NCBI GenBank assembly: GCA_018432615.1
Contig: JAHDSQ010000026.1
Span: forward strand, 1-60,243
Direction: 5' to 3'
DNA length: 60,243 bases
Source of the DNA: Clostridia bacterium
GTDB taxonomy: Bacteria; Bacillota; Peptococcia; DRI-13; SM3-B62
Positions 1 through 60,243 of this stretch are shown piece by piece. Numbering within the stretch: the first letter of the stretch is position 1; every line of letters begins with the position of its first letter. The notes under the pieces are model-generated. The model saw only the letters and a program-made list of their open reading frames with translations, did not search any database and was not told the DNA's origin. The translations under genes and the position numbers were made by a program.

Positions 1-179
1 GTGGCTCCTTTTTAATTCTTCCCACACTATTATCTCATTTCCTTTTTGTTTTGTCCAGTGCTACTTTGCGAAAAATTATTTTTTCTTATCTTGTTCTTGC
101 ATTGATATTCAGCTATCAAAAATCTCATGCGTCAGCTCTGGTTTTCAAAAGGAAATTTTTAAGTATTGGCAATATATTA
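1..179. other. Left-edge intergenic region
   Basis: No gene is visible here. On the minus strand, AAAAAGGAG near positions 5-14 looks like a ribosome binding site just before the left edge, so a minus-strand gene probably starts beyond the window. No clear terminator was found for the membrane-protein gene that ends at 180. Confidence 0.4.
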
Positions 180-977
180 TTAATGTTTCAATTTGAGATA
201 TTTTGTAAAAACATATAAGTAGGCAAAGCAGATAGCATAAGTGAGAAGGAATCCGACATTTAAACCAGCGGTGGGTAAGAGGGCATAGCAAGCCAGGTAG
301 AAAACAACAAGTGTGCTGACACTGTATGCGAAACCCTTTAACAGCGATGGATACAAATCGTTTCCGTCTTCGAAATGAAGAATCAGTATCAGCGGATACA
401 GTGTCGAAGGGAAGGCACTCAGTATACCCGACCAGCGGCTGCCTAAGACTGAGGAAAGGGAAGTAATGATAATAATCAGAAAGCCGACAAACACGGCCCT
501 GATTAATAATATTTGATAGGTACTTTTACTTTTTTTAGTTTCGCCAGAATCCTTAACAAGTCGTTTTACAACAGTGATGTTGGCGAAAAAAAACACAATA
601 AAAATCGCAAATGCCGTAACAAGGTTAAGCTTCAGTAAAGACAAGAAATACCCCCACAGTACGAAGGAAAAAATAGCGGCAGTACTGGAAAGGGTTATTG
701 ATAAGAGAACGCTTGAGGCTTGTAATCTTGAGGAGACGACTAAATATACAGCACAAAAAATAAGTGAAGAAGACAAACCGGCCATGCCCCACGGAATGCC
801 TTCAACCATAAAGGATACACTCTGTTCATAGGAAATGAAATATACGGCAATACCGGCACCTAAAGGTAATCCTGCCAGGATGCCACCCAACAGAGCACCG
901 GCTCGTTTTGACACTTCCGCCAGTGTTACTACTGTCAGGATTGAAACAATCAGTTTATACACGGATAGAGTACTCAT
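180..977 (-). CDS. Polytopic membrane protein of unknown function
   Basis: A 265-residue protein that is almost entirely hydrophobic, with about eight to nine predicted membrane segments and no signal peptide or soluble domain. I do not recognise the family. It appears to contain two related halves: a GGILAGLP stretch near residue 31 and a GILSAFP stretch near residue 183 occupy similar places after an arginine-containing loop, which suggests an internal duplication as in small transporters. The ATG lies only three bases after the aconitase stop codon, so the two are probably co-transcribed and translationally coupled. Transport of an aconitase substrate or product is a reasonable but untested inference. 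Confidence 0.75.
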   Translation of the reverse strand: MSTLSVYKLIVSILTVVTLAEVSKRAGALLGGILAGLPLGAGIAVYFISYEQSVSFMVEGIPWGMAGLSSSLIFCAVYLVVSSRLQASSVLLSITLSSTAAIFSFVLWGYFLSLLKLNLVTAFAIFIVFFFANITVVKRLVKDSGETKKSKSTYQILLIRAVFVGFLIIIITSLSSVLGSRWSGILSAFPSTLYPLILILHFEDGNDLYPSLLKGFAYSVSTLVVFYLACYALLPTAGLNVGFLLTYAICFAYLYVFTKYLKLKH

Positions 978-980
978 TGT

Positions 981-2909
981 TCACTCCGCCTTTGATTTTG
1001 TGTAGGGAAGGAGTCCGCCCGCCAGAAGGATGTCAGTCAGCCGCGGTGAAACGTTAAGGCTGACTTTAAACGAAGAGTTTTTCGTTATATTTTGGATAGT
1101 AAACTCACATTTCCCCAATAGTTTATTATGAAGTTCGTCAATCAACAGTTCATCTCCTGCTTCAAGAAGGTGATAATCGTCCGCGTTCACGAAGGTAAGG
1201 GGAAGAATGCCGGAATTGATGAGATTGGACATATGGATACGAGCGAAGGAGAGGGCGATAACTCCTTTGATACCCAGATATAACGGAACTAAAGCAGCGT
1301 GTTCGCGGCTTGAACCCTGGCCGTAGTTTTCTCCTGCGACCAAGAATCCTCCGTTCAAGCGTTTAGCCCGCGCGGGGAAGTCTTTATCGACCGGTGTCAG
1401 GCAATGGTCCGACAGGGCCGGGATATTGGAACGCAGGGGCAACAGCCAAGCGGGAGAAGGCATGATATGATCCGTTGTTATATTGTCCTCCATTTTCAAT
1501 AAAACCTGTCCGGCTATTTTTGAGGGAAGAGGCTTATTCTGCGGGAACGGTTTAATGTTGGGGCCGAGAACAGCATCACCTGCTTCTTTTGGCTGAGGCG
1601 GGGCGATAATCATATTGTCGTTGATATGGAATTTTGCCGGTGTTTCTACTATCACCGGTTCCTGCTTCCTGGGATCTGTAATTACTCCCTTGATGGCCGA
1701 GACGGCAGCAACCTCCGGACTGCAAAGATATACGCTGGCACTCATGGTGCCACTCCTGCCTTTAAAGTTCCTGTTAAAGGTTCTAAGTGATACCGCATCG
1801 GTTGCGGGCGCTTGTCCCATACCGATACAAGGGCCGCAGGCTGACTCCAGGATGCGGGCTCCTGCTTTGATGAGATTTGCTAAGGCTCCTTCTTCCGCCA
1901 ACATGGTCAAGACCTGCTTGGAACCGGGTGCGATGACAAGGCTGGTATTGGGGTGTACTGTTTTACCGCGCAGAATGGCGGCAACTTTCATGAGATCTAC
2001 GTATGAGGAATTTGTACAACTGCCGATAGCTACCTGATTAATGACGGTGCCCTGCAGCTTGCTAATTTCAACGACATTATCGGGACTATGAGGACAGGCG
2101 ATCAACGGTTCCAGAGTCGATAAGTCGATTATAATTTTTTCGTCGTATAAGGCGTTATCGTCGGCCTGAAGCTCCTGCCAATCATTTTCCCTGTTTTGGG
2201 CTTTCAAAAACTCTCTTGTGACCTCATCACTGGGGAAAAGGGAAGTTGTGGCCCCCAGTTCCGCCCCCATGTTGGTAATTGTCGCTCTTTCTGGGACAGA
2301 AAGGTGTTGTAAAGCGGGACCTGAGTATTCAAATATCTTGCCTACGCCGCCTTTAACGGAAAGCATTTGCAGAAGCTTCAAAATGATATCTTTTGCGGAA
2401 ACCCAGGGCTGAAGTTTGCCTTCAAGCACGACGTTTACGACTTGAGGCATATTCAAATAGTAAGCTCCACCGCCCATAGCGACTGCCACATCAAGTCCGC
2501 CTGCACCGATGGCCAGCATGCCCAGCCCTCCGGCAGTGGGTGTATGGCTGTCGGAGCCCAAAAGGGTTTCTCCGGGAACCCCAAACCTCTCTAAATGAAC
2601 CTGGTGACAAATGCCGTTACCGGGACGAGAGAAATATATCCCATATTTTGCGGCGGCTGTTTGTATGTAGCGATGGTCATCGGCATTTTCGTAGCCAACC
2701 TGAAGGGTATTATGGTCAACATAGGCAACAGACCTCTTGGTCTTGACCCTGGGAAATCCTAAGGCTTCAAATTGCAGATAGGCCATGGTGCCTGTTGTGT
2801 CTTGGGTAAGGGTATGATCGATTTTCAAGGAAATTTCCTTGCCCTTTTCAGGGGTACCGCTTGTTAGGTGGTTTTCAATTATTTTTAAAGTCAAATTTTT
2901 TCTTGTCAT
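981..2909 (-). CDS. Aconitate hydratase, Aquifex-type
   Basis: Interconverts citrate and isocitrate through cis-aconitate in the cytoplasm, using a [4Fe-4S] cluster. The 642-residue length fits the short putative aconitase subfamily rather than the roughly 900-residue AcnA. GSDSHTPTAGG is at 118-128. The three cluster cysteines appear as C298 (GSCTNSS) and C358 and C361 (ACGPCIG). The C-terminal swivel domain carries GQGSSREHA. I chose the ATG at 2909 because GAGGAG lies nine bases upstream. An 18-residue longer reading has no binding site and would begin inside the promoter. A perfect ATTGTATACAAT palindrome overlaps the -10 box, identical to one near the GntR gene at 27.6 kb. No citrate synthase or isocitrate dehydrogenase is adjacent. 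A 3-isopropylmalate or homoaconitate hydratase is less likely given the full-length single chain. Confidence 0.92.
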   Translation of the reverse strand: MTRKNLTLKIIENHLTSGTPEKGKEISLKIDHTLTQDTTGTMAYLQFEALGFPRVKTKRSVAYVDHNTLQVGYENADDHRYIQTAAAKYGIYFSRPGNGICHQVHLERFGVPGETLLGSDSHTPTAGGLGMLAIGAGGLDVAVAMGGGAYYLNMPQVVNVVLEGKLQPWVSAKDIILKLLQMLSVKGGVGKIFEYSGPALQHLSVPERATITNMGAELGATTSLFPSDEVTREFLKAQNRENDWQELQADDNALYDEKIIIDLSTLEPLIACPHSPDNVVEISKLQGTVINQVAIGSCTNSSYVDLMKVAAILRGKTVHPNTSLVIAPGSKQVLTMLAEEGALANLIKAGARILESACGPCIGMGQAPATDAVSLRTFNRNFKGRSGTMSASVYLCSPEVAAVSAIKGVITDPRKQEPVIVETPAKFHINDNMIIAPPQPKEAGDAVLGPNIKPFPQNKPLPSKIAGQVLLKMEDNITTDHIMPSPAWLLPLRSNIPALSDHCLTPVDKDFPARAKRLNGGFLVAGENYGQGSSREHAALVPLYLGIKGVIALSFARIHMSNLINSGILPLTFVNADDYHLLEAGDELLIDELHNKLLGKCEFTIQNITKNSSFKVSLNVSPRLTDILLAGGLLPYTKSKAE

Positions 2910-2944
2910 GGCAAGCAACTCCTCATGCGTAATGTTATTGTACA

Positions 2945-2974
2945 ATTGTATACAATAACACAATGAAACGTCAA
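2945..2974 (-). promoter_or_regulatory. Aconitase promoter with embedded GntR-type operator
   Basis: On the minus strand TTGACG (2969-2974) and TATACA (2947-2952) are separated by 16 bases. The perfect 12-bp palindrome ATTGTATACAAT (2945-2956) covers the -10 element, which is the layout expected for repression by occlusion. The same 12-mer occurs at 27688-27699 near the gntR gene. Confidence 0.7.
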
Positions 2975-4137
2975 GTGATAACTGAAATGAACCTTTTGAT
3001 TCGTTTAAGCGCTTCCATTATATTTTTCATGGAAGAGGCATAACTCACCCGAACGAAGCCCTCGCCTACTTCACCGAAAGCAGTTCCTGGAACTACTAAG
3101 ACTTTTTCTGTCAGCAGGAGTTTTTCACAAAATTCCTCTGATGACAGTCCGGTCTTTTGTATGCTTGGGAATACGTAAAAAGCCCCCAGGGGTTCAAAAC
3201 AGTCCAAACCCATTTTCCGAAAGCCGTCGACTAACACGCGTCTTCTCCGGTTGTATTCCCTTACCATTTCATCCACGGCGGCGTCTCCGTTTGTCAGGGC
3301 TTCGATAGCTGCGTGCTGGGCTGTTGTAGGCGCGCACATGATGGCATATTGGTGTATTTTGTTCATGGCTTTAATAAAAGAAGCATGGCCACAGACATAG
3401 CCCAGCCTCCAACCGGTCATGGCGAAAGCCTTGGAAAAACCGTTAATGACAATAGTCTTATCCTTCATTCCTTCGAAACCGGCAATGGAAACGTGCTTTC
3501 CTTCGTAAGTGAGTTCCGCATAGATCTCATCAGAGATGACAACAAGGTCTTTGTCCTTGAGGATTTTGACGATTGCGGACAATTCATCGCTGTTCATTAC
3601 GGCTCCCGTTGGGTTGTTGGGGTAAGGGATGATTACTACCTTGGTGCGAGGGGAAAGGGCTTTTTCCAACTGTTCGGGGGTCAGCTTGAATTGGTCTTCA
3701 GCCCGAAGCTTGATAATAACCGGTGTGGCCCCGGTCAGCTTAGTACAGCCTTGATAAGCAACAAAGCTTGGTTCCGGGATGATGACCTCATCACCGGGAC
3801 CTACCAGTGTCCTGAGAGCAAGGTCGATACCTTCGCTCCCGCCGACCGTTACAAGGACTTGGCTTTTTGCCTCATATTCCAGGCCGTATTTCCTTTTCAT
3901 ATAATGAGAAATCGTCTCCCTAAGCTTGAGCATACCGGAATTAGAAGAGTAATGGGTATGACCCTTTTCCAATGAATAGATACCCGCTTCACTTACATTC
4001 CAAGGGGTATTAAAATCGGGTTCGCCGACCCCCAGGGAGATAACGTCCTTCATTTCATTGAGCAAATCAAAATACTTACGGATACCGGAAGGAGGGATAT
4101 CGAGGATTTTTTGCAGTATCATTTTTTCCGGTTTCAT
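2971..4137 (-). CDS. Class I/II pyridoxal-phosphate aminotransferase
   Basis: Transfers amino groups between an amino acid and a 2-oxo acid in the cytoplasm. At 388 residues it has the usual fold-type I length and motifs: NNPTG at 174-178, SDEIYAE with PLP-contacting D203 and Y206, the Schiff-base lysine K236 in the SKAFAMTGWR motif, and the substrate carboxylate arginine near the C-terminus. It resembles the PatA/AspC-like group. Its ATG overlaps the stop codon of the upstream Lrp-type regulator (ATGA), so the pair is translated together behind a T-box whose specifier reads as alanine. An alanine-forming or alanine-responsive transaminase is therefore the best guess. Aspartate or aromatic specificity cannot be excluded. 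Confidence 0.9.
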   Translation of the reverse strand: MKPEKMILQKILDIPPSGIRKYFDLLNEMKDVISLGVGEPDFNTPWNVSEAGIYSLEKGHTHYSSNSGMLKLRETISHYMKRKYGLEYEAKSQVLVTVGGSEGIDLALRTLVGPGDEVIIPEPSFVAYQGCTKLTGATPVIIKLRAEDQFKLTPEQLEKALSPRTKVVIIPYPNNPTGAVMNSDELSAIVKILKDKDLVVISDEIYAELTYEGKHVSIAGFEGMKDKTIVINGFSKAFAMTGWRLGYVCGHASFIKAMNKIHQYAIMCAPTTAQHAAIEALTNGDAAVDEMVREYNRRRRVLVDGFRKMGLDCFEPLGAFYVFPSIQKTGLSSEEFCEKLLLTEKVLVVPGTAFGEVGEGFVRVSYASSMKNIMEALKRIKRFISVIT

Positions 4138-4613
4138 ATGAATATAGCCTCCCTTTTGTCTTGAGAATTGTTTTCAAAGATAGTGCCCTTATCTTTGTAT
4201 TTTTTTAGGACAAAATGCGTTGCCGTGCTGAGCACCGATTCTAAAGGGGCTAGCTTTTCAGCGACAAACAGGGCGACTTCTTTAATGGTTTTACCTTCAA
4301 TTATGACTGTTAGGTCGTAGCTTCCGGACATCAGGTAGCAGGCTTTTACTTCCGGAAACTTATAAATGCGCTCAGCGACCTTATCAAAGCCCTCACCCCT
4401 TTGCGGCGTTAATTTAACTTCAATCATGGCGACAACGCTTTCTTTACCTGTTTTATCCCAATTCACCAATGTTGTGTAGCCGACAATTACTTCATCTTCT
4501 TCATATTTTTCGATTGCCTTTTGTACATCTTCCGCACTTTTGCCTGTCATGACCGCAATCTGTTCCACCGTATACCTGCTGTTTTTTTCGAGGATTTCCA
4601 AAATTTCTTCCAT
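4134..4613 (-). CDS. Lrp/AsnC family transcriptional regulator
   Basis: A 159-residue feast/famine regulator. An N-terminal winged helix-turn-helix (about residues 1-55, with TVEQIAVMTGKSAEDV as the helix-turn-helix) is followed by a RAM/ACT-like ligand domain with the typical GSYDLTVIIEG pattern near residue 105. Such proteins bind amino acids and form octamers. I chose ATG 4613 because AAAGGAG precedes it by eight bases; a 17-residue longer reading has no ribosome binding site. It is the first gene after the T-box leader and overlaps the aminotransferase start by four bases. It probably regulates amino-acid metabolism linked to that enzyme. Confidence 0.88.
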   Translation of the reverse strand: MEEILEILEKNSRYTVEQIAVMTGKSAEDVQKAIEKYEEDEVIVGYTTLVNWDKTGKESVVAMIEVKLTPQRGEGFDKVAERIYKFPEVKACYLMSGSYDLTVIIEGKTIKEVALFVAEKLAPLESVLSTATHFVLKKYKDKGTIFENNSQDKREAIFI

Positions 4614-4650
4614 AAGGCATAGCTCCTTTTCTAAAATTATTTTGTAATAC

Positions 4651-4934
4651 AAAAACTCCTCCATCCCTAAAGGGACGAAGGAGTAATCCGCGGTACCACC
4701 CTAATTAGTGCCATTCTTGGCACTCTCTTAAACAGGACAAGCATCCTGTTCCTCTGTAACGTGAGGACACGTCTTCCTCTAATGTGGAGCTGTCTGAAAG
4801 TCTCCATTTCTCAAGGTTGAAACTCAAGGGCTGCTTTCAACATGGTTTGCTGTCGGGCTTCCACCGTTTACCGACTCGCTTTGAGCTGGACATGTTTACT
4901 CTTCCCTATCATCATTTATGTTACGATATGATTT
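4651..4934 (-). ncRNA. T-box riboswitch, alanine specifier
   Basis: The minus strand contains the T-box sequence GGTGGTACCGCGG (about 4682-4694), followed by a terminator hairpin ending in TTTTT near 4651. Stem I carries an AGTA element (about 4897-4900) and an apical GGTGGAAGCCCGAC. In the specifier loop, between the CATGT helix and the CCCT closing helix, I read TGAAA-GCA-G. The specifier is thus GCA (alanine) at 4832-4834. The phenylalanine and threonine leaders in this window follow the same layout, which supports this register. It controls the Lrp-type regulator and the aminotransferase. Confidence 0.88.
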
Positions 4935-4940
4935 TTAATC

Positions 4941-4970
4941 ATTATACTCAAAAATAACCTAAACTTGCAA
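4941..4970 (-). promoter_or_regulatory. Promoter of the alanine T-box transcript
   Basis: On the minus strand TTGCAA (4965-4970) and TATAAT (4941-4946) are separated by 18 bases, directly upstream of the T-box leader. This is a good match to a housekeeping sigma-A promoter. Confidence 0.75.
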
Positions 4971-5000
4971 TAAAAATATTTAAAGAAAAAATATTTAAAG

Positions 5001-6173
5001 CTATCGCTTCGATTGAATAAAAGCGCCCATTCTTTTTGCTGCCTCTGTCAGAAGTTCTTCACTTTGAACAAGACCGATTCTGACGTAACCTTCTCCGCAA
5101 GGCCCGAAGGCTGTTCCCGGTACGACCGCAACACCTGTTTCCCGGAGTAATTGCGAGGCAAACTCGACTGAGGAGGGGAAAGCAGGGGGCAACTTGGCCC
5201 AAACAAACATAGAGGCTTTTGGTTTTGCCACCTTCCACTCAAACCTGGCCAATTCGTTAACTAAAGCATCTCTTCTTTTTTGATAAGCCAGAGCATTTTG
5301 TTTGATGCAATCATCGGGACCGTTCAGTGCGGCAGCTCCGGCAAGTTGAATGGGGAGAAAGATGCCATAATCAATATTGCTTTTAACAAGCCTCATGGCG
5401 GAAATGACCTCTTCGTTGCCTACGATGAAGCCTAAACGGCAACCGGCCATGTTAAAGGTTTTAGAAACGGAATGGATTTCCACACCGACTTCTTTAGCTC
5501 CTTCTACTTCCAGGAAGCTGGTGTTTTTAAATCCGTCATAAGACAGCTCCGAATACGCAAAATCGTGACAAATGATGATATTATTCTTACGAGCGAAGGC
5601 AACAGCTTCTTGAAAAAACTCTTTGGTAGCTGTGGCAGCCAGTGGGTTGCTGGGATAGTTCAATATCATAATTTTTGCCTTTTGGCATACGTCCCCAGGA
5701 ATGTCGGTGAAGATGGGTAAAAAACCGTTTTCCTCTCTCAGTGGCATAGGGTAGAGTTCACCGCCGGCCAGTAGTGCACCGTCATAGTATATGGGGTATC
5801 CCGGGTCGGGAACGAGAACAACATCCCCGGGGTCGAGGAGAGCTAGGTAGATATGGGCAAGACCGTCCTGAGAGCCCATGAGGGAAAGAATCTCTTTATC
5901 CGGGTGCAATGTTGTATTATAATTTCTTTTGTACCAGTTTTTAATAGCTTCTTTTAGTTCCGGTATTCCTTCTGTCAAGGTATAGCCGTAGTTTGAGACA
6001 TCGGTGGCTGCCTTGAGCAAAGTTTCCTTGACGTGGGGTGGAGGCGCCATATCGGGACTGCCTACGCTCAGATCAATAACGCTCTTTCCTGCTGCAATTG
6101 CCGCTTCCTTTTGTTCGCTTATTTTTGAGAATATGCCGGGCTTAAGACGCTGCAAGCGTAAAGCACGTATCAT
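5001..6173 (-). CDS. LL-diaminopimelate aminotransferase-like enzyme
   Basis: A 390-residue class I/II aminotransferase whose overall sequence is closest in my memory to DapL, which makes LL-2,6-diaminopimelate for lysine and peptidoglycan synthesis. The PLP lysine is K238 in SVSKTFNMAG. Two usually invariant motifs are altered: NNPTGA reads SNPLAA (about 175-180) and MTGWR reads MAGCR (about 242-246). These changes could mean a different amino donor or acceptor. The ATG at 6173 has an excellent GAGGAGG site seven bases upstream; a longer frame to 6461 has no such support and crosses the divergent promoter region. It is monocistronic and divergent from the peptide-binding protein gene. No other dap gene is nearby. 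Confidence 0.82.
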   Translation of the reverse strand: MIRALRLQRLKPGIFSKISEQKEAAIAAGKSVIDLSVGSPDMAPPPHVKETLLKAATDVSNYGYTLTEGIPELKEAIKNWYKRNYNTTLHPDKEILSLMGSQDGLAHIYLALLDPGDVVLVPDPGYPIYYDGALLAGGELYPMPLREENGFLPIFTDIPGDVCQKAKIMILNYPSNPLAATATKEFFQEAVAFARKNNIIICHDFAYSELSYDGFKNTSFLEVEGAKEVGVEIHSVSKTFNMAGCRLGFIVGNEEVISAMRLVKSNIDYGIFLPIQLAGAAALNGPDDCIKQNALAYQKRRDALVNELARFEWKVAKPKASMFVWAKLPPAFPSSVEFASQLLRETGVAVVPGTAFGPCGEGYVRIGLVQSEELLTEAAKRMGAFIQSKR

Positions 6174-6303
6174 TTTACTACCTCCTCGATACCAGATAAC
6201 AGCTGATGTGTCCATTTTCGTACATTTTATAGGATATGGTGTTTTTATGCAATAATAATTTGGTATCGGTTCAAAGTTTATAGCTTTGGAATAATATAGC
6301 GGT

Positions 6304-6332
6304 TTACCGGTGCAAGTTTTCAATAGTATGAT
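6304..6332 (+). promoter_or_regulatory. Putative promoter of the peptide-binding protein gene
   Basis: TTACCG (6304-6309) and TATGAT (6327-6332) are separated by 17 bases, ending 35 bases before the ATG of the solute-binding protein. The -35 match is weak. Confidence 0.45.
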
Positions 6333-6366
6333 AAGATAGAACAAAATATTGAAAGGCAGGAAAACC

Positions 6367-8013
6367 ATGAGCGCTGATAATAAATACAGCAGGTTTTTAC
6401 AGTTGATCACAGTAATATCGATTTCTATGCTTCTATTCGTTGCTTCTGGGTGTACAACCACAGAGGAAGACGGCGGAAACAGGGGTGCATACCTTAACTA
6501 TTATGCAACAGGGCTTTCCGAGCACATTGATCCGGCCTTAGAAGAAGGAGATTCCGGGAAGCAGCTTATCAATGCTTTGTATGAAGGATTGGTGCGTCTC
6601 AAACCGGACGGTAGTCTGGAAAAGGCCATGGCTGAAGCTTGGACAAGCGATGAAGAAGGCAAAACCTATACCTTTATGATTCGCGAGGCGCAATGGTCTG
6701 ACGGCAGCGCGGTTACGGCCTATGACTTTGTATATGCTTGGAAAAGAGTCCTGTCACCTGATACTGAAAGCCCTTTCGCTTATATGTTCTATGACATTAA
6801 GAATGCAAAAGCATATCATCATTCCGAAGATTCGGCAACAGGAGCAGGGGGAGTGGAAATAGGAGTCGCGGCCTTAGATGATAAGACCCTTGTAGTTGAG
6901 TTGGAACAAGCAAATCCGACTTTCGTAAAAAAACTATTTCATCCGGTTTTCTTTCCTCTTCCCAGTCTGTTAATGCAGGAGAAAGGCACTGAGGGTTTGA
7001 ACCTGAACGGTATTGTGACAAACGGGCCCTTTAGTATCGTTTCTTTTGATAATCAAAAGGGCTGCGAACTAGAGAAAAACGATTTGTATTGGGATCATGA
7101 CAGCGTGATGCTTGAAGGTATGTTTTGGAAGATGACGGAAGATAATTCTCAGGATATTTGGGGAATGTTTGAAAAAGGGCAGATCGATTTGTGCGTGGAT
7201 GTTCCGCAGGGTGGTTTGTCGGAAAGGCTGGAAACGGGCGAGGTCAGGACCAGCCCTTTATTAGCGAATTATTCTTATCAGTTTAATCTTACCAAAGAAC
7301 CCTTTGACGATATCAGGGTACGTCAGGCGCTGTCTCTTGCCTTAGATCGTCGGGGGATGACGGAGGAGCTGTTGCAGGGCGGACAATCACCGTCGCAAGG
7401 GCTTGTACCAAGAGGGACTGTTGATCAATATCCCGGGGCTGATTTCAGGTTGGCAGGAGGGAATCTGCTTTCTGGTTATGATGTTGAAAAAGCCCGGGCA
7501 CTGCTGGCCGAAGCGGGTTATCCTGAGGGAGAGGGTTTTCCGGAACTTAAAATACTAACAGACGAACAATCTGAGCATCAATATGTGGCGGAGTATATAC
7601 AGAAGCAGTGGGAAAACGAGTTGGGAATAAAATGTGTAATTACGGCTCTTTCCTGGCAGGAACGGGCTGCAAAGGTAGATAGAAGAGAATATGATCTGGC
7701 GCTTTCCTCATGGTCGGCTGATTGCTACGATGCTTCGGGATTCTTAAAGAGGTTTATGTCGCGAAGCGCCTTGAACGGCACAGGCTGGAGAAATCAAGAA
7801 TTTGATGAGCGCCTTAAGGAGGCACAGAGCAACATAGAGGAAGAAGTACGGTTGTCTGCTCTTCATGAGGCAGAAGAAATTATTATGAGAGAGATGCCGG
7901 TATTGCCTTTGTTCGATTATACAAGTGCGTATGCAGTTAAGGACCACGTGTTGGGCTTGTATTTGCCGCCGGTGGGAGCAGGAGTGGAATTCAAATGGGT
8001 ATATTTCGAATAG
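6367..8013 (+). CDS. Oligopeptide ABC transporter substrate-binding lipoprotein (OppA-like)
   Basis: Extracytoplasmic solute-binding protein, family 5 (peptides, nickel or related ligands), 548 residues. The N-terminus has a basic start, a hydrophobic stretch and a lipobox ending SGC (cysteine about residue 29), so it should be a membrane-anchored lipoprotein. The SBP_bac_5 signature is visible in DFVYAWKRVLSPDT and in RQALSLALDR. I chose the ATG at 6367, preceded by AAAGGCAGG, over an in-frame TTG at 6349. No permease or ATPase genes accompany it, so it must work with a system encoded elsewhere or act as an orphan binding protein. The 3' end overlaps azlC by 19 bases, suggesting joint expression. 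Confidence 0.88.
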   Translation: MSADNKYSRFLQLITVISISMLLFVASGCTTTEEDGGNRGAYLNYYATGLSEHIDPALEEGDSGKQLINALYEGLVRLKPDGSLEKAMAEAWTSDEEGKTYTFMIREAQWSDGSAVTAYDFVYAWKRVLSPDTESPFAYMFYDIKNAKAYHHSEDSATGAGGVEIGVAALDDKTLVVELEQANPTFVKKLFHPVFFPLPSLLMQEKGTEGLNLNGIVTNGPFSIVSFDNQKGCELEKNDLYWDHDSVMLEGMFWKMTEDNSQDIWGMFEKGQIDLCVDVPQGGLSERLETGEVRTSPLLANYSYQFNLTKEPFDDIRVRQALSLALDRRGMTEELLQGGQSPSQGLVPRGTVDQYPGADFRLAGGNLLSGYDVEKARALLAEAGYPEGEGFPELKILTDEQSEHQYVAEYIQKQWENELGIKCVITALSWQERAAKVDRREYDLALSSWSADCYDASGFLKRFMSRSALNGTGWRNQEFDERLKEAQSNIEEEVRLSALHEAEEIIMREMPVLPLFDYTSAYAVKDHVLGLYLPPVGAGVEFKWVYFE

Positions 8014-8696
8014 AAAAGAAAGATTTTCAACAAGGAATAAAAGCGGCCATGCCGGTGGTGATGGGATTTCTTCCCATCGGCATGGCGTTTGGTGTTTTAG
8101 CGGCTCAGGCCGGACTGACGGTGGGAGAGGTTTTTTTAATGTCTCTGATAGTTTATGCCGGTTCGTCACAGTTTATTGCCGTTGGGCTATTGCTGACCGG
8201 AGCTTCTCCTTGGACGATTATAGCGGCAACTTTTCTGGTGAATTCCCGGCATATTCTCATGAGTGCTTCATTGGCGCCCTATCTCAAAGGTAATACGGCA
8301 GGAACACTCAGTATATTAGGCTTCGGCGTTACAGATGAGACTTATGGAGTTGCCATAGGAGCTGGAGAAAGCTATCTCAGAAGCCCTTCGTTCTTATGGG
8401 GGTTGAACACAACAGCCCATTTAACCTGGGTTATCAGCACAACAGTTGGCAGCGTAGCCGGCGGTATTATGGCTAATCCTGAGGCCTTAGGATTAGATTT
8501 TGCCTTGCCGGCGATGTTTATTGGGCTTTTGGTGGGGCAGTTGAAGGATGGTCTAAGCGGGCTTATTGCCGGTTTGGCAGCATTGTTGGCAATACTGTTC
8601 AAAATATTTATTCCGGGGAACTGGTACATAATTTTGGCGGCTTTGATTACGGCGACGATAGGAGTTGTTATTGAAACATGGATGCAAAAATATTGA
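7995..8696 (+). CDS. azlC: AzlC-family branched-chain amino acid exporter, large subunit
   Basis: Integral membrane protein of 233 residues with the AzlC hallmarks: PVVMGFLPIGMAFGVLA near the N-terminus, YAGSSQFIAVGLL and NSRHILMSASLAPYL in the first half, and GVTDETYG near residue 115. With AzlD it exports branched-chain amino acids or analogues such as 4-azaleucine. The ATG lies inside the 3' end of the binding-protein gene, with AGGAGTGG upstream. It overlaps azlD by 19 bases. Overlap with a peptide-binding protein suggests that peptide uptake is paired with export of surplus amino acids, which is an inference. Confidence 0.9.
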   Translation: MGIFRIEKKDFQQGIKAAMPVVMGFLPIGMAFGVLAAQAGLTVGEVFLMSLIVYAGSSQFIAVGLLLTGASPWTIIAATFLVNSRHILMSASLAPYLKGNTAGTLSILGFGVTDETYGVAIGAGESYLRSPSFLWGLNTTAHLTWVISTTVGSVAGGIMANPEALGLDFALPAMFIGLLVGQLKDGLSGLIAGLAALLAILFKIFIPGNWYIILAALITATIGVVIETWMQKY

Positions 8697-9001
8697 TGGT
8701 AATAGTTGGGATGGCGGCAGTCACTTATTTCCCCAGAATGCTCCCCTTGGTAGTGCTTTCAAAAATAGAAATACCACCTGTTGTTCTCAGGTGGCTTGGT
8801 TTCATTCCGGTAGCGGTGCTTTCTTCTCTTTTGGCTCCGGAGCTTCTTGTAACAGGACAGCGTTTTGATGTGTCCCTTTCCAATCACTACTTATTGGCGG
8901 CATTGCCTTGCTTCTTGGTGGCATATAAAACGAAGAATCTTTTCTATACTGTTTTTACCGGTATGGCCTGCTTGGTTATTCTAACGAGATTGTGGGGTTG
9001 A
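8678..9001 (+). CDS. azlD: AzlD-family small transporter subunit
   Basis: A 107-residue protein with about four membrane helices. TYFPRMLPLVVLSK near the N-terminus and ALPCFLVAYKTKNLFYTVFTGMA near the C-terminus are typical of AzlD, the small partner of AzlC. Its ATG lies within azlC, 19 bases before the azlC stop codon, so translation is coupled. The downstream gene is convergent and no clear terminator separates them. Confidence 0.88.
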   Translation: MDAKILMVIVGMAAVTYFPRMLPLVVLSKIEIPPVVLRWLGFIPVAVLSSLLAPELLVTGQRFDVSLSNHYLLAALPCFLVAYKTKNLFYTVFTGMACLVILTRLWG

Positions 9002-9016
9002 AGCAGGCGAAAGGTA

Positions 9017-10138
9017 CTAATTCGAAGGGATAATGCTGCGGTGTTTTTCTTTTTTCTTTTGGTACATGTTCAAATCAGCTAAATAAAGCAAATCGCTTAA
9101 ATTGTCACCATCCGAGGGAAACGAGGCATAGCCAAGGCTTAAACTGTAAAATGGTATGTCAAAACTTCGATTTTTAAATTCCAAGCTCTCCAGCTGATGA
9201 CAAAAAGAATCGATATTTTTGCCTTCGTAGATAATGACGAATTCATCGCCTGACATCCGGTAAAAGGCGCTATCCATATTAAATATTTTCTTTACTGCGC
9301 TTACGAATTCAACCAAATAGTCATCTCCCACCCCGTGACCAAAACGGTCATTAATATCCTTGAATCTATCTAAATCCATAAAGATGACCTTAAAGGGCTT
9401 ATTTTTTCTTATTCTTTGCAGAGCATCTTCATACAAGGCCTCGCGGTTTTTTAATTTGGTAAGAGGATCCCTCTTTGCTTTTTCACTTAGATTTTTTACC
9501 TTTTTATTAACCGTGACAAGCGAATAAAACAGTTTGTAGAATAACATTGCGTTCACTGCCAGGATAGAAATCACGATAAATTCCAAAGAAGGAGTACTGC
9601 CTTCGATAAATACATAATTGAGCAGTACGATAAAAATAAACCACAGAAAGCTTAAAAGCAAAAGTAAGTTTAACGCTTGTTTTTCGACATTCTGTAGAAT
9701 ATATATAAATTTTTGTCTTATAAATCTCATAAAGTAAGGGAGAGTTACGACATAAAAAATGGTTTGGATCAGTAGGACTGAAAAATTTAACTGAGCCGAG
9801 GGTAAAAAATACCCTACCCTAAAGGATAATAGGAAGGCAAACATGGTATAGATCCAGGATGAAAACATAATCGCAAGCGTGTACTTGACAGGCTGGTCGT
9901 ACAAATATTTCAAGGGAAATATGTATAAAAAACCTACAAGCACCAGCAGACCGTTGCCATTGCCGTAATTTGGGATGTTGTTTGTTATGGGGCGCAGAAG
10001 GGCAAAAAGAATAACCGTGAAGATGATTAATACCGCCCATGTGACCAGCGGCGATTTTTTCTTTTTCGAGCACATGTAGGAAACGTAAAGGTTGATAAAA
10101 AGCATCTCCGAGATGAACAAAAAATGAAATAGAGACAT
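9017..10138 (-). CDS. Membrane-bound diguanylate cyclase (GGDEF)
   Basis: Makes cyclic di-GMP from two GTP. About residues 1-200 form six to seven membrane helices resembling a sensory membrane domain. A GGDEF domain fills the rest, starting with DPLTKLKNR near residue 225 and with FMDLDRFKDIND in the metal and nucleotide site. The active-site loop reads SGDEF, which is normally compatible with activity. The inhibitory I-site RxxD is absent (FNMD in its place), so product inhibition is probably missing. The ATG at 10138 has GGAAGGAA upstream. The gene stands alone, convergent with azlD. Confidence 0.9.
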   Translation of the reverse strand: MSLFHFLFISEMLFINLYVSYMCSKKKKSPLVTWAVLIIFTVILFALLRPITNNIPNYGNGNGLLVLVGFLYIFPLKYLYDQPVKYTLAIMFSSWIYTMFAFLLSFRVGYFLPSAQLNFSVLLIQTIFYVVTLPYFMRFIRQKFIYILQNVEKQALNLLLLLSFLWFIFIVLLNYVFIEGSTPSLEFIVISILAVNAMLFYKLFYSLVTVNKKVKNLSEKAKRDPLTKLKNREALYEDALQRIRKNKPFKVIFMDLDRFKDINDRFGHGVGDDYLVEFVSAVKKIFNMDSAFYRMSGDEFVIIYEGKNIDSFCHQLESLEFKNRSFDIPFYSLSLGYASFPSDGDNLSDLLYLADLNMYQKKKEKHRSIIPSN

Positions 10139-10438
10139 GAAGATTCCTTCCCTCTGTCCGGTTTATGACTAACGGTATTTGAAAAAAGCATATATATGTG
10201 TGTATATAACTTAAAACAATGGGTTAAATTATAACTGCGGGTACGTATAAATCGGCTAAAGGTTGTATGCGAGTTCTGTCCTTGTGACGGTTCTTCACTC
10301 TTACGGTGGTTTTTGTAAAGTGTTTTGCTATTGAACTTGTATACAGGCTGAGAGAGGATTCCACATATGGGGAAGGTTTGTGTAATGTGGTGTCGGGCTA
10401 AGATTTTTACGTGCCCGCCTTGCATTTGCCTGTCGGCA
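10139..10438. other. 300-bp intergenic region upstream of the GGDEF gene
   Basis: I see no gene here. A minus-strand TATAAT at 10228-10233 could be the -10 box for the diguanylate cyclase gene, without a good -35. An imperfect TTGTATACAG (10337-10346) resembles the GntR-type operator found elsewhere in the window. I checked for a cyclic di-GMP riboswitch and found no convincing match. Confidence 0.35.
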
Positions 10439-11218
10439 CTATCTAAGGAAAAGTTGCTGGATAAGATTAAATATCCCCAAAAGCTTCAGTGACATAAGGC
10501 TTACAGCTATAATAATGAAAATCCGAATCCACTTATCGCCCTTGGAAACGGCAAAGGAGCTGCCGAACCAGGCACCTATGGCATTTCCGGCAGCAAGGGT
10601 GATTCCGACTACCCAGTCGATTTGTCCCTCCTTAACGAAAATAAATAAGGAGGCCATAATATATAGCAACACGACGAAGACTTTCAGGCTATTGATTTTA
10701 ATCAGATTCATGCCGGTCAGGCGGTAAAGGACCGCAATAATTATAAAACCAACTCCGGCCTGAACAAAACCGCCGTAAAACCCGACAGCGAAAAAGGACA
10801 ACATTAGTATGACCGTTTGTAGCTTGGTTTGAGGAGTTTCGGGCTTATCAACCGATGCAGCGGGCTTTTTTATTGTTAAAAAAAGAACAATTAACATGAC
10901 GAAGGCCAAGATTTTGTTGAAAAGAGAATCGGGGACATTGACGGCAAGGGTTGCCCCGGCAAAGGAGCCGACTATGGCCGGGAGAGCGAGTAATAGGCCG
11001 AATTTTAGGTCGAAATAGCCTTTGCGGCGGAAATTGACGACGGCTGAAATGTTCTGTGGTATCAGGGAAACCCTATTGGTACCGTTGGCCATAGCTGACG
11101 GCATTCCCAGGAAAATCATAATAGGCAGAGTCAAGAGGGAGCCGCCTCCTCCTACGGTATTAAGAAAACCTGCCACAATGCCTATGGTGAAAATCAATAG
11201 AAGGGCTGCGTATGACAT
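10439..11218 (-). CDS. TauE/SafE family sulfite or organic-anion exporter
   Basis: A 259-residue membrane protein with about eight helices. The family is visible from the N-terminal GFLNTVGGGGSLLTLP motif (residues about 17-32) and its second-half counterpart GFYGGFVQAGVGF (about 145-157), the two-fold repeat typical of TauE/SafE permeases that move sulfite, sulfoacetate or similar anions. The ATG at 11218 has AAGGAAGG about seven bases upstream. It appears monocistronic, and its neighbours give no clue to the substrate. Confidence 0.88.
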   Translation of the reverse strand: MSYAALLLIFTIGIVAGFLNTVGGGGSLLTLPIMIFLGMPSAMANGTNRVSLIPQNISAVVNFRRKGYFDLKFGLLLALPAIVGSFAGATLAVNVPDSLFNKILAFVMLIVLFLTIKKPAASVDKPETPQTKLQTVILMLSFFAVGFYGGFVQAGVGFIIIAVLYRLTGMNLIKINSLKVFVVLLYIMASLFIFVKEGQIDWVVGITLAAGNAIGAWFGSSFAVSKGDKWIRIFIIIAVSLMSLKLLGIFNLIQQLFLR

Positions 11219-11308
11219 GTTATGTTCCTTCCTTTTTTATTGTGTCTTATTCGATATCGAAGAATAGCATAACAAATGATAGCATAGATGGCAGGTACTA
11301 ATCAATAG

Positions 11309-12163
11309 TTAGGAAATGCAGCGGTAGGAACCTAAATTCTTTAAATAACCGGTTTTTGTACGGAGACTATCGATTACTTTTGGCAGGTCAGGGTGATCGC
11401 CACCGGCCTCGCAGTCAATAAAGAAGAGATAATTGCCAAGGCCCATTTTTGCCGGGCGTGATTCAATTTTACACAGATTGAGTTCATACTTGGCGAATTC
11501 GCCTAATATATCGTAGAGACCACCGGGCCGGTCTTTTTTTAATGAAAGAACTAGGGAGGTTTTCGAAGAAAGTGAATTTGTTTCGGGAGACCGACCCACC
11601 AGAAGAAACCGTGTTTGATTGTGGGGGTAACAGCCGATATCAGGATGAAGAATGGGGACCCGATAAATTTTATGGCTCTCCGGTGAGCCGATGGCGGCAA
11701 GTCCTTCCCCATGTGAATTCAAACGGTTAACAGCTTCTGCCGTACTTGTTGTTTCCAAGATGTCGGCGTTTTTTAATCTGGTTTCTAAAAAATGCCGACA
11801 TTGAGCGATTGCCTGGGTATGAGACATAACGGTGTGAACAGAATCCAAATCTTTGCTGTGCGAAAGCAGGTGGTGTTTGATATCGATAATGATTTCGGCC
11901 TTGATGTAGAGGGGGATGTCCCGGGCCAGCAAATCCAGTGTGATATTGACGGAGCCCTCGATTGAGTTTTCGGCAGGGACTACCCCCAGTGCTACTTCAT
12001 CGTTTTCCACAGCGTACAATACTTGGGCAATTCCGGGATAAGGCTGCAGGTTGATGTTGCCGGGATTGCTTTCGAGGCATTTCTGGGCTGCTTGATGAGA
12101 GAAGGTTCCTTCCGGACCAAGGTAGGCAATAGTTGTTTGTGGTAATACTTGTTGTTCCTTCAT
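11309..12163 (-). CDS. pheA: Prephenate dehydratase
   Basis: Converts prephenate to phenylpyruvate, the committed step to phenylalanine. The 284-residue protein has the catalytic domain first ([11 protein letters not shown] near residue 16, and TRFLLVGR near 180 with the catalytic TRF), then an ACT regulatory domain with the ESRPAK motif near 240 that binds phenylalanine for feedback inhibition. No chorismate mutase domain is fused. The ATG overlaps the aroF stop codon (ATGA), so both are made from one transcript controlled by a phenylalanine T-box. Confidence 0.95.
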
Positions 12164-13215
12164 TGGCGAATGCCAACTTTCGAATTGTCTGTGACAGGGG
12201 TAGATAAAGCTTTACCTGTTGCTTGAGCCACAGCATTCAGCTCATTGACCAGCTTGTTGAACTTTTCGGGAGTTAGTGATTGCGAGCCGTCAGAAAGGGC
12301 TTCGCTGGGACGGGGATGTACTTCGATTATCACCCCGTCGGCTCCGCAAGCAACGGCTGCTTTGGACATAGGTGTGACGCAGCGCCACTTTCCTGTGCCG
12401 TGGCTGGGGTCCACTATTATCGGGAGATGTGTTAAGTGTTTTATAACCGGTATTGCCGAGAGGTCCAAGGTGTTTCGGGTATAGGTTTCAAAGGTGCGAA
12501 TGCCGCGTTCACACATGATAACCTGTTGGTTGCCTTCTACCAGAATGTATTCCGCTGCCAGAATCCATTCTTCTATAGTTGCAGAGGGACCGCGTTTAAG
12601 AAGGATAGGTTTCCCCGTTGCGGCGGCTTTGCGCAGCAACGTGAAATTTTGCATGTTGCGAGCACCGATTTGTAAAATATCCGCATAATTAGCCACTATT
12701 TCAACGTTCTCAGATTCCATGACCTCCGTGATAATGGGCAGACCTGTTTTTTCCCGGGCTAATGCTAAGTATTCTAATCCCTTTTCCTTAAGGCCCTGGA
12801 AGGAGTAAGGCGAGGAACGAGGTTTAAAGGCGCCTCCTCTTAGAATATTTGCTCCGGCCTCTTTGACCAGGATGGCTGTTTCCATGATTTGCTCTTTACT
12901 TTCGACAGAACAAGGTCCGGCCATAATTACAATGTCTTTTCCGCCTATTGAGATACCGCGCACGTTTATAACGGTACCCTCCGGTTTGAATTCCCTGCTG
13001 GCCAGCTTGTAGGGGGCTAGAATAGGGATAACACTTTCTACGCCGGTCATTGCTTCCAAGGGGATATTGACCAACCTTGACTTGTCACCAACGGCTCCTA
13101 CTATTGTTTTTTCTGTGCCGCGGACAATGTGTGTTGCGAATCCGTGCGCCTTTAGGTGCTTCAAGACATTGGTCAGGTCCTCTTCTGTGGCACCTTTTTG
13201 TAAAACAACGATCAT
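12160..13215 (-). CDS. aroF: 3-Deoxy-7-phosphoheptulonate synthase (DAHP synthase)
   Basis: Condenses phosphoenolpyruvate and erythrose 4-phosphate, the first step of the shikimate pathway. The 351 residues comprise an N-terminal ferredoxin-like regulatory domain of about 90 residues ([15 protein letters not shown]) and the AroA-I-beta/KDO8P-type barrel, with [37 protein letters not shown] and IVDPSHGTG as active-site motifs. Only the phenylalanine branch gene pheA follows, in overlap, and the leader is a phenylalanine T-box. This isozyme is therefore probably dedicated to phenylalanine supply. Confidence 0.95.
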
Positions 13216-13250
13216 TTTTCTTCCTCCTTATTAAAATATTATAAGTATAT

Positions 13251-13580
13251 AAAAAAACCACAGTATCTCCCTCTGAAGGGACGAAAACTGTGGATTCCGC
13301 GGTACCACCCTAGTTGGCAAGGCCGACTGCAATATTGACTGCAGGACAGGCATTGCCCTCTTTATTAAGGTACGGGATTATTAATCCGATACCCCTTCCT
13401 TTTAACGGTAGAAGTCTCCGGCACAGGCTACCGACACATTGCCCTCACCTGCGCAGTCTTGGAAGGGAACTTCAATCGAAAGAAACCTGTGAATACTTGC
13501 AGTCTCGGCATTCACTCCCTGGAAGGCTTATTTCAACCTACTTTTCTTCCGCATTACTTTTTGCTGCAATGTTATTGTGA
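13251..13580 (-). ncRNA. T-box riboswitch, phenylalanine specifier
   Basis: The minus strand carries GGTGGTACCGCGG (about 13299-13311) and a terminator hairpin pairing CCACAGT with ACTGTGG before a run of T at 13251. Stem I has AGTAGG and an apical segment resembling that of the pheS leader. The specifier loop reads GAAG-TTC-C before the CTTCC closing helix, giving TTC (phenylalanine) at 13467-13469. The base after the specifier is C rather than the usual purine. It fits the phenylalanine biosynthesis genes aroF-pheA that follow. Confidence 0.9.
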
Positions 13581-13585
13581 ATAGT

Positions 13586-13615
13586 ATTATATGCAAAAAA
13601 TGAGAAGGGTGTCAA
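13586..13615 (-). promoter_or_regulatory. Consensus sigma-A promoter of aroF-pheA
   Basis: On the minus strand a perfect TTGACA (13610-13615) and a perfect TATAAT (13586-13591) are separated by 18 bases, immediately upstream of the T-box leader. A strong constitutive promoter is expected because control occurs by attenuation. Confidence 0.85.
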
Positions 13616-13702
13616 GTACTTATTTTACTTTTCTTCCTTGTGCATTTTGTCTTAGCTTTGAGTGAAGAATAGTAAGAGCGAAAAGAAGTGGTAGGTGGTC
13701 AA

Positions 13703-14185
13703 ATGCAGGAGGAAAAGGAAAAATACCGCAGGCTCGCTGCATTGCTGGAAAAGTATCACGGCAAGGCTGGGGAGCTAATAAATGTTTTACATAAAGCACA
13801 GTTAATTTTCGGGTATTTGCCTCAAAAGGTTCAAATCTGCGTAGCTGATGCGCTGGGGGTACCGATTAGCGAAGTCTATGGGGTAGTAACTTTTTACTCG
13901 CTGTTTAATACTGAGCCCAGGGGAAAATACAGAATATCGGTCTGCTTGGGGACAGCTTGTTACGTTAAAGGAGCGGGCAGTATCATGGAGGCCCTTAAGG
14001 AAAATCTCAAAGTAGATGAAGGAGGAACAACAAAGGACGGGCTTTTTACTTTGGAAAGCGCACGGTGTGTAGGGGCATGCGGCTTAGCGCCGGTTGTAAC
14101 GATAAACGGTAATGTGCATGGTCGAATGACGGCAGATGATATTCCTGAACTCCTTGAGCGGTACAGAAAGGAGGCAAAAGAGTGA
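13703..14185 (+). CDS. NADH-dehydrogenase-type 2Fe-2S subunit of hydrogenase (NuoE/HndA-like)
   Basis: A 160-residue thioredoxin-fold [2Fe-2S] protein. Four cluster cysteines are present: C81 and C86 (CLGTACY), C122 and C126 (RCVGACG). It is the small electron-transfer subunit (NuoE, HydC or HndA type) of an NAD-linked [FeFe] hydrogenase. The ATG at 13703 follows AGGTGG; an in-frame GTG at 13688 overlaps that site and is less likely. Its stop codon overlaps the GTG start of the next gene. The three-gene order matches HydC-HydB-HydA systems, several of which are electron-bifurcating with ferredoxin. Confidence 0.92.
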   Translation: MQEEKEKYRRLAALLEKYHGKAGELINVLHKAQLIFGYLPQKVQICVADALGVPISEVYGVVTFYSLFNTEPRGKYRISVCLGTACYVKGAGSIMEALKENLKVDEGGTTKDGLFTLESARCVGACGLAPVVTINGNVHGRMTADDIPELLERYRKEAKE

Positions 14186-15978
14186 AATACCAACGGGTTC
14201 ATTTGCTATTGTGCCATGGTACTGCCTGTGTGTCGGCAGGAAGTGAGAAGATAGACGAAGCTATAAAAGAGGAACTTAAAAAATATAGTTTAGAAGAAGA
14301 GGTCAGGCTTGTACCTACGGGATGCTTTGGCTTTTGCGCTATGGGGCCGGTTATGCTCGTTTATCCGGAAGGAGTTATGTACTGCAGGGTCAAGCCGGAG
14401 GATATCGAGGAGATCGTTTGCGAGCATTTGCTGAAAGGGAGAATAGTTGAGCGCCTGCTGTACAAGGAGCCGGACGGCAAGGAAAGGGTGGCGGAACTCA
14501 GTGATATTGAATTCTTTCGTCATCAGCGGCGAGAAGTACTTCATAATTGCGGGCAGATAAACCCGGAGGATATCGGGGAATACATAGCCCGTGACGGTTA
14601 TTTCGCTTTGGCGGAGGTGCTAATGAAAAGAAGCCCCCAGGAGGTCATCGACATAATTACAAAATCCGGTTTGAGAGGTCGAGGGGGAGGAGGATTTCCT
14701 ACAGGGAGAAAATGGTCTTATGCAAAGCAAGCCACAGGTGAAATCAAGTATGTTATCTGCAACGGGGACGAAGGGGACCCCGGCGCTTTTATGGACAGAA
14801 GTGTTATGGAAGGCGATCCTCATGCGATTCTTGAAGGGATGTCAATTGCCGGTTATGCTATTGGCTCATCTCAGGGCTATATTTACGTACGAGCCGAATA
14901 CCCTATAGCCGTAGAAAGACTTGAACATGCAATAGGAGAGGCGCGCAAGACGGGTTTATTGGGGAAGGACATTTTTGGCAGTGGTTTTGATTTCGATATT
15001 GAATTGCGGTTAGGAGCAGGAGCCTTTGTGTGCGGGGAAGAAACCGCATTGCTGCACTCCCTTGCGGGCCGGAGAGGTGAACCGAGACCTCGTCCTCCCT
15101 TTCCGGCTGTTGATGGTTTGTTCCATCGACCGACACTGATTAATAATGTTGAGACGCTGGCAAATGTGCCGCGGATCATCTTGAATGGTGCCGAATGGTT
15201 TGCCGGGATAGGAACAGAAAAAAGCAAAGGTACTAAGGTTTTTGCCCTGGCCGGGAAAATCAATAACACCGGCTTAATCGAGGTGCCGATGGGGACCAGT
15301 CTCAGGACAATCATTTACGATATCGGAGGCGGCATCCCTAAGGGAAGAGAATTTAAAGCGGCCCAAATCGGCGGCCCGTCGGGAGGGTGCCTGCCCAAAG
15401 AATACCTTGATACTCCTTTGGATTATGACAGTTTGATTGAGCTTGGGGCTATGATGGGGTCAGGTGGTCTGATTGTAATGGACGAAAGTGACTGTATGGT
15501 GGATATTGCTCGTTTCTTTTTGGAATTCACCCAAGATGAGTCTTGCGGGAAGTGTACTCCCTGCCGGGTGGGGACCAAGCGGATGTTGGAGATACTGGAA
15601 CGTATAACTCAGGGTGAAGGCGAAGAAGGTGATATCGATTTACTAAAGAGTCTGGCCGAAGACATCAAGGGTAGTTCATTGTGTGGCTTGGGACAGACGG
15701 CACCTAATCCCGTTCTGAGCACGCTGCGCTTTTTTGAAGACGAATACATCGCTCATATCAGGGATAAACGTTGCCCGGCGGGAGTGTGCAGCAGTTTACT
15801 TCGGTTTGAAATAATTCCTGAAAAGTGTACAGCCTGTACGGTTTGTGCACGGGTCTGCCCTGTGGATGCTATCAGCGGTACACCCCGCAAACCTCCGTTT
15901 GTTATTCACCAGGATATCTGTATAAAATGCGGAGCTTGCCAAGCCAAATGTCCCTTTGGAGCTATTGCCAAGGTTTAG
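14182..15978 (+). CDS. NADH-binding flavoprotein subunit of hydrogenase (NuoF/HydB/HndC-like)
   Basis: A 598-residue subunit carrying NAD(H) and FMN sites and several Fe-S clusters. In order: an N-terminal thioredoxin-like [2Fe-2S] domain (C11, C16, C48, C52); the NuoF core with GRGGGGFPTG near 168 and CNGDEGDPGAF near 193; a [4Fe-4S] motif SCGKCTPCRVGT near 455; and two C-terminal ferredoxin clusters (CTACTVCARVCP and CIKCGACQAKCP). The C-terminal 2x[4Fe-4S] is typical of HydB/HndC, not respiratory NuoF. The GTG start at 14182 has AAAGGAGG upstream and overlaps the previous stop. Confidence 0.94.
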   Translation: MKYQRVHLLLCHGTACVSAGSEKIDEAIKEELKKYSLEEEVRLVPTGCFGFCAMGPVMLVYPEGVMYCRVKPEDIEEIVCEHLLKGRIVERLLYKEPDGKERVAELSDIEFFRHQRREVLHNCGQINPEDIGEYIARDGYFALAEVLMKRSPQEVIDIITKSGLRGRGGGGFPTGRKWSYAKQATGEIKYVICNGDEGDPGAFMDRSVMEGDPHAILEGMSIAGYAIGSSQGYIYVRAEYPIAVERLEHAIGEARKTGLLGKDIFGSGFDFDIELRLGAGAFVCGEETALLHSLAGRRGEPRPRPPFPAVDGLFHRPTLINNVETLANVPRIILNGAEWFAGIGTEKSKGTKVFALAGKINNTGLIEVPMGTSLRTIIYDIGGGIPKGREFKAAQIGGPSGGCLPKEYLDTPLDYDSLIELGAMMGSGGLIVMDESDCMVDIARFFLEFTQDESCGKCTPCRVGTKRMLEILERITQGEGEEGDIDLLKSLAEDIKGSSLCGLGQTAPNPVLSTLRFFEDEYIAHIRDKRCPAGVCSSLLRFEIIPEKCTACTVCARVCPVDAISGTPRKPPFVIHQDICIKCGACQAKCPFGAIAKV

Positions 15979-15991
15979 GAGTGATAAAAAA

Positions 15992-17749
15992 ATGGTGACA
16001 TTAACGATAGACGAGCAAAAGGTAACTGTACCGGAAGGAACGAGTGTTCTTGAAGCTGCCTGGAAGATAGGAATAGACATTCCCTCCTTATGTTATTTGA
16101 AAGGCCTTAATGAAGTGGGGACGTGCCGGGTTTGCGTGGTGGAAATAGAAGGATCTAAAACTTTGCAAGCCTCCTGTGTATATCCGGTTACGGAAGGGCT
16201 GGTCGTGCGGACCAATACCCCCAAGGTTTTAAAGGCACGCCGTACCGCTTTGCAGCTGCTTTTATCGGAACACCCTCAGGATTGTTTAAGCTGTTACCGC
16301 AATATGAATTGTGAATTGCAAGCCTTGGCCCACCGCTTTAATATCCTGGAGATACCCTTTTGCGGGGAGAAGAAGGAACCGCCGAACGATGATAAATCTG
16401 TAGCGGTAATGCGGGAACCGGCTAAATGTATTCGCTGTCGCCGTTGTATCGCTGTATGTTCAGAGGTGCAGCAGGCCTTTGTTTATTCGGCAGTCCACAG
16501 GGGTTTTGACTCCATGGTTTCACCCGCCTTTGGTTTGAGTCTGGATGATGTTGCCTGTATCACCTGCGGGCAGTGTGCCAATGTCTGTCCGACGGCAGCG
16601 ATCCACGAACCGGACAACACAAAAGAGGTCTGGGAGGCCTTGCATGATCCTGAGAAATGGGTTGTTGTTCAGGTTGCCCCTTCGATTAGGGTAACGTTGG
16701 GCGAAGAGTTTGGTCTGCCGATAGGTTCGGTTGTCACAGGCCAGCTTGTTGCGGCTTTGCGGAGACTGGGTTTTGACAAGGTTTTCGATACGGACTTTAC
16801 CGCCGATTTGACAATAATGGAGGAAGGGCATGAATTCCTTGAGAAGCTGAAAAACGGCGGGCCTTTTCCTCATTTAAGCTCGTGCAGTCCGGGGTGGGTC
16901 AAATATTGTGAGCATTTTTATCCGGAAATGTTGTCGCATGTGTCAACAGTAAAATCGCCCCATTCCATGTTTGGGGCGTTGGCCAAAACTTATCATGCCG
17001 AGAAAATAGGCGTAGATCCTGCCAGGATGGTAGTTGTTTCCGTTATGCCCTGTACGGCTAAAAAGTATGAAATAAACCGTCCGGAGATGACAGACAGCGG
17101 TTTTAAGGACGTAGATGTAGTTATTACGACACGGGAGTTAGCAAGGATGATCAGGGAGGCGGGGCTGGATTTTATCAACCTGCCTGAAGAGGAATTCGAT
17201 GAGCCGTTAGGGATCGCCAGTGGAGCCGGACTGATTTTCGGAGCCACGGGAGGGGTTTTGGAGGCTGCCTTGCGGACGATCTATGAGCTTGAAACCGGGA
17301 AAGAATTTCCTTTGCCTCAGTATGAACAGTCCCTGCGAGGCATGGACGGTTTAAAGGAAGCAGAAGTAGAAATGCCCCAGGGTTTGATAAGGGTGGGGAT
17401 TGCCCATGGCACAGGGAATGCGAAGCAGATCCTTGAGAAAATAAAAGCGGGGGAGAAATATCATTTTGTGGAGATCATGGGGTGTCCGGGGGGATGTGTA
17501 GGCGGCGGCGGGCAGCCGATTCTTTCTTTCCGCAGGGGGTGGGAAGGCTCGATGGATTACCGAATGGACCGTGCCGATTCCCTCTACAAGGCGGAGCAGG
17601 AACTACCTTATCGAAAGTCACACGAAAACCCGGAAATCAAAAAGATTTACCGGGAGTTCTTAGGGCATCCCTTAAGTGAGATTTCGCATAAGCTTTTACA
17701 CACAAGCTATACCGCCAGGTCAAGATACCCGCAAAAAGTTGTTGATTGA
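15992..17749 (+). CDS. NADH-dependent [FeFe] hydrogenase catalytic subunit (HydA/HndD-like)
   Basis: Reversibly reduces protons to hydrogen in the cytoplasm with electrons from NADH and probably ferredoxin. The 585-residue protein has an N-terminal plant-type [2Fe-2S] domain (C near 34, 45, 48, 61), a His/Cys3 [4Fe-4S] region around HPQDCLSC, two [4Fe-4S] motifs (CIRCRRCIAVC, CITCGQCANVC), then the H-cluster domain. Motif L1 reads SSCSPGW where TSCCPxW is usual, L2 is VMPCTAKKYE and L3 is IMGCPGGCVGGGGQP. The small HydE-type C-terminal extension follows. ATG 15992 has TTAGGAG upstream. The last 21 codons are repeated 1,002 bp downstream. Maturases HydEFG are not in the window. Confidence 0.95.
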   Translation: MVTLTIDEQKVTVPEGTSVLEAAWKIGIDIPSLCYLKGLNEVGTCRVCVVEIEGSKTLQASCVYPVTEGLVVRTNTPKVLKARRTALQLLLSEHPQDCLSCYRNMNCELQALAHRFNILEIPFCGEKKEPPNDDKSVAVMREPAKCIRCRRCIAVCSEVQQAFVYSAVHRGFDSMVSPAFGLSLDDVACITCGQCANVCPTAAIHEPDNTKEVWEALHDPEKWVVVQVAPSIRVTLGEEFGLPIGSVVTGQLVAALRRLGFDKVFDTDFTADLTIMEEGHEFLEKLKNGGPFPHLSSCSPGWVKYCEHFYPEMLSHVSTVKSPHSMFGALAKTYHAEKIGVDPARMVVVSVMPCTAKKYEINRPEMTDSGFKDVDVVITTRELARMIREAGLDFINLPEEEFDEPLGIASGAGLIFGATGGVLEAALRTIYELETGKEFPLPQYEQSLRGMDGLKEAEVEMPQGLIRVGIAHGTGNAKQILEKIKAGEKYHFVEIMGCPGGCVGGGGQPILSFRRGWEGSMDYRMDRADSLYKAEQELPYRKSHENPEIKKIYREFLGHPLSEISHKLLHTSYTARSRYPQKVVD

Positions 17750-17750
17750 A
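17687..17750 (+). repeat. Direct repeat, copy 1 (3' end of the hydrogenase gene)
   Basis: The last 21 codons of the hydrogenase catalytic gene, including its stop. Positions 17708-17750 (43 bp) are identical to 18710-18752. Upstream of that, 17687-17707 differs from the second copy at only four bases, all in third codon positions and all synonymous. Confidence 0.92.
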
Positions 17751-17823
17751 GAACACGTTATAGTTCTTTATGGAGGGTGTCAGATTAGACGATCAATAGG
17801 AATGGATAACAGTTGCTCATAAT

Positions 17824-18060
17824 TTACTCTTTCATCAGGGTTTCAAGCAATTTTGCACCCGATAAAAGAGTTGCAATAGCCAACAAAGCAAGGCGCAACC
17901 AATCCATGATAAGCCATATATCTCCACCGTAAACTGTACTGGCAGAGGTTGCATACATATCTGCATAATATCCGCCTATATAAATGGATTGACGCAATGA
18001 AAGCAATAACACGACGGCACAACAAACAAAAAGTAGAGTTGAACTCATCTTCTTTTTCAC
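17824..18060 (-). CDS. Small two-helix membrane protein, unknown
   Basis: A 78-residue protein with two hydrophobic segments (about residues 6-24 and 52-70) and a short hydrophilic loop containing GGYYADMYATS. I do not recognise it. It starts with GTG at 18060, six bases after a strong AGGAGG site, two bases downstream of the stop codon of the 18063-18578 gene, so the two form a small operon. Both lie inside the 1,002-bp segment bounded by hydrogenase-end repeats and on the strand opposite to the flanking genes. Confidence 0.65.
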   Translation of the reverse strand: MKKKMSSTLLFVCCAVVLLLSLRQSIYIGGYYADMYATSASTVYGGDIWLIMDWLRLALLAIATLLSGAKLLETLMKE

Positions 18061-18062
18061 AA

Positions 18063-18578
18063 TTAACCTCCTATGGTATTTTTTAAAAGTCCATTATCTA
18101 AAACAAAAGTGTGACCATTCAATGTGAAAGCTTCGTTTATATTAATACCTAAATAGCATAAAGCTTCCTCGACTTCACTTTGTGATATATTGAAAGCTCT
18201 CATTTTGTTGTTAAATGTACTGGGTTCTAATCCTTTATTTGTCATTATGTATAAAGAATTAATTACGGCTGATACAGCACCGCACTTAATATGTTCTTCC
18301 ATATTGTATGATTGACTGGCGTAAGCAGCCGCCGCTTCTTCGGGTGTCACTCTAGCTCCGGTTTTTGGTTGCTTTATACGTAGACTGCCTGACCATTCAT
18401 AGCCACCATCTTGGAAAATTTGCATAACGAAGGGCTTGCCACCGATCGTCCCTAAATTAATAGGTGTTTCAGATTTTAATTCTACTACTTGGTTGAAGCC
18501 ATTACTCTTTTTATCGGCAATGTTTTCTTTTGAACGTATAGTTAGGCTTTGTACCGGAAAAACAGGATGTATCTTCAT
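18063..18578 (-). CDS. Hypothetical protein in the 1-kb cassette
   Basis: A soluble protein of about 171 residues that I do not recognise. It has no signal peptide or membrane segment. Visible features are a short beta-rich stretch (GGKPFVMQIFQDGGYEWSG) and an alanine-rich segment (TPEEAAAAYASQSY) before a mostly helical C-terminal half. Adjacent ATGs at 18581 and 18578 follow a GGGGGGG tract; I prefer 18578 for spacing. A longer frame to 18668 has no ribosome binding site. It precedes the small membrane-protein gene, so it may encode a partner of it. An unknown pair brought in together is plausible, for example toxin-immunity-like, but nothing in the sequence shows this. Confidence 0.6.
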   Translation of the reverse strand: MKIHPVFPVQSLTIRSKENIADKKSNGFNQVVELKSETPINLGTIGGKPFVMQIFQDGGYEWSGSLRIKQPKTGARVTPEEAAAAYASQSYNMEEHIKCGAVSAVINSLYIMTNKGLEPSTFNNKMRAFNISQSEVEEALCYLGININEAFTLNGHTFVLDNGLLKNTIGG

Positions 18579-18688
18579 CATAATTCCCCCCCTTGTTAAG
18601 TATGCAATACTATATTCTATAAAATTCTGATTATACCTTCTGTGTACTATGGCATATACTCGAACCATTGAAGCTTAAAGATTTATCA

Positions 18689-18752
18689 CATAAGCTTTTG
18701 CATACGAGTTATACCGCCAGGTCAAGATACCCGCAAAAAGTTGTTGATTGAA
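18689..18752 (+). pseudogene. Direct repeat, copy 2: remnant 3' end of a hydrogenase gene
   Basis: In frame this stretch reads HKLLHTSYTARSRYPQKVVD and a stop, the same C-terminus as the intact hydrogenase. The last 43 bp are identical and the preceding 21 bp differ only by four synonymous changes. Further upstream the translation (LKDLS against LSEIS) remains weakly similar and then diverges. It is therefore a fragment of a homologous allele with no gene body, left at the right boundary of the inserted segment. Confidence 0.85.
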
Positions 18753-18820
18753 ATATGGCACCGTAGTGATAAGATAGAAGTTAGATATAGTTTTATCGAC
18801 TGAGAGAGAGGTAGTGCCAA

Positions 18821-19945
18821 GTGATTGACAGGGAACGGATAGTGGAAGAATTCCTGGGGATGGTTAAGGTGACGAGCCTAAGCAGAAAAGAAGGGGAGTT
18901 TGCCTCATATCTGTCTAAAAGACTTGCAGAAATGGGATTAGAAGTAATTATCGACGAAAAGTCACGGAAATTGACGGGGTCGGATACCGGAAACGTAATA
19001 GGAAAGTGGCGAGGAAATATCGCCGGTATTCCACCTATCTTGTTTGCGGCCCATATGGATACCGTTGTGCCGGGTGAGGATATTCGTCCGGTCGTTCGTG
19101 ACGGAGTCATTTACAGCAGCGGTGATACCGTGCTGGGAGGAGATGACAAATCGGGTATTGTTGCTATCTTAGAGGCACTGCAACACATCAAGGAGGAAGG
19201 GATACCCCACGGCGATATTGAGGTACTCTTTACGGTAGGGGAGGAAATCGGGCTTCTTGGGGCGCGGTATCTGGACTATACTCTGCTTGACGCAAAGACA
19301 GGCTATGTCCTTGACTGTAACGGGGCCCCGGGTACAATAGTCAATCGTGCTCCGGCCCAGGACAAAATAAGTGCTGTGATTCACGGCAAAGCGGCCCATG
19401 CAGGGATGAACCCTGAGGAGGGTGTCAGCGCCATACAGGTTGCCGCCAGGGCAATCAACAACATGAAGCTTTTGCGGATTGATGAAGAAACAACGGCAAA
19501 TATCGGGGTTATCAACGGAGGTGCTGCCACAAACATTGTTTGTGACAGGGTAGAACTGAAGGGTGAGGCCAGAAGCTTGTCCGATGAAAAGTTGGCCCTG
19601 CAAACACAACATATGCATGACTGTCTGAGAAAGGCTTGTGAGGATATGGGGGCTGACTTAGAGATAGATTTGGGTAGAGAGTATTCGGCTTACCATATTC
19701 CTGAGAACGATATGTTGATTAGGATGGCCAAAAAGGCTGCTGAGGCGGCCGGATTAATCACAAGGGTGGTTTCTTCGGGTGGTGGGAGCGATACAAATTA
19801 TTTCAATGTTAAAGGCATCAAGGCAGTTAACTTAGGAACCGGAATGAACAAAGTGCATACCACTGAGGAGGAAATAAAGGTGGAGGATCTGGTGAACACC
19901 GCAAAGCTTGTTGCGGCAATAATCTCTGAACGTGCAGAAAATTGA
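18821..19945 (+). CDS. M20 family metallopeptidase (PepT-like)
   Basis: A cytoplasmic di-zinc aminopeptidase or deacylase of 374 residues, most like peptidase T (tripeptidase) variants. Metal and catalytic residues are visible: H78 and D80 in AAHMDTVVPGE, the bridging D109 in GGDDKSG, and the EE pair at 141-142 in VGEEIGLLGA. A lid or dimerisation domain around 180-290 carries HGKAAHAGMNPEEG, and SSGGGSDTN lies near residue 324. The GTG start at 18821 follows AGAGAGGT. A possible promoter (TTGAAA, 16 bases, TAAGAT) lies directly after the repeat copy. A strong hairpin terminator follows. Confidence 0.92.
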   Translation: MIDRERIVEEFLGMVKVTSLSRKEGEFASYLSKRLAEMGLEVIIDEKSRKLTGSDTGNVIGKWRGNIAGIPPILFAAHMDTVVPGEDIRPVVRDGVIYSSGDTVLGGDDKSGIVAILEALQHIKEEGIPHGDIEVLFTVGEEIGLLGARYLDYTLLDAKTGYVLDCNGAPGTIVNRAPAQDKISAVIHGKAAHAGMNPEEGVSAIQVAARAINNMKLLRIDEETTANIGVINGGAATNIVCDRVELKGEARSLSDEKLALQTQHMHDCLRKACEDMGADLEIDLGREYSAYHIPENDMLIRMAKKAAEAAGLITRVVSSGGGSDTNYFNVKGIKAVNLGTGMNKVHTTEEEIKVEDLVNTAKLVAAIISERAEN

Positions 19946-19972
19946 TTTTAGATCTTAACAGAATTTGCACAA

Positions 19973-20022
19973 AAAAGGTGGGTAAGGAAGCAGCATTTTC
20001 GCGGCTTCCTTACCCACCTTTT
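19973..20022. terminator. Bidirectional intrinsic terminator
   Basis: A 19-bp perfect stem (19973-19991 with 20004-20022) whose arms begin and end in A and T tracts. It lies between the convergent peptidase and hydratase genes and can serve both strands. Confidence 0.9.
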
Positions 20023-20033
20023 GGTATTTCTGT

Positions 20034-20657
20034 TTAGTAGAGTTTTGTGTATTTGAAGTCAGCAGGAATATTCAGGTCTTTATAGGCCTTTTTCTTGTTT
20101 TCTTCAACGACTGTATCTATGCCTTCGAAATAATTGTTTCCTTCGCAATCGATATCTACGACGAAGGGACCGAACTTATCGAGCTGAAGGTGCCAGGCCG
20201 CTTCGATAGTGCCCAACTCATCGAACAGGTAGACATCTTCGATTTTGATGCTGTCCAACCAGAGGTTCGGGCTCACACTTTGGGGAGAGAGATGTACACA
20301 TTTATGTTCTTTCATGGCTTGTGCAGTCTCTTCGCCCATGGTTGTTTTGCCTACGATTGCTTTCAATCCCCATTCTTTTACGGATTTAGCCCCCCATTTT
20401 TCAAACCTGATACTGGAGGTAGGAGTAAAGGATACAAGCCTCCAATCATCATTTTCTCTCACAATGATCGGTCCGACATGAATTAAGAGATTTCTCTGCT
20501 CTGTGGAAAACGGTAATTTATTTTTCTCATCAAAAATATAACGCTGTAATCTGGAACGGCAAGTAAAAGCCGGTCCGGAAAGATAAACCAGGTCACCTAT
20601 TTTTAGTTGCACAACATCTTCATCAGTAAGGGGGACATTCAAATAATATGTTGCCAT
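20034..20657 (-). CDS. Class I fumarase/tartrate dehydratase-type hydratase, beta subunit
   Basis: The 207-residue C-terminal (beta) half of a two-subunit class I hydro-lyase that adds or removes water from C4-C5 dicarboxylic acids. Family features include GDLVYLSGPAFTCRSR near 20-35, PTSSIR near 78, and AAWHLQLDKFGPFVVDID near 165. It departs from the usual enzymes: the TARDxAHKR-type motif reads TCRSRLQRY, and the region normally rich in GGAAAL reads LSPQSVSPNLW. Substrate may differ from fumarate. The ATG at 20657 has GGGAGGT upstream and lies four bases after the alpha-subunit stop. It is the last gene of the operon, ahead of a strong terminator. Confidence 0.85.
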   Translation of the reverse strand: MATYYLNVPLTDEDVVQLKIGDLVYLSGPAFTCRSRLQRYIFDEKNKLPFSTEQRNLLIHVGPIIVRENDDWRLVSFTPTSSIRFEKWGAKSVKEWGLKAIVGKTTMGEETAQAMKEHKCVHLSPQSVSPNLWLDSIKIEDVYLFDELGTIEAAWHLQLDKFGPFVVDIDCEGNNYFEGIDTVVEENKKKAYKDLNIPADFKYTKLY

Positions 20658-20661
20658 TTTT

Positions 20662-21579
20662 TTACCTCCCGTCAAACCAGTTTGGATTATCTAATTCTTC
20701 TGTTCTACCGTCGGAATAGACTCTTGTTGTTGCCCGTCTGGCGATCCAGCAATTGCTGCTCAAGGCAACTGCTATTCCGGCGATGTGGGTATAAGCGTAT
20801 TCCACATTGACTGAGAAAACGGACGTGTCCCCGCCGGAACCCATTGGACCGATACCAAGGCTGTTGATTGAGTCATAGAGATCTTTTTCGATTTGCGACA
20901 TCATTTCTTCGGGGTGGTGGGAGTCAACAAGCCGCAGGCAGGCTGCTTCTTTGGCTAAGGCTGATGCAATATTGCCCGTTCCACCTATCCCGACCCCAAG
21001 TACAGCCGGTGGACAGATAGCACCTGCCCTTGCTGCTGCGGAGTAAGCATCGATGACGAATTTTTTTATACCGGCCAAACCATCGGCAAAAGCGATCATT
21101 TTGTACCTTGTTCCTCCGAAACACTCGGAGCCCCCACCCTTTGCCGCATAGCTAATCTCAATATCATTTCCCGGGACAAATTTGTAAGTGAAGTGGGGTA
21201 TATTCATCCCGACATTAGTGCCGGGATCATATCCGGTCAGAGGGTGTTTCATAGTAGCCCTTAAGTATCCTTCTTTTGTAGCCTTTGCTACCATATTTCT
21301 TGCCAGTTCTTCTAATGCCATGAAGCCACCCTCGATTTTAGCTTCATTGCCAACCTTTAAAAAGAAGAGGGGCCAACCGGTATCGGGACATGCCGGATTC
21401 ATACGTTCAATGGAAAGATCTAAGCTTTTTAATGTGTTGTTGAACCCTTCTTTGGCTTTTTGTGTTCTTTCATTAGCTATGGCTCTGTTGAATGCTTCTC
21501 TAACATCTTTTGGTATGCAGCAAGAGCCTTTTTTAATGGTATCGAAGATGACATGTTCCAATACCTCTTTTTTTATCAT
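20662..21579 (-). CDS. Class I fumarase/tartrate dehydratase-type hydratase, alpha subunit
   Basis: The 305-residue alpha half, which binds the oxygen-sensitive [4Fe-4S] cluster. The first cluster cysteine lies in NPACPDTGWPLFF near residue 71. The others are probably in GSECFGG near 155 and GAICPPAVLGVGIGG near 190, as in fumarase A and TtdA. The PPAVLGVGIGG pattern is closer to my recollection of tartrate dehydratase-type subunits. The ATG at 21579 follows AAGGAGG; an in-frame TTG three bases upstream is a weaker alternative. It is co-transcribed with the VOC epimerase, DUF4387, AtuA-like and TRAP genes, which points to a carboxylate catabolic role rather than the general TCA cycle. Confidence 0.88.
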   Translation of the reverse strand: MIKKEVLEHVIFDTIKKGSCCIPKDVREAFNRAIANERTQKAKEGFNNTLKSLDLSIERMNPACPDTGWPLFFLKVGNEAKIEGGFMALEELARNMVAKATKEGYLRATMKHPLTGYDPGTNVGMNIPHFTYKFVPGNDIEISYAAKGGGSECFGGTRYKMIAFADGLAGIKKFVIDAYSAAARAGAICPPAVLGVGIGGTGNIASALAKEAACLRLVDSHHPEEMMSQIEKDLYDSINSLGIGPMGSGGDTSVFSVNVEYAYTHIAGIAVALSSNCWIARRATTRVYSDGRTEELDNPNWFDGR

Positions 21580-21626
21580 CAATCTAATCCTCCTTTTGAC
21601 TTAGGCCGAACGATTATATTCCCAGG

Positions 21627-22016
21627 CTATTTCTGGATGAGCTGGGAGGTAAGGCCAAGGGCATATTTTGGGTCTAAATCGGCAATTTTCCAGTCTCCGA
21701 CATTGCTCGTTCTTTCTTTAGTTATAGCGTCGGGTGGAAGTGTTTTTTTTGCTTCTTCAATATCGTCGACGAGGTAGGCAATGTGATGAAATCCTTCCCC
21801 CTTCGTCTTGAGGTGTTTACATAAAGGAGACTCCTCCGAGAGAGGGGCTAAGTACTCCAAAAAAGTCTCTCCAGCCTTGAACATGACCGCATCCATTTGC
21901 CTATCGCTGATCGTGATTCTCCTATCAGGTTCAATGTTATAAGCATCCTTCATCAGTTTAATGACCTTTTCCAGATCATGAACAGCAAATCCTAAATGGT
22001 GTACTTGTTTAAACAT
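21627..22016 (-). CDS. VOC-family protein, methylmalonyl-CoA epimerase-like
   Basis: A 129-residue glyoxalase/VOC-fold protein similar over its full length to methylmalonyl-CoA epimerase (VHHLGFAVHDLE at the start, GEGFHHIAYLVDDIEEAKK near 90). The N-terminal and central histidine metal ligands are present. The terminal glutamate, metal ligand and catalytic base in the canonical GVLIELVE ending, is a glutamine here (GLTSQLIQK). No methylmalonyl-CoA mutase gene is in the window, so the protein may act on a different 2-substituted acyl-CoA or free acid in the same operon, or have lost activity. The ATG at 22016 has GGAGGTAAATAC-like spacing upstream. Confidence 0.82.
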   Translation of the reverse strand: MFKQVHHLGFAVHDLEKVIKLMKDAYNIEPDRRITISDRQMDAVMFKAGETFLEYLAPLSEESPLCKHLKTKGEGFHHIAYLVDDIEEAKKTLPPDAITKERTSNVGDWKIADLDPKYALGLTSQLIQK

Positions 22017-22033
22017 TGTATTTACCTCCGTAT

Positions 22034-22345
22034 TTATGGTATTAAAACATTTGCCAGCAGACTATGTTGTTGACATCCGTAAATATCGGTATCCTGGATA
22101 TCTCCGCTGATATACTTCCTGGGAATCGTGATCTTGATGGAATTGACGATATCGTACTCGGTTATTAAAACCTGGGAAGGGGAGACATGATATTTTTCAG
22201 CTATCAACTCTTTGTTGATCACGCCCGAATCCTTAACCCTCTCGTAGATATTCTTTTCGGTAAACATTACATCAAAAGTTATATCAAGAGGTCCGGCATT
22301 TTTACTTCTTAAAACACCGGCCAAATCAATCAGCCTATCACTCAT
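22034..22345 (-). CDS. DUF4387 protein
   Basis: A 103-residue protein with the DUF4387 signature: LAGVLRSKNAGPLDITFDVMF at the start, a YERVKDSG helix near 34 and VLITEYDIVNSIKITIPR in the second half. These small proteins are usually encoded beside, or fused to, AtuA-like DUF1446 proteins, and probably form a complex with them; the reaction is not established. The ATG at 22345 overlaps the DUF1446 stop codon by eight bases, as expected for subunits of one enzyme. Confidence 0.85.
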   Translation of the reverse strand: MSDRLIDLAGVLRSKNAGPLDITFDVMFTEKNIYERVKDSGVINKELIAEKYHVSPSQVLITEYDIVNSIKITIPRKYISGDIQDTDIYGCQQHSLLANVLIP

Positions 22346-23705
22346 TATCCACACCTACCTCAATGTATTGAATTTTTGCTGTTTCCATCAGGTCTTCGAC
22401 TTCCACCAAGTGGTAGACGCTGAAATTGTAAACGGGACCTATAGGAATATCAGAGGGAGAATAAGGAAAGGCTATATTACCTGCTGTGGTCTTCCTTCCC
22501 GGATAGTCGCAGTGCAGTGTCTTTGCTCTGGCATTAGCACATACATCATTTGCGATATCCTGAGTCTTACCGACAACATCAATAACCATTCCTACTTCGG
22601 AAGGCAAAGCTGTTCCGTCATGAGGATTGTTTTCAACAGCATTTATGCCGTAGTTTCGGAAATTTAATGTGTAATCATCGGGACTGATTCTATCTTTTAG
22701 TGATTCTTCGACCTGTCCCTTTATTTGCTCAACAACTTCATCCATTTTTTTAATCATCAATTCTTCCCTAATCCCGCCGATGCTGATGGTACGATAACCA
22801 GCCAACTTGACGCCTTCGATTTTAATCGTTGGTTTTTCGGTTGGAACAAATTTGCTGCCTGATACCTTTACCGTACGGGCATTAAACTGCTCAAACTCAG
22901 AATTTCTCAGATCAATCATACCGTCCGGTTCATAAATGTAATACGGGTTAGCTTGTTCATAGAGGGTATGAGCCGCTACACCTTCTACCAGGCATTTTCG
23001 CAGCGGATTGGGAGGTTGGATGGTAAAGTGGTCTTTTTGGATTTCGCCGAGAATTACGTCAGAGGCACTCATCGGCTTGGCACACATTGCACCGCATTCC
23101 ATGATTTTTGCCAGATGAAAAGCCAGCCCCGGGTCGAAACCGGCACGAATAGCCGGAGCAGCAAAAATCGCCGTATCACATGCCCTTCCCGCTAGGATTA
23201 CATCTGCTCCTTCGTCAAGAGCTTTGATAAACGGGGCTATACCGATCTGACCGACAAGTCTGATGCTTTCGTCGATTGCTTCTTCGGTCAAAGGGAAGTC
23301 TTTGCTGCCCAATGTTTTTACTTTTCCTTCTCTTAATTTTTCCTTCAGATATTCTTTGCTTACCTCGGAATGGATTACGGCCATTTTGAAGTTTAGGTTA
23401 TTTTCCTTTGCTACTTCCTCAATGATGTCTTTAGCCCAATGCAAATGTGGTTCTCCGCCGCTTCCTCCGGCTGTCCCGACGATAAAGGGGATGTTTCTTT
23501 CAATTGCTGCAGGCAGGACCAATTCTGTATCTCTTTTAGTTGCCGTCCTGTTTGTAAATGATTCTCCAGACCCGAGAAAATAGGGTCCGGGGTCGGTAGA
23601 ACCACCATCGACGCCAATGATATCTAATTCATTTTCAAGGGCCTTTTCAAGCCCTTCAATCGAGTAGCCGTATCCTAAAATACCGCTTAACGATAATATT
23701 TTCAC
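22338..23705 (-). CDS. AtuA-like DUF1446 protein
   Basis: A 455-residue cytoplasmic protein of the acyclic terpene utilisation AtuA family (DUF1446), partner of the DUF4387 product. Typical segments are the N-terminal GILGYGYS and DIIGVDGGSTDPGP (residues about 8-43), a glycine-rich IPFIVGTAGGSGGEPH near 77, and VILAGRACDTAIFAAPAIR near 170. The family is seen in isoprenoid, branched-acid and organic-acid catabolic clusters, but its chemistry is not settled. The start is GTG at 23705 with CGAGGTG upstream. It sits between TRAP transporter and hydratase genes, suggesting action on the imported acid or its CoA ester. It differs clearly from the second AtuA protein at 54.4 kb. Confidence 0.88.
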   Translation of the reverse strand: MKILSLSGILGYGYSIEGLEKALENELDIIGVDGGSTDPGPYFLGSGESFTNRTATKRDTELVLPAAIERNIPFIVGTAGGSGGEPHLHWAKDIIEEVAKENNLNFKMAVIHSEVSKEYLKEKLREGKVKTLGSKDFPLTEEAIDESIRLVGQIGIAPFIKALDEGADVILAGRACDTAIFAAPAIRAGFDPGLAFHLAKIMECGAMCAKPMSASDVILGEIQKDHFTIQPPNPLRKCLVEGVAAHTLYEQANPYYIYEPDGMIDLRNSEFEQFNARTVKVSGSKFVPTEKPTIKIEGVKLAGYRTISIGGIREELMIKKMDEVVEQIKGQVEESLKDRISPDDYTLNFRNYGINAVENNPHDGTALPSEVGMVIDVVGKTQDIANDVCANARAKTLHCDYPGRKTTAGNIAFPYSPSDIPIGPVYNFSVYHLVEVEDLMETAKIQYIEVGVDNE

Positions 23706-23753
23706 TTAAAGACACCTCGTTTACGTTTTTCTTTTTCTAAGCAACAAATACTT

Positions 23754-25013
23754 TTACATTAAATTAGGGAGAAACATTATTATACCGGGAACATAGGTGA
23801 TGACAATGAGATCTATTAAGAGCATTATCAAATAAGGCATTACCCTCGATATAACTTTTTCAATGGGCAATCTGGCAATCGTCCCGGCAACATACAAGTC
23901 AACACCTACCGGCGGCGTTATATAGCCAATAGCTAGGTTGACAACCATCAAAACACCCAAAAAGACAGGATCGATCCCGTATTGCAACGCAACAGGCAGG
24001 AAAATAGGAGCGAGTATGGCAACAATGGCCGAGCCGGTAACTAATGTTCCGGCAACCAAGAACACCACATTCAGCAGCATCAAAAATACTATTTTGCTTT
24101 GGCTGATGGAGGCACAGAGTGCGCCAATTGTATGCGGAACCCTCTCATTTGTTAAAAGCCAACTAAAGACTGATGCGTTTTGAATAATAACCAGCACCAC
24201 GGCAGCGTTAATGATCGATTTGATAATAATGCTGCTAAGATCCTTTAATTCTAGACTGCGTTCCACAAAGAGGCTTATTACCAAGGCATAAACTACGGAT
24301 ACGACAGCCGCTTCGGTAGGCGTGAACACCCCTCCATATATTCCTCCCAAGATGATGACGGGCATCATCAATACAAAAATACTCTCTTTGATTTTGCTCC
24401 AAAACTCTTTTAGACTGAATTCCCGTACTTCACCGTAATCATATTTGTACGAAAAGAAGATACTTAGGGCTGCCAGCGACAAGCCCATAATCATTCCCGG
24501 GATCAAACCGCCCATGAACAACTTTCCTACCGACGTTCCTGTTACCACGCCGTACACAACCAAGGTTATGCTTGGCGGGATAACGATCCCGGTAATCCCT
24601 GATGCAGCAATGACAGCTGCGGCGAAGTCTTTAGGATAGCCTTTTTTCTCCATTTCATCGATCATAATCGTTCCGATGGAAGCACAGGTGGCCGCCGAAG
24701 AACCGGAAATCGCCGAAAAGAAAAGGGAAGCCAAACTGGCTGTTATGGCTAAACCGCCCTTGACAAAACCAACACATGACTCAGCAACGCTGATTAGCTT
24801 TTTTGTCATATTTCCTTTGGACATGATCTCGCCGGAGAGCATAAAAAAGAGGATGGCCATGATAGGAAAAGAATTTGTGCTGGCCAACATTCTTTGTATG
24901 GCCATGGAGATAGGAATTCCATCAAAATACAAGGTGATTATTGAAGCCAAGCCCAGGCATACCGCGATAGGCATGGAGGTGGCTAACAAAGCCACAAAAA
25001 TAACTAAGGCCAT
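23754..25013 (-). CDS. TRAP transporter large permease (DctM)
   Basis: The 419-residue membrane subunit with about twelve helices that couples carboxylate uptake to the sodium gradient. Family motifs: PIAVCLGLASIITLY near the N-terminus, GSSAATCASIGTI near 95, GITGIVIPPSITLVVYGV near 145, FTPTEAAVVSVVYAL near 230 and GYITPPVGVDLYVA near 370. The ATG at 25013 has GAGAGGAT upstream. With DctQ and DctP upstream it forms a complete tripartite transporter. Confidence 0.95.
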   Translation of the reverse strand: MALVIFVALLATSMPIAVCLGLASIITLYFDGIPISMAIQRMLASTNSFPIMAILFFMLSGEIMSKGNMTKKLISVAESCVGFVKGGLAITASLASLFFSAISGSSAATCASIGTIMIDEMEKKGYPKDFAAAVIAASGITGIVIPPSITLVVYGVVTGTSVGKLFMGGLIPGMIMGLSLAALSIFFSYKYDYGEVREFSLKEFWSKIKESIFVLMMPVIILGGIYGGVFTPTEAAVVSVVYALVISLFVERSLELKDLSSIIIKSIINAAVVLVIIQNASVFSWLLTNERVPHTIGALCASISQSKIVFLMLLNVVFLVAGTLVTGSAIVAILAPIFLPVALQYGIDPVFLGVLMVVNLAIGYITPPVGVDLYVAGTIARLPIEKVISRVMPYLIMLLIDLIVITYVPGIIMFLPNLM

Positions 25014-25056
25014 TTATTTTTACATCCTCTCTACATTTAAATGTAAGAAGATATTT

Positions 25057-25527
25057 TTATTGTTGTGAGCTGGCACTCAATTTTAAACGTTCCAGCATGG
25101 CTAATATGCAAAAGATTGCTCCTGCCGGAATTGCTAAATAAACATATCCCATAGGTATAAGCAGGGTCGCGGATTTTTGCGCCATGGTAAACAGTACCAT
25201 CTTATAGCCTGTAACAACTACGACCGCAAAAAAGATCGTTACCAGCAGTTCAATACCTATTAAGAAGGCTTTTTTGATTTTTGGCGGTAATAGTTCAACA
25301 AAGAAAACTACTCCCAAGTGGGCTTTTTCTCTGAAACCGTAACTGATACCGAGGAAAATCACCCAGACGAAAAGATAACGGCTCAATTCATCGATTTCAG
25401 CTATGGAAAAATTAAACACGAAACGCAAGACCACTTGCAAAAAGATTATTCCCACCAGGAAGGATGTTATAAGTATCAGAAACATACCCAACCATTTGAA
25501 TACCGTGTTGTTGATTCGTTCGATCAT
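25057..25527 (-). CDS. TRAP transporter small permease (DctQ)
   Basis: A 156-residue protein with four membrane helices. It contains the DctQ pattern FLQVVLRFVFN near residue 28, ELSRYLFVWVIFLG near 43 and GYVYLAIPAGAIFCI near 127. It bridges DctP delivery to the DctM channel. The first codons (MIERINNTVFKW) are typical of DctQ. Located between the binding-protein and large-permease genes. Confidence 0.93.
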   Translation of the reverse strand: MIERINNTVFKWLGMFLILITSFLVGIIFLQVVLRFVFNFSIAEIDELSRYLFVWVIFLGISYGFREKAHLGVVFFVELLPPKIKKAFLIGIELLVTIFFAVVVVTGYKMVLFTMAQKSATLLIPMGYVYLAIPAGAIFCILAMLERLKLSASSQQ

Positions 25528-25645
25528 AGCCAGTCGTTCCTTTCTGAAATTAAGCTTTTGATTAAGCTTATTGTTTTTTACTATTCCAGGAGGAGGAGTA
25601 AGAGGAGACCGGTCAGGAAACCTCTTACTCTCAAGAAAAGTGTAT

Positions 25646-26665
25646 CTATTTGGCTAATTCCATGATCCTTGCCAATAGTTCCTCATCGGCATATTCGGCT
25701 CGAACAGAGTTGGTCATTTCCATTAATTCGCTGATGACTTCTTCCGGAACATCATAAACCTCTACTCCGGCGTCAATCATAGTTTGCAGTTCCCTTTTAT
25801 CGTCTTCTTGACATATCTCTCTTTGGTAATCGCGGGCTTCTATAGCTGCATCCTGAACAATTTGCTGGAACTCAGGCGATAGTTTTTCCCACGTCTTTAA
25901 ACTTATAACAACAGGCTCAGCTCCATACTGTATATTTAAGTTGTCTGCATAATACTTTTGCACTTCATGAATCTTGTTTTCAACCATTGTTGAAGGAGGA
26001 TTGAACTGTCCGTCTGCTGTTCCTTGTTGTAAGGCTATATAACACTCATTCCAGGCAACGGAAATCGGGTTACCCCCGATGGCTTTAATTGTCGCCGTCA
26101 GGACAGGACTGCCGGGAACCCTGATTTTCAAACCCTTAAGGTCCTCCAAGGTCTCGATTTTTCTTGTGTTGCCGCTAAGACGTTTGAAGCCGGTCTCCCA
26201 ATTGGCCAAAAGTTTCATTCCCACAGCCTGTAGAGCTTCATCGCTTTCCATGCCGATGGTATCTAAAGTTTTATAGGCATGGTCATAATCTTTAAAAACA
26301 AAAGGTAAATCGTAAACGCCCATTTCAGGCACGAAATTTGCCAGTATTGCCGGTGAATTTAAAACGATGTCAACTACGCCCATTTGGCAAGCTTCGGTCA
26401 TATCTTTCTGGTTGCCTAACTGAGAGTTGGGATAAATTTCAACTTTGACTTTGTTATCGGTCTTTTCTTCAACTATTTCTTTGAACAACAGGCAACCCTT
26501 ATGCCAAGAGTGGGACTCTGAGGATTTATGCCCCATTTTCATTACGATAGGTTCTTCACTCTGCTCCGGCTGTTCTGCTTCCGCTTGTTCGCTTGCCCCG
26601 CAACCTACCGTGAGTAAAGTAATAGACAGAAACAAGATAAAACAAAGCAATGTATATTTTTTCAT
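25646..26665 (-). CDS. TRAP transporter substrate-binding lipoprotein (DctP)
   Basis: An extracytoplasmic binding protein of 339 residues. The signal peptide ends in a lipobox (TVGC, cysteine at residue 22), so it is anchored in the membrane. DctP features are clear: KMGHKSSESHSWHKG at the mature start, YPNSQLGNQKDM near 82, and GLKIRVPGSPV near 175, whose arginine normally clamps a substrate carboxylate. N-P-P-S-T near 217 belongs to the usual dimer/ligand region. The ligand is thus probably a carboxylic acid, but the subfamily cannot be read by eye. It is the first structural gene after gntR. Confidence 0.93.
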   Translation of the reverse strand: MKKYTLLCFILFLSITLLTVGCGASEQAEAEQPEQSEEPIVMKMGHKSSESHSWHKGCLLFKEIVEEKTDNKVKVEIYPNSQLGNQKDMTEACQMGVVDIVLNSPAILANFVPEMGVYDLPFVFKDYDHAYKTLDTIGMESDEALQAVGMKLLANWETGFKRLSGNTRKIETLEDLKGLKIRVPGSPVLTATIKAIGGNPISVAWNECYIALQQGTADGQFNPPSTMVENKIHEVQKYYADNLNIQYGAEPVVISLKTWEKLSPEFQQIVQDAAIEARDYQREICQEDDKRELQTMIDAGVEVYDVPEEVISELMEMTNSVRAEYADEELLARIMELAK

Positions 26666-26756
26666 GACAGATACTTAACCTCCAATTCAATATATAAGTA
26701 TTTCTGGAAATTTTCTTAATCATTCCAGCGAGCTGAAAATGTGCTAGAATAGAACA

Positions 26757-26848
26757 AGAGAGTCATCCTTGTTAGTTGCGTTCCCCGATGCACTAACCGT
26801 TAAAAGGGTGGCTTTCGCAATTTCTCCATACGAAAGCGTAGTTTTTTT
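26757..26848 (+). ncRNA. Candidate structured small RNA antisense to the gntR-dctP spacer
   Basis: On the plus strand an extended -10 (TGCTAGAAT, 26742-26750) is followed by two hairpins: GTTAG-TGC paired with GCA-CTAAC (26771-26797), and GCTTTCG paired with CGAAAGC (26811-26837). A run of seven T follows at 26842-26848, as in an intrinsic terminator. The -35 is poor. I recognise no Rfam family. The structure could also act on the minus strand as a leader of dctP. Confidence 0.35.
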
Positions 26849-26911
26849 CCATAAAAGATATCTTTACATCACCTCCGTTTGTGATTAAGGTATTAAGTTT
26901 CCTACCACCTC

Positions 26912-27619
26912 CTATTTTTTAAGCTGCATCCCAAGGATCAAGTTCTCTTTGCCTTTGGCAAGGTGTTCTTTCATGCATTTTTTTACCAGTTTCTTGTCCT
27001 TGCTTTCGAAAGCCTCAAGGATTTTTTTGTGTTCAATGCATGATGTATGCAAACGTCCTTCCTTAAACAAAGATATGGACTGTATTACGCTTATTTGTAC
27101 CCAGATTTCCCTGATTATCTTTTCCAACTTATCGTTATCGGCGATTCTCATAATATTCATATGAAAGTCGGCATTAGTCTTCATGATGTTTTTCTTATCA
27201 TTGGATTGAAGTGATTCTAAACGGGTTTCGATGGCCTGAAGTTTTTGCAAATCTTCATCGGTCATTCTTTCAATGGCCATTTCGGCTCCCATTACTTCCA
27301 ACGAATACCTGACCTCCCAAATGTTTTCGATGTCCTTTAGCGTGACAGGAGTGACAATGACACCTTGGTGGGAATTGTAGCTCAATAAACCTTCGGACTG
27401 CAGAATTCTAAAGGCCTCACGCAGAGGTGTTCTACTTACACCTAATTCGTCACATATCTCTTTTTCTTTCAATTTGTCTCCCGGTTTGAAATGTCCATTA
27501 ATCATAGCAGTGCGTAGATAATTTGCTATCGAAACGGCAATCGATTCCTTTTTGGGTTTTTGTTTCTTGTCAAATTTTCTTCTGAGTAGGTATATTTTCC
27601 CTTGCTTTGCGATAAACAT
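26912..27619 (-). CDS. GntR-family regulator, FadR/FCD subfamily
   Basis: A 235-residue repressor-type regulator. After a basic N-terminal extension, a winged helix-turn-helix covers about residues 25-95, with KEKEICDELGVSRTPLREAFRILQSEGLL as the DNA-reading part (about 51-79). An all-helical FCD ligand domain follows, with NADFHMNIMRIADN near 148 containing the expected metal-binding Asp/His residues. Ligands of this subfamily are commonly carboxylic acids. The ATG has AAAGGAG upstream. ATTGTATACAAT-type palindromes lie in front of the gene. It heads the TRAP-DUF1446-hydratase operon, which it presumably controls together with itself. Confidence 0.92.
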   Translation of the reverse strand: MFIAKQGKIYLLRRKFDKKQKPKKESIAVSIANYLRTAMINGHFKPGDKLKEKEICDELGVSRTPLREAFRILQSEGLLSYNSHQGVIVTPVTLKDIENIWEVRYSLEVMGAEMAIERMTDEDLQKLQAIETRLESLQSNDKKNIMKTNADFHMNIMRIADNDKLEKIIREIWVQISVIQSISLFKEGRLHTSCIEHKKILEAFESKDKKLVKKCMKEHLAKGKENLILGMQLKK

Positions 27620-27653
27620 CTTCTTTCTCCTTTGCTAAAACAGGAATATAATC

Positions 27654-27665
27654 TTTGTATACAAT
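27654..27665. promoter_or_regulatory. GntR-type operator 1
   Basis: TTTGTATACAAT, 11 of 12 positions palindromic, 35 bases upstream of the gntR ATG. Likely an autoregulatory site. An imperfect TGCATACAAAA follows at 27673-27683. Confidence 0.6.
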
Positions 27666-27687
27666 GAAGAAGTGCATACAAAATATT

Positions 27688-27699
27688 ATTGTATACAAT
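27688..27699. promoter_or_regulatory. GntR-type operator 2
   Basis: ATTGTATACAAT, a perfect 12-bp palindrome upstream of gntR, identical to the one covering the aconitase -10 box. FCD-type GntR regulators commonly bind short palindromes of this kind. Confidence 0.65.
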
Positions 27700-27813
27700 C
27701 CCTATTCTACATGAGAATAGGGATTCCTGCTAACAGATAAAAAATATTTATAAAAGCAGACAAAGCCTGAAAAAGAAAGGCATAAGAAAGCGGCACAAAA
27801 CCAAAGATGAGAA

Positions 27814-27825
27814 ATTGTATACAAA
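27814..27825. promoter_or_regulatory. GntR-type operator 3
   Basis: ATTGTATACAAA, 11 of 12 positions palindromic, 36 bases upstream of the -35 box of the thiamine operon. An imperfect ATTGCATACAT follows at 27831. It may serve gntR from a distance or touch the divergent promoter. Confidence 0.45.
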
Positions 27826-27860
27826 AACATATTGCATACATGGAACCAGTGCAAATATAA

Positions 27861-27889
27861 TTGACGGACTGAAAGCATTGGGTTATGAT
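27861..27889 (+). promoter_or_regulatory. Promoter of the TPP riboswitch operon
   Basis: TTGACG (27861-27866) and TATGAT (27884-27889) with a 17-base spacer, ending just before the riboswitch aptamer. Confidence 0.75.
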
Positions 27890-27904
27890 TAAGTTAATCG
27901 AATA

Positions 27905-28020
27905 TTCGGGGAGCTGGGACAGTCCGGCTGAGAGGGCATTTGCGAGAGGCTCAATAAGAAATTTATTGCTCGGGAAATGCCGACCCTTAAACCTGATCTG
28001 GATAATACCAGCGGAGGAAA
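27905..28020 (+). ncRNA. TPP (thiamine pyrophosphate) riboswitch
   Basis: The conserved THI-box elements are all visible: TCGGGGAGC, CGGCTGAGAGGG, GACCCTT and ACCTGATCTGGATAATACCAGCGGAGG. When TPP binds, the downstream hairpin terminator (28041-28077) should form and stop transcription of the thiamine-precursor transport genes. Confidence 0.97.
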
Positions 28021-28040
28021 TAGCCTAGGAATTAAATCGC

Positions 28041-28077
28041 AACCGTTTCCGTGCCGGAAGCGGTTTGTTGTTTTTGC
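28041..28077 (+). terminator. Riboswitch-controlled terminator
   Basis: AACCGTTTCC and GGAAGCGGTTT form a stem with a GTGCC loop, followed by TTGTTGTTTTT. It lies between the TPP aptamer and the first gene. Confidence 0.88.
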
Positions 28078-28108
28078 AAGGAGAATAAGGAGAGGGGAGT
28101 TGAAAAAA

Positions 28109-28414
28109 ATGGCGGTGGTAAATCTTAGCTTACAGGTTCTTCCGACGGTGGAGGAAGAACGGATTTATGAGGTTGTTGATGAGGCGATCAAGGTAATCCA
28201 AGAAGCGGGTGTGAAGTATTTGGTCGGACCGATGGAAACCACGATGGAGGGAGAATTGGAGGAACTGTTGGAGATTGTGAAGAAGGCACAGGAGGCTTGT
28301 GTCAGGGCAGGAGCACCTCGTGTAGTATCGGTGGTCAAAATAGATTATAAGGCCGAAGGGGTGACAATGGAAGAAAAAATAGATAAGTACAGGGATGGGA
28401 GAAAACCGGAATGA
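28109..28414 (+). CDS. MTH1187/YkoF-family thiamine-binding protein
   Basis: A 101-residue cytoplasmic protein of the DUF77 family (alternating beta and alpha, ferredoxin-like), with VNLSLQVLPTV at the start and GPMETTMEGE near residue 40. Relatives bind thiamine or its hydroxymethylpyrimidine moiety. I chose ATG 28109, preceded by GGGGAG, instead of the long frame that would run back into the riboswitch. Its stop overlaps the ATG of the permease gene (ATGA). First gene of the TPP-regulated operon. Confidence 0.88.
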   Translation: MAVVNLSLQVLPTVEEERIYEVVDEAIKVIQEAGVKYLVGPMETTMEGELEELLEIVKKAQEACVRAGAPRVVSVVKIDYKAEGVTMEEKIDKYRDGRKPE

Positions 28415-29154
28415 GAAAGTTTCTTCCTTCCTTAATGTTTTTTATCCTGCTGCTAATCATTTGGGAGTGGGCTGTAAGGTATTTTGAGATCAAAGAATAT
28501 ATTTTACCGTCACCCTCGGCGGTGGGAAGTTCCCTTATTAATAAGAGAGTATTGTTGTGGGATCATGGTCTGCAAACCATTTATGAAGCGGTTCTCGGTT
28601 TTTTGCTGGCGATAGGGGCGGGCTTGTTTTTATCCGTGGCGATGGGCCTTTCTCCAGGAGTAAAAAGAACAATCTATCCGTTAATGGTAGTTTCCCAGAC
28701 CATACCTATTGTGGCGTTAGCGCCGCTGTTCATAATCTGGTTTGGCTACGTAATGATGCCCAAGGTGGTAACGGTTATCCTGATTTGTTTTTTCCCGATT
28801 ACTCTCAGCCTGGTGGAAGGGCTTTCTACGGTTGATGAGGATATGGTCAAGCTCTTGACAGCCATGGGTGCTTCACCGTGGCAGGTTTTCCGTAAGGTGA
28901 AATTCCCGGGAGCCATGCCCTCTTTTTTTGCCGGATTAAAAATATCAGCCACCTATAGTGTCATGGGGGCGATCATCGGGGAGTGGTTGGGGGCATCAAA
29001 AGGATTAGGAATCTATATGACCCGGTCTATGAAGTCATTCTTGACCGATCAGTTATTTGCCGCTATTGCGGTAGTATCGATTTTAAGTTTGTTGTTTTTT
29101 GCGGTGGTAGAAATTACGGGAAGAATGGTAATGCCTTGGTATTACCAAAAATAG
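28411..29154 (+). CDS. thiX: ABC transporter permease, thiamine precursor uptake (ThiX-like)
   Basis: A 247-residue inner-membrane permease of the nitrate/taurine/pyrimidine (BPD) type with about six helices. The EAA loop that contacts the ATPase is LLTAMGASPWQVFRKVKFPGAMPS (about residues 148-171). Together with the downstream NMT1/THI5-like binding protein and ATPase it forms a ThiXYZ-type importer, probably for formylaminopyrimidine or HMP-like salvage compounds, since it follows a TPP riboswitch. Confidence 0.9.
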   Translation: MRKFLPSLMFFILLLIIWEWAVRYFEIKEYILPSPSAVGSSLINKRVLLWDHGLQTIYEAVLGFLLAIGAGLFLSVAMGLSPGVKRTIYPLMVVSQTIPIVALAPLFIIWFGYVMMPKVVTVILICFFPITLSLVEGLSTVDEDMVKLLTAMGASPWQVFRKVKFPGAMPSFFAGLKISATYSVMGAIIGEWLGASKGLGIYMTRSMKSFLTDQLFAAIAVVSILSLLFFAVVEITGRMVMPWYYQK

Positions 29155-29180
29155 TCGTCTAGGATAACAAGGAGGATGAA

Positions 29181-30173
29181 ATGAAAAAAGGAATTGCTGT
29201 TGTAGCGGTGTTATTGTTTGTGTTGATGGTTATATCCGGTTGTGGAGTCGAGAAACCGGATGAACAGGGAGAAATGACAAAAATCAGTTGTATGCTGGAT
29301 TGGACGCCGAACACAAACCATACCGGCTTGTATGTTGCTTTGGAAAAAGGTTTTTACCAAGAGGAAGGTCTTGATGTGGAGATTTTCCAGGCCGGGGAGA
29401 CAGGACCGGAGCAATTGATTGCTGCCGGGAAAATTGATTTCGGAGTCAGTTACCAAGAGGCAGTGACTTATGCCAGGGCTGCCGGTATTCCCATTGTTTC
29501 GCTGGCAGCAGTGATTCAGCACAACACCTCCGGTTTTGCATCATTAAAGGAGGATAACATTCAAAGACCGAAGGATTTGGAAGGGAAAAGGTACGGGGGC
29601 TGGGGTTCTCCTGCCGAATATGCGGTTATTGAGGCAATCATGAGAAAAGACGGCGGCGAGTCGGACAAGGTTGAGTTTATTGACATCGGATCGGCTGACT
29701 TCTTTTCGGTTATCGGTAAAGATGTTGACTTTACCTGGATCTTTTATGGTTGGGATGGTATACGGGCAGAGCTGATGGGGACCCCTTTGGATATCATCAT
29801 GTTGAAGGATTATGATCCGGCATTGGACTATTACACTCCGGTCATCGCTACCAGCGAAGAAACTATCGCATCGCGCCCTGATGTTGCCAAAAAATTTATG
29901 GCTGCAACGGCTAAAGGTTATGAATATGCGATGGAAAACAGCGAGGAGGCCGCAGAGATTCTTTTAAAACATGCGCCGGAACTTGATGGGGATTTGGTAA
30001 AAAAGAGCCAGGCCTGGTTAAGCGAACAGTACCAAGCAGATGCCCCGCAGTGGGGTTGGCAGGACAATGAGGTATGGAAGCTTTATGCGGAGTGGATGTT
30101 TGAGCGGGAACTGCTCTCAGAGAAAATCGAACCCGAAAAAGCCTTTACCAACGAATTTTTGCCGGAACGATAA
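29181..30173 (+). CDS. thiY: NMT1/THI5-like substrate-binding lipoprotein (ThiY-like)
   Basis: A 330-residue lipoprotein with a lipobox ending SGC (cysteine at residue 21). The mature part has MLDWTPNTNHTGLYVALEKGFY, the hallmark of pyrimidine-precursor binding proteins, and the aromatic pocket residues expected around YGGWGSPAEYAV and WIFYGWDG. It delivers a thiamine pyrimidine precursor to the ThiX permease. The ATG at 29181 has AAGGAGGATG upstream. Confidence 0.92.
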   Translation: MKKGIAVVAVLLFVLMVISGCGVEKPDEQGEMTKISCMLDWTPNTNHTGLYVALEKGFYQEEGLDVEIFQAGETGPEQLIAAGKIDFGVSYQEAVTYARAAGIPIVSLAAVIQHNTSGFASLKEDNIQRPKDLEGKRYGGWGSPAEYAVIEAIMRKDGGESDKVEFIDIGSADFFSVIGKDVDFTWIFYGWDGIRAELMGTPLDIIMLKDYDPALDYYTPVIATSEETIASRPDVAKKFMAATAKGYEYAMENSEEAAEILLKHAPELDGDLVKKSQAWLSEQYQADAPQWGWQDNEVWKLYAEWMFERELLSEKIEPEKAFTNEFLPER

Positions 30174-30174
30174 A

Positions 30175-30945
30175 ATGGCAGAGGCTTATTTGGTTGTCGA
30201 TGATATCTTCAAGACTTACCCACCGACGGAAAAAGGGAAGGAAAAATTGGAAACATTGAACGGGGTTAGCCTTGCGGTGAAAAAAGGCGAGTTCGTAAGC
30301 GTTATTGGGCCCAGTGGTTGCGGTAAAAGCACTTTGTTTAATATCATCAGTGGTTTGGAAAGGCCTGATAAAGGATGCATTCTTCTTGATGGGAAGGACA
30401 TAACCGGTGAAAAAGGCCACATATCGTATATGCTGCAGAAGGATCTTCTTCTTCCCTGGCGTACAGTGCTGGATAATTGCATTTTAGGGCCGGAACTGCA
30501 AGGAATTCCTAAAAAGGAGGCTTATCGGCTGGCGCTACCTTTGCTTAAGGAGTTTAACCTGTCGGATTTTGCCTCGAGTTACCCGGCTCAACTTTCAGGC
30601 GGTATGAGACAGAGAGTGGCGTTTCTACGCACGGTGCTGGCAAAAAAGGAGCTGCTCTTATTGGATGAACCCTTTGGAGCACTGGACGCTTATACGAAAT
30701 CAGAAATGCAGGATTGGCTTTCCGGGATATGGTCTAAATATCGGGAGACTGTTATCTTTATCACTCATGACGTTGAAGAGGCTATATTTCTTTCAGATCG
30801 GGTTTATGTTTTCAGCAAACGACCTGCTCTTGTCAAGGCGGAGATAACTGTTGGTCTTCCTCGACCGCGTTCCCGCGGGGAAATAACCTCTACTGCCTTT
30901 GTGAAACTGAAAAAGGAGATGTTGTCCGCGCTTTTGGATGTATAA
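30175..30945 (+). CDS. thiZ: ABC transporter ATP-binding protein, thiamine precursor uptake (ThiZ-like)
   Basis: A 256-residue cytoplasmic ATPase. Walker A is GPSGCGKST near residue 44, the Q-loop is MLQKDLLLPW near 87, the signature is LSGGMRQR near 140, and Walker B is LLLDEPFGALDA near 161, followed by the switch histidine in ITHDVEEA. It energises the ThiXY importer. The start is ATG 30175, one base after the thiY stop codon and without a good ribosome binding site, so it depends on translational coupling. A longer frame into thiY is an artefact. Confidence 0.93.
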   Translation: MAEAYLVVDDIFKTYPPTEKGKEKLETLNGVSLAVKKGEFVSVIGPSGCGKSTLFNIISGLERPDKGCILLDGKDITGEKGHISYMLQKDLLLPWRTVLDNCILGPELQGIPKKEAYRLALPLLKEFNLSDFASSYPAQLSGGMRQRVAFLRTVLAKKELLLLDEPFGALDAYTKSEMQDWLSGIWSKYRETVIFITHDVEEAIFLSDRVYVFSKRPALVKAEITVGLPRPRSRGEITSTAFVKLKKEMLSALLDV

Positions 30946-30946
30946 G

Positions 30947-30981
30947 AAAAGCTGTACCGAAAATTTTTCGGTACAGCTTTT
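30947..30981. terminator. Bidirectional terminator
   Basis: A 15-bp or longer perfect stem, AAAAGCTGTACCGAAA with TTTCGGTACAGCTTTT, between the convergent thiZ and degV genes. Confidence 0.92.
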
Positions 30982-31019
30982 AGGTTAGACCTACATGGGT
31001 GTGATAACTTGGCGGGCGT

Positions 31020-31886
31020 TTATCTGCTCTTGCCCATAAAAAAGAGGGCAACAGTACCGGGACCTGAGTGGGCACCTATGACGTGCCCGACATAATTAAT
31101 GATAATATCTTTAAAAGTAAATTTCTTACACAAGATATCCTTGAGGTAAAGGGCATCTTCCAGGCAGTCGCCATGACTGATGGCTATGACTTGATTTTCC
31201 GGATTTTCTATCCTCTCTTCCAGTAAATCGGCCAGGGCTCTGAGAGACTTTTTACGGCCCTGTACCTTTGAATGAGGAACGAGTCTGCCTTCGTCATTGA
31301 CATAAAGGATAGGCTTGATGTTGAGAATTGAGCCAACCATTGCTGCAGTAGAACTGATTCGACCGCCGCGTTTAAGGTGATCGAGGGAATCGACGGTAAA
31401 GAAATGGTTGATTCTTAATATTGTTTCATTGACTCGTGTCACTATTTCTTCTTTGCTTTTTCCGTCCTTCAACATCTCATATGCGAGATGTACGAGCAAA
31501 CCTTGACCAAGAGAGGCAGATTTGCTGTCGATCACTGTTAAGTCACCATCAGGCATCTCATCATTCAGCATTTTTTTTGCTACGAAAGCGCTGCCAACAC
31601 TACCGCTGAGAGCGGAGGAGAAACCGATATATATTATCGGTCGTCCTTGCAAGATATACTCCTTAAAAAGGTTGTAATAGGTTGTTACGTTTATTTGCGA
31701 AGTAGTCGGCATTTCCCCGTCCCGGACAGCTTGGTAGAAATCTTGGTACTTCAATGTCTTGCCGAAATCTTCTTCTATTTCTTGGCCTTGAAAGTGTACC
31801 GTCAAGCCAAGATACGGAATAGCGTTTCTATCGATGTATTCCCGCGGCAGATCAGTGCATGTATCGGTAATAATGACCGGTTTCAT
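31020..31886 (-). CDS. DegV family fatty-acid-binding protein
   Basis: A 288-residue cytoplasmic DegV protein. The N-terminus has IITDTCTDLPREY, the middle PTTSQINVTTYYNLF near 78 and the fatty-acid carboxylate contact region GFSSALSGSVGSA near 108, and the C-terminal HVIGAHSGPGTVALFF. Such proteins present fatty acids to fatty-acid kinase FakA in Firmicutes. The ATG at 31886 follows GGAGGG; six extra codons upstream are unsupported. No kinase gene is adjacent. Confidence 0.92.
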   Translation of the reverse strand: MKPVIITDTCTDLPREYIDRNAIPYLGLTVHFQGQEIEEDFGKTLKYQDFYQAVRDGEMPTTSQINVTTYYNLFKEYILQGRPIIYIGFSSALSGSVGSAFVAKKMLNDEMPDGDLTVIDSKSASLGQGLLVHLAYEMLKDGKSKEEIVTRVNETILRINHFFTVDSLDHLKRGGRISSTAAMVGSILNIKPILYVNDEGRLVPHSKVQGRKKSLRALADLLEERIENPENQVIAISHGDCLEDALYLKDILCKKFTFKDIIINYVGHVIGAHSGPGTVALFFMGKSR

Positions 31887-32047
31887 TTTCAAATCCCTCC
31901 TCAAAAGTCGCTGGTAGGCTTTTCATATTTATAATGAGTTTATATGTAAGGCGACCTTTTCTTATGAAATATTCTAACAGGAACAGTAGATTATATCAAG
32001 GAATCACGTGCCAGGGAAAAACAAACGTGATGTGCAAAATATATAGA

Positions 32048-32076
32048 TTGAGTAAATAGCGACAAATTGGTATTAT
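32048..32076 (+). promoter_or_regulatory. Promoter of candidate small RNA
   Basis: TTGAGT (32048-32053) and TATTAT (32071-32076) with a 17-base spacer on the plus strand. No coding region follows before a strong terminator. Confidence 0.5.
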
Positions 32077-32082
32077 AGGTAA

Positions 32083-32218
32083 AATATACAGTCTTTAAGA
32101 TGACATACAACATGAAGCTACGGGCAAAATAATACCGGGTCGACCGCCACAAGAAAGGACTTGCGAGGTATCCCCGGATGCCGATAGTTTGTTCGGGCCG
32201 TCGGCCCGGTTTTTTTGT
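32083..32218 (+). ncRNA. Candidate orphan small RNA, about 135 nt
   Basis: Between a sigma-A-like promoter and the very strong terminator CGGGCC-GTC-GGCCCG followed by seven T (about 32195-32218) lies about 135 nt without a convincing ORF. The transcript has further pairing: GGTATC with GATGCC around a CCCG loop (about 32168-32183), and CCGGG with CCCGG further apart. I compared it mentally with 6S, SRP, tmRNA, GEMM and ZTP motifs and found no match. It lies antisense to nothing known, upstream of a minus-strand tRNA-like gene. Confidence 0.5.
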
Positions 32219-32277
32219 TTCTAATAACCTAATTTCCTGATAAAAAAATATAACGCACCCGTCAGGATGCGTCCAAG

Positions 32278-32350
32278 AGAGACAGGTGGGATTCGAACCC
32301 ACGTAATCAGGTGCCACGTACCTGAGTGCAACCACTACACCACAATCTCC
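32278..32350 (-). tRNA. tRNA-His (GTG)-like gene, aberrant
   Basis: On the minus strand a full cloverleaf can be folded: D-arm GTGT/GCAC, anticodon stem CAGGT/ACCTG, T-arm GTGGG-TTCGAAT-CCCAC, and a preceding G at -1. The anticodon is GTG (histidine). Deviations are notable: base 33 is C instead of T, the acceptor stem GAGATTG/CTGTCTC has a T-T mismatch, the discriminator is T where tRNA-His needs C, and CCA is not encoded although the neighbouring tRNA-Val encodes it. It may be a degenerate copy. Confidence 0.55.
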
Positions 32351-32425
32351 CCTACAACGTACTTGTCCCTATTATAGCAGGCTTTTTTATGTATTTCAAT
32401 TGGTTGTTTCTGGTCTAGTATGTTA

Positions 32426-32510
32426 GACTGTGAAGCACAGTCATTGCTTCGACCGGGTCACCCATAATAAGAACACCACCCGACATCGCAATCAAAGATT
32501 GCTGTCGGGT
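32426..32510. other. Hairpin-rich intergenic segment between two tRNA genes
   Basis: Two strong inverted repeats: GACTGTG-aag-CACAGTC (about 32426-32443) and CCCGACA-tc-GCAATC-aaa-GATTGC-TGTCGGG (32479-32509). Neither is followed by a T run on either strand, so they are not simple terminators. This could be a dispersed palindromic repeat or part of an RNA. Confidence 0.5.
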
Positions 32511-32536
32511 CCCGTGAACCTTGTTGTATTCACAAT

Positions 32537-32563
32537 AAAAAGATAGCGTTTTCACACTATCTT
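32537..32563 (-). terminator. Terminator of the tRNA-Val transcript
   Basis: On the minus strand AAGATAG and CTATCTT form a stem with a loop of about ten bases, followed by TTT, just downstream of the tRNA-Val gene. Confidence 0.65.
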
Positions 32564-32573
32564 GTAGTAAGCA

Positions 32574-32650
32574 TGGTGGGGTCTATAGGAATCGAACCTA
32601 CGACCTCTTGCATGTCAAGCAAGCACTCTAACCAACTGAGCTAAGACCCC
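32574..32650 (-). tRNA. tRNA-Val (GAC)
   Basis: A regular 77-nt cloverleaf on the minus strand: acceptor GGGGTCT/AGACCCC, anticodon stem CTTGC/GCAAG around TTGACAT with anticodon GAC, T-arm TTCGATT, discriminator A and an encoded CCA. Confidence 0.95.
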
Positions 32651-32850
32651 ATTTATTCACCATATTTGCAAATCATATTATACTTATATGTAAAAGGGTT
32701 GTCAAATTATACGTGATAAATTGTACGCGATAAACACTATTGTATAAATAAGCTGTGCACGGATATGTACAGAATAAAAAAATATAATAAAGTATATTGC
32801 GAAAATAATAACAATAGAATATAATACAGAAAAAACGGAGGTGTTTTTTT

Positions 32851-33198
32851 ATGGATGCACAGATCAACAACACAGAGGTTAATCAAGAGATTGATCAAGA
32901 GGATGTGGAAAAAAACAAATCTTTTGCTATTCTTGCATATATTATCTTCCTAATTCCTCTTCTTCTGGCAAGGGAATCGAAATATGCGATGTATCATGCC
33001 AATCAGGGTTTGATTCTGTTCCTTGCAGCTGTTGTCCTTAACGTTTTCACTTCATTTATCCCTTTTATTGGAAAGTTCTTGATTATTCCCTTTGGATATT
33101 TAGCACTCATTATTCTGGCAGTGTTGGGTATTGTTAATGCTTCTAAAGGAGAAATGAAAGCCCTGCCGATTATTGGAGGTATTAATATTATCAAGTAA
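32851..33198 (+). CDS. DUF4870 small membrane protein
   Basis: A 115-residue protein with an acidic N-terminal tail (about residues 1-22) and three hydrophobic segments. KSFAILAYIIFLIPLLLA, MYHANQGLILFL and a glycine-rich C-terminal half match DUF4870, a family of unknown function found widely in Firmicutes. A GGAGGTG site precedes the ATG. A TTGTAC and TATAAA pair with 16-base spacing (32721-32748) may be its promoter. Confidence 0.85.
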   Translation: MDAQINNTEVNQEIDQEDVEKNKSFAILAYIIFLIPLLLARESKYAMYHANQGLILFLAAVVLNVFTSFIPFIGKFLIIPFGYLALIILAVLGIVNASKGEMKALPIIGGINIIK

Positions 33199-33369
33199 AA
33201 GGCCGAATTAGATTAAATGTTTTGTTAAGCGTAATTAGACTTCAGAAGGGATGTTAAATTCCGACTGAAGTCTAATTCATTAAAAATTATTTTATATATA
33301 CATATTCCTGAGAAATTGTTAAATGCTAATACCGTGATATTTGATATTACAAGAAAGGGAGGTTTAAGA

Positions 33370-33660
33370 ATGCAGACTCAAAATATCGGACAACAAGCGC
33401 AGAATCAGCAGACTGCCCAAGCCATGCAAAATAGGATGAAGGAACCGCCTCAAGTAATTACGACCAAAGATTATAATTATCTTACCGATGCATTGTCGTG
33501 GGAGTTAGGTGCTGTCAAGAAGCTGCATCATTTCGCTAATAAAGCTCAGGATGCGCAAACGAAAAACTTCATAAAAAAAGGGGTAGAAATGCACCAAAGG
33601 CACTACAACATGCTGTTAAAGCATCTTGAACCGGCGAATTCTGCCAATAAGCTGCAGTGA
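33370..33660 (+). CDS. Spore coat-associated protein (CotF-like), short
   Basis: A 96-residue, glutamine- and asparagine-rich protein. After a low-complexity N-terminus (QNIGQQAQNQQTAQ), the helix TKDYNYLTDALSWELGAVKKLHHFAN and HQRHYNMLLKHLEP resemble the four-helix ferritin-like core of CotF-type spore coat proteins. The ATG at 33370 follows GGGAGG; a longer frame is unsupported. It is followed after 19 bases by a second CotF-like gene, probably co-transcribed during sporulation. Confidence 0.75.
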   Translation: MQTQNIGQQAQNQQTAQAMQNRMKEPPQVITTKDYNYLTDALSWELGAVKKLHHFANKAQDAQTKNFIKKGVEMHQRHYNMLLKHLEPANSANKLQ

Positions 33661-33679
33661 AAGAAAAGGAGGTTAATGT

Positions 33680-34045
33680 ATGCAACAGCAAAAACAAAAC
33701 CAGAATACGATTCAAAACCCTGTGATGTCTAACCAGCAACAGTCGCAAAGTCCGGAAATTAACGACAGAGATATCTTAAACGAGGGCTTGAATACATGCA
33801 AATGGCTGACCGATAACTACAATGTTATGGCCAGAGAAGCCAGTCATAAGGAATTGTATAATGATGTCATCAGTATCTTAAACGAAACACATAAGTCTGC
33901 ACGGGAAGCGTTTAATTTGATGTTCGAACAGGGGCATTACAAGTTTGAGGCAGTTGATGCCCAAAAGATTCAGCAAGCACAGCAACAATTTCAGGGTTAT
34001 GCTCAGTCGCAGTTACCCAATGCGCAGCATAATATAATGCAGTAG
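33680..34045 (+). CDS. Spore coat protein, CotF family
   Basis: A 121-residue protein with a glutamine-rich N-terminal tail, a CotF domain of about 60 residues (DRDILNEGLNTCKWLTDNYN to LNETHKSAREAFNLMFEQGHY), and a C-terminal tail again rich in Q. It is expected in the spore coat. The ATG follows AAAGGAGG. It forms a pair with the shorter CotF-like gene upstream and is closed by a hairpin terminator. Confidence 0.85.
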   Translation: MQQQKQNQNTIQNPVMSNQQQSQSPEINDRDILNEGLNTCKWLTDNYNVMAREASHKELYNDVISILNETHKSAREAFNLMFEQGHYKFEAVDAQKIQQAQQQFQGYAQSQLPNAQHNIMQ

Positions 34046-34068
34046 GGTTTGTCAAAGAAGTTGTTTTA

Positions 34069-34102
34069 GGAAGGAGGAAGAATACCTCCTTCCTTCATCT
34101 TT
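34069..34102 (+). terminator. Terminator of the spore coat gene pair
   Basis: GGAAGGAGG (34069-34077) pairs with CCTCCTTCC (34085-34093), followed by TTCATCTTTT. Confidence 0.8.
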
Positions 34103-34200
34103 TCCCGTTTAAATTACCATAAACAAGCCTGTATATATTAACAATGGCCTCATATAATAGTTTTGCAGATAATATTTTGCAGAAAAAATGAGGTGGTTTG

Positions 34201-35073
34201 GTGAAAAAGACAATATCCGTCGGTACCAACAGTGCACCGGGTCTTTTATATAGTAAGCTTAATAATAAAATGCAGTACATGCAGGAGGAGGGTTTTATTT
34301 GGGATATTGACGTGGGCAAAATAGGGGAATTTACTTTCTTGGAGTGCTGTCCTCAGAAATATTCACGTTTCAAGCGAGAGGAAGCCGTAAAAGCTATAAG
34401 GTATTATATTGCAAGCTCTTTGGCAGAGATCGTGGTAGATGAATGGGAAATAAGGTTGATTAAAAAAATTGTCAAAGAACAATTTTTTTACTATAACGAA
34501 CGGGATAAGAGAGCTATCCTTGAGAGAGCAAAGACGATCCTTAATCCGTCCAATGGCAATTCTCACTTAAAATGGCAAAGAAAAGAAAAGGTCAAGAAAA
34601 AAGTACTTGAGTATTTGGATTCACATCATGAGATTGTCTTAGAGGGTTTTGTCAATTTTCGTTTAAAGGACTACATGGCTGAATTAGAGGATGTTGTTAA
34701 TATTGCTGTGGACGAGCACATCCTGGAAAAGGAATACCTGGAATTCATCAGATTGCTGAAGTATTTTGTAGATATACAAGAGCCCAGGGTTGATATGATA
34801 AAAATAATTTTCACGAAACCAGGAAAGTTCTTTTTACTTGACGAGGATAACCAACCCTTTAAACACGAATGCATGGAGGGTTTGGTGGCGGATTACCTTG
34901 AAGATGATATCAATTATGATGACTTATTGATCAGTGCCCTGATTACCCTTGCACCCAAAAAGATAGAGCTGCACTTGGAAAAAGATGTTGAGGTCAAGGA
35001 GACAATTAGGACGATTCAAAATGTATTCGGTAGAAGAGTCTATATTTGTGAGGGGTGCGATAAGTGCAGATGA
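34201..35073 (+). CDS. ytxC: Sporulation protein YtxC-like
   Basis: A 290-residue soluble protein of the YtxC family, a Firmicute sporulation-associated protein of unknown biochemical role, usually encoded near thrS as here. The central part is basic and helical (EWEIRLIKKIVKEQFFYYNERDKRAIL), followed by a VLEGFVNFRLKDYM segment near 150 and a C-terminal HLEKDVEVKETIRTIQNVFG. It ends with three cysteines (CEGCDKC), an uncommon feature that could bind metal. The GTG at 34201 follows GAGGTGG; an in-frame TTG directly before it is an alternative. Confidence 0.82.
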   Translation: MKKTISVGTNSAPGLLYSKLNNKMQYMQEEGFIWDIDVGKIGEFTFLECCPQKYSRFKREEAVKAIRYYIASSLAEIVVDEWEIRLIKKIVKEQFFYYNERDKRAILERAKTILNPSNGNSHLKWQRKEKVKKKVLEYLDSHHEIVLEGFVNFRLKDYMAELEDVVNIAVDEHILEKEYLEFIRLLKYFVDIQEPRVDMIKIIFTKPGKFFLLDEDNQPFKHECMEGLVADYLEDDINYDDLLISALITLAPKKIELHLEKDVEVKETIRTIQNVFGRRVYICEGCDKCR

Positions 35074-35163
35074 GAAGCGGCATAGGTGGGAAGCGGCTAA
35101 AAATTAGCTTGCTTCTTTTTGTTTTCTCTGGTATTTTGACAGGGTAAGGGTCAGGTGAAAATA

Positions 35164-35790
35164 ATGGAGTTCAACATTGCTGTTTTAATTATTTTTATGG
35201 GTCTGGTTGGTTCTTGTATCGGTTGGATAACAAATGTCATAGCAATCAAACTGCTTTTTAGGCCGTATGCGAAGCTTCGCATACCTGTTTTAGGGTGGGG
35301 CTTCCAGGGTTTAATACCAAAGAGAAAGAACGATATTGCGGCTGCTCTGGCCGGTATCGTCAGTACTGAGTTGATTACCGGGGATGATGTGGCTTCAAGC
35401 TTAAGAAAAGATAACATTAAAGAAAAAATAGCGCAAAAAATCCAGGGTTATGTTTGTGAGCACATAATAAACCGTATTCCTTTTGTCATACCATTGGCTA
35501 TACAGCAGAATATTGCGGATTATGCCGGTAAGGTATTATACCAAGAGGTCATAAACTTTTTGGACAATCCGGGTAAGGTATTGCAGGAAAGTGATTTTCT
35601 AGAAATAAAGACTGAGATATATGAAATTGTTGAGGAAAAAGTCTTATCATTTGACATGGCAAGATTGGAAGAACTGACCTATCAGCTGGCACGGACAGAG
35701 TTAAAGCATATTGAACTGTTGGGTGCCGTGTTGGGTTTCGTAATCGGAATAGTACAGGGAATAATCACTGTATTTGCATTCTCAAGATAG
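35164..35790 (+). CDS. DUF445 membrane protein
   Basis: A 208-residue member of the DUF445 (YheB-like) family: an N-terminal helix with GSCIGWITNVIAIKLLFRPY (about residues 14-33), IPKRKNDIAAALAGIVS near 50, an amphipathic middle part and a C-terminal helix (GAVLGFVIGIVQGIITVFAF). The family is of unknown function and shorter here than many relatives. I favour ATG 35164 with AGGTGA upstream; a GTG at 35155 is possible. It lies between ytxC and thrS. Confidence 0.82.
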   Translation: MEFNIAVLIIFMGLVGSCIGWITNVIAIKLLFRPYAKLRIPVLGWGFQGLIPKRKNDIAAALAGIVSTELITGDDVASSLRKDNIKEKIAQKIQGYVCEHIINRIPFVIPLAIQQNIADYAGKVLYQEVINFLDNPGKVLQESDFLEIKTEIYEIVEEKVLSFDMARLEELTYQLARTELKHIELLGAVLGFVIGIVQGIITVFAFSR

Positions 35791-35809
35791 AAATGTGGGG
35801 AGGGGATGC

Positions 35810-36028
35810 ATGTTGTTTGGCAGGTTTGGTTTCAAAAATAAAAAGGTCAAGGATCTGCGCAAGAATCGGGGCTATACGGCCAAGGAGTTGGCGGAGAGAT
35901 TGCGGATTGATACGGCGCGTATCCAAAGAGTTGACGAACTAAAGCTGAAGGAGGTGCCCCAGCCTCTGCAGAAAAAGCTAATCCCGGTATTAAGAGGCGA
36001 TGATACCGACAAAATACCCTGGTTGTAA
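35810..36028 (+). CDS. Small helix-turn-helix protein
   Basis: A 72-residue basic protein. KDLRKNRGYTAKELAERLRIDTARIQRVDELKLKEV (about residues 12-47) has the shape of an XRE-type helix-turn-helix. The first residues LFGRFGFKNKK are basic and aromatic. A strong GGGGAGGGG site precedes the ATG. It sits 20 bases after the DUF445 gene and before the thrS promoter. A DNA-binding role is inferred from the helix-turn-helix only. Confidence 0.6.
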   Translation: MLFGRFGFKNKKVKDLRKNRGYTAKELAERLRIDTARIQRVDELKLKEVPQPLQKKLIPVLRGDDTDKIPWL

Positions 36029-36030
36029 GG

Positions 36031-36059
36031 TTGACATCAGTCCTTTCGTATCATATAAT
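36031..36059 (+). promoter_or_regulatory. Consensus promoter of thrS
   Basis: Perfect TTGACA (36031-36036) and TATAAT (36054-36059) with 17-base spacing, directly upstream of the threonine T-box. Confidence 0.88.
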
Positions 36060-36084
36060 TTTTTTAAATCAGTATATATATCGG

Positions 36085-36346
36085 CTATGAACGGGACAAT
36101 TCACCGCACTGATAAGGTTTTCTCACAGAGAGGCGTACCTTTGGCTGAGAGTACGACTGGGAAAGAATGCGGTAAAACCACCCGGGAGCTTCTTTTTTGA
36201 AAGGAAACATATTGTTTGCAAACGAGTAAAAAAAGGCGTAGACCGGCGTTAACGGGTTTGAGAAGGAAAGAAATTGGTTTGAATATTTCTTTCAAGAAGG
36301 GTGGAACCGCGGGTTATTAGCCTCGTCCCTCAAGGGACGGGGTTTT
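36085..36346 (+). ncRNA. T-box riboswitch, threonine specifier
   Basis: T-box sequence GGTGGAACCGCGG at about 36300-36312 and terminator hairpin CCTCGTCCCT/GGGACGGGG with T-rich tail at 36321-36346. The specifier loop between the CCGCA/TGCGG helix and the CGGG/CCCG closing helix reads TAAA-ACC-A, giving ACC (threonine) at 36177-36179. It controls thrS. Confidence 0.93.
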
Positions 36347-36401
36347 GTGTGTTTTGGCGGTCTTGCCTGATAATTATTAAGAGGATGGGAGGCATCTGGT
36401 T

Positions 36402-38306
36402 TTGGTGAAAATAACTTTGAAAGACGGCTCAACGGTGGAGTACCCTGCGGGGACCAAAATTATTGAAATCACTGCAGGAATAAGTAAAGGATTGGCGAAA
36501 AACGCATTGGTGGCTAAGTTTAATGGAAACATGGTCGACTTGTCGGTGCCTGTTGAAGAGGATGGGACGCTGGAAATATTCACCTTTGCCGACGAAGAGG
36601 GACAGCAGGCCTTTCGACATACGAGCTCACATATTCTGGCCCAAGCGGTGCTGCGACTGTATCCCGGAACAAAGTTGGGGATAGGACCGGCCATCGAGAA
36701 CGGCTTTTATTATGATTTCGATTCGGAACATAAATTTACACCTGCTGATTTAGAGAAGATCGAAGAAGAGATGAGGAAAATCATCAAAGAAGATTTGCCT
36801 TTGGAAAGGCAGACCCTGGCGAGGGAAGAGGCTATCGAATTCTTTTCTGACAAGAAAGAAGACTACAAGGTAGAACTAATTAATGATTTGCCTGAGGACG
36901 CGGAAATTTCTTTGTACAAGCAAGGTGAGTTTATCGACTTGTGCGCCGGTCCGCACCTTCCCAGCACGGGTAAGGTCAAGGCAATTAAGCTTTTGAGCCT
37001 GGCGGGAGCGTATTGGCGTGGCAGTGAAAAGAATAAAATGCTGCAGCGGGTATACGGGACATCTTTTACAAAGAAATCCGAGTTGGATGAGTATATCTTC
37101 CGTATCGAAGAAGCAAAAAAACGTGACCATCGTAAGTTGGGGCAAGAATTGAAGCTGTTTACCTTGCTGGAGGAAGGTCCCGGATTTCCCTTTTTCTTTC
37201 CGAAGGGCATGGTTATCCGTAACGAACTGGAAAGCTATTGGCGTTTAATTCACCAACAATGGGGGTACCAGGAAATAAAGACACCGATTATCTTGAACCG
37301 CCAGCTGTGGGAACGTTCGGGGCACTGGCACCATTACCGTGAGAATATGTATACGACGATTATTGATGAAGAGGATTATGCCATTAAGCCCATGAACTGT
37401 CCGGGAAGCATGCTGGTATATAACGCTGAGCTGCACAGCTATCGAGATTTTCCAATCCGCACGGCTGAATTGGGGCTTGTGCACAGGCATGAGCTATCCG
37501 GTGCTTTGCACGGTCTGATGCGTGTCCGCAGCTTTACCCAAGACGATGCCCATATCTATATGCTTAGAGAGCAGATGACAGAAGAAATAAAGGGCGTAAT
37601 TGACCTTGTGGATTCGGTGTATAGGTTGTTTGGATTTGAATATCATGTGGAATTATCCACTAAACCGGAAAAGGCCATGGGTTCCGATGAGGATTGGGAA
37701 GCGGCAACGGCGGCCTTGGAGCAGGCCCTGCAGGAAAAGGGAATGGCTTACAAAATTAATCCGGGAGACGGTGCTTTTTATGGTCCCAAGATCGACTTTC
37801 ATCTTAGAGACTCTATCGGCAGGACGTGGCAATGTGGTACTATCCAATTGGACTTCCAAATGCCGGAAAAGTTTGATCTGACCTTTATCGGAGAAGACGG
37901 ACAAAAGCATCGCCCGGTCATGATACACCGGGTGGCCTTTGGCAGTATTGAAAGGTTTATTGCTATTTTAACGGAGCATTATGCCGGGGCATTTCCTTGC
38001 TGGTTAGCGCCCGTACAGGTAAAAATACTGCCCATAACCCAAAGACAGCTTGGATATGCCGATGAATTAGCCCGGGAATTATCAAAAGATGGGGTCAGAG
38101 TGGAGATAGATAAGCGTAGCGAAAAAATAGGTTTTAAGATTAGGGAGGCACAATTGGAGAAAATACCATATATGCTCGTTATCGGCGATAAGGAAGAAGA
38201 AAACAGGAATGTTGCCCTGCGTAAAAGGGGAGAAGGAGATAAAGGTACGGTCGATTTTGTGGAATTTAAGCAAGAACTTCTGCAGGAGATAGCAGCACGT
38301 GCTTAA
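36402..38306 (+). CDS. thrS: Threonyl-tRNA synthetase
   Basis: Class II aminoacyl-tRNA synthetase, 634 residues, with all domains: TGS (about 1-60), editing domain with the HTSSHILAQA motif near 72 and CAGPHLPSTG near 180, class II catalytic core (GPGFPFFFPKGM near 255, zinc ligand in MNCPGSM near 330, SFTQDDAHIY near 378), and the anticodon-binding domain from about 530. A TTG at 36402 is nine bases after GGGAGG; the adjacent GTG at 36405 is an equally reasonable start. Expression is controlled by the upstream threonine T-box. Confidence 0.97.
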   Translation: MVKITLKDGSTVEYPAGTKIIEITAGISKGLAKNALVAKFNGNMVDLSVPVEEDGTLEIFTFADEEGQQAFRHTSSHILAQAVLRLYPGTKLGIGPAIENGFYYDFDSEHKFTPADLEKIEEEMRKIIKEDLPLERQTLAREEAIEFFSDKKEDYKVELINDLPEDAEISLYKQGEFIDLCAGPHLPSTGKVKAIKLLSLAGAYWRGSEKNKMLQRVYGTSFTKKSELDEYIFRIEEAKKRDHRKLGQELKLFTLLEEGPGFPFFFPKGMVIRNELESYWRLIHQQWGYQEIKTPIILNRQLWERSGHWHHYRENMYTTIIDEEDYAIKPMNCPGSMLVYNAELHSYRDFPIRTAELGLVHRHELSGALHGLMRVRSFTQDDAHIYMLREQMTEEIKGVIDLVDSVYRLFGFEYHVELSTKPEKAMGSDEDWEAATAALEQALQEKGMAYKINPGDGAFYGPKIDFHLRDSIGRTWQCGTIQLDFQMPEKFDLTFIGEDGQKHRPVMIHRVAFGSIERFIAILTEHYAGAFPCWLAPVQVKILPITQRQLGYADELARELSKDGVRVEIDKRSEKIGFKIREAQLEKIPYMLVIGDKEEENRNVALRKRGEGDKGTVDFVEFKQELLQEIAARA

Positions 38307-38334
38307 AAAATGAACACAAGAACGCGGGTTTTTA

Positions 38335-38364
38335 TTGACAGGTTAAGGTTATAACTGGTATACT
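38335..38364 (+). promoter_or_regulatory. Promoter of infC-rpmI-rplT
   Basis: Perfect TTGACA (38335-38340) and TATACT (38359-38364) with 18-base spacing. Confidence 0.85.
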
Positions 38365-38370
38365 GTTTCA

Positions 38371-38520
38371 GGAATACAGATATTAAGTAGAAGCCGTCCG
38401 CTTCTCACCTTACGGCGCTTTTAGTTGTTAAGGTTCAATGAAAACTTTGATGGGCTGGGATTGCCGGATTTATCAAGGCGGATTGAATTTATAAGCGGAT
38501 GGTGTCATCCGCTTTTTTCC
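38371..38520 (+). ncRNA. infC leader, probable L20-responsive attenuator
   Basis: A leader of about 190 nt precedes infC and contains a terminator hairpin GCGGATG-gtgt-CATCCGC followed by TTTTTT (about 38496-38519). In Firmicutes the infC-rpmI-rplT leader is bound by ribosomal protein L20, which promotes termination. Position and terminator fit that model; the L20-binding fold itself I did not verify. Confidence 0.75.
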
Positions 38521-38561
38521 TATTTATCGGGGAAGTTCAAATTGTGTGGAGGTGAAGTTTT

Positions 38562-39071
38562 ATTAGTAAGGATGATTTTAGGGTTAATGAGGAGATAAGA
38601 GCCAAAGAGGTGCGCTTGATCGATGACAAAGGAGAACAATTAGGAGTACTTTCGCCCAAAGAAGCCCTTAAGATTGCGGTCGAAAGGGGTTTGGATATGG
38701 TAGAGGTTGCTCCTCATGCCCGGCCGCCTGTGTGTAAAATCATGGATGTTGGCAAATACAAGTATGAACAGAGCAAACGGGAAAGAGAAGCTCGCAAAAA
38801 GCAGCATATTATCAGTGTCAAGGAAGTTAAGCTACGGCCTAATATTGAAGATCATGATTTTAATGTCAAAACTAGAAATGCTATTCGCTTTCTTGAGGCC
38901 GGTGATAAGGTGAAGGTTACGATTATGTTCAGGGGAAGAGAGTTATCTCATCCGGAACTCGGTCGGGAATTGTTGACGCGTGTAGCTGCCGTTGTCAAAG
39001 ATATGGCTACAGTAGAGAAGAATCCCAAATTAGAAGGTAAAAATATGACCATGATTCTATCACCGAAGTAG
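38562..39071 (+). CDS. infC: Translation initiation factor IF-3, AUU start
   Basis: Binds the 30S subunit, prevents early 50S joining and proofreads start codon choice. The 169-residue reading begins at an ATT codon (38562) nine bases after GGAGGTGA and gives [20 protein letters not shown], the standard IF-3 N-terminus. The first ATG/GTG in frame would be GTG 38610, deleting 16 conserved residues. An AUU start on infC is known from other bacteria, where it allows IF-3 to repress its own synthesis. The C-terminal domain ([27 protein letters not shown]) is intact. Confidence 0.95.
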
Positions 39072-39096
39072 AACAATAGGGAGGGGGGTATACCAC

Positions 39097-39294
39097 ATGC
39101 CAAAAATGAAAACCCATCGTGGTGCCGCAAAACGCTTTAATCTTACAGGGAGTGGCAAAATTAAGAGAAACCATGCCTTTAAGAGTCATATATTAACAAA
39201 GAAGTCGGCAAAAAGAAAGCGCAACCTGAGGAAGGCAGCCATCATGTCTGCTGCCGATGCTCAGCGTGTTAAAAAACTAATACCGTACAAGTAG
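39097..39294 (+). CDS. rpmI: 50S ribosomal protein L35
   Basis: A 65-residue basic ribosomal protein with the typical [14 protein letters not shown] start and [12 protein letters not shown] middle. GGGAGGGGGG upstream of the ATG. Second gene of the infC-rpmI-rplT operon. Confidence 0.97.
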
Positions 39295-39326
39295 AGTTGG
39301 AAGAGACTCGTGAGGAGGTTATTACT

Positions 39327-39680
39327 ATGGCAAGAGTAAAAGGTGGGTTTGCCGCTCACCGTAAACATAAGAAAGTACTGAAACTAGCCAAGGGTTACCG
39401 TGGGGCTAAATCCAAATTATACAGGCCGGCTCATGAACAGGTTATGAAGTCGCTTGCGTATGCATATGCTCACCGCAAAAAACGCAAGGGAGATTTTCGC
39501 AAACTATGGATAACCAGGATCAATGCTGCAACCCGTATGAACGGAATGTCATACTCTCGCTTCATCAACGGCTTGAAAAAAGCCGATGTGGCGGTTAATC
39601 GTAAGATATTGGCAGATATGGCCGTGAATGATATGCAGGCTTTTAGCCAGTTGGTAGCAGTGGCAAAGGAAAATCAATAA
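39327..39680 (+). CDS. rplT: 50S ribosomal protein L20
   Basis: A 117-residue protein that binds 23S rRNA early in assembly and, in Firmicutes, represses its own operon at the infC leader. [23 protein letters not shown] is the standard start. ATG 39327 follows GAGGAGG; a frame beginning at 39297 adds ten unsupported residues. A hairpin terminator follows. Confidence 0.97.
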
Positions 39681-39697
39681 GAACCGAATAAGATATT

Positions 39698-39728
39698 AAA
39701 AAGATGACTGTCAAGAGGTCATCTTTTT
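39698..39728 (+). terminator. Terminator of the infC operon
   Basis: AAAAAGATGAC (39698-39708) pairs with GTCATCTTTTT (39718-39728). Confidence 0.9.
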
Positions 39729-39773
39729 GATACTTACGGGCCAAGCACTCATAAATGAAAAAGGGTGAGATCT

Positions 39774-40592
39774 TTGAAAAGCATCAGTTCGGCTCATAAC
39801 CGGGCAATTAAGGAAAACAAAAAACTGAGAATGAAAAAGTACCGTGATTCTACCCGGGAATACCTTATTGAGGGGATTAGGCTTACTGAGGAAGCTTTGA
39901 AGGCCGAAAAAATCAAAGAGGTATTCTACGATGAATCGTTGGAACTATCGGAGCGTGGTAGGCAATTACTGCGACAGCTTGAGCTCTATGAAACGGCAAA
40001 AGGACTAGAATGCTGTTGTAAGGTTGAAAGTCCCGTGATGAGGGAACTTGCTGAAACAAAGACACCTCAGGGTGTGGTTGCTGTTGTTAAAAAGAAAGGT
40101 GCAGGCTTATCCGTGCTTGAACAGATAACAAAGAGAAGGTTACTTTTAATAGTCGATGGAATCAGTGACCCTGGAAATCTTGGGACGTTGATCCGCACTT
40201 CCTGGGCGGCCGGTGTTGCAGCCGTTATTTGCCTGCCTGAAACAGTGGATCCCTGGAACGGGAAGTGTGTGCGTTCGACGATGGGCGGTATTTTTCATGT
40301 ACCGTTGATTACCGGTGTAAACTGGCCGGAAGTTAGGGAATGGTGCAGGAGCCACGCTTACCAGCTTGTAGCCTGCGACCTGGAAGGTGAGCTGGAGTAT
40401 CATTCTGGCACGTACGAGGACAAGGTTGCGGTTATCGTGGGGAGTGAAGGAGAAGGCTTAAAAACTGTGATACCTGAAACGGTTGACAAGAGGGTAAGAA
40501 TACCGCTTTTGCAGGGCGCTGAATCGCTAAATGCTGCTGTAGCAGGGAGCATTGTTATCTATGAAATTTTAAGGCAGGGCGGCTCTTGCTAG
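39774..40592 (+). CDS. RNA 2'-O-methyltransferase, TrmH/SpoU family
   Basis: A 272-residue SPOUT methyltransferase that probably methylates the 2'-O of a ribose in rRNA or tRNA using S-adenosylmethionine. An N-terminal substrate-binding domain (about 1-100) is followed by the knotted catalytic domain: LLLIVDGISDPGNLGTLIRTSWAAGV near 125, VGSEGEGL near 222 and IPLLQGAESLNAAVAGSIVIYE near 242 (motif 3). I favour the TTG at 39774, preceded by AGGGTGA, over GTG 39765 which has no site. It lies immediately before pheS, as in many Firmicutes. Confidence 0.9.
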   Translation: MKSISSAHNRAIKENKKLRMKKYRDSTREYLIEGIRLTEEALKAEKIKEVFYDESLELSERGRQLLRQLELYETAKGLECCCKVESPVMRELAETKTPQGVVAVVKKKGAGLSVLEQITKRRLLLIVDGISDPGNLGTLIRTSWAAGVAAVICLPETVDPWNGKCVRSTMGGIFHVPLITGVNWPEVREWCRSHAYQLVACDLEGELEYHSGTYEDKVAVIVGSEGEGLKTVIPETVDKRVRIPLLQGAESLNAAVAGSIVIYEILRQGGSC

Positions 40593-40615
40593 CAGTGTAG
40601 GTGATATGGTATAAT
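40586..40615 (+). promoter_or_regulatory. Promoter of pheST
   Basis: TTGCTA (40586-40591) and TATAAT (40610-40615), 18-base spacing. The -35 box overlaps the stop codon of the methyltransferase gene. Confidence 0.7.
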
Positions 40616-40621
40616 TCCCCT

Positions 40622-40878
40622 AAAAGAGAAGCAATAGTGTGGGTAATGACGATGAACGGAAGTCCTTTAGCCGTCTTAAACAGGGAATGAGGTCGGGACT
40701 GAAAGCCTCATTAAGATGACGAAAAGATATTTCATCCGGGAGTTGCAAGACTGAAATTCAAGAGTAGGACTTGCCGGTTGGCCTTCGTTACGGGCTGTGA
40801 GAGAATCCAGAATGTGGATTAATTAGGGTGGTACCGCGGAATATGCTTTCGTCCCTGTGGGGTGACGAAGGTTTTTTT
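40622..40878 (+). ncRNA. T-box riboswitch, phenylalanine specifier
   Basis: GGTGGTACCGCGG at about 40828-40840 and a terminator hairpin ending in seven T at about 40871-40878. In stem I the specifier loop reads ATAT-TTC-A before the CGGA/TCCG closing helix, placing TTC (phenylalanine) at 40731-40733. The apical segment CAGGGAATGAGG closely resembles that of the aroF leader, so the two phenylalanine T-boxes may be related by descent. Controls pheS-pheT. Confidence 0.92.
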
Positions 40879-40938
40879 ATTGTTTAAAACAACATGGTTC
40901 CCGGTGGGATTATTATTCTTGTTAACAGGAGGACAATG

Positions 40939-41961
40939 ATGCGAGAAGAACTAAAGATGTTAAAAGAAAAAGCGGAAAATGAACTGCGACAGTGCTCTTT
41001 TGTCGGTGAACTGCAAGATTTGAGAATTAAGTACATGGGTAAAAAGGGCGAACTGACGAAAATACTGCGGGGTATGGGTCAGCTTTCCGCCGAGGAAAGA
41101 CCCGCAATCGGCAAGCTAGCCAATGAAATAAGGGATAGCCTGGAAGAAAGATTCAACCGGTTTTCCGAGGAATTGAAGGCCCGGGAGCTTATATTCCGCA
41201 TGGAAAAGGAGAAGATTGATGTTACTTTGCCCGGTAGTGTACATGAAACGGGAAGAAGGCATCCTCTTAATCTTGTATTTGACAGGATAGAAGAGATTTT
41301 TCAGGGGATGGGCTATAAGGTTGAGGAAGGACCGGAAATAGAACTCGATTATTATAATTTTGAGGCGCTGAATATTCCTAAAGATCATCCGGCCAGAGAT
41401 ATGCAAGACTCCTTCTATATTACCTCCGAGGTGCTTTTGAGAAGTCAGACTTCCCCGGTACAGGCTAGGACGATGGAAAAGATGAGGCCTCAGGTACCTA
41501 TTAAGATCATTGCTCCCGGTAAGGTCTACCGTCGTGATGACGATGCCACACATTCACCGATGTTTCATCAAGTAGAGGGACTGGTGGTAGATAAGAATAT
41601 CAGATTCAGCGATTTAAAGGGAACATTACTGAGTTTTGCCCGGGAAATGTTTGGAAAAGACCGTCTCATTCGTTTGCGGCCCAGCTTCTTTCCCTTCACC
41701 GAGCCCAGTGCGGAGGTGGATATCTCCTGTATCATTTGCGGTGGGAAAGGTTGTCGGACGTGTTCATATACCGGTTGGTTAGAAATATTAGGCTCCGGTA
41801 TGGTTCATCCCAATGTCTTAAGGATGAGTGGATACGACCCGGAAGAAGTCAGTGGGTTTGCTTTCGGTATGGGTGTAGAAAGGATTGCCATGCTGAAGTA
41901 TGGCTTGGATGATTTGAGACTCTTGTTTGAAAATGATGTCAGGCTGTTAAGTCAGTTTTAG
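40939..41961 (+). CDS. pheS: Phenylalanyl-tRNA synthetase alpha subunit
   Basis: Class II catalytic subunit, 340 residues. An N-terminal coiled-coil region (about 1-80) is followed by the catalytic core with [14 protein letters not shown] near 110, DEMEF-type region as [17 protein letters not shown] near 133, and [32 protein letters not shown] as motif 3 near 290. ATG 40939 lies six bases after AGGAGG; an ATG three bases upstream is possible. Co-transcribed with pheT under the phenylalanine T-box. Confidence 0.97.
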
Positions 41962-41973
41962 GAGGTAATTTAG

Positions 41974-44397
41974 ATGCGTGTATCCTGGAAATGGTTAAAT
42001 GAATTAGTAGAAATCAAGATGAGTCCTGAGGAGCTGGCGGATAAAATAACAATGTCCGGCGTGGAGGTCGGGAATATAGAGTATCTGAAGAAAGAGATTC
42101 GAGGAGTAGTTGTAGGACTAATCAAAGAAATCATGCCTCATCCCCAGGCCGATAAGCTGTGTATTTGTCGTGTCGATATCGGAGAAAATATGCTTGAAAT
42201 AGTGACCGGGGCAACAAATGTAGAACCGGGTCAAAAGGTTCCTGTCGCGGTCTGTGGAGCTCTGTTGGCAGGAGGGAAAAGAATAGAGGAAACAATACTG
42301 AGGGGTATTGTCTCCGAGGGGATGCTGTGTTCTCCCGGAGAAATGGGAATTGAGGATAATGAAGTGCTGCCTGAGCAGGAGGACGGTATATACATTTTGC
42401 CGCAAGAAGTGGAGGTAGGATGCGATATTGCTGTTGCTCTGGGATGGGATGATATCGTGTTGGAACTTGAGCTGACCCCTAATCGTGCCGATTGTTTGGG
42501 TATGAATAACGTGGCCCGAGAGGTTGCGGCCTTGACAGGAGGGGCTTTAAAGCTGGCGACTGTTGCGGAGAGTAAAGAGGGCGGTGAATGTGCAAAACTG
42601 GCTACGGTGGATATACTGGATACTGAACTCTGTTCAAGGTATGTGGCCAGGATTGTAAAAAACATTAAGCCGGCACCTTCTCCCTTGTGGTTGCAGCAGC
42701 GTTTGACAGCATCAGGGATCAGACCAATCAATAATATCGTTGATGTAACAAATTATGTCATGATGGAGACAGGGCAGCCGTTGCATGCTTTCGATTATGA
42801 TACGTTGAAGGGAAACCGCATCATTGTCCGCCGGGCTGTTGAGGGCGAAGATTTAGTGACCCTGGATGGACAGAAACGGGTTATGACAGCGGAGATGCTC
42901 GTTATTGCCGATGCCGAAAGGGCTGTTGGTTTGGCAGGTGTGATGGGCGGATTGGATACGGAAATCACGGATAAGACTGTGAACATTTTGTTGGAAGCGG
43001 CAGCTTTTAAGGGTTCTAATATCAGGAGAACATCTCATGCCCTGGGTTTGCGTTCGGAAGCGTCATTGCGCTTTGAAAAAGGTATTGAGGTAGAGCAGCT
43101 CAGTTCTGTTGCCGACCGGGCAGTAGAGTTGTTGGTCGAGTTGGGTGCCGGCGAAGCTGTTGAAGGCAATGTCGACTGTTATCCTGTTGTACAGGAAAGA
43201 AAGCCTATCGAGTTGAGGCTGGCGAGGATAAATGGGTTATTGGGCACGGAGATAGCGGAAGGGAAAGTCGAAGAGATACTCTCTGCGTTGAGGATCACAA
43301 CACTAAACAAGGAAGATGGCAAGTGGCAGGTTATACCGCCTTCCTATCGCCGTGATCTGGTGGCGGAGGTCGATTTGATCGAGGAGGTTGCAAGGCTTTA
43401 TGGTTATGATAAAATACCGACGACTCTGCCTTGCGGGGAAACCACCCAGGGTTCGAAATCAAAAGAGCAGCTCGTGCGTCGTGATATCAGCAGGATAATG
43501 CTGTCCGCAGGCATGTACGATATTATAAATTACAGCTTTATTAATCCGCGTAACTTTGATATGATGAGGCTGTCTGAAGGGCATCATCTTCGCAAGGCGG
43601 TGTTGTTAAAGAACCCCTTGTCTGAGGAACAAAAAGCCATGCGAACAACTTTGTTGCCGGGGCTTTTGGACACGGTAAGAAAGAATCTGCATAAACAGAA
43701 CAGGAACCTCCGGTTCAGTGAAATCGGCAAGGTTTATCTGCCCGGCACTGATTCCCTTCCTGAGGAAAAGTGGGTCTTGGGCGCGGCGGTTACCGGTAAA
43801 AGAGAAAAAACTTGGCTGGAAAGTGAAATGAGATATGACTTCTATTATCTTAAAGGGATACTGGAAAATCTTTTTGCAGGGTTAGGCATCACCGGACAGG
43901 TTTATCGCCCTGTTAAAGAGCTTTCTTGGCTCCATCCTAATCGGGGGGCGCTGGTAATGCTTAACGGGCGGGAAGTGGGATATATAGGAGAGGTGCACCC
44001 TGAGGTTATGGACAATTATTCCCTGGAGCAGAGAACGATCGTTATGGAAATAGAAATCGGTCTTTTGGTTGAGGAAGCTGCGAAAAGTATGAGGTATCAG
44101 CCCATAGCTAAATATCCGGCTGTAGTTCGTGATCTTGCTTTGCTTGTGCCCGAAACGGCGGAGGCAGCAGAGGTTGCCAGGATTATCACGGAGGCTGGGG
44201 GCGAGCTTTTGCACAGCGTCGGGTTATTTGACCTTTACCAAGGAAAACAGGTACAAGAGGGGTATAAGAGTTTGGCGTTTTCCTTGACCTGGCAGGCCGA
44301 AGATAAGACCTTGACGGACGAAGAAGTGAATGTCTTGCATGACAACATTCTCTTAGCTTTGAGCAAGGATTTTGGAGCTTCGATTAGGAAAGCATGA
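41974..44397 (+). CDS. pheT: Phenylalanyl-tRNA synthetase beta subunit
   Basis: 807 residues with the usual order: an EMAP/tRNA-binding OB domain (about 40-150, CRVDIGENMLEIVTGATNV), B3/B4 editing domain (near 210-390, GIRPINNIVDVTNYVM), B5 domains (about 405-480, PPSYRRDLVAEVDLIEEVARLYGY), a non-catalytic synthetase-like core, and a C-terminal FDX-ACB domain (YPAVVRDLALLVPE near 713). It discriminates and edits mischarged tyrosine. GGAGG lies before the ATG, 12 bases after pheS. Confidence 0.97.
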   Translation: MRVSWKWLNELVEIKMSPEELADKITMSGVEVGNIEYLKKEIRGVVVGLIKEIMPHPQADKLCICRVDIGENMLEIVTGATNVEPGQKVPVAVCGALLAGGKRIEETILRGIVSEGMLCSPGEMGIEDNEVLPEQEDGIYILPQEVEVGCDIAVALGWDDIVLELELTPNRADCLGMNNVAREVAALTGGALKLATVAESKEGGECAKLATVDILDTELCSRYVARIVKNIKPAPSPLWLQQRLTASGIRPINNIVDVTNYVMMETGQPLHAFDYDTLKGNRIIVRRAVEGEDLVTLDGQKRVMTAEMLVIADAERAVGLAGVMGGLDTEITDKTVNILLEAAAFKGSNIRRTSHALGLRSEASLRFEKGIEVEQLSSVADRAVELLVELGAGEAVEGNVDCYPVVQERKPIELRLARINGLLGTEIAEGKVEEILSALRITTLNKEDGKWQVIPPSYRRDLVAEVDLIEEVARLYGYDKIPTTLPCGETTQGSKSKEQLVRRDISRIMLSAGMYDIINYSFINPRNFDMMRLSEGHHLRKAVLLKNPLSEEQKAMRTTLLPGLLDTVRKNLHKQNRNLRFSEIGKVYLPGTDSLPEEKWVLGAAVTGKREKTWLESEMRYDFYYLKGILENLFAGLGITGQVYRPVKELSWLHPNRGALVMLNGREVGYIGEVHPEVMDNYSLEQRTIVMEIEIGLLVEEAAKSMRYQPIAKYPAVVRDLALLVPETAEAAEVARIITEAGGELLHSVGLFDLYQGKQVQEGYKSLAFSLTWQAEDKTLTDEEVNVLHDNILLALSKDFGASIRKA

Positions 44398-44419
44398 AAC
44401 TTTCGGAGGAGGGTTTGGT

Positions 44420-44686
44420 ATGAGCGCGAAGGAGAAAGTTAACCGGGTCAAGGTAAAGATCCACCATGACGAGTACACCATTAAAGGGAATGCTGCTCCC
44501 CGTCATATCGAAAGGGTTGCTGCCTTTGTTGATGAGAAAATGAGGCAAATAGAAATGAGAAATCCACACCTTCCGCTTAGTAAAGTCGCTGTTTTATCGG
44601 CCGTTAATATTACCGACGAATTGTTTCGCTTACGGGAGGATTATGAAGCCTTAATCAAGCTGTTGGATGAGGATAAAAATAATTAA
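44420..44686 (+). CDS. zapA: Cell division protein ZapA
   Basis: An 88-residue FtsZ-binding protein that bundles Z-ring filaments. VKVKIHHDEYTIKGNAAPRHIERVAAFVDEKM is the typical N-terminal domain and a C-terminal coiled coil follows (ELFRLREDYEALIKLLDE). ATG 44420 has GGAGGAGGG upstream. It follows pheT directly, a common arrangement in Clostridia. Confidence 0.92.
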   Translation: MSAKEKVNRVKVKIHHDEYTIKGNAAPRHIERVAAFVDEKMRQIEMRNPHLPLSKVAVLSAVNITDELFRLREDYEALIKLLDEDKNN

Positions 44687-44705
44687 ATATTTTGGAGGTC
44701 AATCG

Positions 44706-45659
44706 ATGAAGCTAATAGATCTTTACCGCATGGTAGTAGAACTGGGCAGAAAGAATGATCCTCGCCCCTTCGAAGAAGTGACGCGGACCCTTGACTTGAC
44801 GAAAAAACAATATGAAGAACTGAAGAATGAGGAAAAGAAATTCTTTGATCTTGAAAGGCTGACCAATCCATATAATGATACGCGTATTCTAAATGGAGAT
44901 CCCGAGCAAGAGGTATCAAGCGTACTGGTAGGAATCGACATGGAGGCCCCTGAAATCGTTTTGGCCGATCGTTTGCGAGAAAAGGGGGAGAAGATCGACT
45001 TGGTCTTGTCTCACCATCCTGAGGGTAAAGCTCTGGCTGCTTTGTACAGGGTTATGCATATGCAGGAGGACATTCTAGCAGGGATGGGTATTCCGATAAA
45101 CGTGGCGGAAGGTATTCTTACTTCGCGAATCAGCGAGGTTGAACGAAACCTGATGCCGCTTAATCATAACCGTGCCGTCGATGCCGCCCGGTTGTTGGGA
45201 TTCCCTTTGATGTGCGTTCATACTCCCGCCGATAATATGGTCAATACTTTCCTGACACATGTATTTGAAGAAAAAGTGCCCGAAACACTGGGCGATGTTA
45301 TAGAGTTATTAAGGAAAATCCCAGAATACCAAAGGGCAATGGAAACCGGTTCGGGTCCGAAAATCGTGGTAGGTTCTGAGAAAAGGCGGACCGGAAAAAT
45401 TTTCGTTGATATGACCGGAGGAACAGGGGGTCCGGATGATGCCTTTGCGAAGTTGGCAGCTGCCGGCATTGGTACAGTGGTAGGTATGCATATCAGTGAG
45501 AAAAACAGGAAGACTGCTGAGAAAAACCATGTCAATGTCATTATCGCCGGGCATATGGCAAGTGATTCTTTGGGAATGAACCTTGTGCTTGATTGTCTGG
45601 AGCAAAAGGGGGTAAAATTTATACCCTGTTCCGGTCTGACTCGGGTCAGCAGGAACTAA
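44706..45659 (+). CDS. NIF3-like protein
   Basis: A 317-residue cytoplasmic protein resembling the NIF3/DUF34 family (di-metal proteins of uncertain function). It has VLVGIDMEAPEIVLADRLREKGEKIDLVLSHHPEG near residue 72 with a histidine pair that could bind metal, and GTVVGMHISEKNRK with VIIAGHMASDSLGMN near the C-terminus, again with histidines. It is shorter than many NIF3 proteins. ATG 44706 follows GGAGGTC. Located between zapA and a U32 protein, co-directional. The family assignment is by motif only. Confidence 0.65.
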   Translation: MKLIDLYRMVVELGRKNDPRPFEEVTRTLDLTKKQYEELKNEEKKFFDLERLTNPYNDTRILNGDPEQEVSSVLVGIDMEAPEIVLADRLREKGEKIDLVLSHHPEGKALAALYRVMHMQEDILAGMGIPINVAEGILTSRISEVERNLMPLNHNRAVDAARLLGFPLMCVHTPADNMVNTFLTHVFEEKVPETLGDVIELLRKIPEYQRAMETGSGPKIVVGSEKRRTGKIFVDMTGGTGGPDDAFAKLAAAGIGTVVGMHISEKNRKTAEKNHVNVIIAGHMASDSLGMNLVLDCLEQKGVKFIPCSGLTRVSRN

Positions 45660-45742
45660 GCAGAGGGATGAAACCAGTAGAAATGAAGAGGCGCGGGGCA
45701 ACCCGCGTCTTTTGGACTGAAACAGGAATAGGGGGTATTTCA

Positions 45743-48274
45743 ATGTCCGCTCGTTTTGGCCCTGAGCTTTTAGCGCCGGCAGGTACTCTGGAGTCATTGA
45801 GAGCAGCCGTGCAAAATGGGGCTGATGCCGTTTATTTAGGGGGAAAGGTATTCAGTGCTCGTCGGTATGCGGAAAACTTTAATGACAGCGAACTGACGGA
45901 GGCAGTCAGATATGCCCATCTTCATAACGTGAAGGTATATGCGGCGGTGAATACGTTGATAGATAATAGCGAGTATGAAGAGCTTTTTGCTTACCTTTTC
46001 CAATTGTATTCAATAGATATTGATGCCGTGATTCTGCAGGATTTAGGTGTTGCCCTTGTCGCCAAGCATTTGTTTCCCGAGATGGAGATACATGCCAGCA
46101 CACAGATGACGATTCATAATGCGGCCGGAGTCCGCTTCTTACAAAACGAAGGTTTTTCTCGGGCGATATTAGCCAGGGAGGTTTCCCTGGAGAATATCAG
46201 ACTAATCAAAGAAAAATCGGATCTACCCTTGGAGGCATTTGTTCATGGGGCCTTGTGTGTTTCCTATTCCGGGCAGTGTCTGATGAGCAGTATGGTAGGT
46301 GGGAGGAGCGGAAACCGTGGCGGTTGTGCTCAACCATGTCGTTTACCCTATACCTTGGTCGAAGACGAAGGTAAGGAAATAACAAGCGGATATCTCCTGT
46401 CACCTAAGGATTTGAATATGCTCAAATATTTGTCTGAGGTTAAAGAGGCAGGTATTGACTCTGTGAAGGTGGAAGGAAGGATGAAAAGGCCGGAATATGT
46501 GGCGACCGTAATCAGAAATTATCGCCAAGCCCTGGATGCAATTGCCGACGAAGAAAACTACTTGCCGCCCGAAGCGGAAAAAGAATTGGAGCAGGTTTTT
46601 AACCGCGGCTTTACAACAGGGTATTACCTTCAACGACCGGGAATTCACCTAATGAGCTATCAGCGTCCCAACAATAGAGGCCTATTCATTGGGAGAGTCG
46701 TTTCGTATGATAGGGGAAGCAAGGAGGTCACGGTAGATTTAGAAAACCCCTTGCGGGTAGGGGACGGGTACGAGATTTGGGTAACAAAGGGAGGACGCAT
46801 TGCAGGTGAGATTAAAGGCTTGTGGAAAGGAAAGGAAAACATAGAAATGGCCGAAGGCGGCAGGGTTTCCTTTCGGATAAATGACGGTACACCATACACC
46901 GGAGACCGGATCTTCAAAACCATGGATATTGCTCTGGTTGAAAAGGCCGGCAAGACTTTTGCGGAAAGAGGAGGGCTTAAAAAATATCCTCTTGATATTA
47001 GCTTGGAAATTACAAAGGGAGAGCCTTTGCTGATGTCGGCACGAGACAATAACGGCTTTCAGGCAACGGTTCAAGGAAGATATATTGTGGAAAAGGCCAA
47101 AAAACAGCCGATCACCAGGGAGGTTATCACAAAACAGCTGGCAAGGCTGGGGAACAGCATTTATTATTTGCGCGATTTAAAGGTCGAAGGCGGGGATGGC
47201 TTGATGGTTCCTGTCAGTGAACTCAACGATTTGCGGCGCAGGGCTGTGGAAATCCTTGATGAGCAAAGATTGGTGGTATATAAGAAGCCTGAGGTAAGCG
47301 AAAATCTTTATCGTAAACGCTTGGAAGTTTTGAAAAGGAACATTCCCAACAAACCGATAAGGCGCAAGACAACAGAGCTTGCGGTAACGGTAGGGGATAT
47401 GTCTTCGTTGCGTGCCGCAGCGGAAAGTGGAGCAGGTGTCATATACTTTGGCGGCGAGAGACTGCGAGGCAGAGAAGGAATAAGTCTTAAAGAGTATCAC
47501 AAGGCCGTTAAATCATGTCATGAACGGGGAGTCCGCGCTGTTTTACAGTTGCCGTACCTGTTTCATGAAAAAAATGAAAAGGAAATACAAGCTGTTTGTG
47601 AGCAGGGTTTAGAAGCCGGTGTGGACGGGTTTTTGGCCGGGAACCCGGGAGTACTGCAGATTGCCAAAGAAATGGGCATCAAGGGACTAATAGCCGATTA
47701 CACCTTGAATATCTTCAACGATTATACTATTAAATTGTTCCAGGATAGCTTTTCCGTGGCTCGGGTGACACTGTCCCCGGAATTGACACTGGAACAGATT
47801 AAAAAAATTATGTATATTGGTCACGTGGGTACGGAATGCCTCATACATGGCAGACTGCCTTTGATGATAACCGAGCATTGTGCTGTGGGTAATGCCCTGG
47901 GGAGAAAGAGTGACGAGCATGAGTGTCGGAGGCCTTGTGAAAAGAAGCCTTACGGCTTGCTGGATAGAATGAAAATGGTCTTTCCTTTAGAAATGGACGA
48001 ATCCTGTAGGATGAGGGTATATAATGCCAAGACACTTAATGTGGTGGAACGTTTGCCCCAAATCCTTAAAACAGGTGTTGATGTCTTGCGGATCGAGGCC
48101 AAAAGAGAGAGCCCTTATTGGGTAAAAAGTGTAGTGGCGACCTATTCCAGAGAAATAAAGAGGGTAAAGAAAATGGGCCCGGAATACATTTTATTAGAGG
48201 AAAGCAATAAAATATTGAATGAACTGGCACCGGAGGGCTGCACCGGCGGCCACTATTTTCGCGGCGTTGTTTGA
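45743..48274 (+). CDS. Peptidase U32 family protein with DUF3656
   Basis: An 843-residue protein of the U32 family, whose better-known members (RlhA, TrhP) are Fe-S-dependent RNA hydroxylation factors rather than peptidases. The start LLAPAGTLESLRAAVQNGADAVYLGGKVFSARRYAENF and the U32 signature with cysteines (SGQCLMSSMVGGRSGNRGGCAQPCRLPY, about 170-197) are clear. A middle DUF3656-like region and a second, diverged U32-type half follow (TVGDMSSLRAAAESGAGVIYFGGERL near 550, CLIHGRLPLMITEHC near 695). ATG 45743 follows AGGGGGT. Probably involved in rRNA or tRNA hydroxylation. Confidence 0.85.
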   Translation: MSARFGPELLAPAGTLESLRAAVQNGADAVYLGGKVFSARRYAENFNDSELTEAVRYAHLHNVKVYAAVNTLIDNSEYEELFAYLFQLYSIDIDAVILQDLGVALVAKHLFPEMEIHASTQMTIHNAAGVRFLQNEGFSRAILAREVSLENIRLIKEKSDLPLEAFVHGALCVSYSGQCLMSSMVGGRSGNRGGCAQPCRLPYTLVEDEGKEITSGYLLSPKDLNMLKYLSEVKEAGIDSVKVEGRMKRPEYVATVIRNYRQALDAIADEENYLPPEAEKELEQVFNRGFTTGYYLQRPGIHLMSYQRPNNRGLFIGRVVSYDRGSKEVTVDLENPLRVGDGYEIWVTKGGRIAGEIKGLWKGKENIEMAEGGRVSFRINDGTPYTGDRIFKTMDIALVEKAGKTFAERGGLKKYPLDISLEITKGEPLLMSARDNNGFQATVQGRYIVEKAKKQPITREVITKQLARLGNSIYYLRDLKVEGGDGLMVPVSELNDLRRRAVEILDEQRLVVYKKPEVSENLYRKRLEVLKRNIPNKPIRRKTTELAVTVGDMSSLRAAAESGAGVIYFGGERLRGREGISLKEYHKAVKSCHERGVRAVLQLPYLFHEKNEKEIQAVCEQGLEAGVDGFLAGNPGVLQIAKEMGIKGLIADYTLNIFNDYTIKLFQDSFSVARVTLSPELTLEQIKKIMYIGHVGTECLIHGRLPLMITEHCAVGNALGRKSDEHECRRPCEKKPYGLLDRMKMVFPLEMDESCRMRVYNAKTLNVVERLPQILKTGVDVLRIEAKRESPYWVKSVVATYSREIKRVKKMGPEYILLEESNKILNELAPEGCTGGHYFRGVV

Positions 48275-48305
48275 TTAAGCAGGTTAAAGAAAGGCGGGGT
48301 TTAAC

Positions 48306-50678
48306 GTGGATAAAAAGATCCTGCATAAGCTGGAATACGATAAGATAATTGAAATGCTGACAAAAAGTTGTTCATCCTCCTTGGGAAAAGCCTTGGCGCG
48401 AGTCTTAGACCCTTCGGGGGACTTGGAATATATTGAAGAAAGACAAGCCGAAACTACCGAAGCCAGGGAGATTGTCAGGCTGCATCCCGGGTTTACTATG
48501 GGTGGGGTCAGTGATCTTCATCCGGCTTTGCGCAAAGCGGAGGCAGGAGGGATTATCGATCCTGGGGAGTTCTTGCGGCTCTATGATACCCTCATTGCCG
48601 CCGGAAGGATCAAGAAGTTTTTCTCTGATGAAGGAAAAAAATATTCTAAGCTAGCGATATATGCTCAAATGCTTTGTAACCTGCCGGGCTTGGAAAACAG
48701 GATCAAAAAAACGATAACCCAGGAAGGGGAAATCGACGATAATGCTTCGAAAGAGTTGGCTCGCATCAGAAAACAGCTGCGGAGTTTGCAGGGTAGGGCT
48801 AGAGAAAAGCTGGAGGGAATGGTGCGATCTGCCGAAGTGCAGAAGTATTTACAGGATATGCTGATAACCATCAGAAACGACAGATACGTTTTGCCGGTTA
48901 AACAGGAATACAGGCAGTATGTGCCGGGTTTGGTTCATGACCAATCGGCCAGCGGTGCCACGCTTTTTATTGAGCCCATGGCCGTGGTTGAGGTCAACAA
49001 TGAGGTCCAGCGGTATGAAGCAATGGAAAGGACAGAGGTAATTAGAATCTTACGGGAGCTTACAGTATTGGTCGAAAGTCATCGCCAGGAACTGTTAGAC
49101 ATGCTGGAGGCGTTAGCTCTGCTTGATTTCATCCTGGCCCGCGGCAAGCTCAGTGCAGAACTGGATTGCGGACAACCTTTGCTCAATGACCGGGGACGGA
49201 TAAAAATCATCCAAGGTAGGCATCCTTTGATTAGGGGTGAGGTTGTCCCGATTACGATAAACCTTGGTTATGATTTCGATGCGCTGGTGATAACAGGCCC
49301 TAATACGGGTGGTAAAACCGTAACCTTAAAAACAGTAGGTTTGTTTACCTTGATGGCCCAAGCAGGGCTGCACGTTCCGGCACAAACCGGCACGGAAGTG
49401 GCGGTGTTTAGGAATGTGTATGCGGATATCGGTGATGAGCAGAGTATTGAGCAGTCATTAAGCACCTTTTCTTCTCACATGACGAATATTGTCAGCATCC
49501 TTCAGGGCATGGACGAACAATCTTTGGTGCTGTTGGACGAATTAGGGGCGGGCACCGATCCTACCGAGGGTGCGGCATTAGCCATGGCTATTCTTGAGCA
49601 AATGATCCAAGACGGTGTAAAGGTTATTGCTACAACACATTACAGCGAGTTAAAGAGTTTTGCGTATAATCATGAGCGGGTGGAAAACGCCAGTGTAGAG
49701 TTTGATGTTCAGACCTTACAGCCTACTTATCGGCTCTTAACAGGTGTTCCGGGTAAGAGCAACGCCTTTGAGATATCGCGGCGCCTTGGCTTGTCCGCTG
49801 ATATCGTGGAAAGGGCACGGGGCTTCCTTTCCCGGGAGGAGGTCAGGGTAGCCGACCTCATTGAGAATCTGGAAACCAATCAGCTTTTATCGGAAAAGGA
49901 TCGCCGGGAAGCGGAAGACCTTAAAAGAATGGCAAAGGGTAAATTATTAGAGCTGGAAAGAAAGGAAAAAGAGTTAGCTGTAAAATCACAACAAATGCTG
50001 CAAAAAGCCAAGGATGAGGCCTTGGAAATCGTTGCCAAGGCCCGCCGGGAAAGCGAATCGTCTTTAAAGGAATTTCGCACTTCGCTAAAAAATGCTCCTT
50101 CATTACAAGAAGAGCTGGGTGAAATGCAAAAGATTCGCGACAGCTTGCGTCACAAGGAAAACGAATTGAGAGAAGAAACCAAGTCCTTGGAAAAGGGAGA
50201 AACCATTGACATAAAAACCCTGGAGCCGGGAGATATGGTTATTATCGGCAGGCTTAATCAAAAGGCCCAGGTCTTACAAAAAGCCAAAAACGATGATGAG
50301 GTTTTGGTACAGGCCGGTATCATGAAATTGACGGTGAAGGCTCGGGATTTAAGAAAGATACCGATGGTCAAGGAAAAAGAGGAAAATACCGTTTCGGGAG
50401 TCGGCGGGATTGTTGCCGGCAAAGCACGGGAAATTAAAAGTGAACTTGATTTGCGGGGGCTGACTGTTGACGAGGCTCTTGCGGAGACAGAGAAATACTT
50501 GGACGATGCTTGCTTGGCGGGCCTTCCCCAAGCTTATCTCATACATGGGAAAGGGACAGGTGCGTTACGTGCCGCTATCACAGAATTGGTAAAAACCCAT
50601 CACAACGTCAAATCACATCGGATGGGCGGATATAATGAGGGAGGACATGGAGTAACGGTAGTAGAATTCAAGAAGTAG
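48306..50678 (+). CDS. mutS2: MutS2-type ATPase/endonuclease
   Basis: A 790-residue MutS2 protein, which acts on collided or stalled ribosomes and on recombination intermediates in Firmicutes. The ATPase domain carries TGPNTGGKTVTLKT (Walker A near 335), STFSSHMTNIV and LVLLDELGAGTDPTEG (Walker B near 408). A coiled-coil follows (about 520-630, with EKDRREAEDLKRMAKGKLLELERKEKELA), then a KOW region and the C-terminal Smr nuclease domain (LDLRGLTVDEAL, YLIHGKGTGAL near 755). GTG start with AGGCGGGG upstream. Confidence 0.95.
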   Translation: MDKKILHKLEYDKIIEMLTKSCSSSLGKALARVLDPSGDLEYIEERQAETTEAREIVRLHPGFTMGGVSDLHPALRKAEAGGIIDPGEFLRLYDTLIAAGRIKKFFSDEGKKYSKLAIYAQMLCNLPGLENRIKKTITQEGEIDDNASKELARIRKQLRSLQGRAREKLEGMVRSAEVQKYLQDMLITIRNDRYVLPVKQEYRQYVPGLVHDQSASGATLFIEPMAVVEVNNEVQRYEAMERTEVIRILRELTVLVESHRQELLDMLEALALLDFILARGKLSAELDCGQPLLNDRGRIKIIQGRHPLIRGEVVPITINLGYDFDALVITGPNTGGKTVTLKTVGLFTLMAQAGLHVPAQTGTEVAVFRNVYADIGDEQSIEQSLSTFSSHMTNIVSILQGMDEQSLVLLDELGAGTDPTEGAALAMAILEQMIQDGVKVIATTHYSELKSFAYNHERVENASVEFDVQTLQPTYRLLTGVPGKSNAFEISRRLGLSADIVERARGFLSREEVRVADLIENLETNQLLSEKDRREAEDLKRMAKGKLLELERKEKELAVKSQQMLQKAKDEALEIVAKARRESESSLKEFRTSLKNAPSLQEELGEMQKIRDSLRHKENELREETKSLEKGETIDIKTLEPGDMVIIGRLNQKAQVLQKAKNDDEVLVQAGIMKLTVKARDLRKIPMVKEKEENTVSGVGGIVAGKAREIKSELDLRGLTVDEALAETEKYLDDACLAGLPQAYLIHGKGTGALRAAITELVKTHHNVKSHRMGGYNEGGHGVTVVEFKK

Positions 50679-50701
50679 AATAGAAAGAGGAGATTAAAAA
50701 G

Positions 50702-51460
50702 ATGCGAAAACCAATGATTGCCGGAAACTGGAAAATGAATAAAACCCCATCTGAAACGCTCAAGGTTCTTCAAGGACTCGTTAAGGAGCTGTGGGATATT
50801 GACGGGGTCGATGTCCTGGTTTGTCCTCCTTTCACGTCCCTTGCCTCGGCAGGTGAGCTTTTGAAAGATTCAGCAATAAAGCTGGGGGCGCAGAATATGC
50901 ACTGGGAGGAAAAGGGTGCTTATACCGGGGAAATATCGGCTGACATGCTTCTGGATTGCGGTTGTAACTACGTTATTCTTGGACATTCCGAAAGAAGGAT
51001 GATTTTCAGGGAGACAAATGAAGAAATTAATAAAAAGGTTAGAATGGCACTGAAAAAGGGCTTGGACGTTGTGTTATGTGTAGGAGAGGTTCTGGAGGAA
51101 AGGAACAAAGGGAAAACCATGCAGGTTGTCAAAGAACAACTGTTGGATTCCCTGGTCGGTCTTTCGGCTGAAGAAATGAAAGGAGTGGTTGTTGCCTATG
51201 AGCCTGTCTGGGCAATCGGTACGGGCCAAACGGCAACTGCTAATGACGCAGAGGATGTTATCAAGAAAATAAGAGAAATAATCAAGGAAAGATGGGATAG
51301 TGCTACTGCTGAGAAAACCCGTATCCTCTATGGAGGCAGTGTTAAGGCCTCAAATATTAAGGAGTTAATGTCACAATCGGATATCGACGGTGCTCTGGTT
51401 GGCGGAGCCAGCTTGAAAACAGAGGACTTTGTACCGATTGTGTTATGCCAAAAAATTTAA
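50702..51460 (+). CDS. tpiA: Triosephosphate isomerase
   Basis: Interconverts dihydroxyacetone phosphate and glyceraldehyde 3-phosphate. The 252-residue TIM barrel has the catalytic residues in GNWKMNKT (K near 12), ILGHSERR (H near 97) and AYEPVWAIGTG (E near 167). AGAGGAG precedes the ATG. It stands apart from any glycolytic operon, 23 bases after mutS2, so it may be read from the same transcript. Confidence 0.96.
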   Translation: MRKPMIAGNWKMNKTPSETLKVLQGLVKELWDIDGVDVLVCPPFTSLASAGELLKDSAIKLGAQNMHWEEKGAYTGEISADMLLDCGCNYVILGHSERRMIFRETNEEINKKVRMALKKGLDVVLCVGEVLEERNKGKTMQVVKEQLLDSLVGLSAEEMKGVVVAYEPVWAIGTGQTATANDAEDVIKKIREIIKERWDSATAEKTRILYGGSVKASNIKELMSQSDIDGALVGGASLKTEDFVPIVLCQKI

Positions 51461-51507
51461 TAATTAATTGTTGAATTAGCTGATTCTGGCATAAAGGTGG
51501 TGTTATT

Positions 51508-52896
51508 GTGTCAAAGGGAACGCTGTTAGATCCTCATTCGCTCAAAAAATGGTCAATAAATGTCTTTGATGCTCTGGGGGATGGGTTACTAATTGCAGAC
51601 CAGGATGCAATTATTCAGTATGTTAATAAAGAGTATTTAAGGATAATTGGGATGGAGAAGGAGGAGGTATTAGGAAAACCTCTTCATATAGCTCGTCCCG
51701 GAGCTATGCTTCCCAGTGTTATTAAATCGGGCAAACCTTTGTCGGGGGTATATCGTAGAGTCGGTACAGTTGAATATGTTGTTGACATGGCACCTATACA
51801 TGTGAATGAAAAGATTATAGGTGGGGTTTCAATTGTCAAAGATATAACAGAGGTTAAAAAACTTTCCAAAGAGTTAAAAAAGGCCCAAAACAGGTTGGAA
51901 TACTTACAGGGAACAGTCGGGCAAATCTTTAAGGCAAGATATACTTTGGACATGTTAAAAGGCTATTCCCCAGCTTTTAGAAAGGCAATATCTCTGGCGG
52001 AAAGAGCCTCGTTGAATAATTCAAATATTTTAATAAGTGGTGAGAGCGGTACCGGTAAAGAACTTCTGGCACAGGGCATTCATAATCTGAGTCCCAGAAA
52101 GCATAATGCTTTTGTTGCCGTAAATTGTGCGGCAATTCCCGCTAATTTATTGGAAAGCGAATTATTTGGTTATGCTGAGGGAGCTTTTACCGGATCCAAG
52201 AAAGGGGGCAAGGCAGGTCTATTTCAGCTAGCAGATGGCGGAACACTGTTCCTTGATGAGATTGGTGATATGGGTTTTGAGTTACAGGCCAAATTGCTGA
52301 GGGTACTACAGGAGCAAAAAGTAAGGCGGATAGGGGGAATTAGTGAGGATATTGTTGATGTCCGGATTATTTCTGCAACAAATCAAGACATTGAAAAGAT
52401 GGTTGAAAAAGAACGTTTTAGACAGGATTTATTCTATCGTCTAAATGTTTTTCAGATAACCTTGCCCCCCCTGCGGGAAAGAAACATGGATATATTGACG
52501 CTGGCAAGCTATTTTGCTGAACAATATTTGGACCATAAGATTCCAGAGGGTTTTTTTTCTCAAGAAGTTAAAGAAATATTTTTAAATTATGATTGGCCGG
52601 GAAACATTAGACAATTGAAAAATGCTATAGAATTTGCCTGCAACATGCTGGATAACGGAGAAAGAATCCTTCCCAATCATTTGCCTGAAAGGATCAGAGA
52701 AAAGATGAGTATTTGGGAGGCTTCATACGGGCAAATAGACAACCTTGGGGTAATGGTGAACAAATTTGAAAAGGAAATAATAGAAAATGCGCTCAAGGTG
52801 TATGGAAATGACCTAGAAGGTAAGAGGAGGATATGCAAAGAATTAGGAATATCTTTAGCCAGTTTATATCGTAAAATGAAAGATGTTTCTCAATAA
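51508..52896 (+). CDS. Sigma-54-dependent transcriptional activator with PAS domain
   Basis: A 462-residue bacterial enhancer-binding protein. An N-terminal PAS domain (about residues 12-115; [21 protein letters not shown]) should bind a small ligand. A short coiled-coil linker leads to the AAA+ domain (about 150-380): Walker [15 protein letters not shown] (variant of GAFTGA) contacting sigma-54, and Walker [12 protein letters not shown] Fis-type helix-turn-helix ([18 protein letters not shown]) ends the protein. GTG start with AAGGTGGTG upstream. It lies directly before a consensus sigma-54 promoter and the transporter/AtuA genes that it most likely activates. Confidence 0.95.
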
Positions 52897-52914
52897 TAAT
52901 ATAATCCGACATTA

Positions 52915-52924
52915 TTTTGCAAAA
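52915..52924. promoter_or_regulatory. Possible upstream activator site
   Basis: TTTTGCAAAA palindrome about 125 bases upstream of the sigma-54 promoter, a usual distance for an enhancer-binding protein. Only one copy was noticed, so this is tentative. Confidence 0.3.
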
Positions 52925-53036
52925 ATGAGAATTCGCTAAGGACTACTGTAACAATAAAATCATACTAGCACGCTTTTTCATTTATCAATTTTGAGAAGTC
53001 CGGATATTAAAAGTGGGTATCTACTACCTAATAAAG

Positions 53037-53053
53037 TTGGCACGAGACTTGCT
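53037..53053 (+). promoter_or_regulatory. Sigma-54 (-24/-12) promoter
   Basis: TTGGCACGAGACTTGCT matches the TGGCAC-N5-TTGCW consensus perfectly, with the invariant GG and GC correctly spaced. It lies 48 bases upstream of the transporter ATG and downstream of a gene for a sigma-54 activator. Confidence 0.93.
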
Positions 53054-53100
53054 TATATTTATAGTAACCGCGCGGAAAAACTTTTTAAGGAGGGATACAG

Positions 53101-54393
53101 ATGCTTGCTTTATTGGGTTTACTCACAATTCTGATATTGCTGATTTTAGTGATAACAAAAAAAGCCACGGTTCATTTTTGTTTAGTAGTTGTTCCTTTTG
53201 TCATTGCTTTGTTAGCAGGATTCAGTATTAGTGAAGTCTCCGAGTTCATGACCAAAGGTATTAGCAGTATTGCCAGTACCGGTATTATGTTGACTTTTGC
53301 AATACTATTCTTCGGAGTGATGTACGAAGCAGGGATGTTTGACCCGGTGATCAAGGGAGTTATTAAGGTTTCTGGCGGAGATCCGTTAAAACTGGCCGTA
53401 GGTACTGCCATTGTTGCAATATGTTCTCACATGGATGGTTCAGGAGCCACTACATTTCTGATTACCGTATCGGCGTTGCTTCCGATATATAACGCTTTGG
53501 GTATGAAACGGGTATACCTTGCAGCTATAGCAGGGCTTGGAGCCGGGGTTATGAACTTGATGCCTTGGGGCGGTCCTACCATAAGAGCGGCTACGGCGCT
53601 TAGCGTTGATGTTACAAGCCTCTATAACCCTATAATACCGGTGCAAGTTATCGGGATTATTTGGGTTTTGCTTGCTGCTGCTTATCTTGGGAACAAGGAA
53701 AGAAAAAGGCTCGGTATTATCATAGAGCCTAACTCCGGTCAGCAGGAAAGCGAGGAAGCAGGCGCAGAGGAAAACAGAGCTAAAAAGATGTTGCCGGTAA
53801 ATATTCTTTTAACTGTAGTAATTCTGTTTCTTATGATTAAAAAGGTTATTCCCCTTTCGGCAGCATTTATTCTCGGGCTTCCGATTGCTTTGTGGATAAA
53901 CTATCCTGATATCAAAACACATCAGTCCAAACTGGAAGCGCACGCTAAAGGAGCGGTATATACAGCTTCAGTTATTTTTGCAGCGGGTATATTTACCGGA
54001 ATATTGAAAAATTCAGGAATGATTGAGGCCATGACACAGGTTATGGTGGGGTTCCTGCCGCAAAGTATGGCAGCGTATTATGCTCCGATTATTGGCTTTT
54101 TCAGTATGCCTTTAAGCCTATTCTTCGATCCGGATTCTTTCTACTTTGGTGTTCTTCCTGTGCTTGGTGGTGCTGCCCAAGCCTTAGGTATTGAACAAAT
54201 AGAAATAGGCAGGGCTGCTATTTTGGGACAAATGACGACCGGTTTCCCGGCCAGCCCGTTAACCGGATCAACATGGCTTCTTTTGGGTTTAGCCGGGGTT
54301 GAATTAGGTGACTTGCAGAAGGTATTAATTCCGCTGGCGTGGGGAACAACCATAGTAATGGTCATTGCAGCGATGATTATCGGCGTAATATGA
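53101..54393 (+). CDS. CitMHS-type citrate/carboxylate transporter
   Basis: A 430-residue membrane protein with about twelve helices, related to CitMHS metal-citrate symporters of the ion transporter superfamily. Features are ILFFGVMYEAGMFDPVIKGVIK near residue 70, CSHMDGSGATTFLITVSALLPIY near 108, LMPWGGPTIRAATAL near 157 and FDPDSFYFGVLPVL near 342. The substrate is likely a tri- or dicarboxylate. AAGGAGG precedes the ATG. First gene after the sigma-54 promoter, followed after 28 bases by atuA-like genes, which suggests that the imported acid is processed by the AtuA module. Confidence 0.88.
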   Translation: MLALLGLLTILILLILVITKKATVHFCLVVVPFVIALLAGFSISEVSEFMTKGISSIASTGIMLTFAILFFGVMYEAGMFDPVIKGVIKVSGGDPLKLAVGTAIVAICSHMDGSGATTFLITVSALLPIYNALGMKRVYLAAIAGLGAGVMNLMPWGGPTIRAATALSVDVTSLYNPIIPVQVIGIIWVLLAAAYLGNKERKRLGIIIEPNSGQQESEEAGAEENRAKKMLPVNILLTVVILFLMIKKVIPLSAAFILGLPIALWINYPDIKTHQSKLEAHAKGAVYTASVIFAAGIFTGILKNSGMIEAMTQVMVGFLPQSMAAYYAPIIGFFSMPLSLFFDPDSFYFGVLPVLGGAAQALGIEQIEIGRAAILGQMTTGFPASPLTGSTWLLLGLAGVELGDLQKVLIPLAWGTTIVMVIAAMIIGVI

Positions 54394-54421
54394 ATTGATT
54401 TAACAACTGGGGGATTGTACT

Positions 54422-55765
54422 GTGAAAACGATAAGAATAGGTTCTGGTGCAGGTTATGCAGGTGACCGGATTGACCCTGCGGTTGATCTTGTAGAACATG
54501 GAAACATCAAATACATTTGTTTCGAAGCTTTAGCAGAGCGTACTATAGCCATTGCTTTATTGCAAAAACAACAGAATCCTAAAAAGGGATATGGACAGTT
54601 TCTGGAAGAAAGGATGGAGGCGATACTTCCCTATTGTGCCGAAAAAGGAGTAGTAATGATCTCAAACCTAGGCGCCGCTAATCCAGTTGCTGCCCTTAAA
54701 AAAACCGTTTCAATCGCCAACGAAAAGGGTATAAAACATTTGAAGATAGGTGCTGTAGTTGGTGATGATGTTTTGGAGTATCTTAAGGATTCTGAAAATA
54801 TTGTCTGGGAAACCGGTGAACCTGTTAAAGAATTAAAAGAAAAGCTGATTTCTGCTAATGCATATCTAGGTGTTGAGGCTATTCTACCTGCGTTAAGACA
54901 AGATTGTAATGTAATAATAACCGGAAGGGTTGCCGATCCTTCATTGTTCTTGGCACCTATGGTGCATGAATTTGGTTGGGACATTAATGATTGGCATCGT
55001 CTGGGAGCAGGTACAGCTATCGGCCATTTGCTTGAATGTTCAGCTCAGGTTACCGGAGGTTATTTTGCCAGCCCGGGGTTAAAGGATGTTCCCGATCTTT
55101 TGAATGTTGGTTTCCCAATAGCTGAAGTTGATGAAGAGGGTACAGCAGTGATTACGAAGCTGGCGCAGGCTGGCGGCATGGTAACCAAGAGGACCTGCAA
55201 AGAACAATTGTTTTATGAAATACATGACCCCAGTAATTATCTTACTCCCGATGTAACAGCTGATTTCTCTGAAATCAGCCTGCTCCAGGAAGCAAAAGAC
55301 AGGGTCAGGGTATTGAAGGCAACAGGAAGACAAAGACCTGATGACCTCAAGGTTTCCCTCGGGGTAAAGGAAGGATTTATTGGAGAGGGAGAGATTTCTT
55401 TTGCAGGTTATGGCGCTTTGGAACGAGCCAAAATGAGCAGGGAAATTGTCAAGGAACGCATAAAGAAGATGGGTGTGAAAACAAACGATTACAGAGCAGA
55501 AATAATTGGATATAATTCACTTCTAGGAGGTATTACAGAAATAGATGGTATAGAGCCCCTTGATGTAAGGTTACGTGTTGCTGCTAAGGTTGATACCAAA
55601 CGAGACGCAGAACGCATAGGTGAGGAAGTAGAAAACCTATACCTTAATGGTCCGGCTGGTCCGGGCGGTGCACGTAAATACGTTCGTCCGTTAATTGCAG
55701 CATATTCTACAACTATACCAAGGAAGCAGATTAAACTTGATGTAATTATTAAAGAGGTGGTGTGA
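54422..55765 (+). CDS. AtuA-family protein (DUF1446), second copy
   Basis: A 447-residue protein closest to canonical AtuA of the acyclic terpene/citronellol pathway: GSGAGYAGDRIDPAVDLVEHGNIKYICFEALAERTIAIA at the start (about 6-44), MISNLGAANPVAALKKTV near 78, IITGRVADPSLFLAP near 165 and NLYLNGPAGPGGARKYVRPL near 403. Biochemical function is not established for the family. It begins with GTG and lies between the CitMHS-type transporter and the small AtuA-partner gene, all behind the sigma-54 promoter. Although in the same family as the protein at 22.3 kb, its N-terminal motifs are of a different subtype. Confidence 0.9.
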   Translation: MKTIRIGSGAGYAGDRIDPAVDLVEHGNIKYICFEALAERTIAIALLQKQQNPKKGYGQFLEERMEAILPYCAEKGVVMISNLGAANPVAALKKTVSIANEKGIKHLKIGAVVGDDVLEYLKDSENIVWETGEPVKELKEKLISANAYLGVEAILPALRQDCNVIITGRVADPSLFLAPMVHEFGWDINDWHRLGAGTAIGHLLECSAQVTGGYFASPGLKDVPDLLNVGFPIAEVDEEGTAVITKLAQAGGMVTKRTCKEQLFYEIHDPSNYLTPDVTADFSEISLLQEAKDRVRVLKATGRQRPDDLKVSLGVKEGFIGEGEISFAGYGALERAKMSREIVKERIKKMGVKTNDYRAEIIGYNSLLGGITEIDGIEPLDVRLRVAAKVDTKRDAERIGEEVENLYLNGPAGPGGARKYVRPLIAAYSTTIPRKQIKLDVIIKEVV

Positions 55766-55767
55766 TT

Positions 55768-56088
55768 ATGACAAGAAAAATTAAGCTTTACCACCTTGCT
55801 CATTCACGTGCCGGAGATAAGGGGGAAGTTACAAATATCTCTTTATTTCCTTACGATGAAAGCAACTATGAGATACTTAAAGCGAAAGTAACTGCCGATG
55901 TGGTCAAGAAACACTTTCAGGGCCATGTCCGAGGGGATGTAGTTCGTTATGAGGTTCCGAGCTTACACGGATTCAACTTTGTAATGTATGGAACACGCCC
56001 GGGCGGTGTGGCAGCAGCCCTTGATTTAGATTCACATGGAAAGGGATTGTGTTTTGGATTATTGGAATTAGAGATTGATATGCCATAA
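55768..56088 (+). CDS. AtuA-associated small domain protein
   Basis: A 106-residue protein matching the AtuA C-terminal-like domain that is fused to AtuA in some bacteria and separate here. Typical patterns are LYHLAHSRAGDKGEVTNISLFPYD at the start, GDVVRYEVPSLHGFNFVM near 63 and ALDLDSHGKGLCFGLLELEI at the end. Probably the second subunit of the AtuA complex, in the position DUF4387 takes in the other module. ATG 55768 is preceded by GAGGTGG and lies two bases after the AtuA stop. A bidirectional terminator follows. Confidence 0.87.
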   Translation: MTRKIKLYHLAHSRAGDKGEVTNISLFPYDESNYEILKAKVTADVVKKHFQGHVRGDVVRYEVPSLHGFNFVMYGTRPGGVAAALDLDSHGKGLCFGLLELEIDMP

Positions 56089-56104
56089 CTGTTTTCAATT
56101 AAAA

Positions 56105-56151
56105 AGAAAGAGGGTATACCAAACATAGCATTGTTTGGTATACCCTCTTTT
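56105..56151. terminator. Bidirectional terminator
   Basis: A long stem (AAGAGGGTATACCAAACA with TGTTTGGTATACCCTCTT) flanked by A and T tracts between the convergent AtuA-partner and PBP genes. Confidence 0.92.
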
Positions 56152-56172
56152 ACACAATCAGTGTAGAAAGAT

Positions 56173-59022
56173 TTACGGTATAAAGATCTCGATTTGATTG
56201 GAGGGAGGGCTGGTTGCACCGGTTCTGCTGTTGACGGCTATGACACGATAGTAGTAAGAGGTGTTTCTGGAAAGGTTGTTGTCCGTGTACTTATTATTGT
56301 TGACAGGATTAGAGGTTATCCTGTGTTCTGCGGTCAAAGGGAAGTTCGATGCGGTGCTGCGATAAACATGGTATTGAACCGGAGTATCCATTTGCGGCTT
56401 TGTCCAGGAAAGATTTGCGCTTGCCTTGTTGCCTCTGACCTGTCCTCTGCCGCTGAGGTACGGTGCAGCTGTATTTTCATTGGTGTCAACGTTATCATTG
56501 ATACCGTTATTATTATCGATAAAATTGGCGGTACCGGTGGCAACGGATATCTCATTGGAAGGAAGGGTTTGAATGATTTCCGTGCCTTCAGGTTGAATTT
56601 GGACGGCCACAACGTAATAGTAGCGAATATTTTTTTCTACGTTGCTGTCGGTCCAGGTTGAAATATTCCCGGTCAGTTTTGCTACTTGGTACTCTTCCGA
56701 ACGTGGCACATTAGGTTCTGTCGAACGATAGATGACATATGGGGTATTGTCGGTAGCTCCCGGATAGTGCCAGTTAAGGCGTATACCGGCTAGTTCATCT
56801 TCTCTTCCAAGGAGTGGAACCCCACTTAGATTAAAGGAAATCGTACTTGATCTATGGAGGGTGCAAAATTCAGTGGGAGGCTCTAAGTCAACATCTTGAG
56901 GCGGCACATTTCCCGTCCAGGGCACGGGACGCTTAAGAAATGTACCGGTAACCGATACCGGGCAAGATGATGTAAGAAGCTGGCCTGTATCAGCACAAAC
57001 CGGCATTTGAATCCAGACATCCGATATTTCTGTCGGTACGTATTCTTGGTTAAATTTTTCCGTTACTACAAAATCGGGAGGTGTGAGGTTGGAAGGGAGC
57101 AGTCCCGATTTATAGTCAACAGGGATGGTTACTATACCGCTGGGAGCTTTGAAGCTTGAAACGGGAAGATCTCGGTGCGCCACAGTCATAACCTGCTTCC
57201 AAATTGGAGCGCCGTAACCACCGCCGAAAACATTCGTCATTGATTCCTTTTGATCGAAGCCAAGCCATACCGCACCGACCAGGTCTGTGGTATATCCCAT
57301 AAACCAAGCATCGACATCAAAGGAAGTTGTCCCTGTTTTACCGGCGACAGGTCTGTCCATACGAGCTGCTGTACCGGTTCCTTGATTTACAACAGTTTGC
57401 ATCATGTCTGTCATGAGATAAGCAGTTTGAGGTGACATAACCTTTGCTTCGAAGGGTTGATGCTCATAAATGACATTTCCGTTATTATCTTCTATTTTTC
57501 TGATAGCGTGGGGTTTGACATAGACGCCTTGATTGGCAAAACAACCGTAGGCCGCTGCCATTTCTAAGGGCGAAACCCCTTTGGTCAAACCACCAAGGGC
57601 CAGCGAAAGGCCAAGGTCATTGTGGCTGCCGGCGTCAACCAAAGTGGTGATACCAAGATTTTTCGCGAATTGAAAACCTTCGTTAATACCTATTTTGTCC
57701 AACATTTTTACAGCTACGGTATTGATGGAATACTGCACTCCGGTTCGCATGCTAATCAAGCCCCGGTACTTATTGTCGTAGTTAACGAATGTTTTAGGAC
57801 CGGAAAAGGTTTGATATTCCTGAAGACAATCGTCCAGGACGGTAGCCGGACCGTACCCGAGCTCTAGTGCCGGACCGTAGACTGCAATGGGTTTGAAAGC
57901 AGAGCCGGGTTGTCTTGTTGCGCTTACAGCCCTATTGAACTGACGTTCACCTTGCTGTTGTCTGCCGCCAATCAAAGAGCGAATCTCTCCGTTATGAGGG
58001 TCAAGGATTACAAGAGCGGATTGCACTATTTTGTCGCCCTTATTTTTAGGGAAATTCTTATCATCGGCATATACTTCTTCAGCTTTTTTTTGGGCTGCGG
58101 TGTCCATGGTTGTGTAAAACTTGTATCCTGCGGTGTAAAGTATCCCAAGGTCATTTTCTTCAAGGTTTAGAATACTTCCCGCTTCTTCGATGATATGATC
58201 TATAAAGGATTGATAGGCGAAGGTGAAGGGAGTGAGGCCTGCCAATTCAAGTGGTTCTTGTTTGACTTTTTCCGCCTCTTCCTCTGTTATATAGTTCATT
58301 TTGACCATTTCGTTTAAGACAATAGCTTGCCGGGTTTTGGACTTTTCCAAATCGATATAGGGAGAATATCTACTGGGTGCATTGACGACTCCCGCCAATA
58401 ATGAGGCTTCCGCAAGGTTTAATTCTTTAGCATCCTTACCAAAATATATATCCGAGGCGGTTTGTAAACTCCAGGCACCATGACCGTAGTTAACGTTGTT
58501 TAAATAAGATGCAAGGATTTCTTCTTTTTCATATACTCTTTCGATTTCTAATGCTATGTATGCCTCCTGAATCTTGCGGCGCATTTTCTTTTCAAAGTTC
58601 TCAAGCACGGCATTTTTAACGAGTTGTTGGGTGATAGTGCTTGCGCCTTGGGAACCGTAGCCTTTAGTGACATTAGCGATAACGGCTCCTCCTAAACGAA
58701 TGGGGTCAACCCCGAAATGCTTGTAAAACCGCTGATCTTCTATGGCAATGATGGCTTGTTTCATTACCTCGGGGATTTCCTCGGGTGATAAAACGATGCG
58801 TTTTTTTGCCGCTCGCAATGAGGCGACTTCAACGTCGTCCTTATCATAAACAAAACTGGTCAATTCTCCGGTAATATTTTTAATATCGTATGCGGGCATA
58901 TTGCGGATAACGCCAACAACATAACCAACACCTGCGCCCATGATTATGAAAAATGCCAGGAGGGCAGCAAGTACTACGATTCTCGTATATCGTACCTTAA
59001 CCTTTGATCTTTTACGGGGCAT
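56173..59022 (-). CDS. Class A penicillin-binding protein with two fibronectin type III domains
   Basis: Bifunctional peptidoglycan glycosyltransferase/transpeptidase (PBP1A type), 949 residues. A basic N-terminus and one membrane helix (about 11-35) are followed by the GT51 domain (IEDQRFYKHFGVDPIR near 94 and GASTITQQLVKN near 122), then the transpeptidase with SAFK (catalytic serine near 377), SIN near 435 and KTGTT near 543. The C-terminal 220 residues hold two fibronectin type III-like repeats (SYYYRVIAV-type endings), a common addition in Clostridia that may bind the wall. GAAAGGAGG precedes the ATG. Confidence 0.94.
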   Translation of the reverse strand: MPRKRSKVKVRYTRIVVLAALLAFFIIMGAGVGYVVGVIRNMPAYDIKNITGELTSFVYDKDDVEVASLRAAKKRIVLSPEEIPEVMKQAIIAIEDQRFYKHFGVDPIRLGGAVIANVTKGYGSQGASTITQQLVKNAVLENFEKKMRRKIQEAYIALEIERVYEKEEILASYLNNVNYGHGAWSLQTASDIYFGKDAKELNLAEASLLAGVVNAPSRYSPYIDLEKSKTRQAIVLNEMVKMNYITEEEAEKVKQEPLELAGLTPFTFAYQSFIDHIIEEAGSILNLEENDLGILYTAGYKFYTTMDTAAQKKAEEVYADDKNFPKNKGDKIVQSALVILDPHNGEIRSLIGGRQQQGERQFNRAVSATRQPGSAFKPIAVYGPALELGYGPATVLDDCLQEYQTFSGPKTFVNYDNKYRGLISMRTGVQYSINTVAVKMLDKIGINEGFQFAKNLGITTLVDAGSHNDLGLSLALGGLTKGVSPLEMAAAYGCFANQGVYVKPHAIRKIEDNNGNVIYEHQPFEAKVMSPQTAYLMTDMMQTVVNQGTGTAARMDRPVAGKTGTTSFDVDAWFMGYTTDLVGAVWLGFDQKESMTNVFGGGYGAPIWKQVMTVAHRDLPVSSFKAPSGIVTIPVDYKSGLLPSNLTPPDFVVTEKFNQEYVPTEISDVWIQMPVCADTGQLLTSSCPVSVTGTFLKRPVPWTGNVPPQDVDLEPPTEFCTLHRSSTISFNLSGVPLLGREDELAGIRLNWHYPGATDNTPYVIYRSTEPNVPRSEEYQVAKLTGNISTWTDSNVEKNIRYYYVVAVQIQPEGTEIIQTLPSNEISVATGTANFIDNNNGINDNVDTNENTAAPYLSGRGQVRGNKASANLSWTKPQMDTPVQYHVYRSTASNFPLTAEHRITSNPVNNNKYTDNNLSRNTSYYYRVIAVNSRTGATSPPSNQIEIFIP

Positions 59023-59146
59023 AAAAAAGACCTCCTTTCCCTGCTTGCATTATTATAGCATAATCGTCAAGTATTTTTTATCTTTTTACGCTTATATGTG
59101 CCTTACAATAGCTGCCAATAGTTGAAGCATTTAAGATGAATAGTTA

Positions 59147-59174
59147 TCAATATTAAACGATTCTTTCATATAAT
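59147..59174 (+). promoter_or_regulatory. Possible sigma-E (sporulation) promoter of yunB
   Basis: TCAATATT (59147-59154) and CATATAAT (59167-59174) resemble the mother-cell sigma-E -35 and -10 boxes, but the 12-base spacer is somewhat short. A yunB homologue is sigma-E dependent in Bacillus. Confidence 0.35.
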
Positions 59175-59210
59175 ATTAGAATAACAGCTTCCTTTTACGG
59201 GGTGAAGCTC

Positions 59211-59888
59211 GTGGCGCGTTGGTATAGATCAAGATACGGATTAAAACGCCGGGCTCGTTTAATGTGGATTCCAAAAACAGGCATGATCATAACACTAATA
59301 TTTTTGCTTTTTTTACTGCTTTTTAGTATAGTCGAAAGAAATTTAAAACCAACGATCATGCAAATAGCGGAATCCCGTGCTCATTTAATTGCCACGGAGA
59401 CGATACATAATGTGTTATATGGGGAGGTTCTGGCTAACATAAACTATGATGAGCTGGTAAGCGTACATAAAGATTCACAACAAAGGATTACAATGATGCA
59501 GGCTAATACTATTAAAATAAGCCGTATTGTTTCACAGGCCAACCTGGCAATCAAGGAGTCTTTAAAAAACCTTAACGATGAGGTAATAGAAATACCGTTA
59601 GGACAGACCTTAGGAAGTCAATTGCTTGCCAACTACGGACCGAAAATCAAGGTGAAGGTTGTACCTATGGGAACCGTTAATGTTGGTTTTTTGGACGAAT
59701 TCCAACAGGCCGGTATCAACCAGGTGCGCCATATTTTATATTTAGACATTAAGACAACGGTGCAGATTGTGATTCCGCTGGCAAGACAAGGGGTTACAGT
59801 CGAAAACCAAATACCGATCGCTGAAACTGTTATCGTCGGAGAGGTGCCGGACACGTTTTTGGGAATAAATCAAGATGGCTTTAAGTAG
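59211..59888 (+). CDS. yunB: Sporulation protein YunB-like
   Basis: A 225-residue membrane-anchored sporulation protein. A basic N-terminus (RSRYGLKRRARL) and one membrane helix (about 24-42) are followed by an extracytoplasmic alpha/beta domain with ESRAHLIATETIHNVL, IPLGQTLGSQLLANYGPKIKVKVVPMG near 140 and the ending AETVIVGEVPDTFLGI, all standard for YunB. GTG 59211 is best placed after the GGGGTGA site; an earlier GTG at 59202 overlaps it. It is the last protein gene before the rRNA operon. Confidence 0.9.
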   Translation: MARWYRSRYGLKRRARLMWIPKTGMIITLIFLLFLLLFSIVERNLKPTIMQIAESRAHLIATETIHNVLYGEVLANINYDELVSVHKDSQQRITMMQANTIKISRIVSQANLAIKESLKNLNDEVIEIPLGQTLGSQLLANYGPKIKVKVVPMGTVNVGFLDEFQQAGINQVRHILYLDIKTTVQIVIPLARQGVTVENQIPIAETVIVGEVPDTFLGINQDGFK

Positions 59889-59959
59889 TGCTTTTAATGA
59901 AGAGAAAAATTCACTAACCGATATCAAGCAAGAAATATTAAAATTGTGGATATTGAGCG

Positions 59960-59988
59960 TTGACACACAAAAAGTGATGTGATACTAT
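59960..59988 (+). promoter_or_regulatory. rRNA operon promoter P1
   Basis: Perfect TTGACA (59960-59965) and TACTAT (59983-59988) with 17-base spacing. Confidence 0.85.
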
Positions 59989-60075
59989 ATAAAAGTCGCT
60001 GCGGCGGCGAAAAGAAGAGCCACAAGGGCCGAAGCAGGTCGAGAGGGAAAGGGAATAAATACCAAAAAGAACCTG

Positions 60076-60105
60076 TTGACTGAAAGCGGATGTATGTGGT
60101 AAAAT
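60076..60105 (+). promoter_or_regulatory. rRNA operon promoter P2
   Basis: TTGACT (60076-60081) and TAAAAT (60100-60105) with 18-base spacing, 116 bases after P1. Tandem promoters are typical of rRNA operons. Confidence 0.85.
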
Positions 60106-60243
60106 GAAACTCCTGCCCGATGAGGGAAGGAAAAAACGGACCTTGAAAACTGAACAGTTGAGAGCGAGCTCAAGTCAAGAAAGGGATGCGAAAGCATCCG
60201 CAAAGATTGAGTTAAAAAAGTAATTAATTTATGAGCTAAATCA
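60106..60243 (+). other. rRNA operon leader (16S gene lies beyond the window)
   Basis: The leader contains ACCTTGAAAACTGAACA (about 60140), a sequence commonly found in front of Firmicute 16S genes, and a GGATGC-gaaa-GCATCC hairpin. The window ends before mature 16S rRNA. Confidence 0.85.

Follow-up and report, generated by a model that had tools for sequence, protein, structure and literature searches.

A TRAP transporter-linked operon encoding a class I hydro-lyase and a homologue of citramalate lyase CmlAB in a Clostridia bacterium

DUF1446/DUF4387 protein pairs are common in bacteria, yet they are annotated as acyclic terpene utilization proteins or only by their DUF numbers. The structures in PDB entries 9erq and 9evf are titled citramalate lyase CmlA/CmlB, with 9evf being the ADP and pyruvate complex. 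A literature search did not find a paper describing CmlAB, so it is the PDB titles that give the activity of the solved enzyme. In E. coli the homologue shares 91% identity with 9erq_A, and the CmlAB genes have methylaspartate ammonia-lyase on one side and, on the other, a symporter and then a class I fumarase. The E. coli O157-type methylaspartate cluster has the order glmS-glmL-glmE-mal-DUF1446-DUF4387-symporter-fumD. A 2015 paper reported that DUF1446 adjoins the methylaspartate genes in E. coli O157 and did not settle what becomes of citramalate (PMC4682846); class I fumarases are known to act as mesaconases (PMC4682846; PMC12290011). The classical CitDEF-type citramalate lyase of Clostridium glutamate fermentation is expected to carry out the same net reaction with protein families (HpcH/HpaI and CitF) that are unrelated to the DUF1446/DUF4387 pair. 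AtuA, from the same Pfam family as the large subunit, is assigned as an acetate lyase whose substrate, in the breakdown of acyclic terpenes, is a CoA ester, and the accessible text of that source mentions no DUF4387 partner (PMC4847356).

The window is the whole stretch of DNA analyzed here, 60,243 nucleotides of contig JAHDSQ010000026.1 from a Clostridia bacterium. ORF calls and Pfam place nine genes on its minus strand, from 27619 down to 20034, in the order gntR, dctP, dctQ, dctM, DUF1446 (AtuA), DUF4387, VOC, Fumerase, and Fumerase_C, and the Pfam matches of all nine exceed the curated cut-offs. This is the co-directional arrangement given in a preliminary description of the DNA. The tight spacing reported there holds for most of the gaps (17–48 nt) but not for gntR-dctP (246 nt) or dctP-dctQ (118 nt), and we infer that the nine genes form a single transcript. 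A strong intrinsic terminator consisting of a hairpin and U tract (19974–20021, minus strand; −36.9 kcal/mol, z −7.9) lies 3′ of the last gene, and a hairpin with a fold z of −2.9 (25560–25645, minus strand) lies within the dctP-dctQ gap. The conserved-neighborhood search that had been proposed recovered the full nine-gene order in the sister genome Clostridia bacterium SM3-B6.2 (97% lyase identity) and in HGW-Firmicutes-12, which belongs to a different family of the same order (80% lyase identity). The dN/dS between the window and the sister genome is 0.02–0.11 for each of the nine genes, showing purifying selection. The recurrence of the order in these two genomes together with the low dN/dS shows that the arrangement is not due to chance. 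No further lyase homologue of at least 60% identity was found among 60 relatives and 398 phylum-sampled genomes, and the nine-gene order was absent from all other homologue neighborhoods examined.

The large subunit of the DUF1446/DUF4387 pair (22338–23705, minus strand) is a CmlA-like protein that matches 9erq_A with E = 1.5e-121 over residues 2–440, its full length, with 201/433 positions identical (46%). The small, CmlB-like subunit (22034–22354, minus strand) carries the DUF4387 Pfam domain and matches 9erq_B with E = 1.5e-21 and 42/97 identical positions (43%). The two genes overlap, as originally described, by 17 nt in the ORF call or by 8 nt (ATGAGTGA) from the likely DUF4387 start, an ATG at 22345. 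The AlphaFold model of the DUF1446 protein (pLDDT 86.6) superimposes on 9evf with a TM score of 0.92, and the structure search with this model gave no match besides 9evf at E 0.001. The window pair is thus a homologue of citramalate lyase CmlAB with the same fold, and 9erq/9evf are the sole solved relatives of both subunits. The CmlA/CmlB matches agree with the suggestion that the pair is a two-subunit enzyme. The accompanying label of uncharacterized has to be given up, because relatives are solved as citramalate lyase and AtuA has been assigned as an acetate lyase (PMC4847356). Homology to a C-C lyase predicts that the window pair cleaves a hydroxy acid in a citramalate-type reaction. Because its solved relatives are named citramalate lyase, the pair most likely acts after the hydratase and not between uptake and hydration as first proposed.

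Gene neighborhoods bear on the substrate of the pair. The E. coli and many Bacillota homologues adjoin glutamate mutase and methylaspartate ammonia-lyase, in many cases with a class I hydratase as well; this is a citramalate-making context and supports a citramalate reading. More distant DUF1446/DUF4387 pairs have flavin monooxygenases, citrate synthases, tripartite tricarboxylate transporters, and aldehyde dehydrogenases as neighbors, which makes a single substrate for the whole family improbable. Relatives on plasmids of Klebsiella and soil bacteria likewise point to several hydroxy acids as substrates across the family. A conjugative Klebsiella pneumoniae plasmid (L019, NZ_CP138692.1) carries a CmlAB pair together with several aldehyde dehydrogenases and a fumarate hydratase, and lyase matches of equal identity occur on other Klebsiella plasmids. 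A second AtuA protein (504 bits) is encoded without DUF4387 in the window region 51508–55765 (plus strand), directly 3′ of a CitMHS-type transporter and a PAS/sigma-54 activator, and is possibly part of another small acid-use cluster.

In a maximum-likelihood tree, the window lyase groups with its two orthologues and with a member from another context (L060), to which the window clade is sister (100/92). This group lies outside the methylaspartate-linked clade, whose own support is only 90/83 in the same tree. The neighbors of the L060 lyase are a diol-dehydratase-like glycyl radical enzyme, an aldehyde:ferredoxin oxidoreductase, and DctM, and this neighborhood named no substrate. The three window-type proteins all depart from the methylaspartate-linked lyases at 39 positions that are fixed in the latter; one such change is P178T, next to the conserved Arg174 and Asp177. 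The family-wide residues Asp33, Asp38, Arg174, Asp177, Lys200, Glu203, Glu250, Lys295, Glu297, and Glu370 are retained. Lyase chemistry is probably kept, and the lyase substrate may have shifted. The window lyase and the methylaspartate-linked citramalate lyases therefore offer a defined comparison that should show the residues governing substrate choice.

The two hydro-lyase subunits are encoded separately as Fumerase (alpha; 20662–21582, minus strand; 236 bits) and Fumerase_C (beta; 20034–20675, minus strand; 85 bits), both above cut-off, which identifies a class I enzyme. The genes overlap only in the longest-ORF call and are separated by 4 nt when beta starts at its likely ATG at 20657. 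The CQDTG motif of the fumarases and methylaspartate-linked mesaconases in the set is replaced by CPDTGW in the window alpha subunit, its two orthologues, and the hydratase of genome G303, and the window hydro-lyase falls apart from the methylaspartate-linked mesaconases in the tree. The G303 hydratase is 61% identical to that of the window and adjoins a lyase inside the methylaspartate-linked clade. This pairing favors citramalate as the hydratase product despite the unusual motif. The G303 cluster also encodes two amidohydrolases and a DcuC/YfcC-type carrier, and extending the hydratase search to the whole order to which G303 belongs revealed no additional clusters. From its family and context, the hydro-lyase is predicted to hydrate mesaconate or a close analogue to (S)-citramalate or the corresponding analogue.

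The hydro-lyase could alternatively be a tartrate dehydratase or fumarase, with tartrate, aconitate, or tricarballylate as the substrate and the DUF pair as an unrelated accessory enzyme. The best NCBIfam match of the beta subunit is indeed L-tartrate dehydratase beta, but the scores are far below the cut-offs for both beta (139.8 versus 264 bits) and alpha (163.7 versus 365 bits). The DUF pair has the citramalate-lyase fold and family match, and a citramalate-type lyase is not needed in, and has no evident role in, the pathways for these acids. We consider this assignment improbable. These three acids stood beside mesaconate/citramalate in the original list of candidates; they now appear less likely, and mesaconate/citramalate is the entry that the data favor.

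DctP (solute-binding protein; 25646–26665; 283 bits), DctQ (small permease; 25057–25527; 115 bits), and DctM (large permease; 23754–25013; 390 bits, with TIGR00786 over its cut-off) are encoded together on the minus strand and make up a complete TRAP transporter. The LTVGC sequence in the DctP translation resembles a lipobox. TRAP systems transport many dicarboxylates, a breadth that would also accommodate tartrate, aconitate, or tricarballylate. In the PDB, the window DctP has an isethionate-binding DctP as its second-best match, which raises the idea of a degradation pathway for an organosulfonate analogue of a C4/C5 dicarboxylate. Plasmids of Pseudomonas and Methylobacterium point the same way, since distant relatives of the hydratase are encoded there in operons that also hold a succinate-dehydrogenase-like complex and exporters for sulfite or sulfate. 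In three plasmid operons (L134, L135, and L136) a class I hydratase is paired with a second complex of this kind, and exporter genes for sulfite or sulfate near two of them (L134 and L136) suggest organosulfonate use there, perhaps of sulfosuccinate. However, no sulfonate ligand is stated for 4p47, the best DctP match; the plasmid hydratases share only 35–39% identity and have a different motif (CADTG/CGDTG), and the operon lacks a sulfite-handling gene. An organosulfonate substrate is very improbable.

The VOC-superfamily protein (21627–22016, minus strand) resembles methylmalonyl-CoA epimerases in alignments and scores 71.7 bits against TIGR03081, below the 114.95-bit cut-off for methylmalonyl-CoA epimerase. 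Its probable metal ligands by alignment are His7, Glu54, His78, and Gln126; the last replaces the final metal-ligand Glu of methylmalonyl-CoA epimerases in all three orthologues. It is plausibly a metal-dependent proton shuttle acting on a free or activated acid.

As the preliminary description held, the operon is a complete cassette for import and degradation, and its substrate is very probably a single carboxylic acid. On balance, the cluster probably takes up and cleaves a branched C5 dicarboxylate of the mesaconate/citramalate type. The acid itself is named as a candidate only and is very probably mesaconate or a similar small branched acid. In the proposed sequence, a GntR/FCD repressor would leave its operators when the acid is present, and the acid would enter through the TRAP transporter. 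The class I hydro-lyase would then add water to the double bond of mesaconate, or a close analogue, to form (S)-citramalate or its analogue. The DUF1446/DUF4387 heterodimer would cleave this hydroxy acid to acetate and pyruvate or another 2-oxo acid without the need for a CoA-transferase gene in the operon. The VOC protein would probably set stereochemistry by proton transfer next to a carboxylate; speculatively, it might epimerize 3-methylmalate, letting the hydro-lyase enter through mesaconate. What is new is a TRAP-linked variant of the hydration and citramalate-type cleavage pathway, plus an unexplained leader. The cassette is a self-contained unit for uptake, hydration, and cleavage without CoA-activation genes, which makes its substrate directly testable with the binding protein and three enzymes. 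The E. coli O157-type cluster (PMC4682846) likewise joins a DUF1446/DUF4387 pair to transporter and class I hydratase genes; unlike the window operon, that cluster makes mesaconate internally from glutamate, uses a single-chain FumD, and has neither TRAP nor VOC genes.

The mesaconate/citramalate reading draws on the sole solved relatives, the methylaspartate contexts of homologues, the known mesaconases, the G303 pairing, the retained lyase core, and the conserved gene order. It is weakened by the position of the lyase outside the methylaspartate-linked clade with its 39 fixed differences, and by the CPDTGW motif of a hydratase that does not group with mesaconases. Nor would a simple mesaconate pathway give the VOC protein an obvious task. 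These same differences in both enzymes, and the many unrelated contexts of DUF1446/DUF4387 pairs, could mean that hydratase and lyase are re-specified for a substituted fumarate/malate with another alkyl or a polar group at C2, from which acetate and a different 2-oxo acid would form, with the VOC protein handling a second stereocenter. The presence of a dedicated mesaconase and CitEF lyase elsewhere in the genome fits this alternative. The G303 pairing of the same hydratase type with a methylaspartate-clade lyase argues against it, and nothing positive points to one particular alternative acid; we regard such a re-specified pathway as possible but tentative.

The mesaconate/citramalate reading also has to accommodate the rest of the genome. 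One cluster on contig 15 (L141, G000:C15:66000–85900) contains glmS-glmL-glmE-mal-citE-citF and a mesaconase-like class I hydratase; it is the classical methylaspartate/glutamate pathway with a different lyase, CitEF. A second citramalate route would be needless beside it unless the acid is external. DUF4387 is encoded in this genome only in the window. With a mesaconase and CitEF lyase elsewhere and DUF4387 confined to the window, the window cluster is a separate route, which fits an externally acquired acid. A second methylaspartate ammonia-lyase gene of this genome (L142:7899–12186) lies beside ETF and acyl-CoA dehydrogenase genes.

The FCD-type GntR regulator (26912–27619, minus strand) has GntR (62 bits) and FCD (95 bits) domains. 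Three TTGTATACAA palindromes upstream of gntR (27655–27664, 27689–27698, and 27815–27824) are probable operators at which the regulator would act; three copies occur at the same place in the sister genome and two in HGW-Firmicutes-12. Genome-wide, 12 TTGTATACAA sites compare with 7 for the reversed pattern, which makes single sites elsewhere uninformative and the trio at gntR informative. A conserved structured leader with two hairpins lies between gntR and dctP (26747–26839, minus strand), identified by conservation and folding. Its core is 85% identical to that of HGW-Firmicutes-12, compared with 64% for the whole gap and 68–77% for the genes. The two hairpins fold in each of the three genomes, and one substitution is compensatory, although three sequences give weak statistical support. 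The leader has no match in Rfam, a covariance model built from the three sequences found only the window's own copy in 398 phylum-sampled genomes, and across all searches the leader was seen only in the three orthologous operons. A fuller alternative joins the leader to the enzymes: it would be an undescribed cis-regulatory RNA for a pathway in which both enzymes are re-specified for a branched hydroxy- or unsaturated dicarboxylate other than mesaconate/citramalate and the VOC protein fixes stereochemistry. We judge this combination rather unlikely.

Other elements of the window surround the operon. A TPP riboswitch candidate just below the Rfam gathering score (27897–28035, plus strand; 52.8 versus 54.3 bits) precedes an operon for a Thiamine_BP/NMT1/ABC transporter that is divergent from gntR; because the ORF called at 27977 overlaps this candidate, the true start of that ORF is probably later. 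NuoE/NuoF-like and [FeFe]-hydrogenase genes forming a HydABC-like cluster (13688–17749, plus strand) lie upstream of a peptidase gene and face the operon. Three T-box leaders score over the gathering threshold (4668–4921, minus strand; 36078–36333, plus strand; 40643–40859, plus strand), and the last of these precedes phenylalanyl-tRNA synthetase genes.
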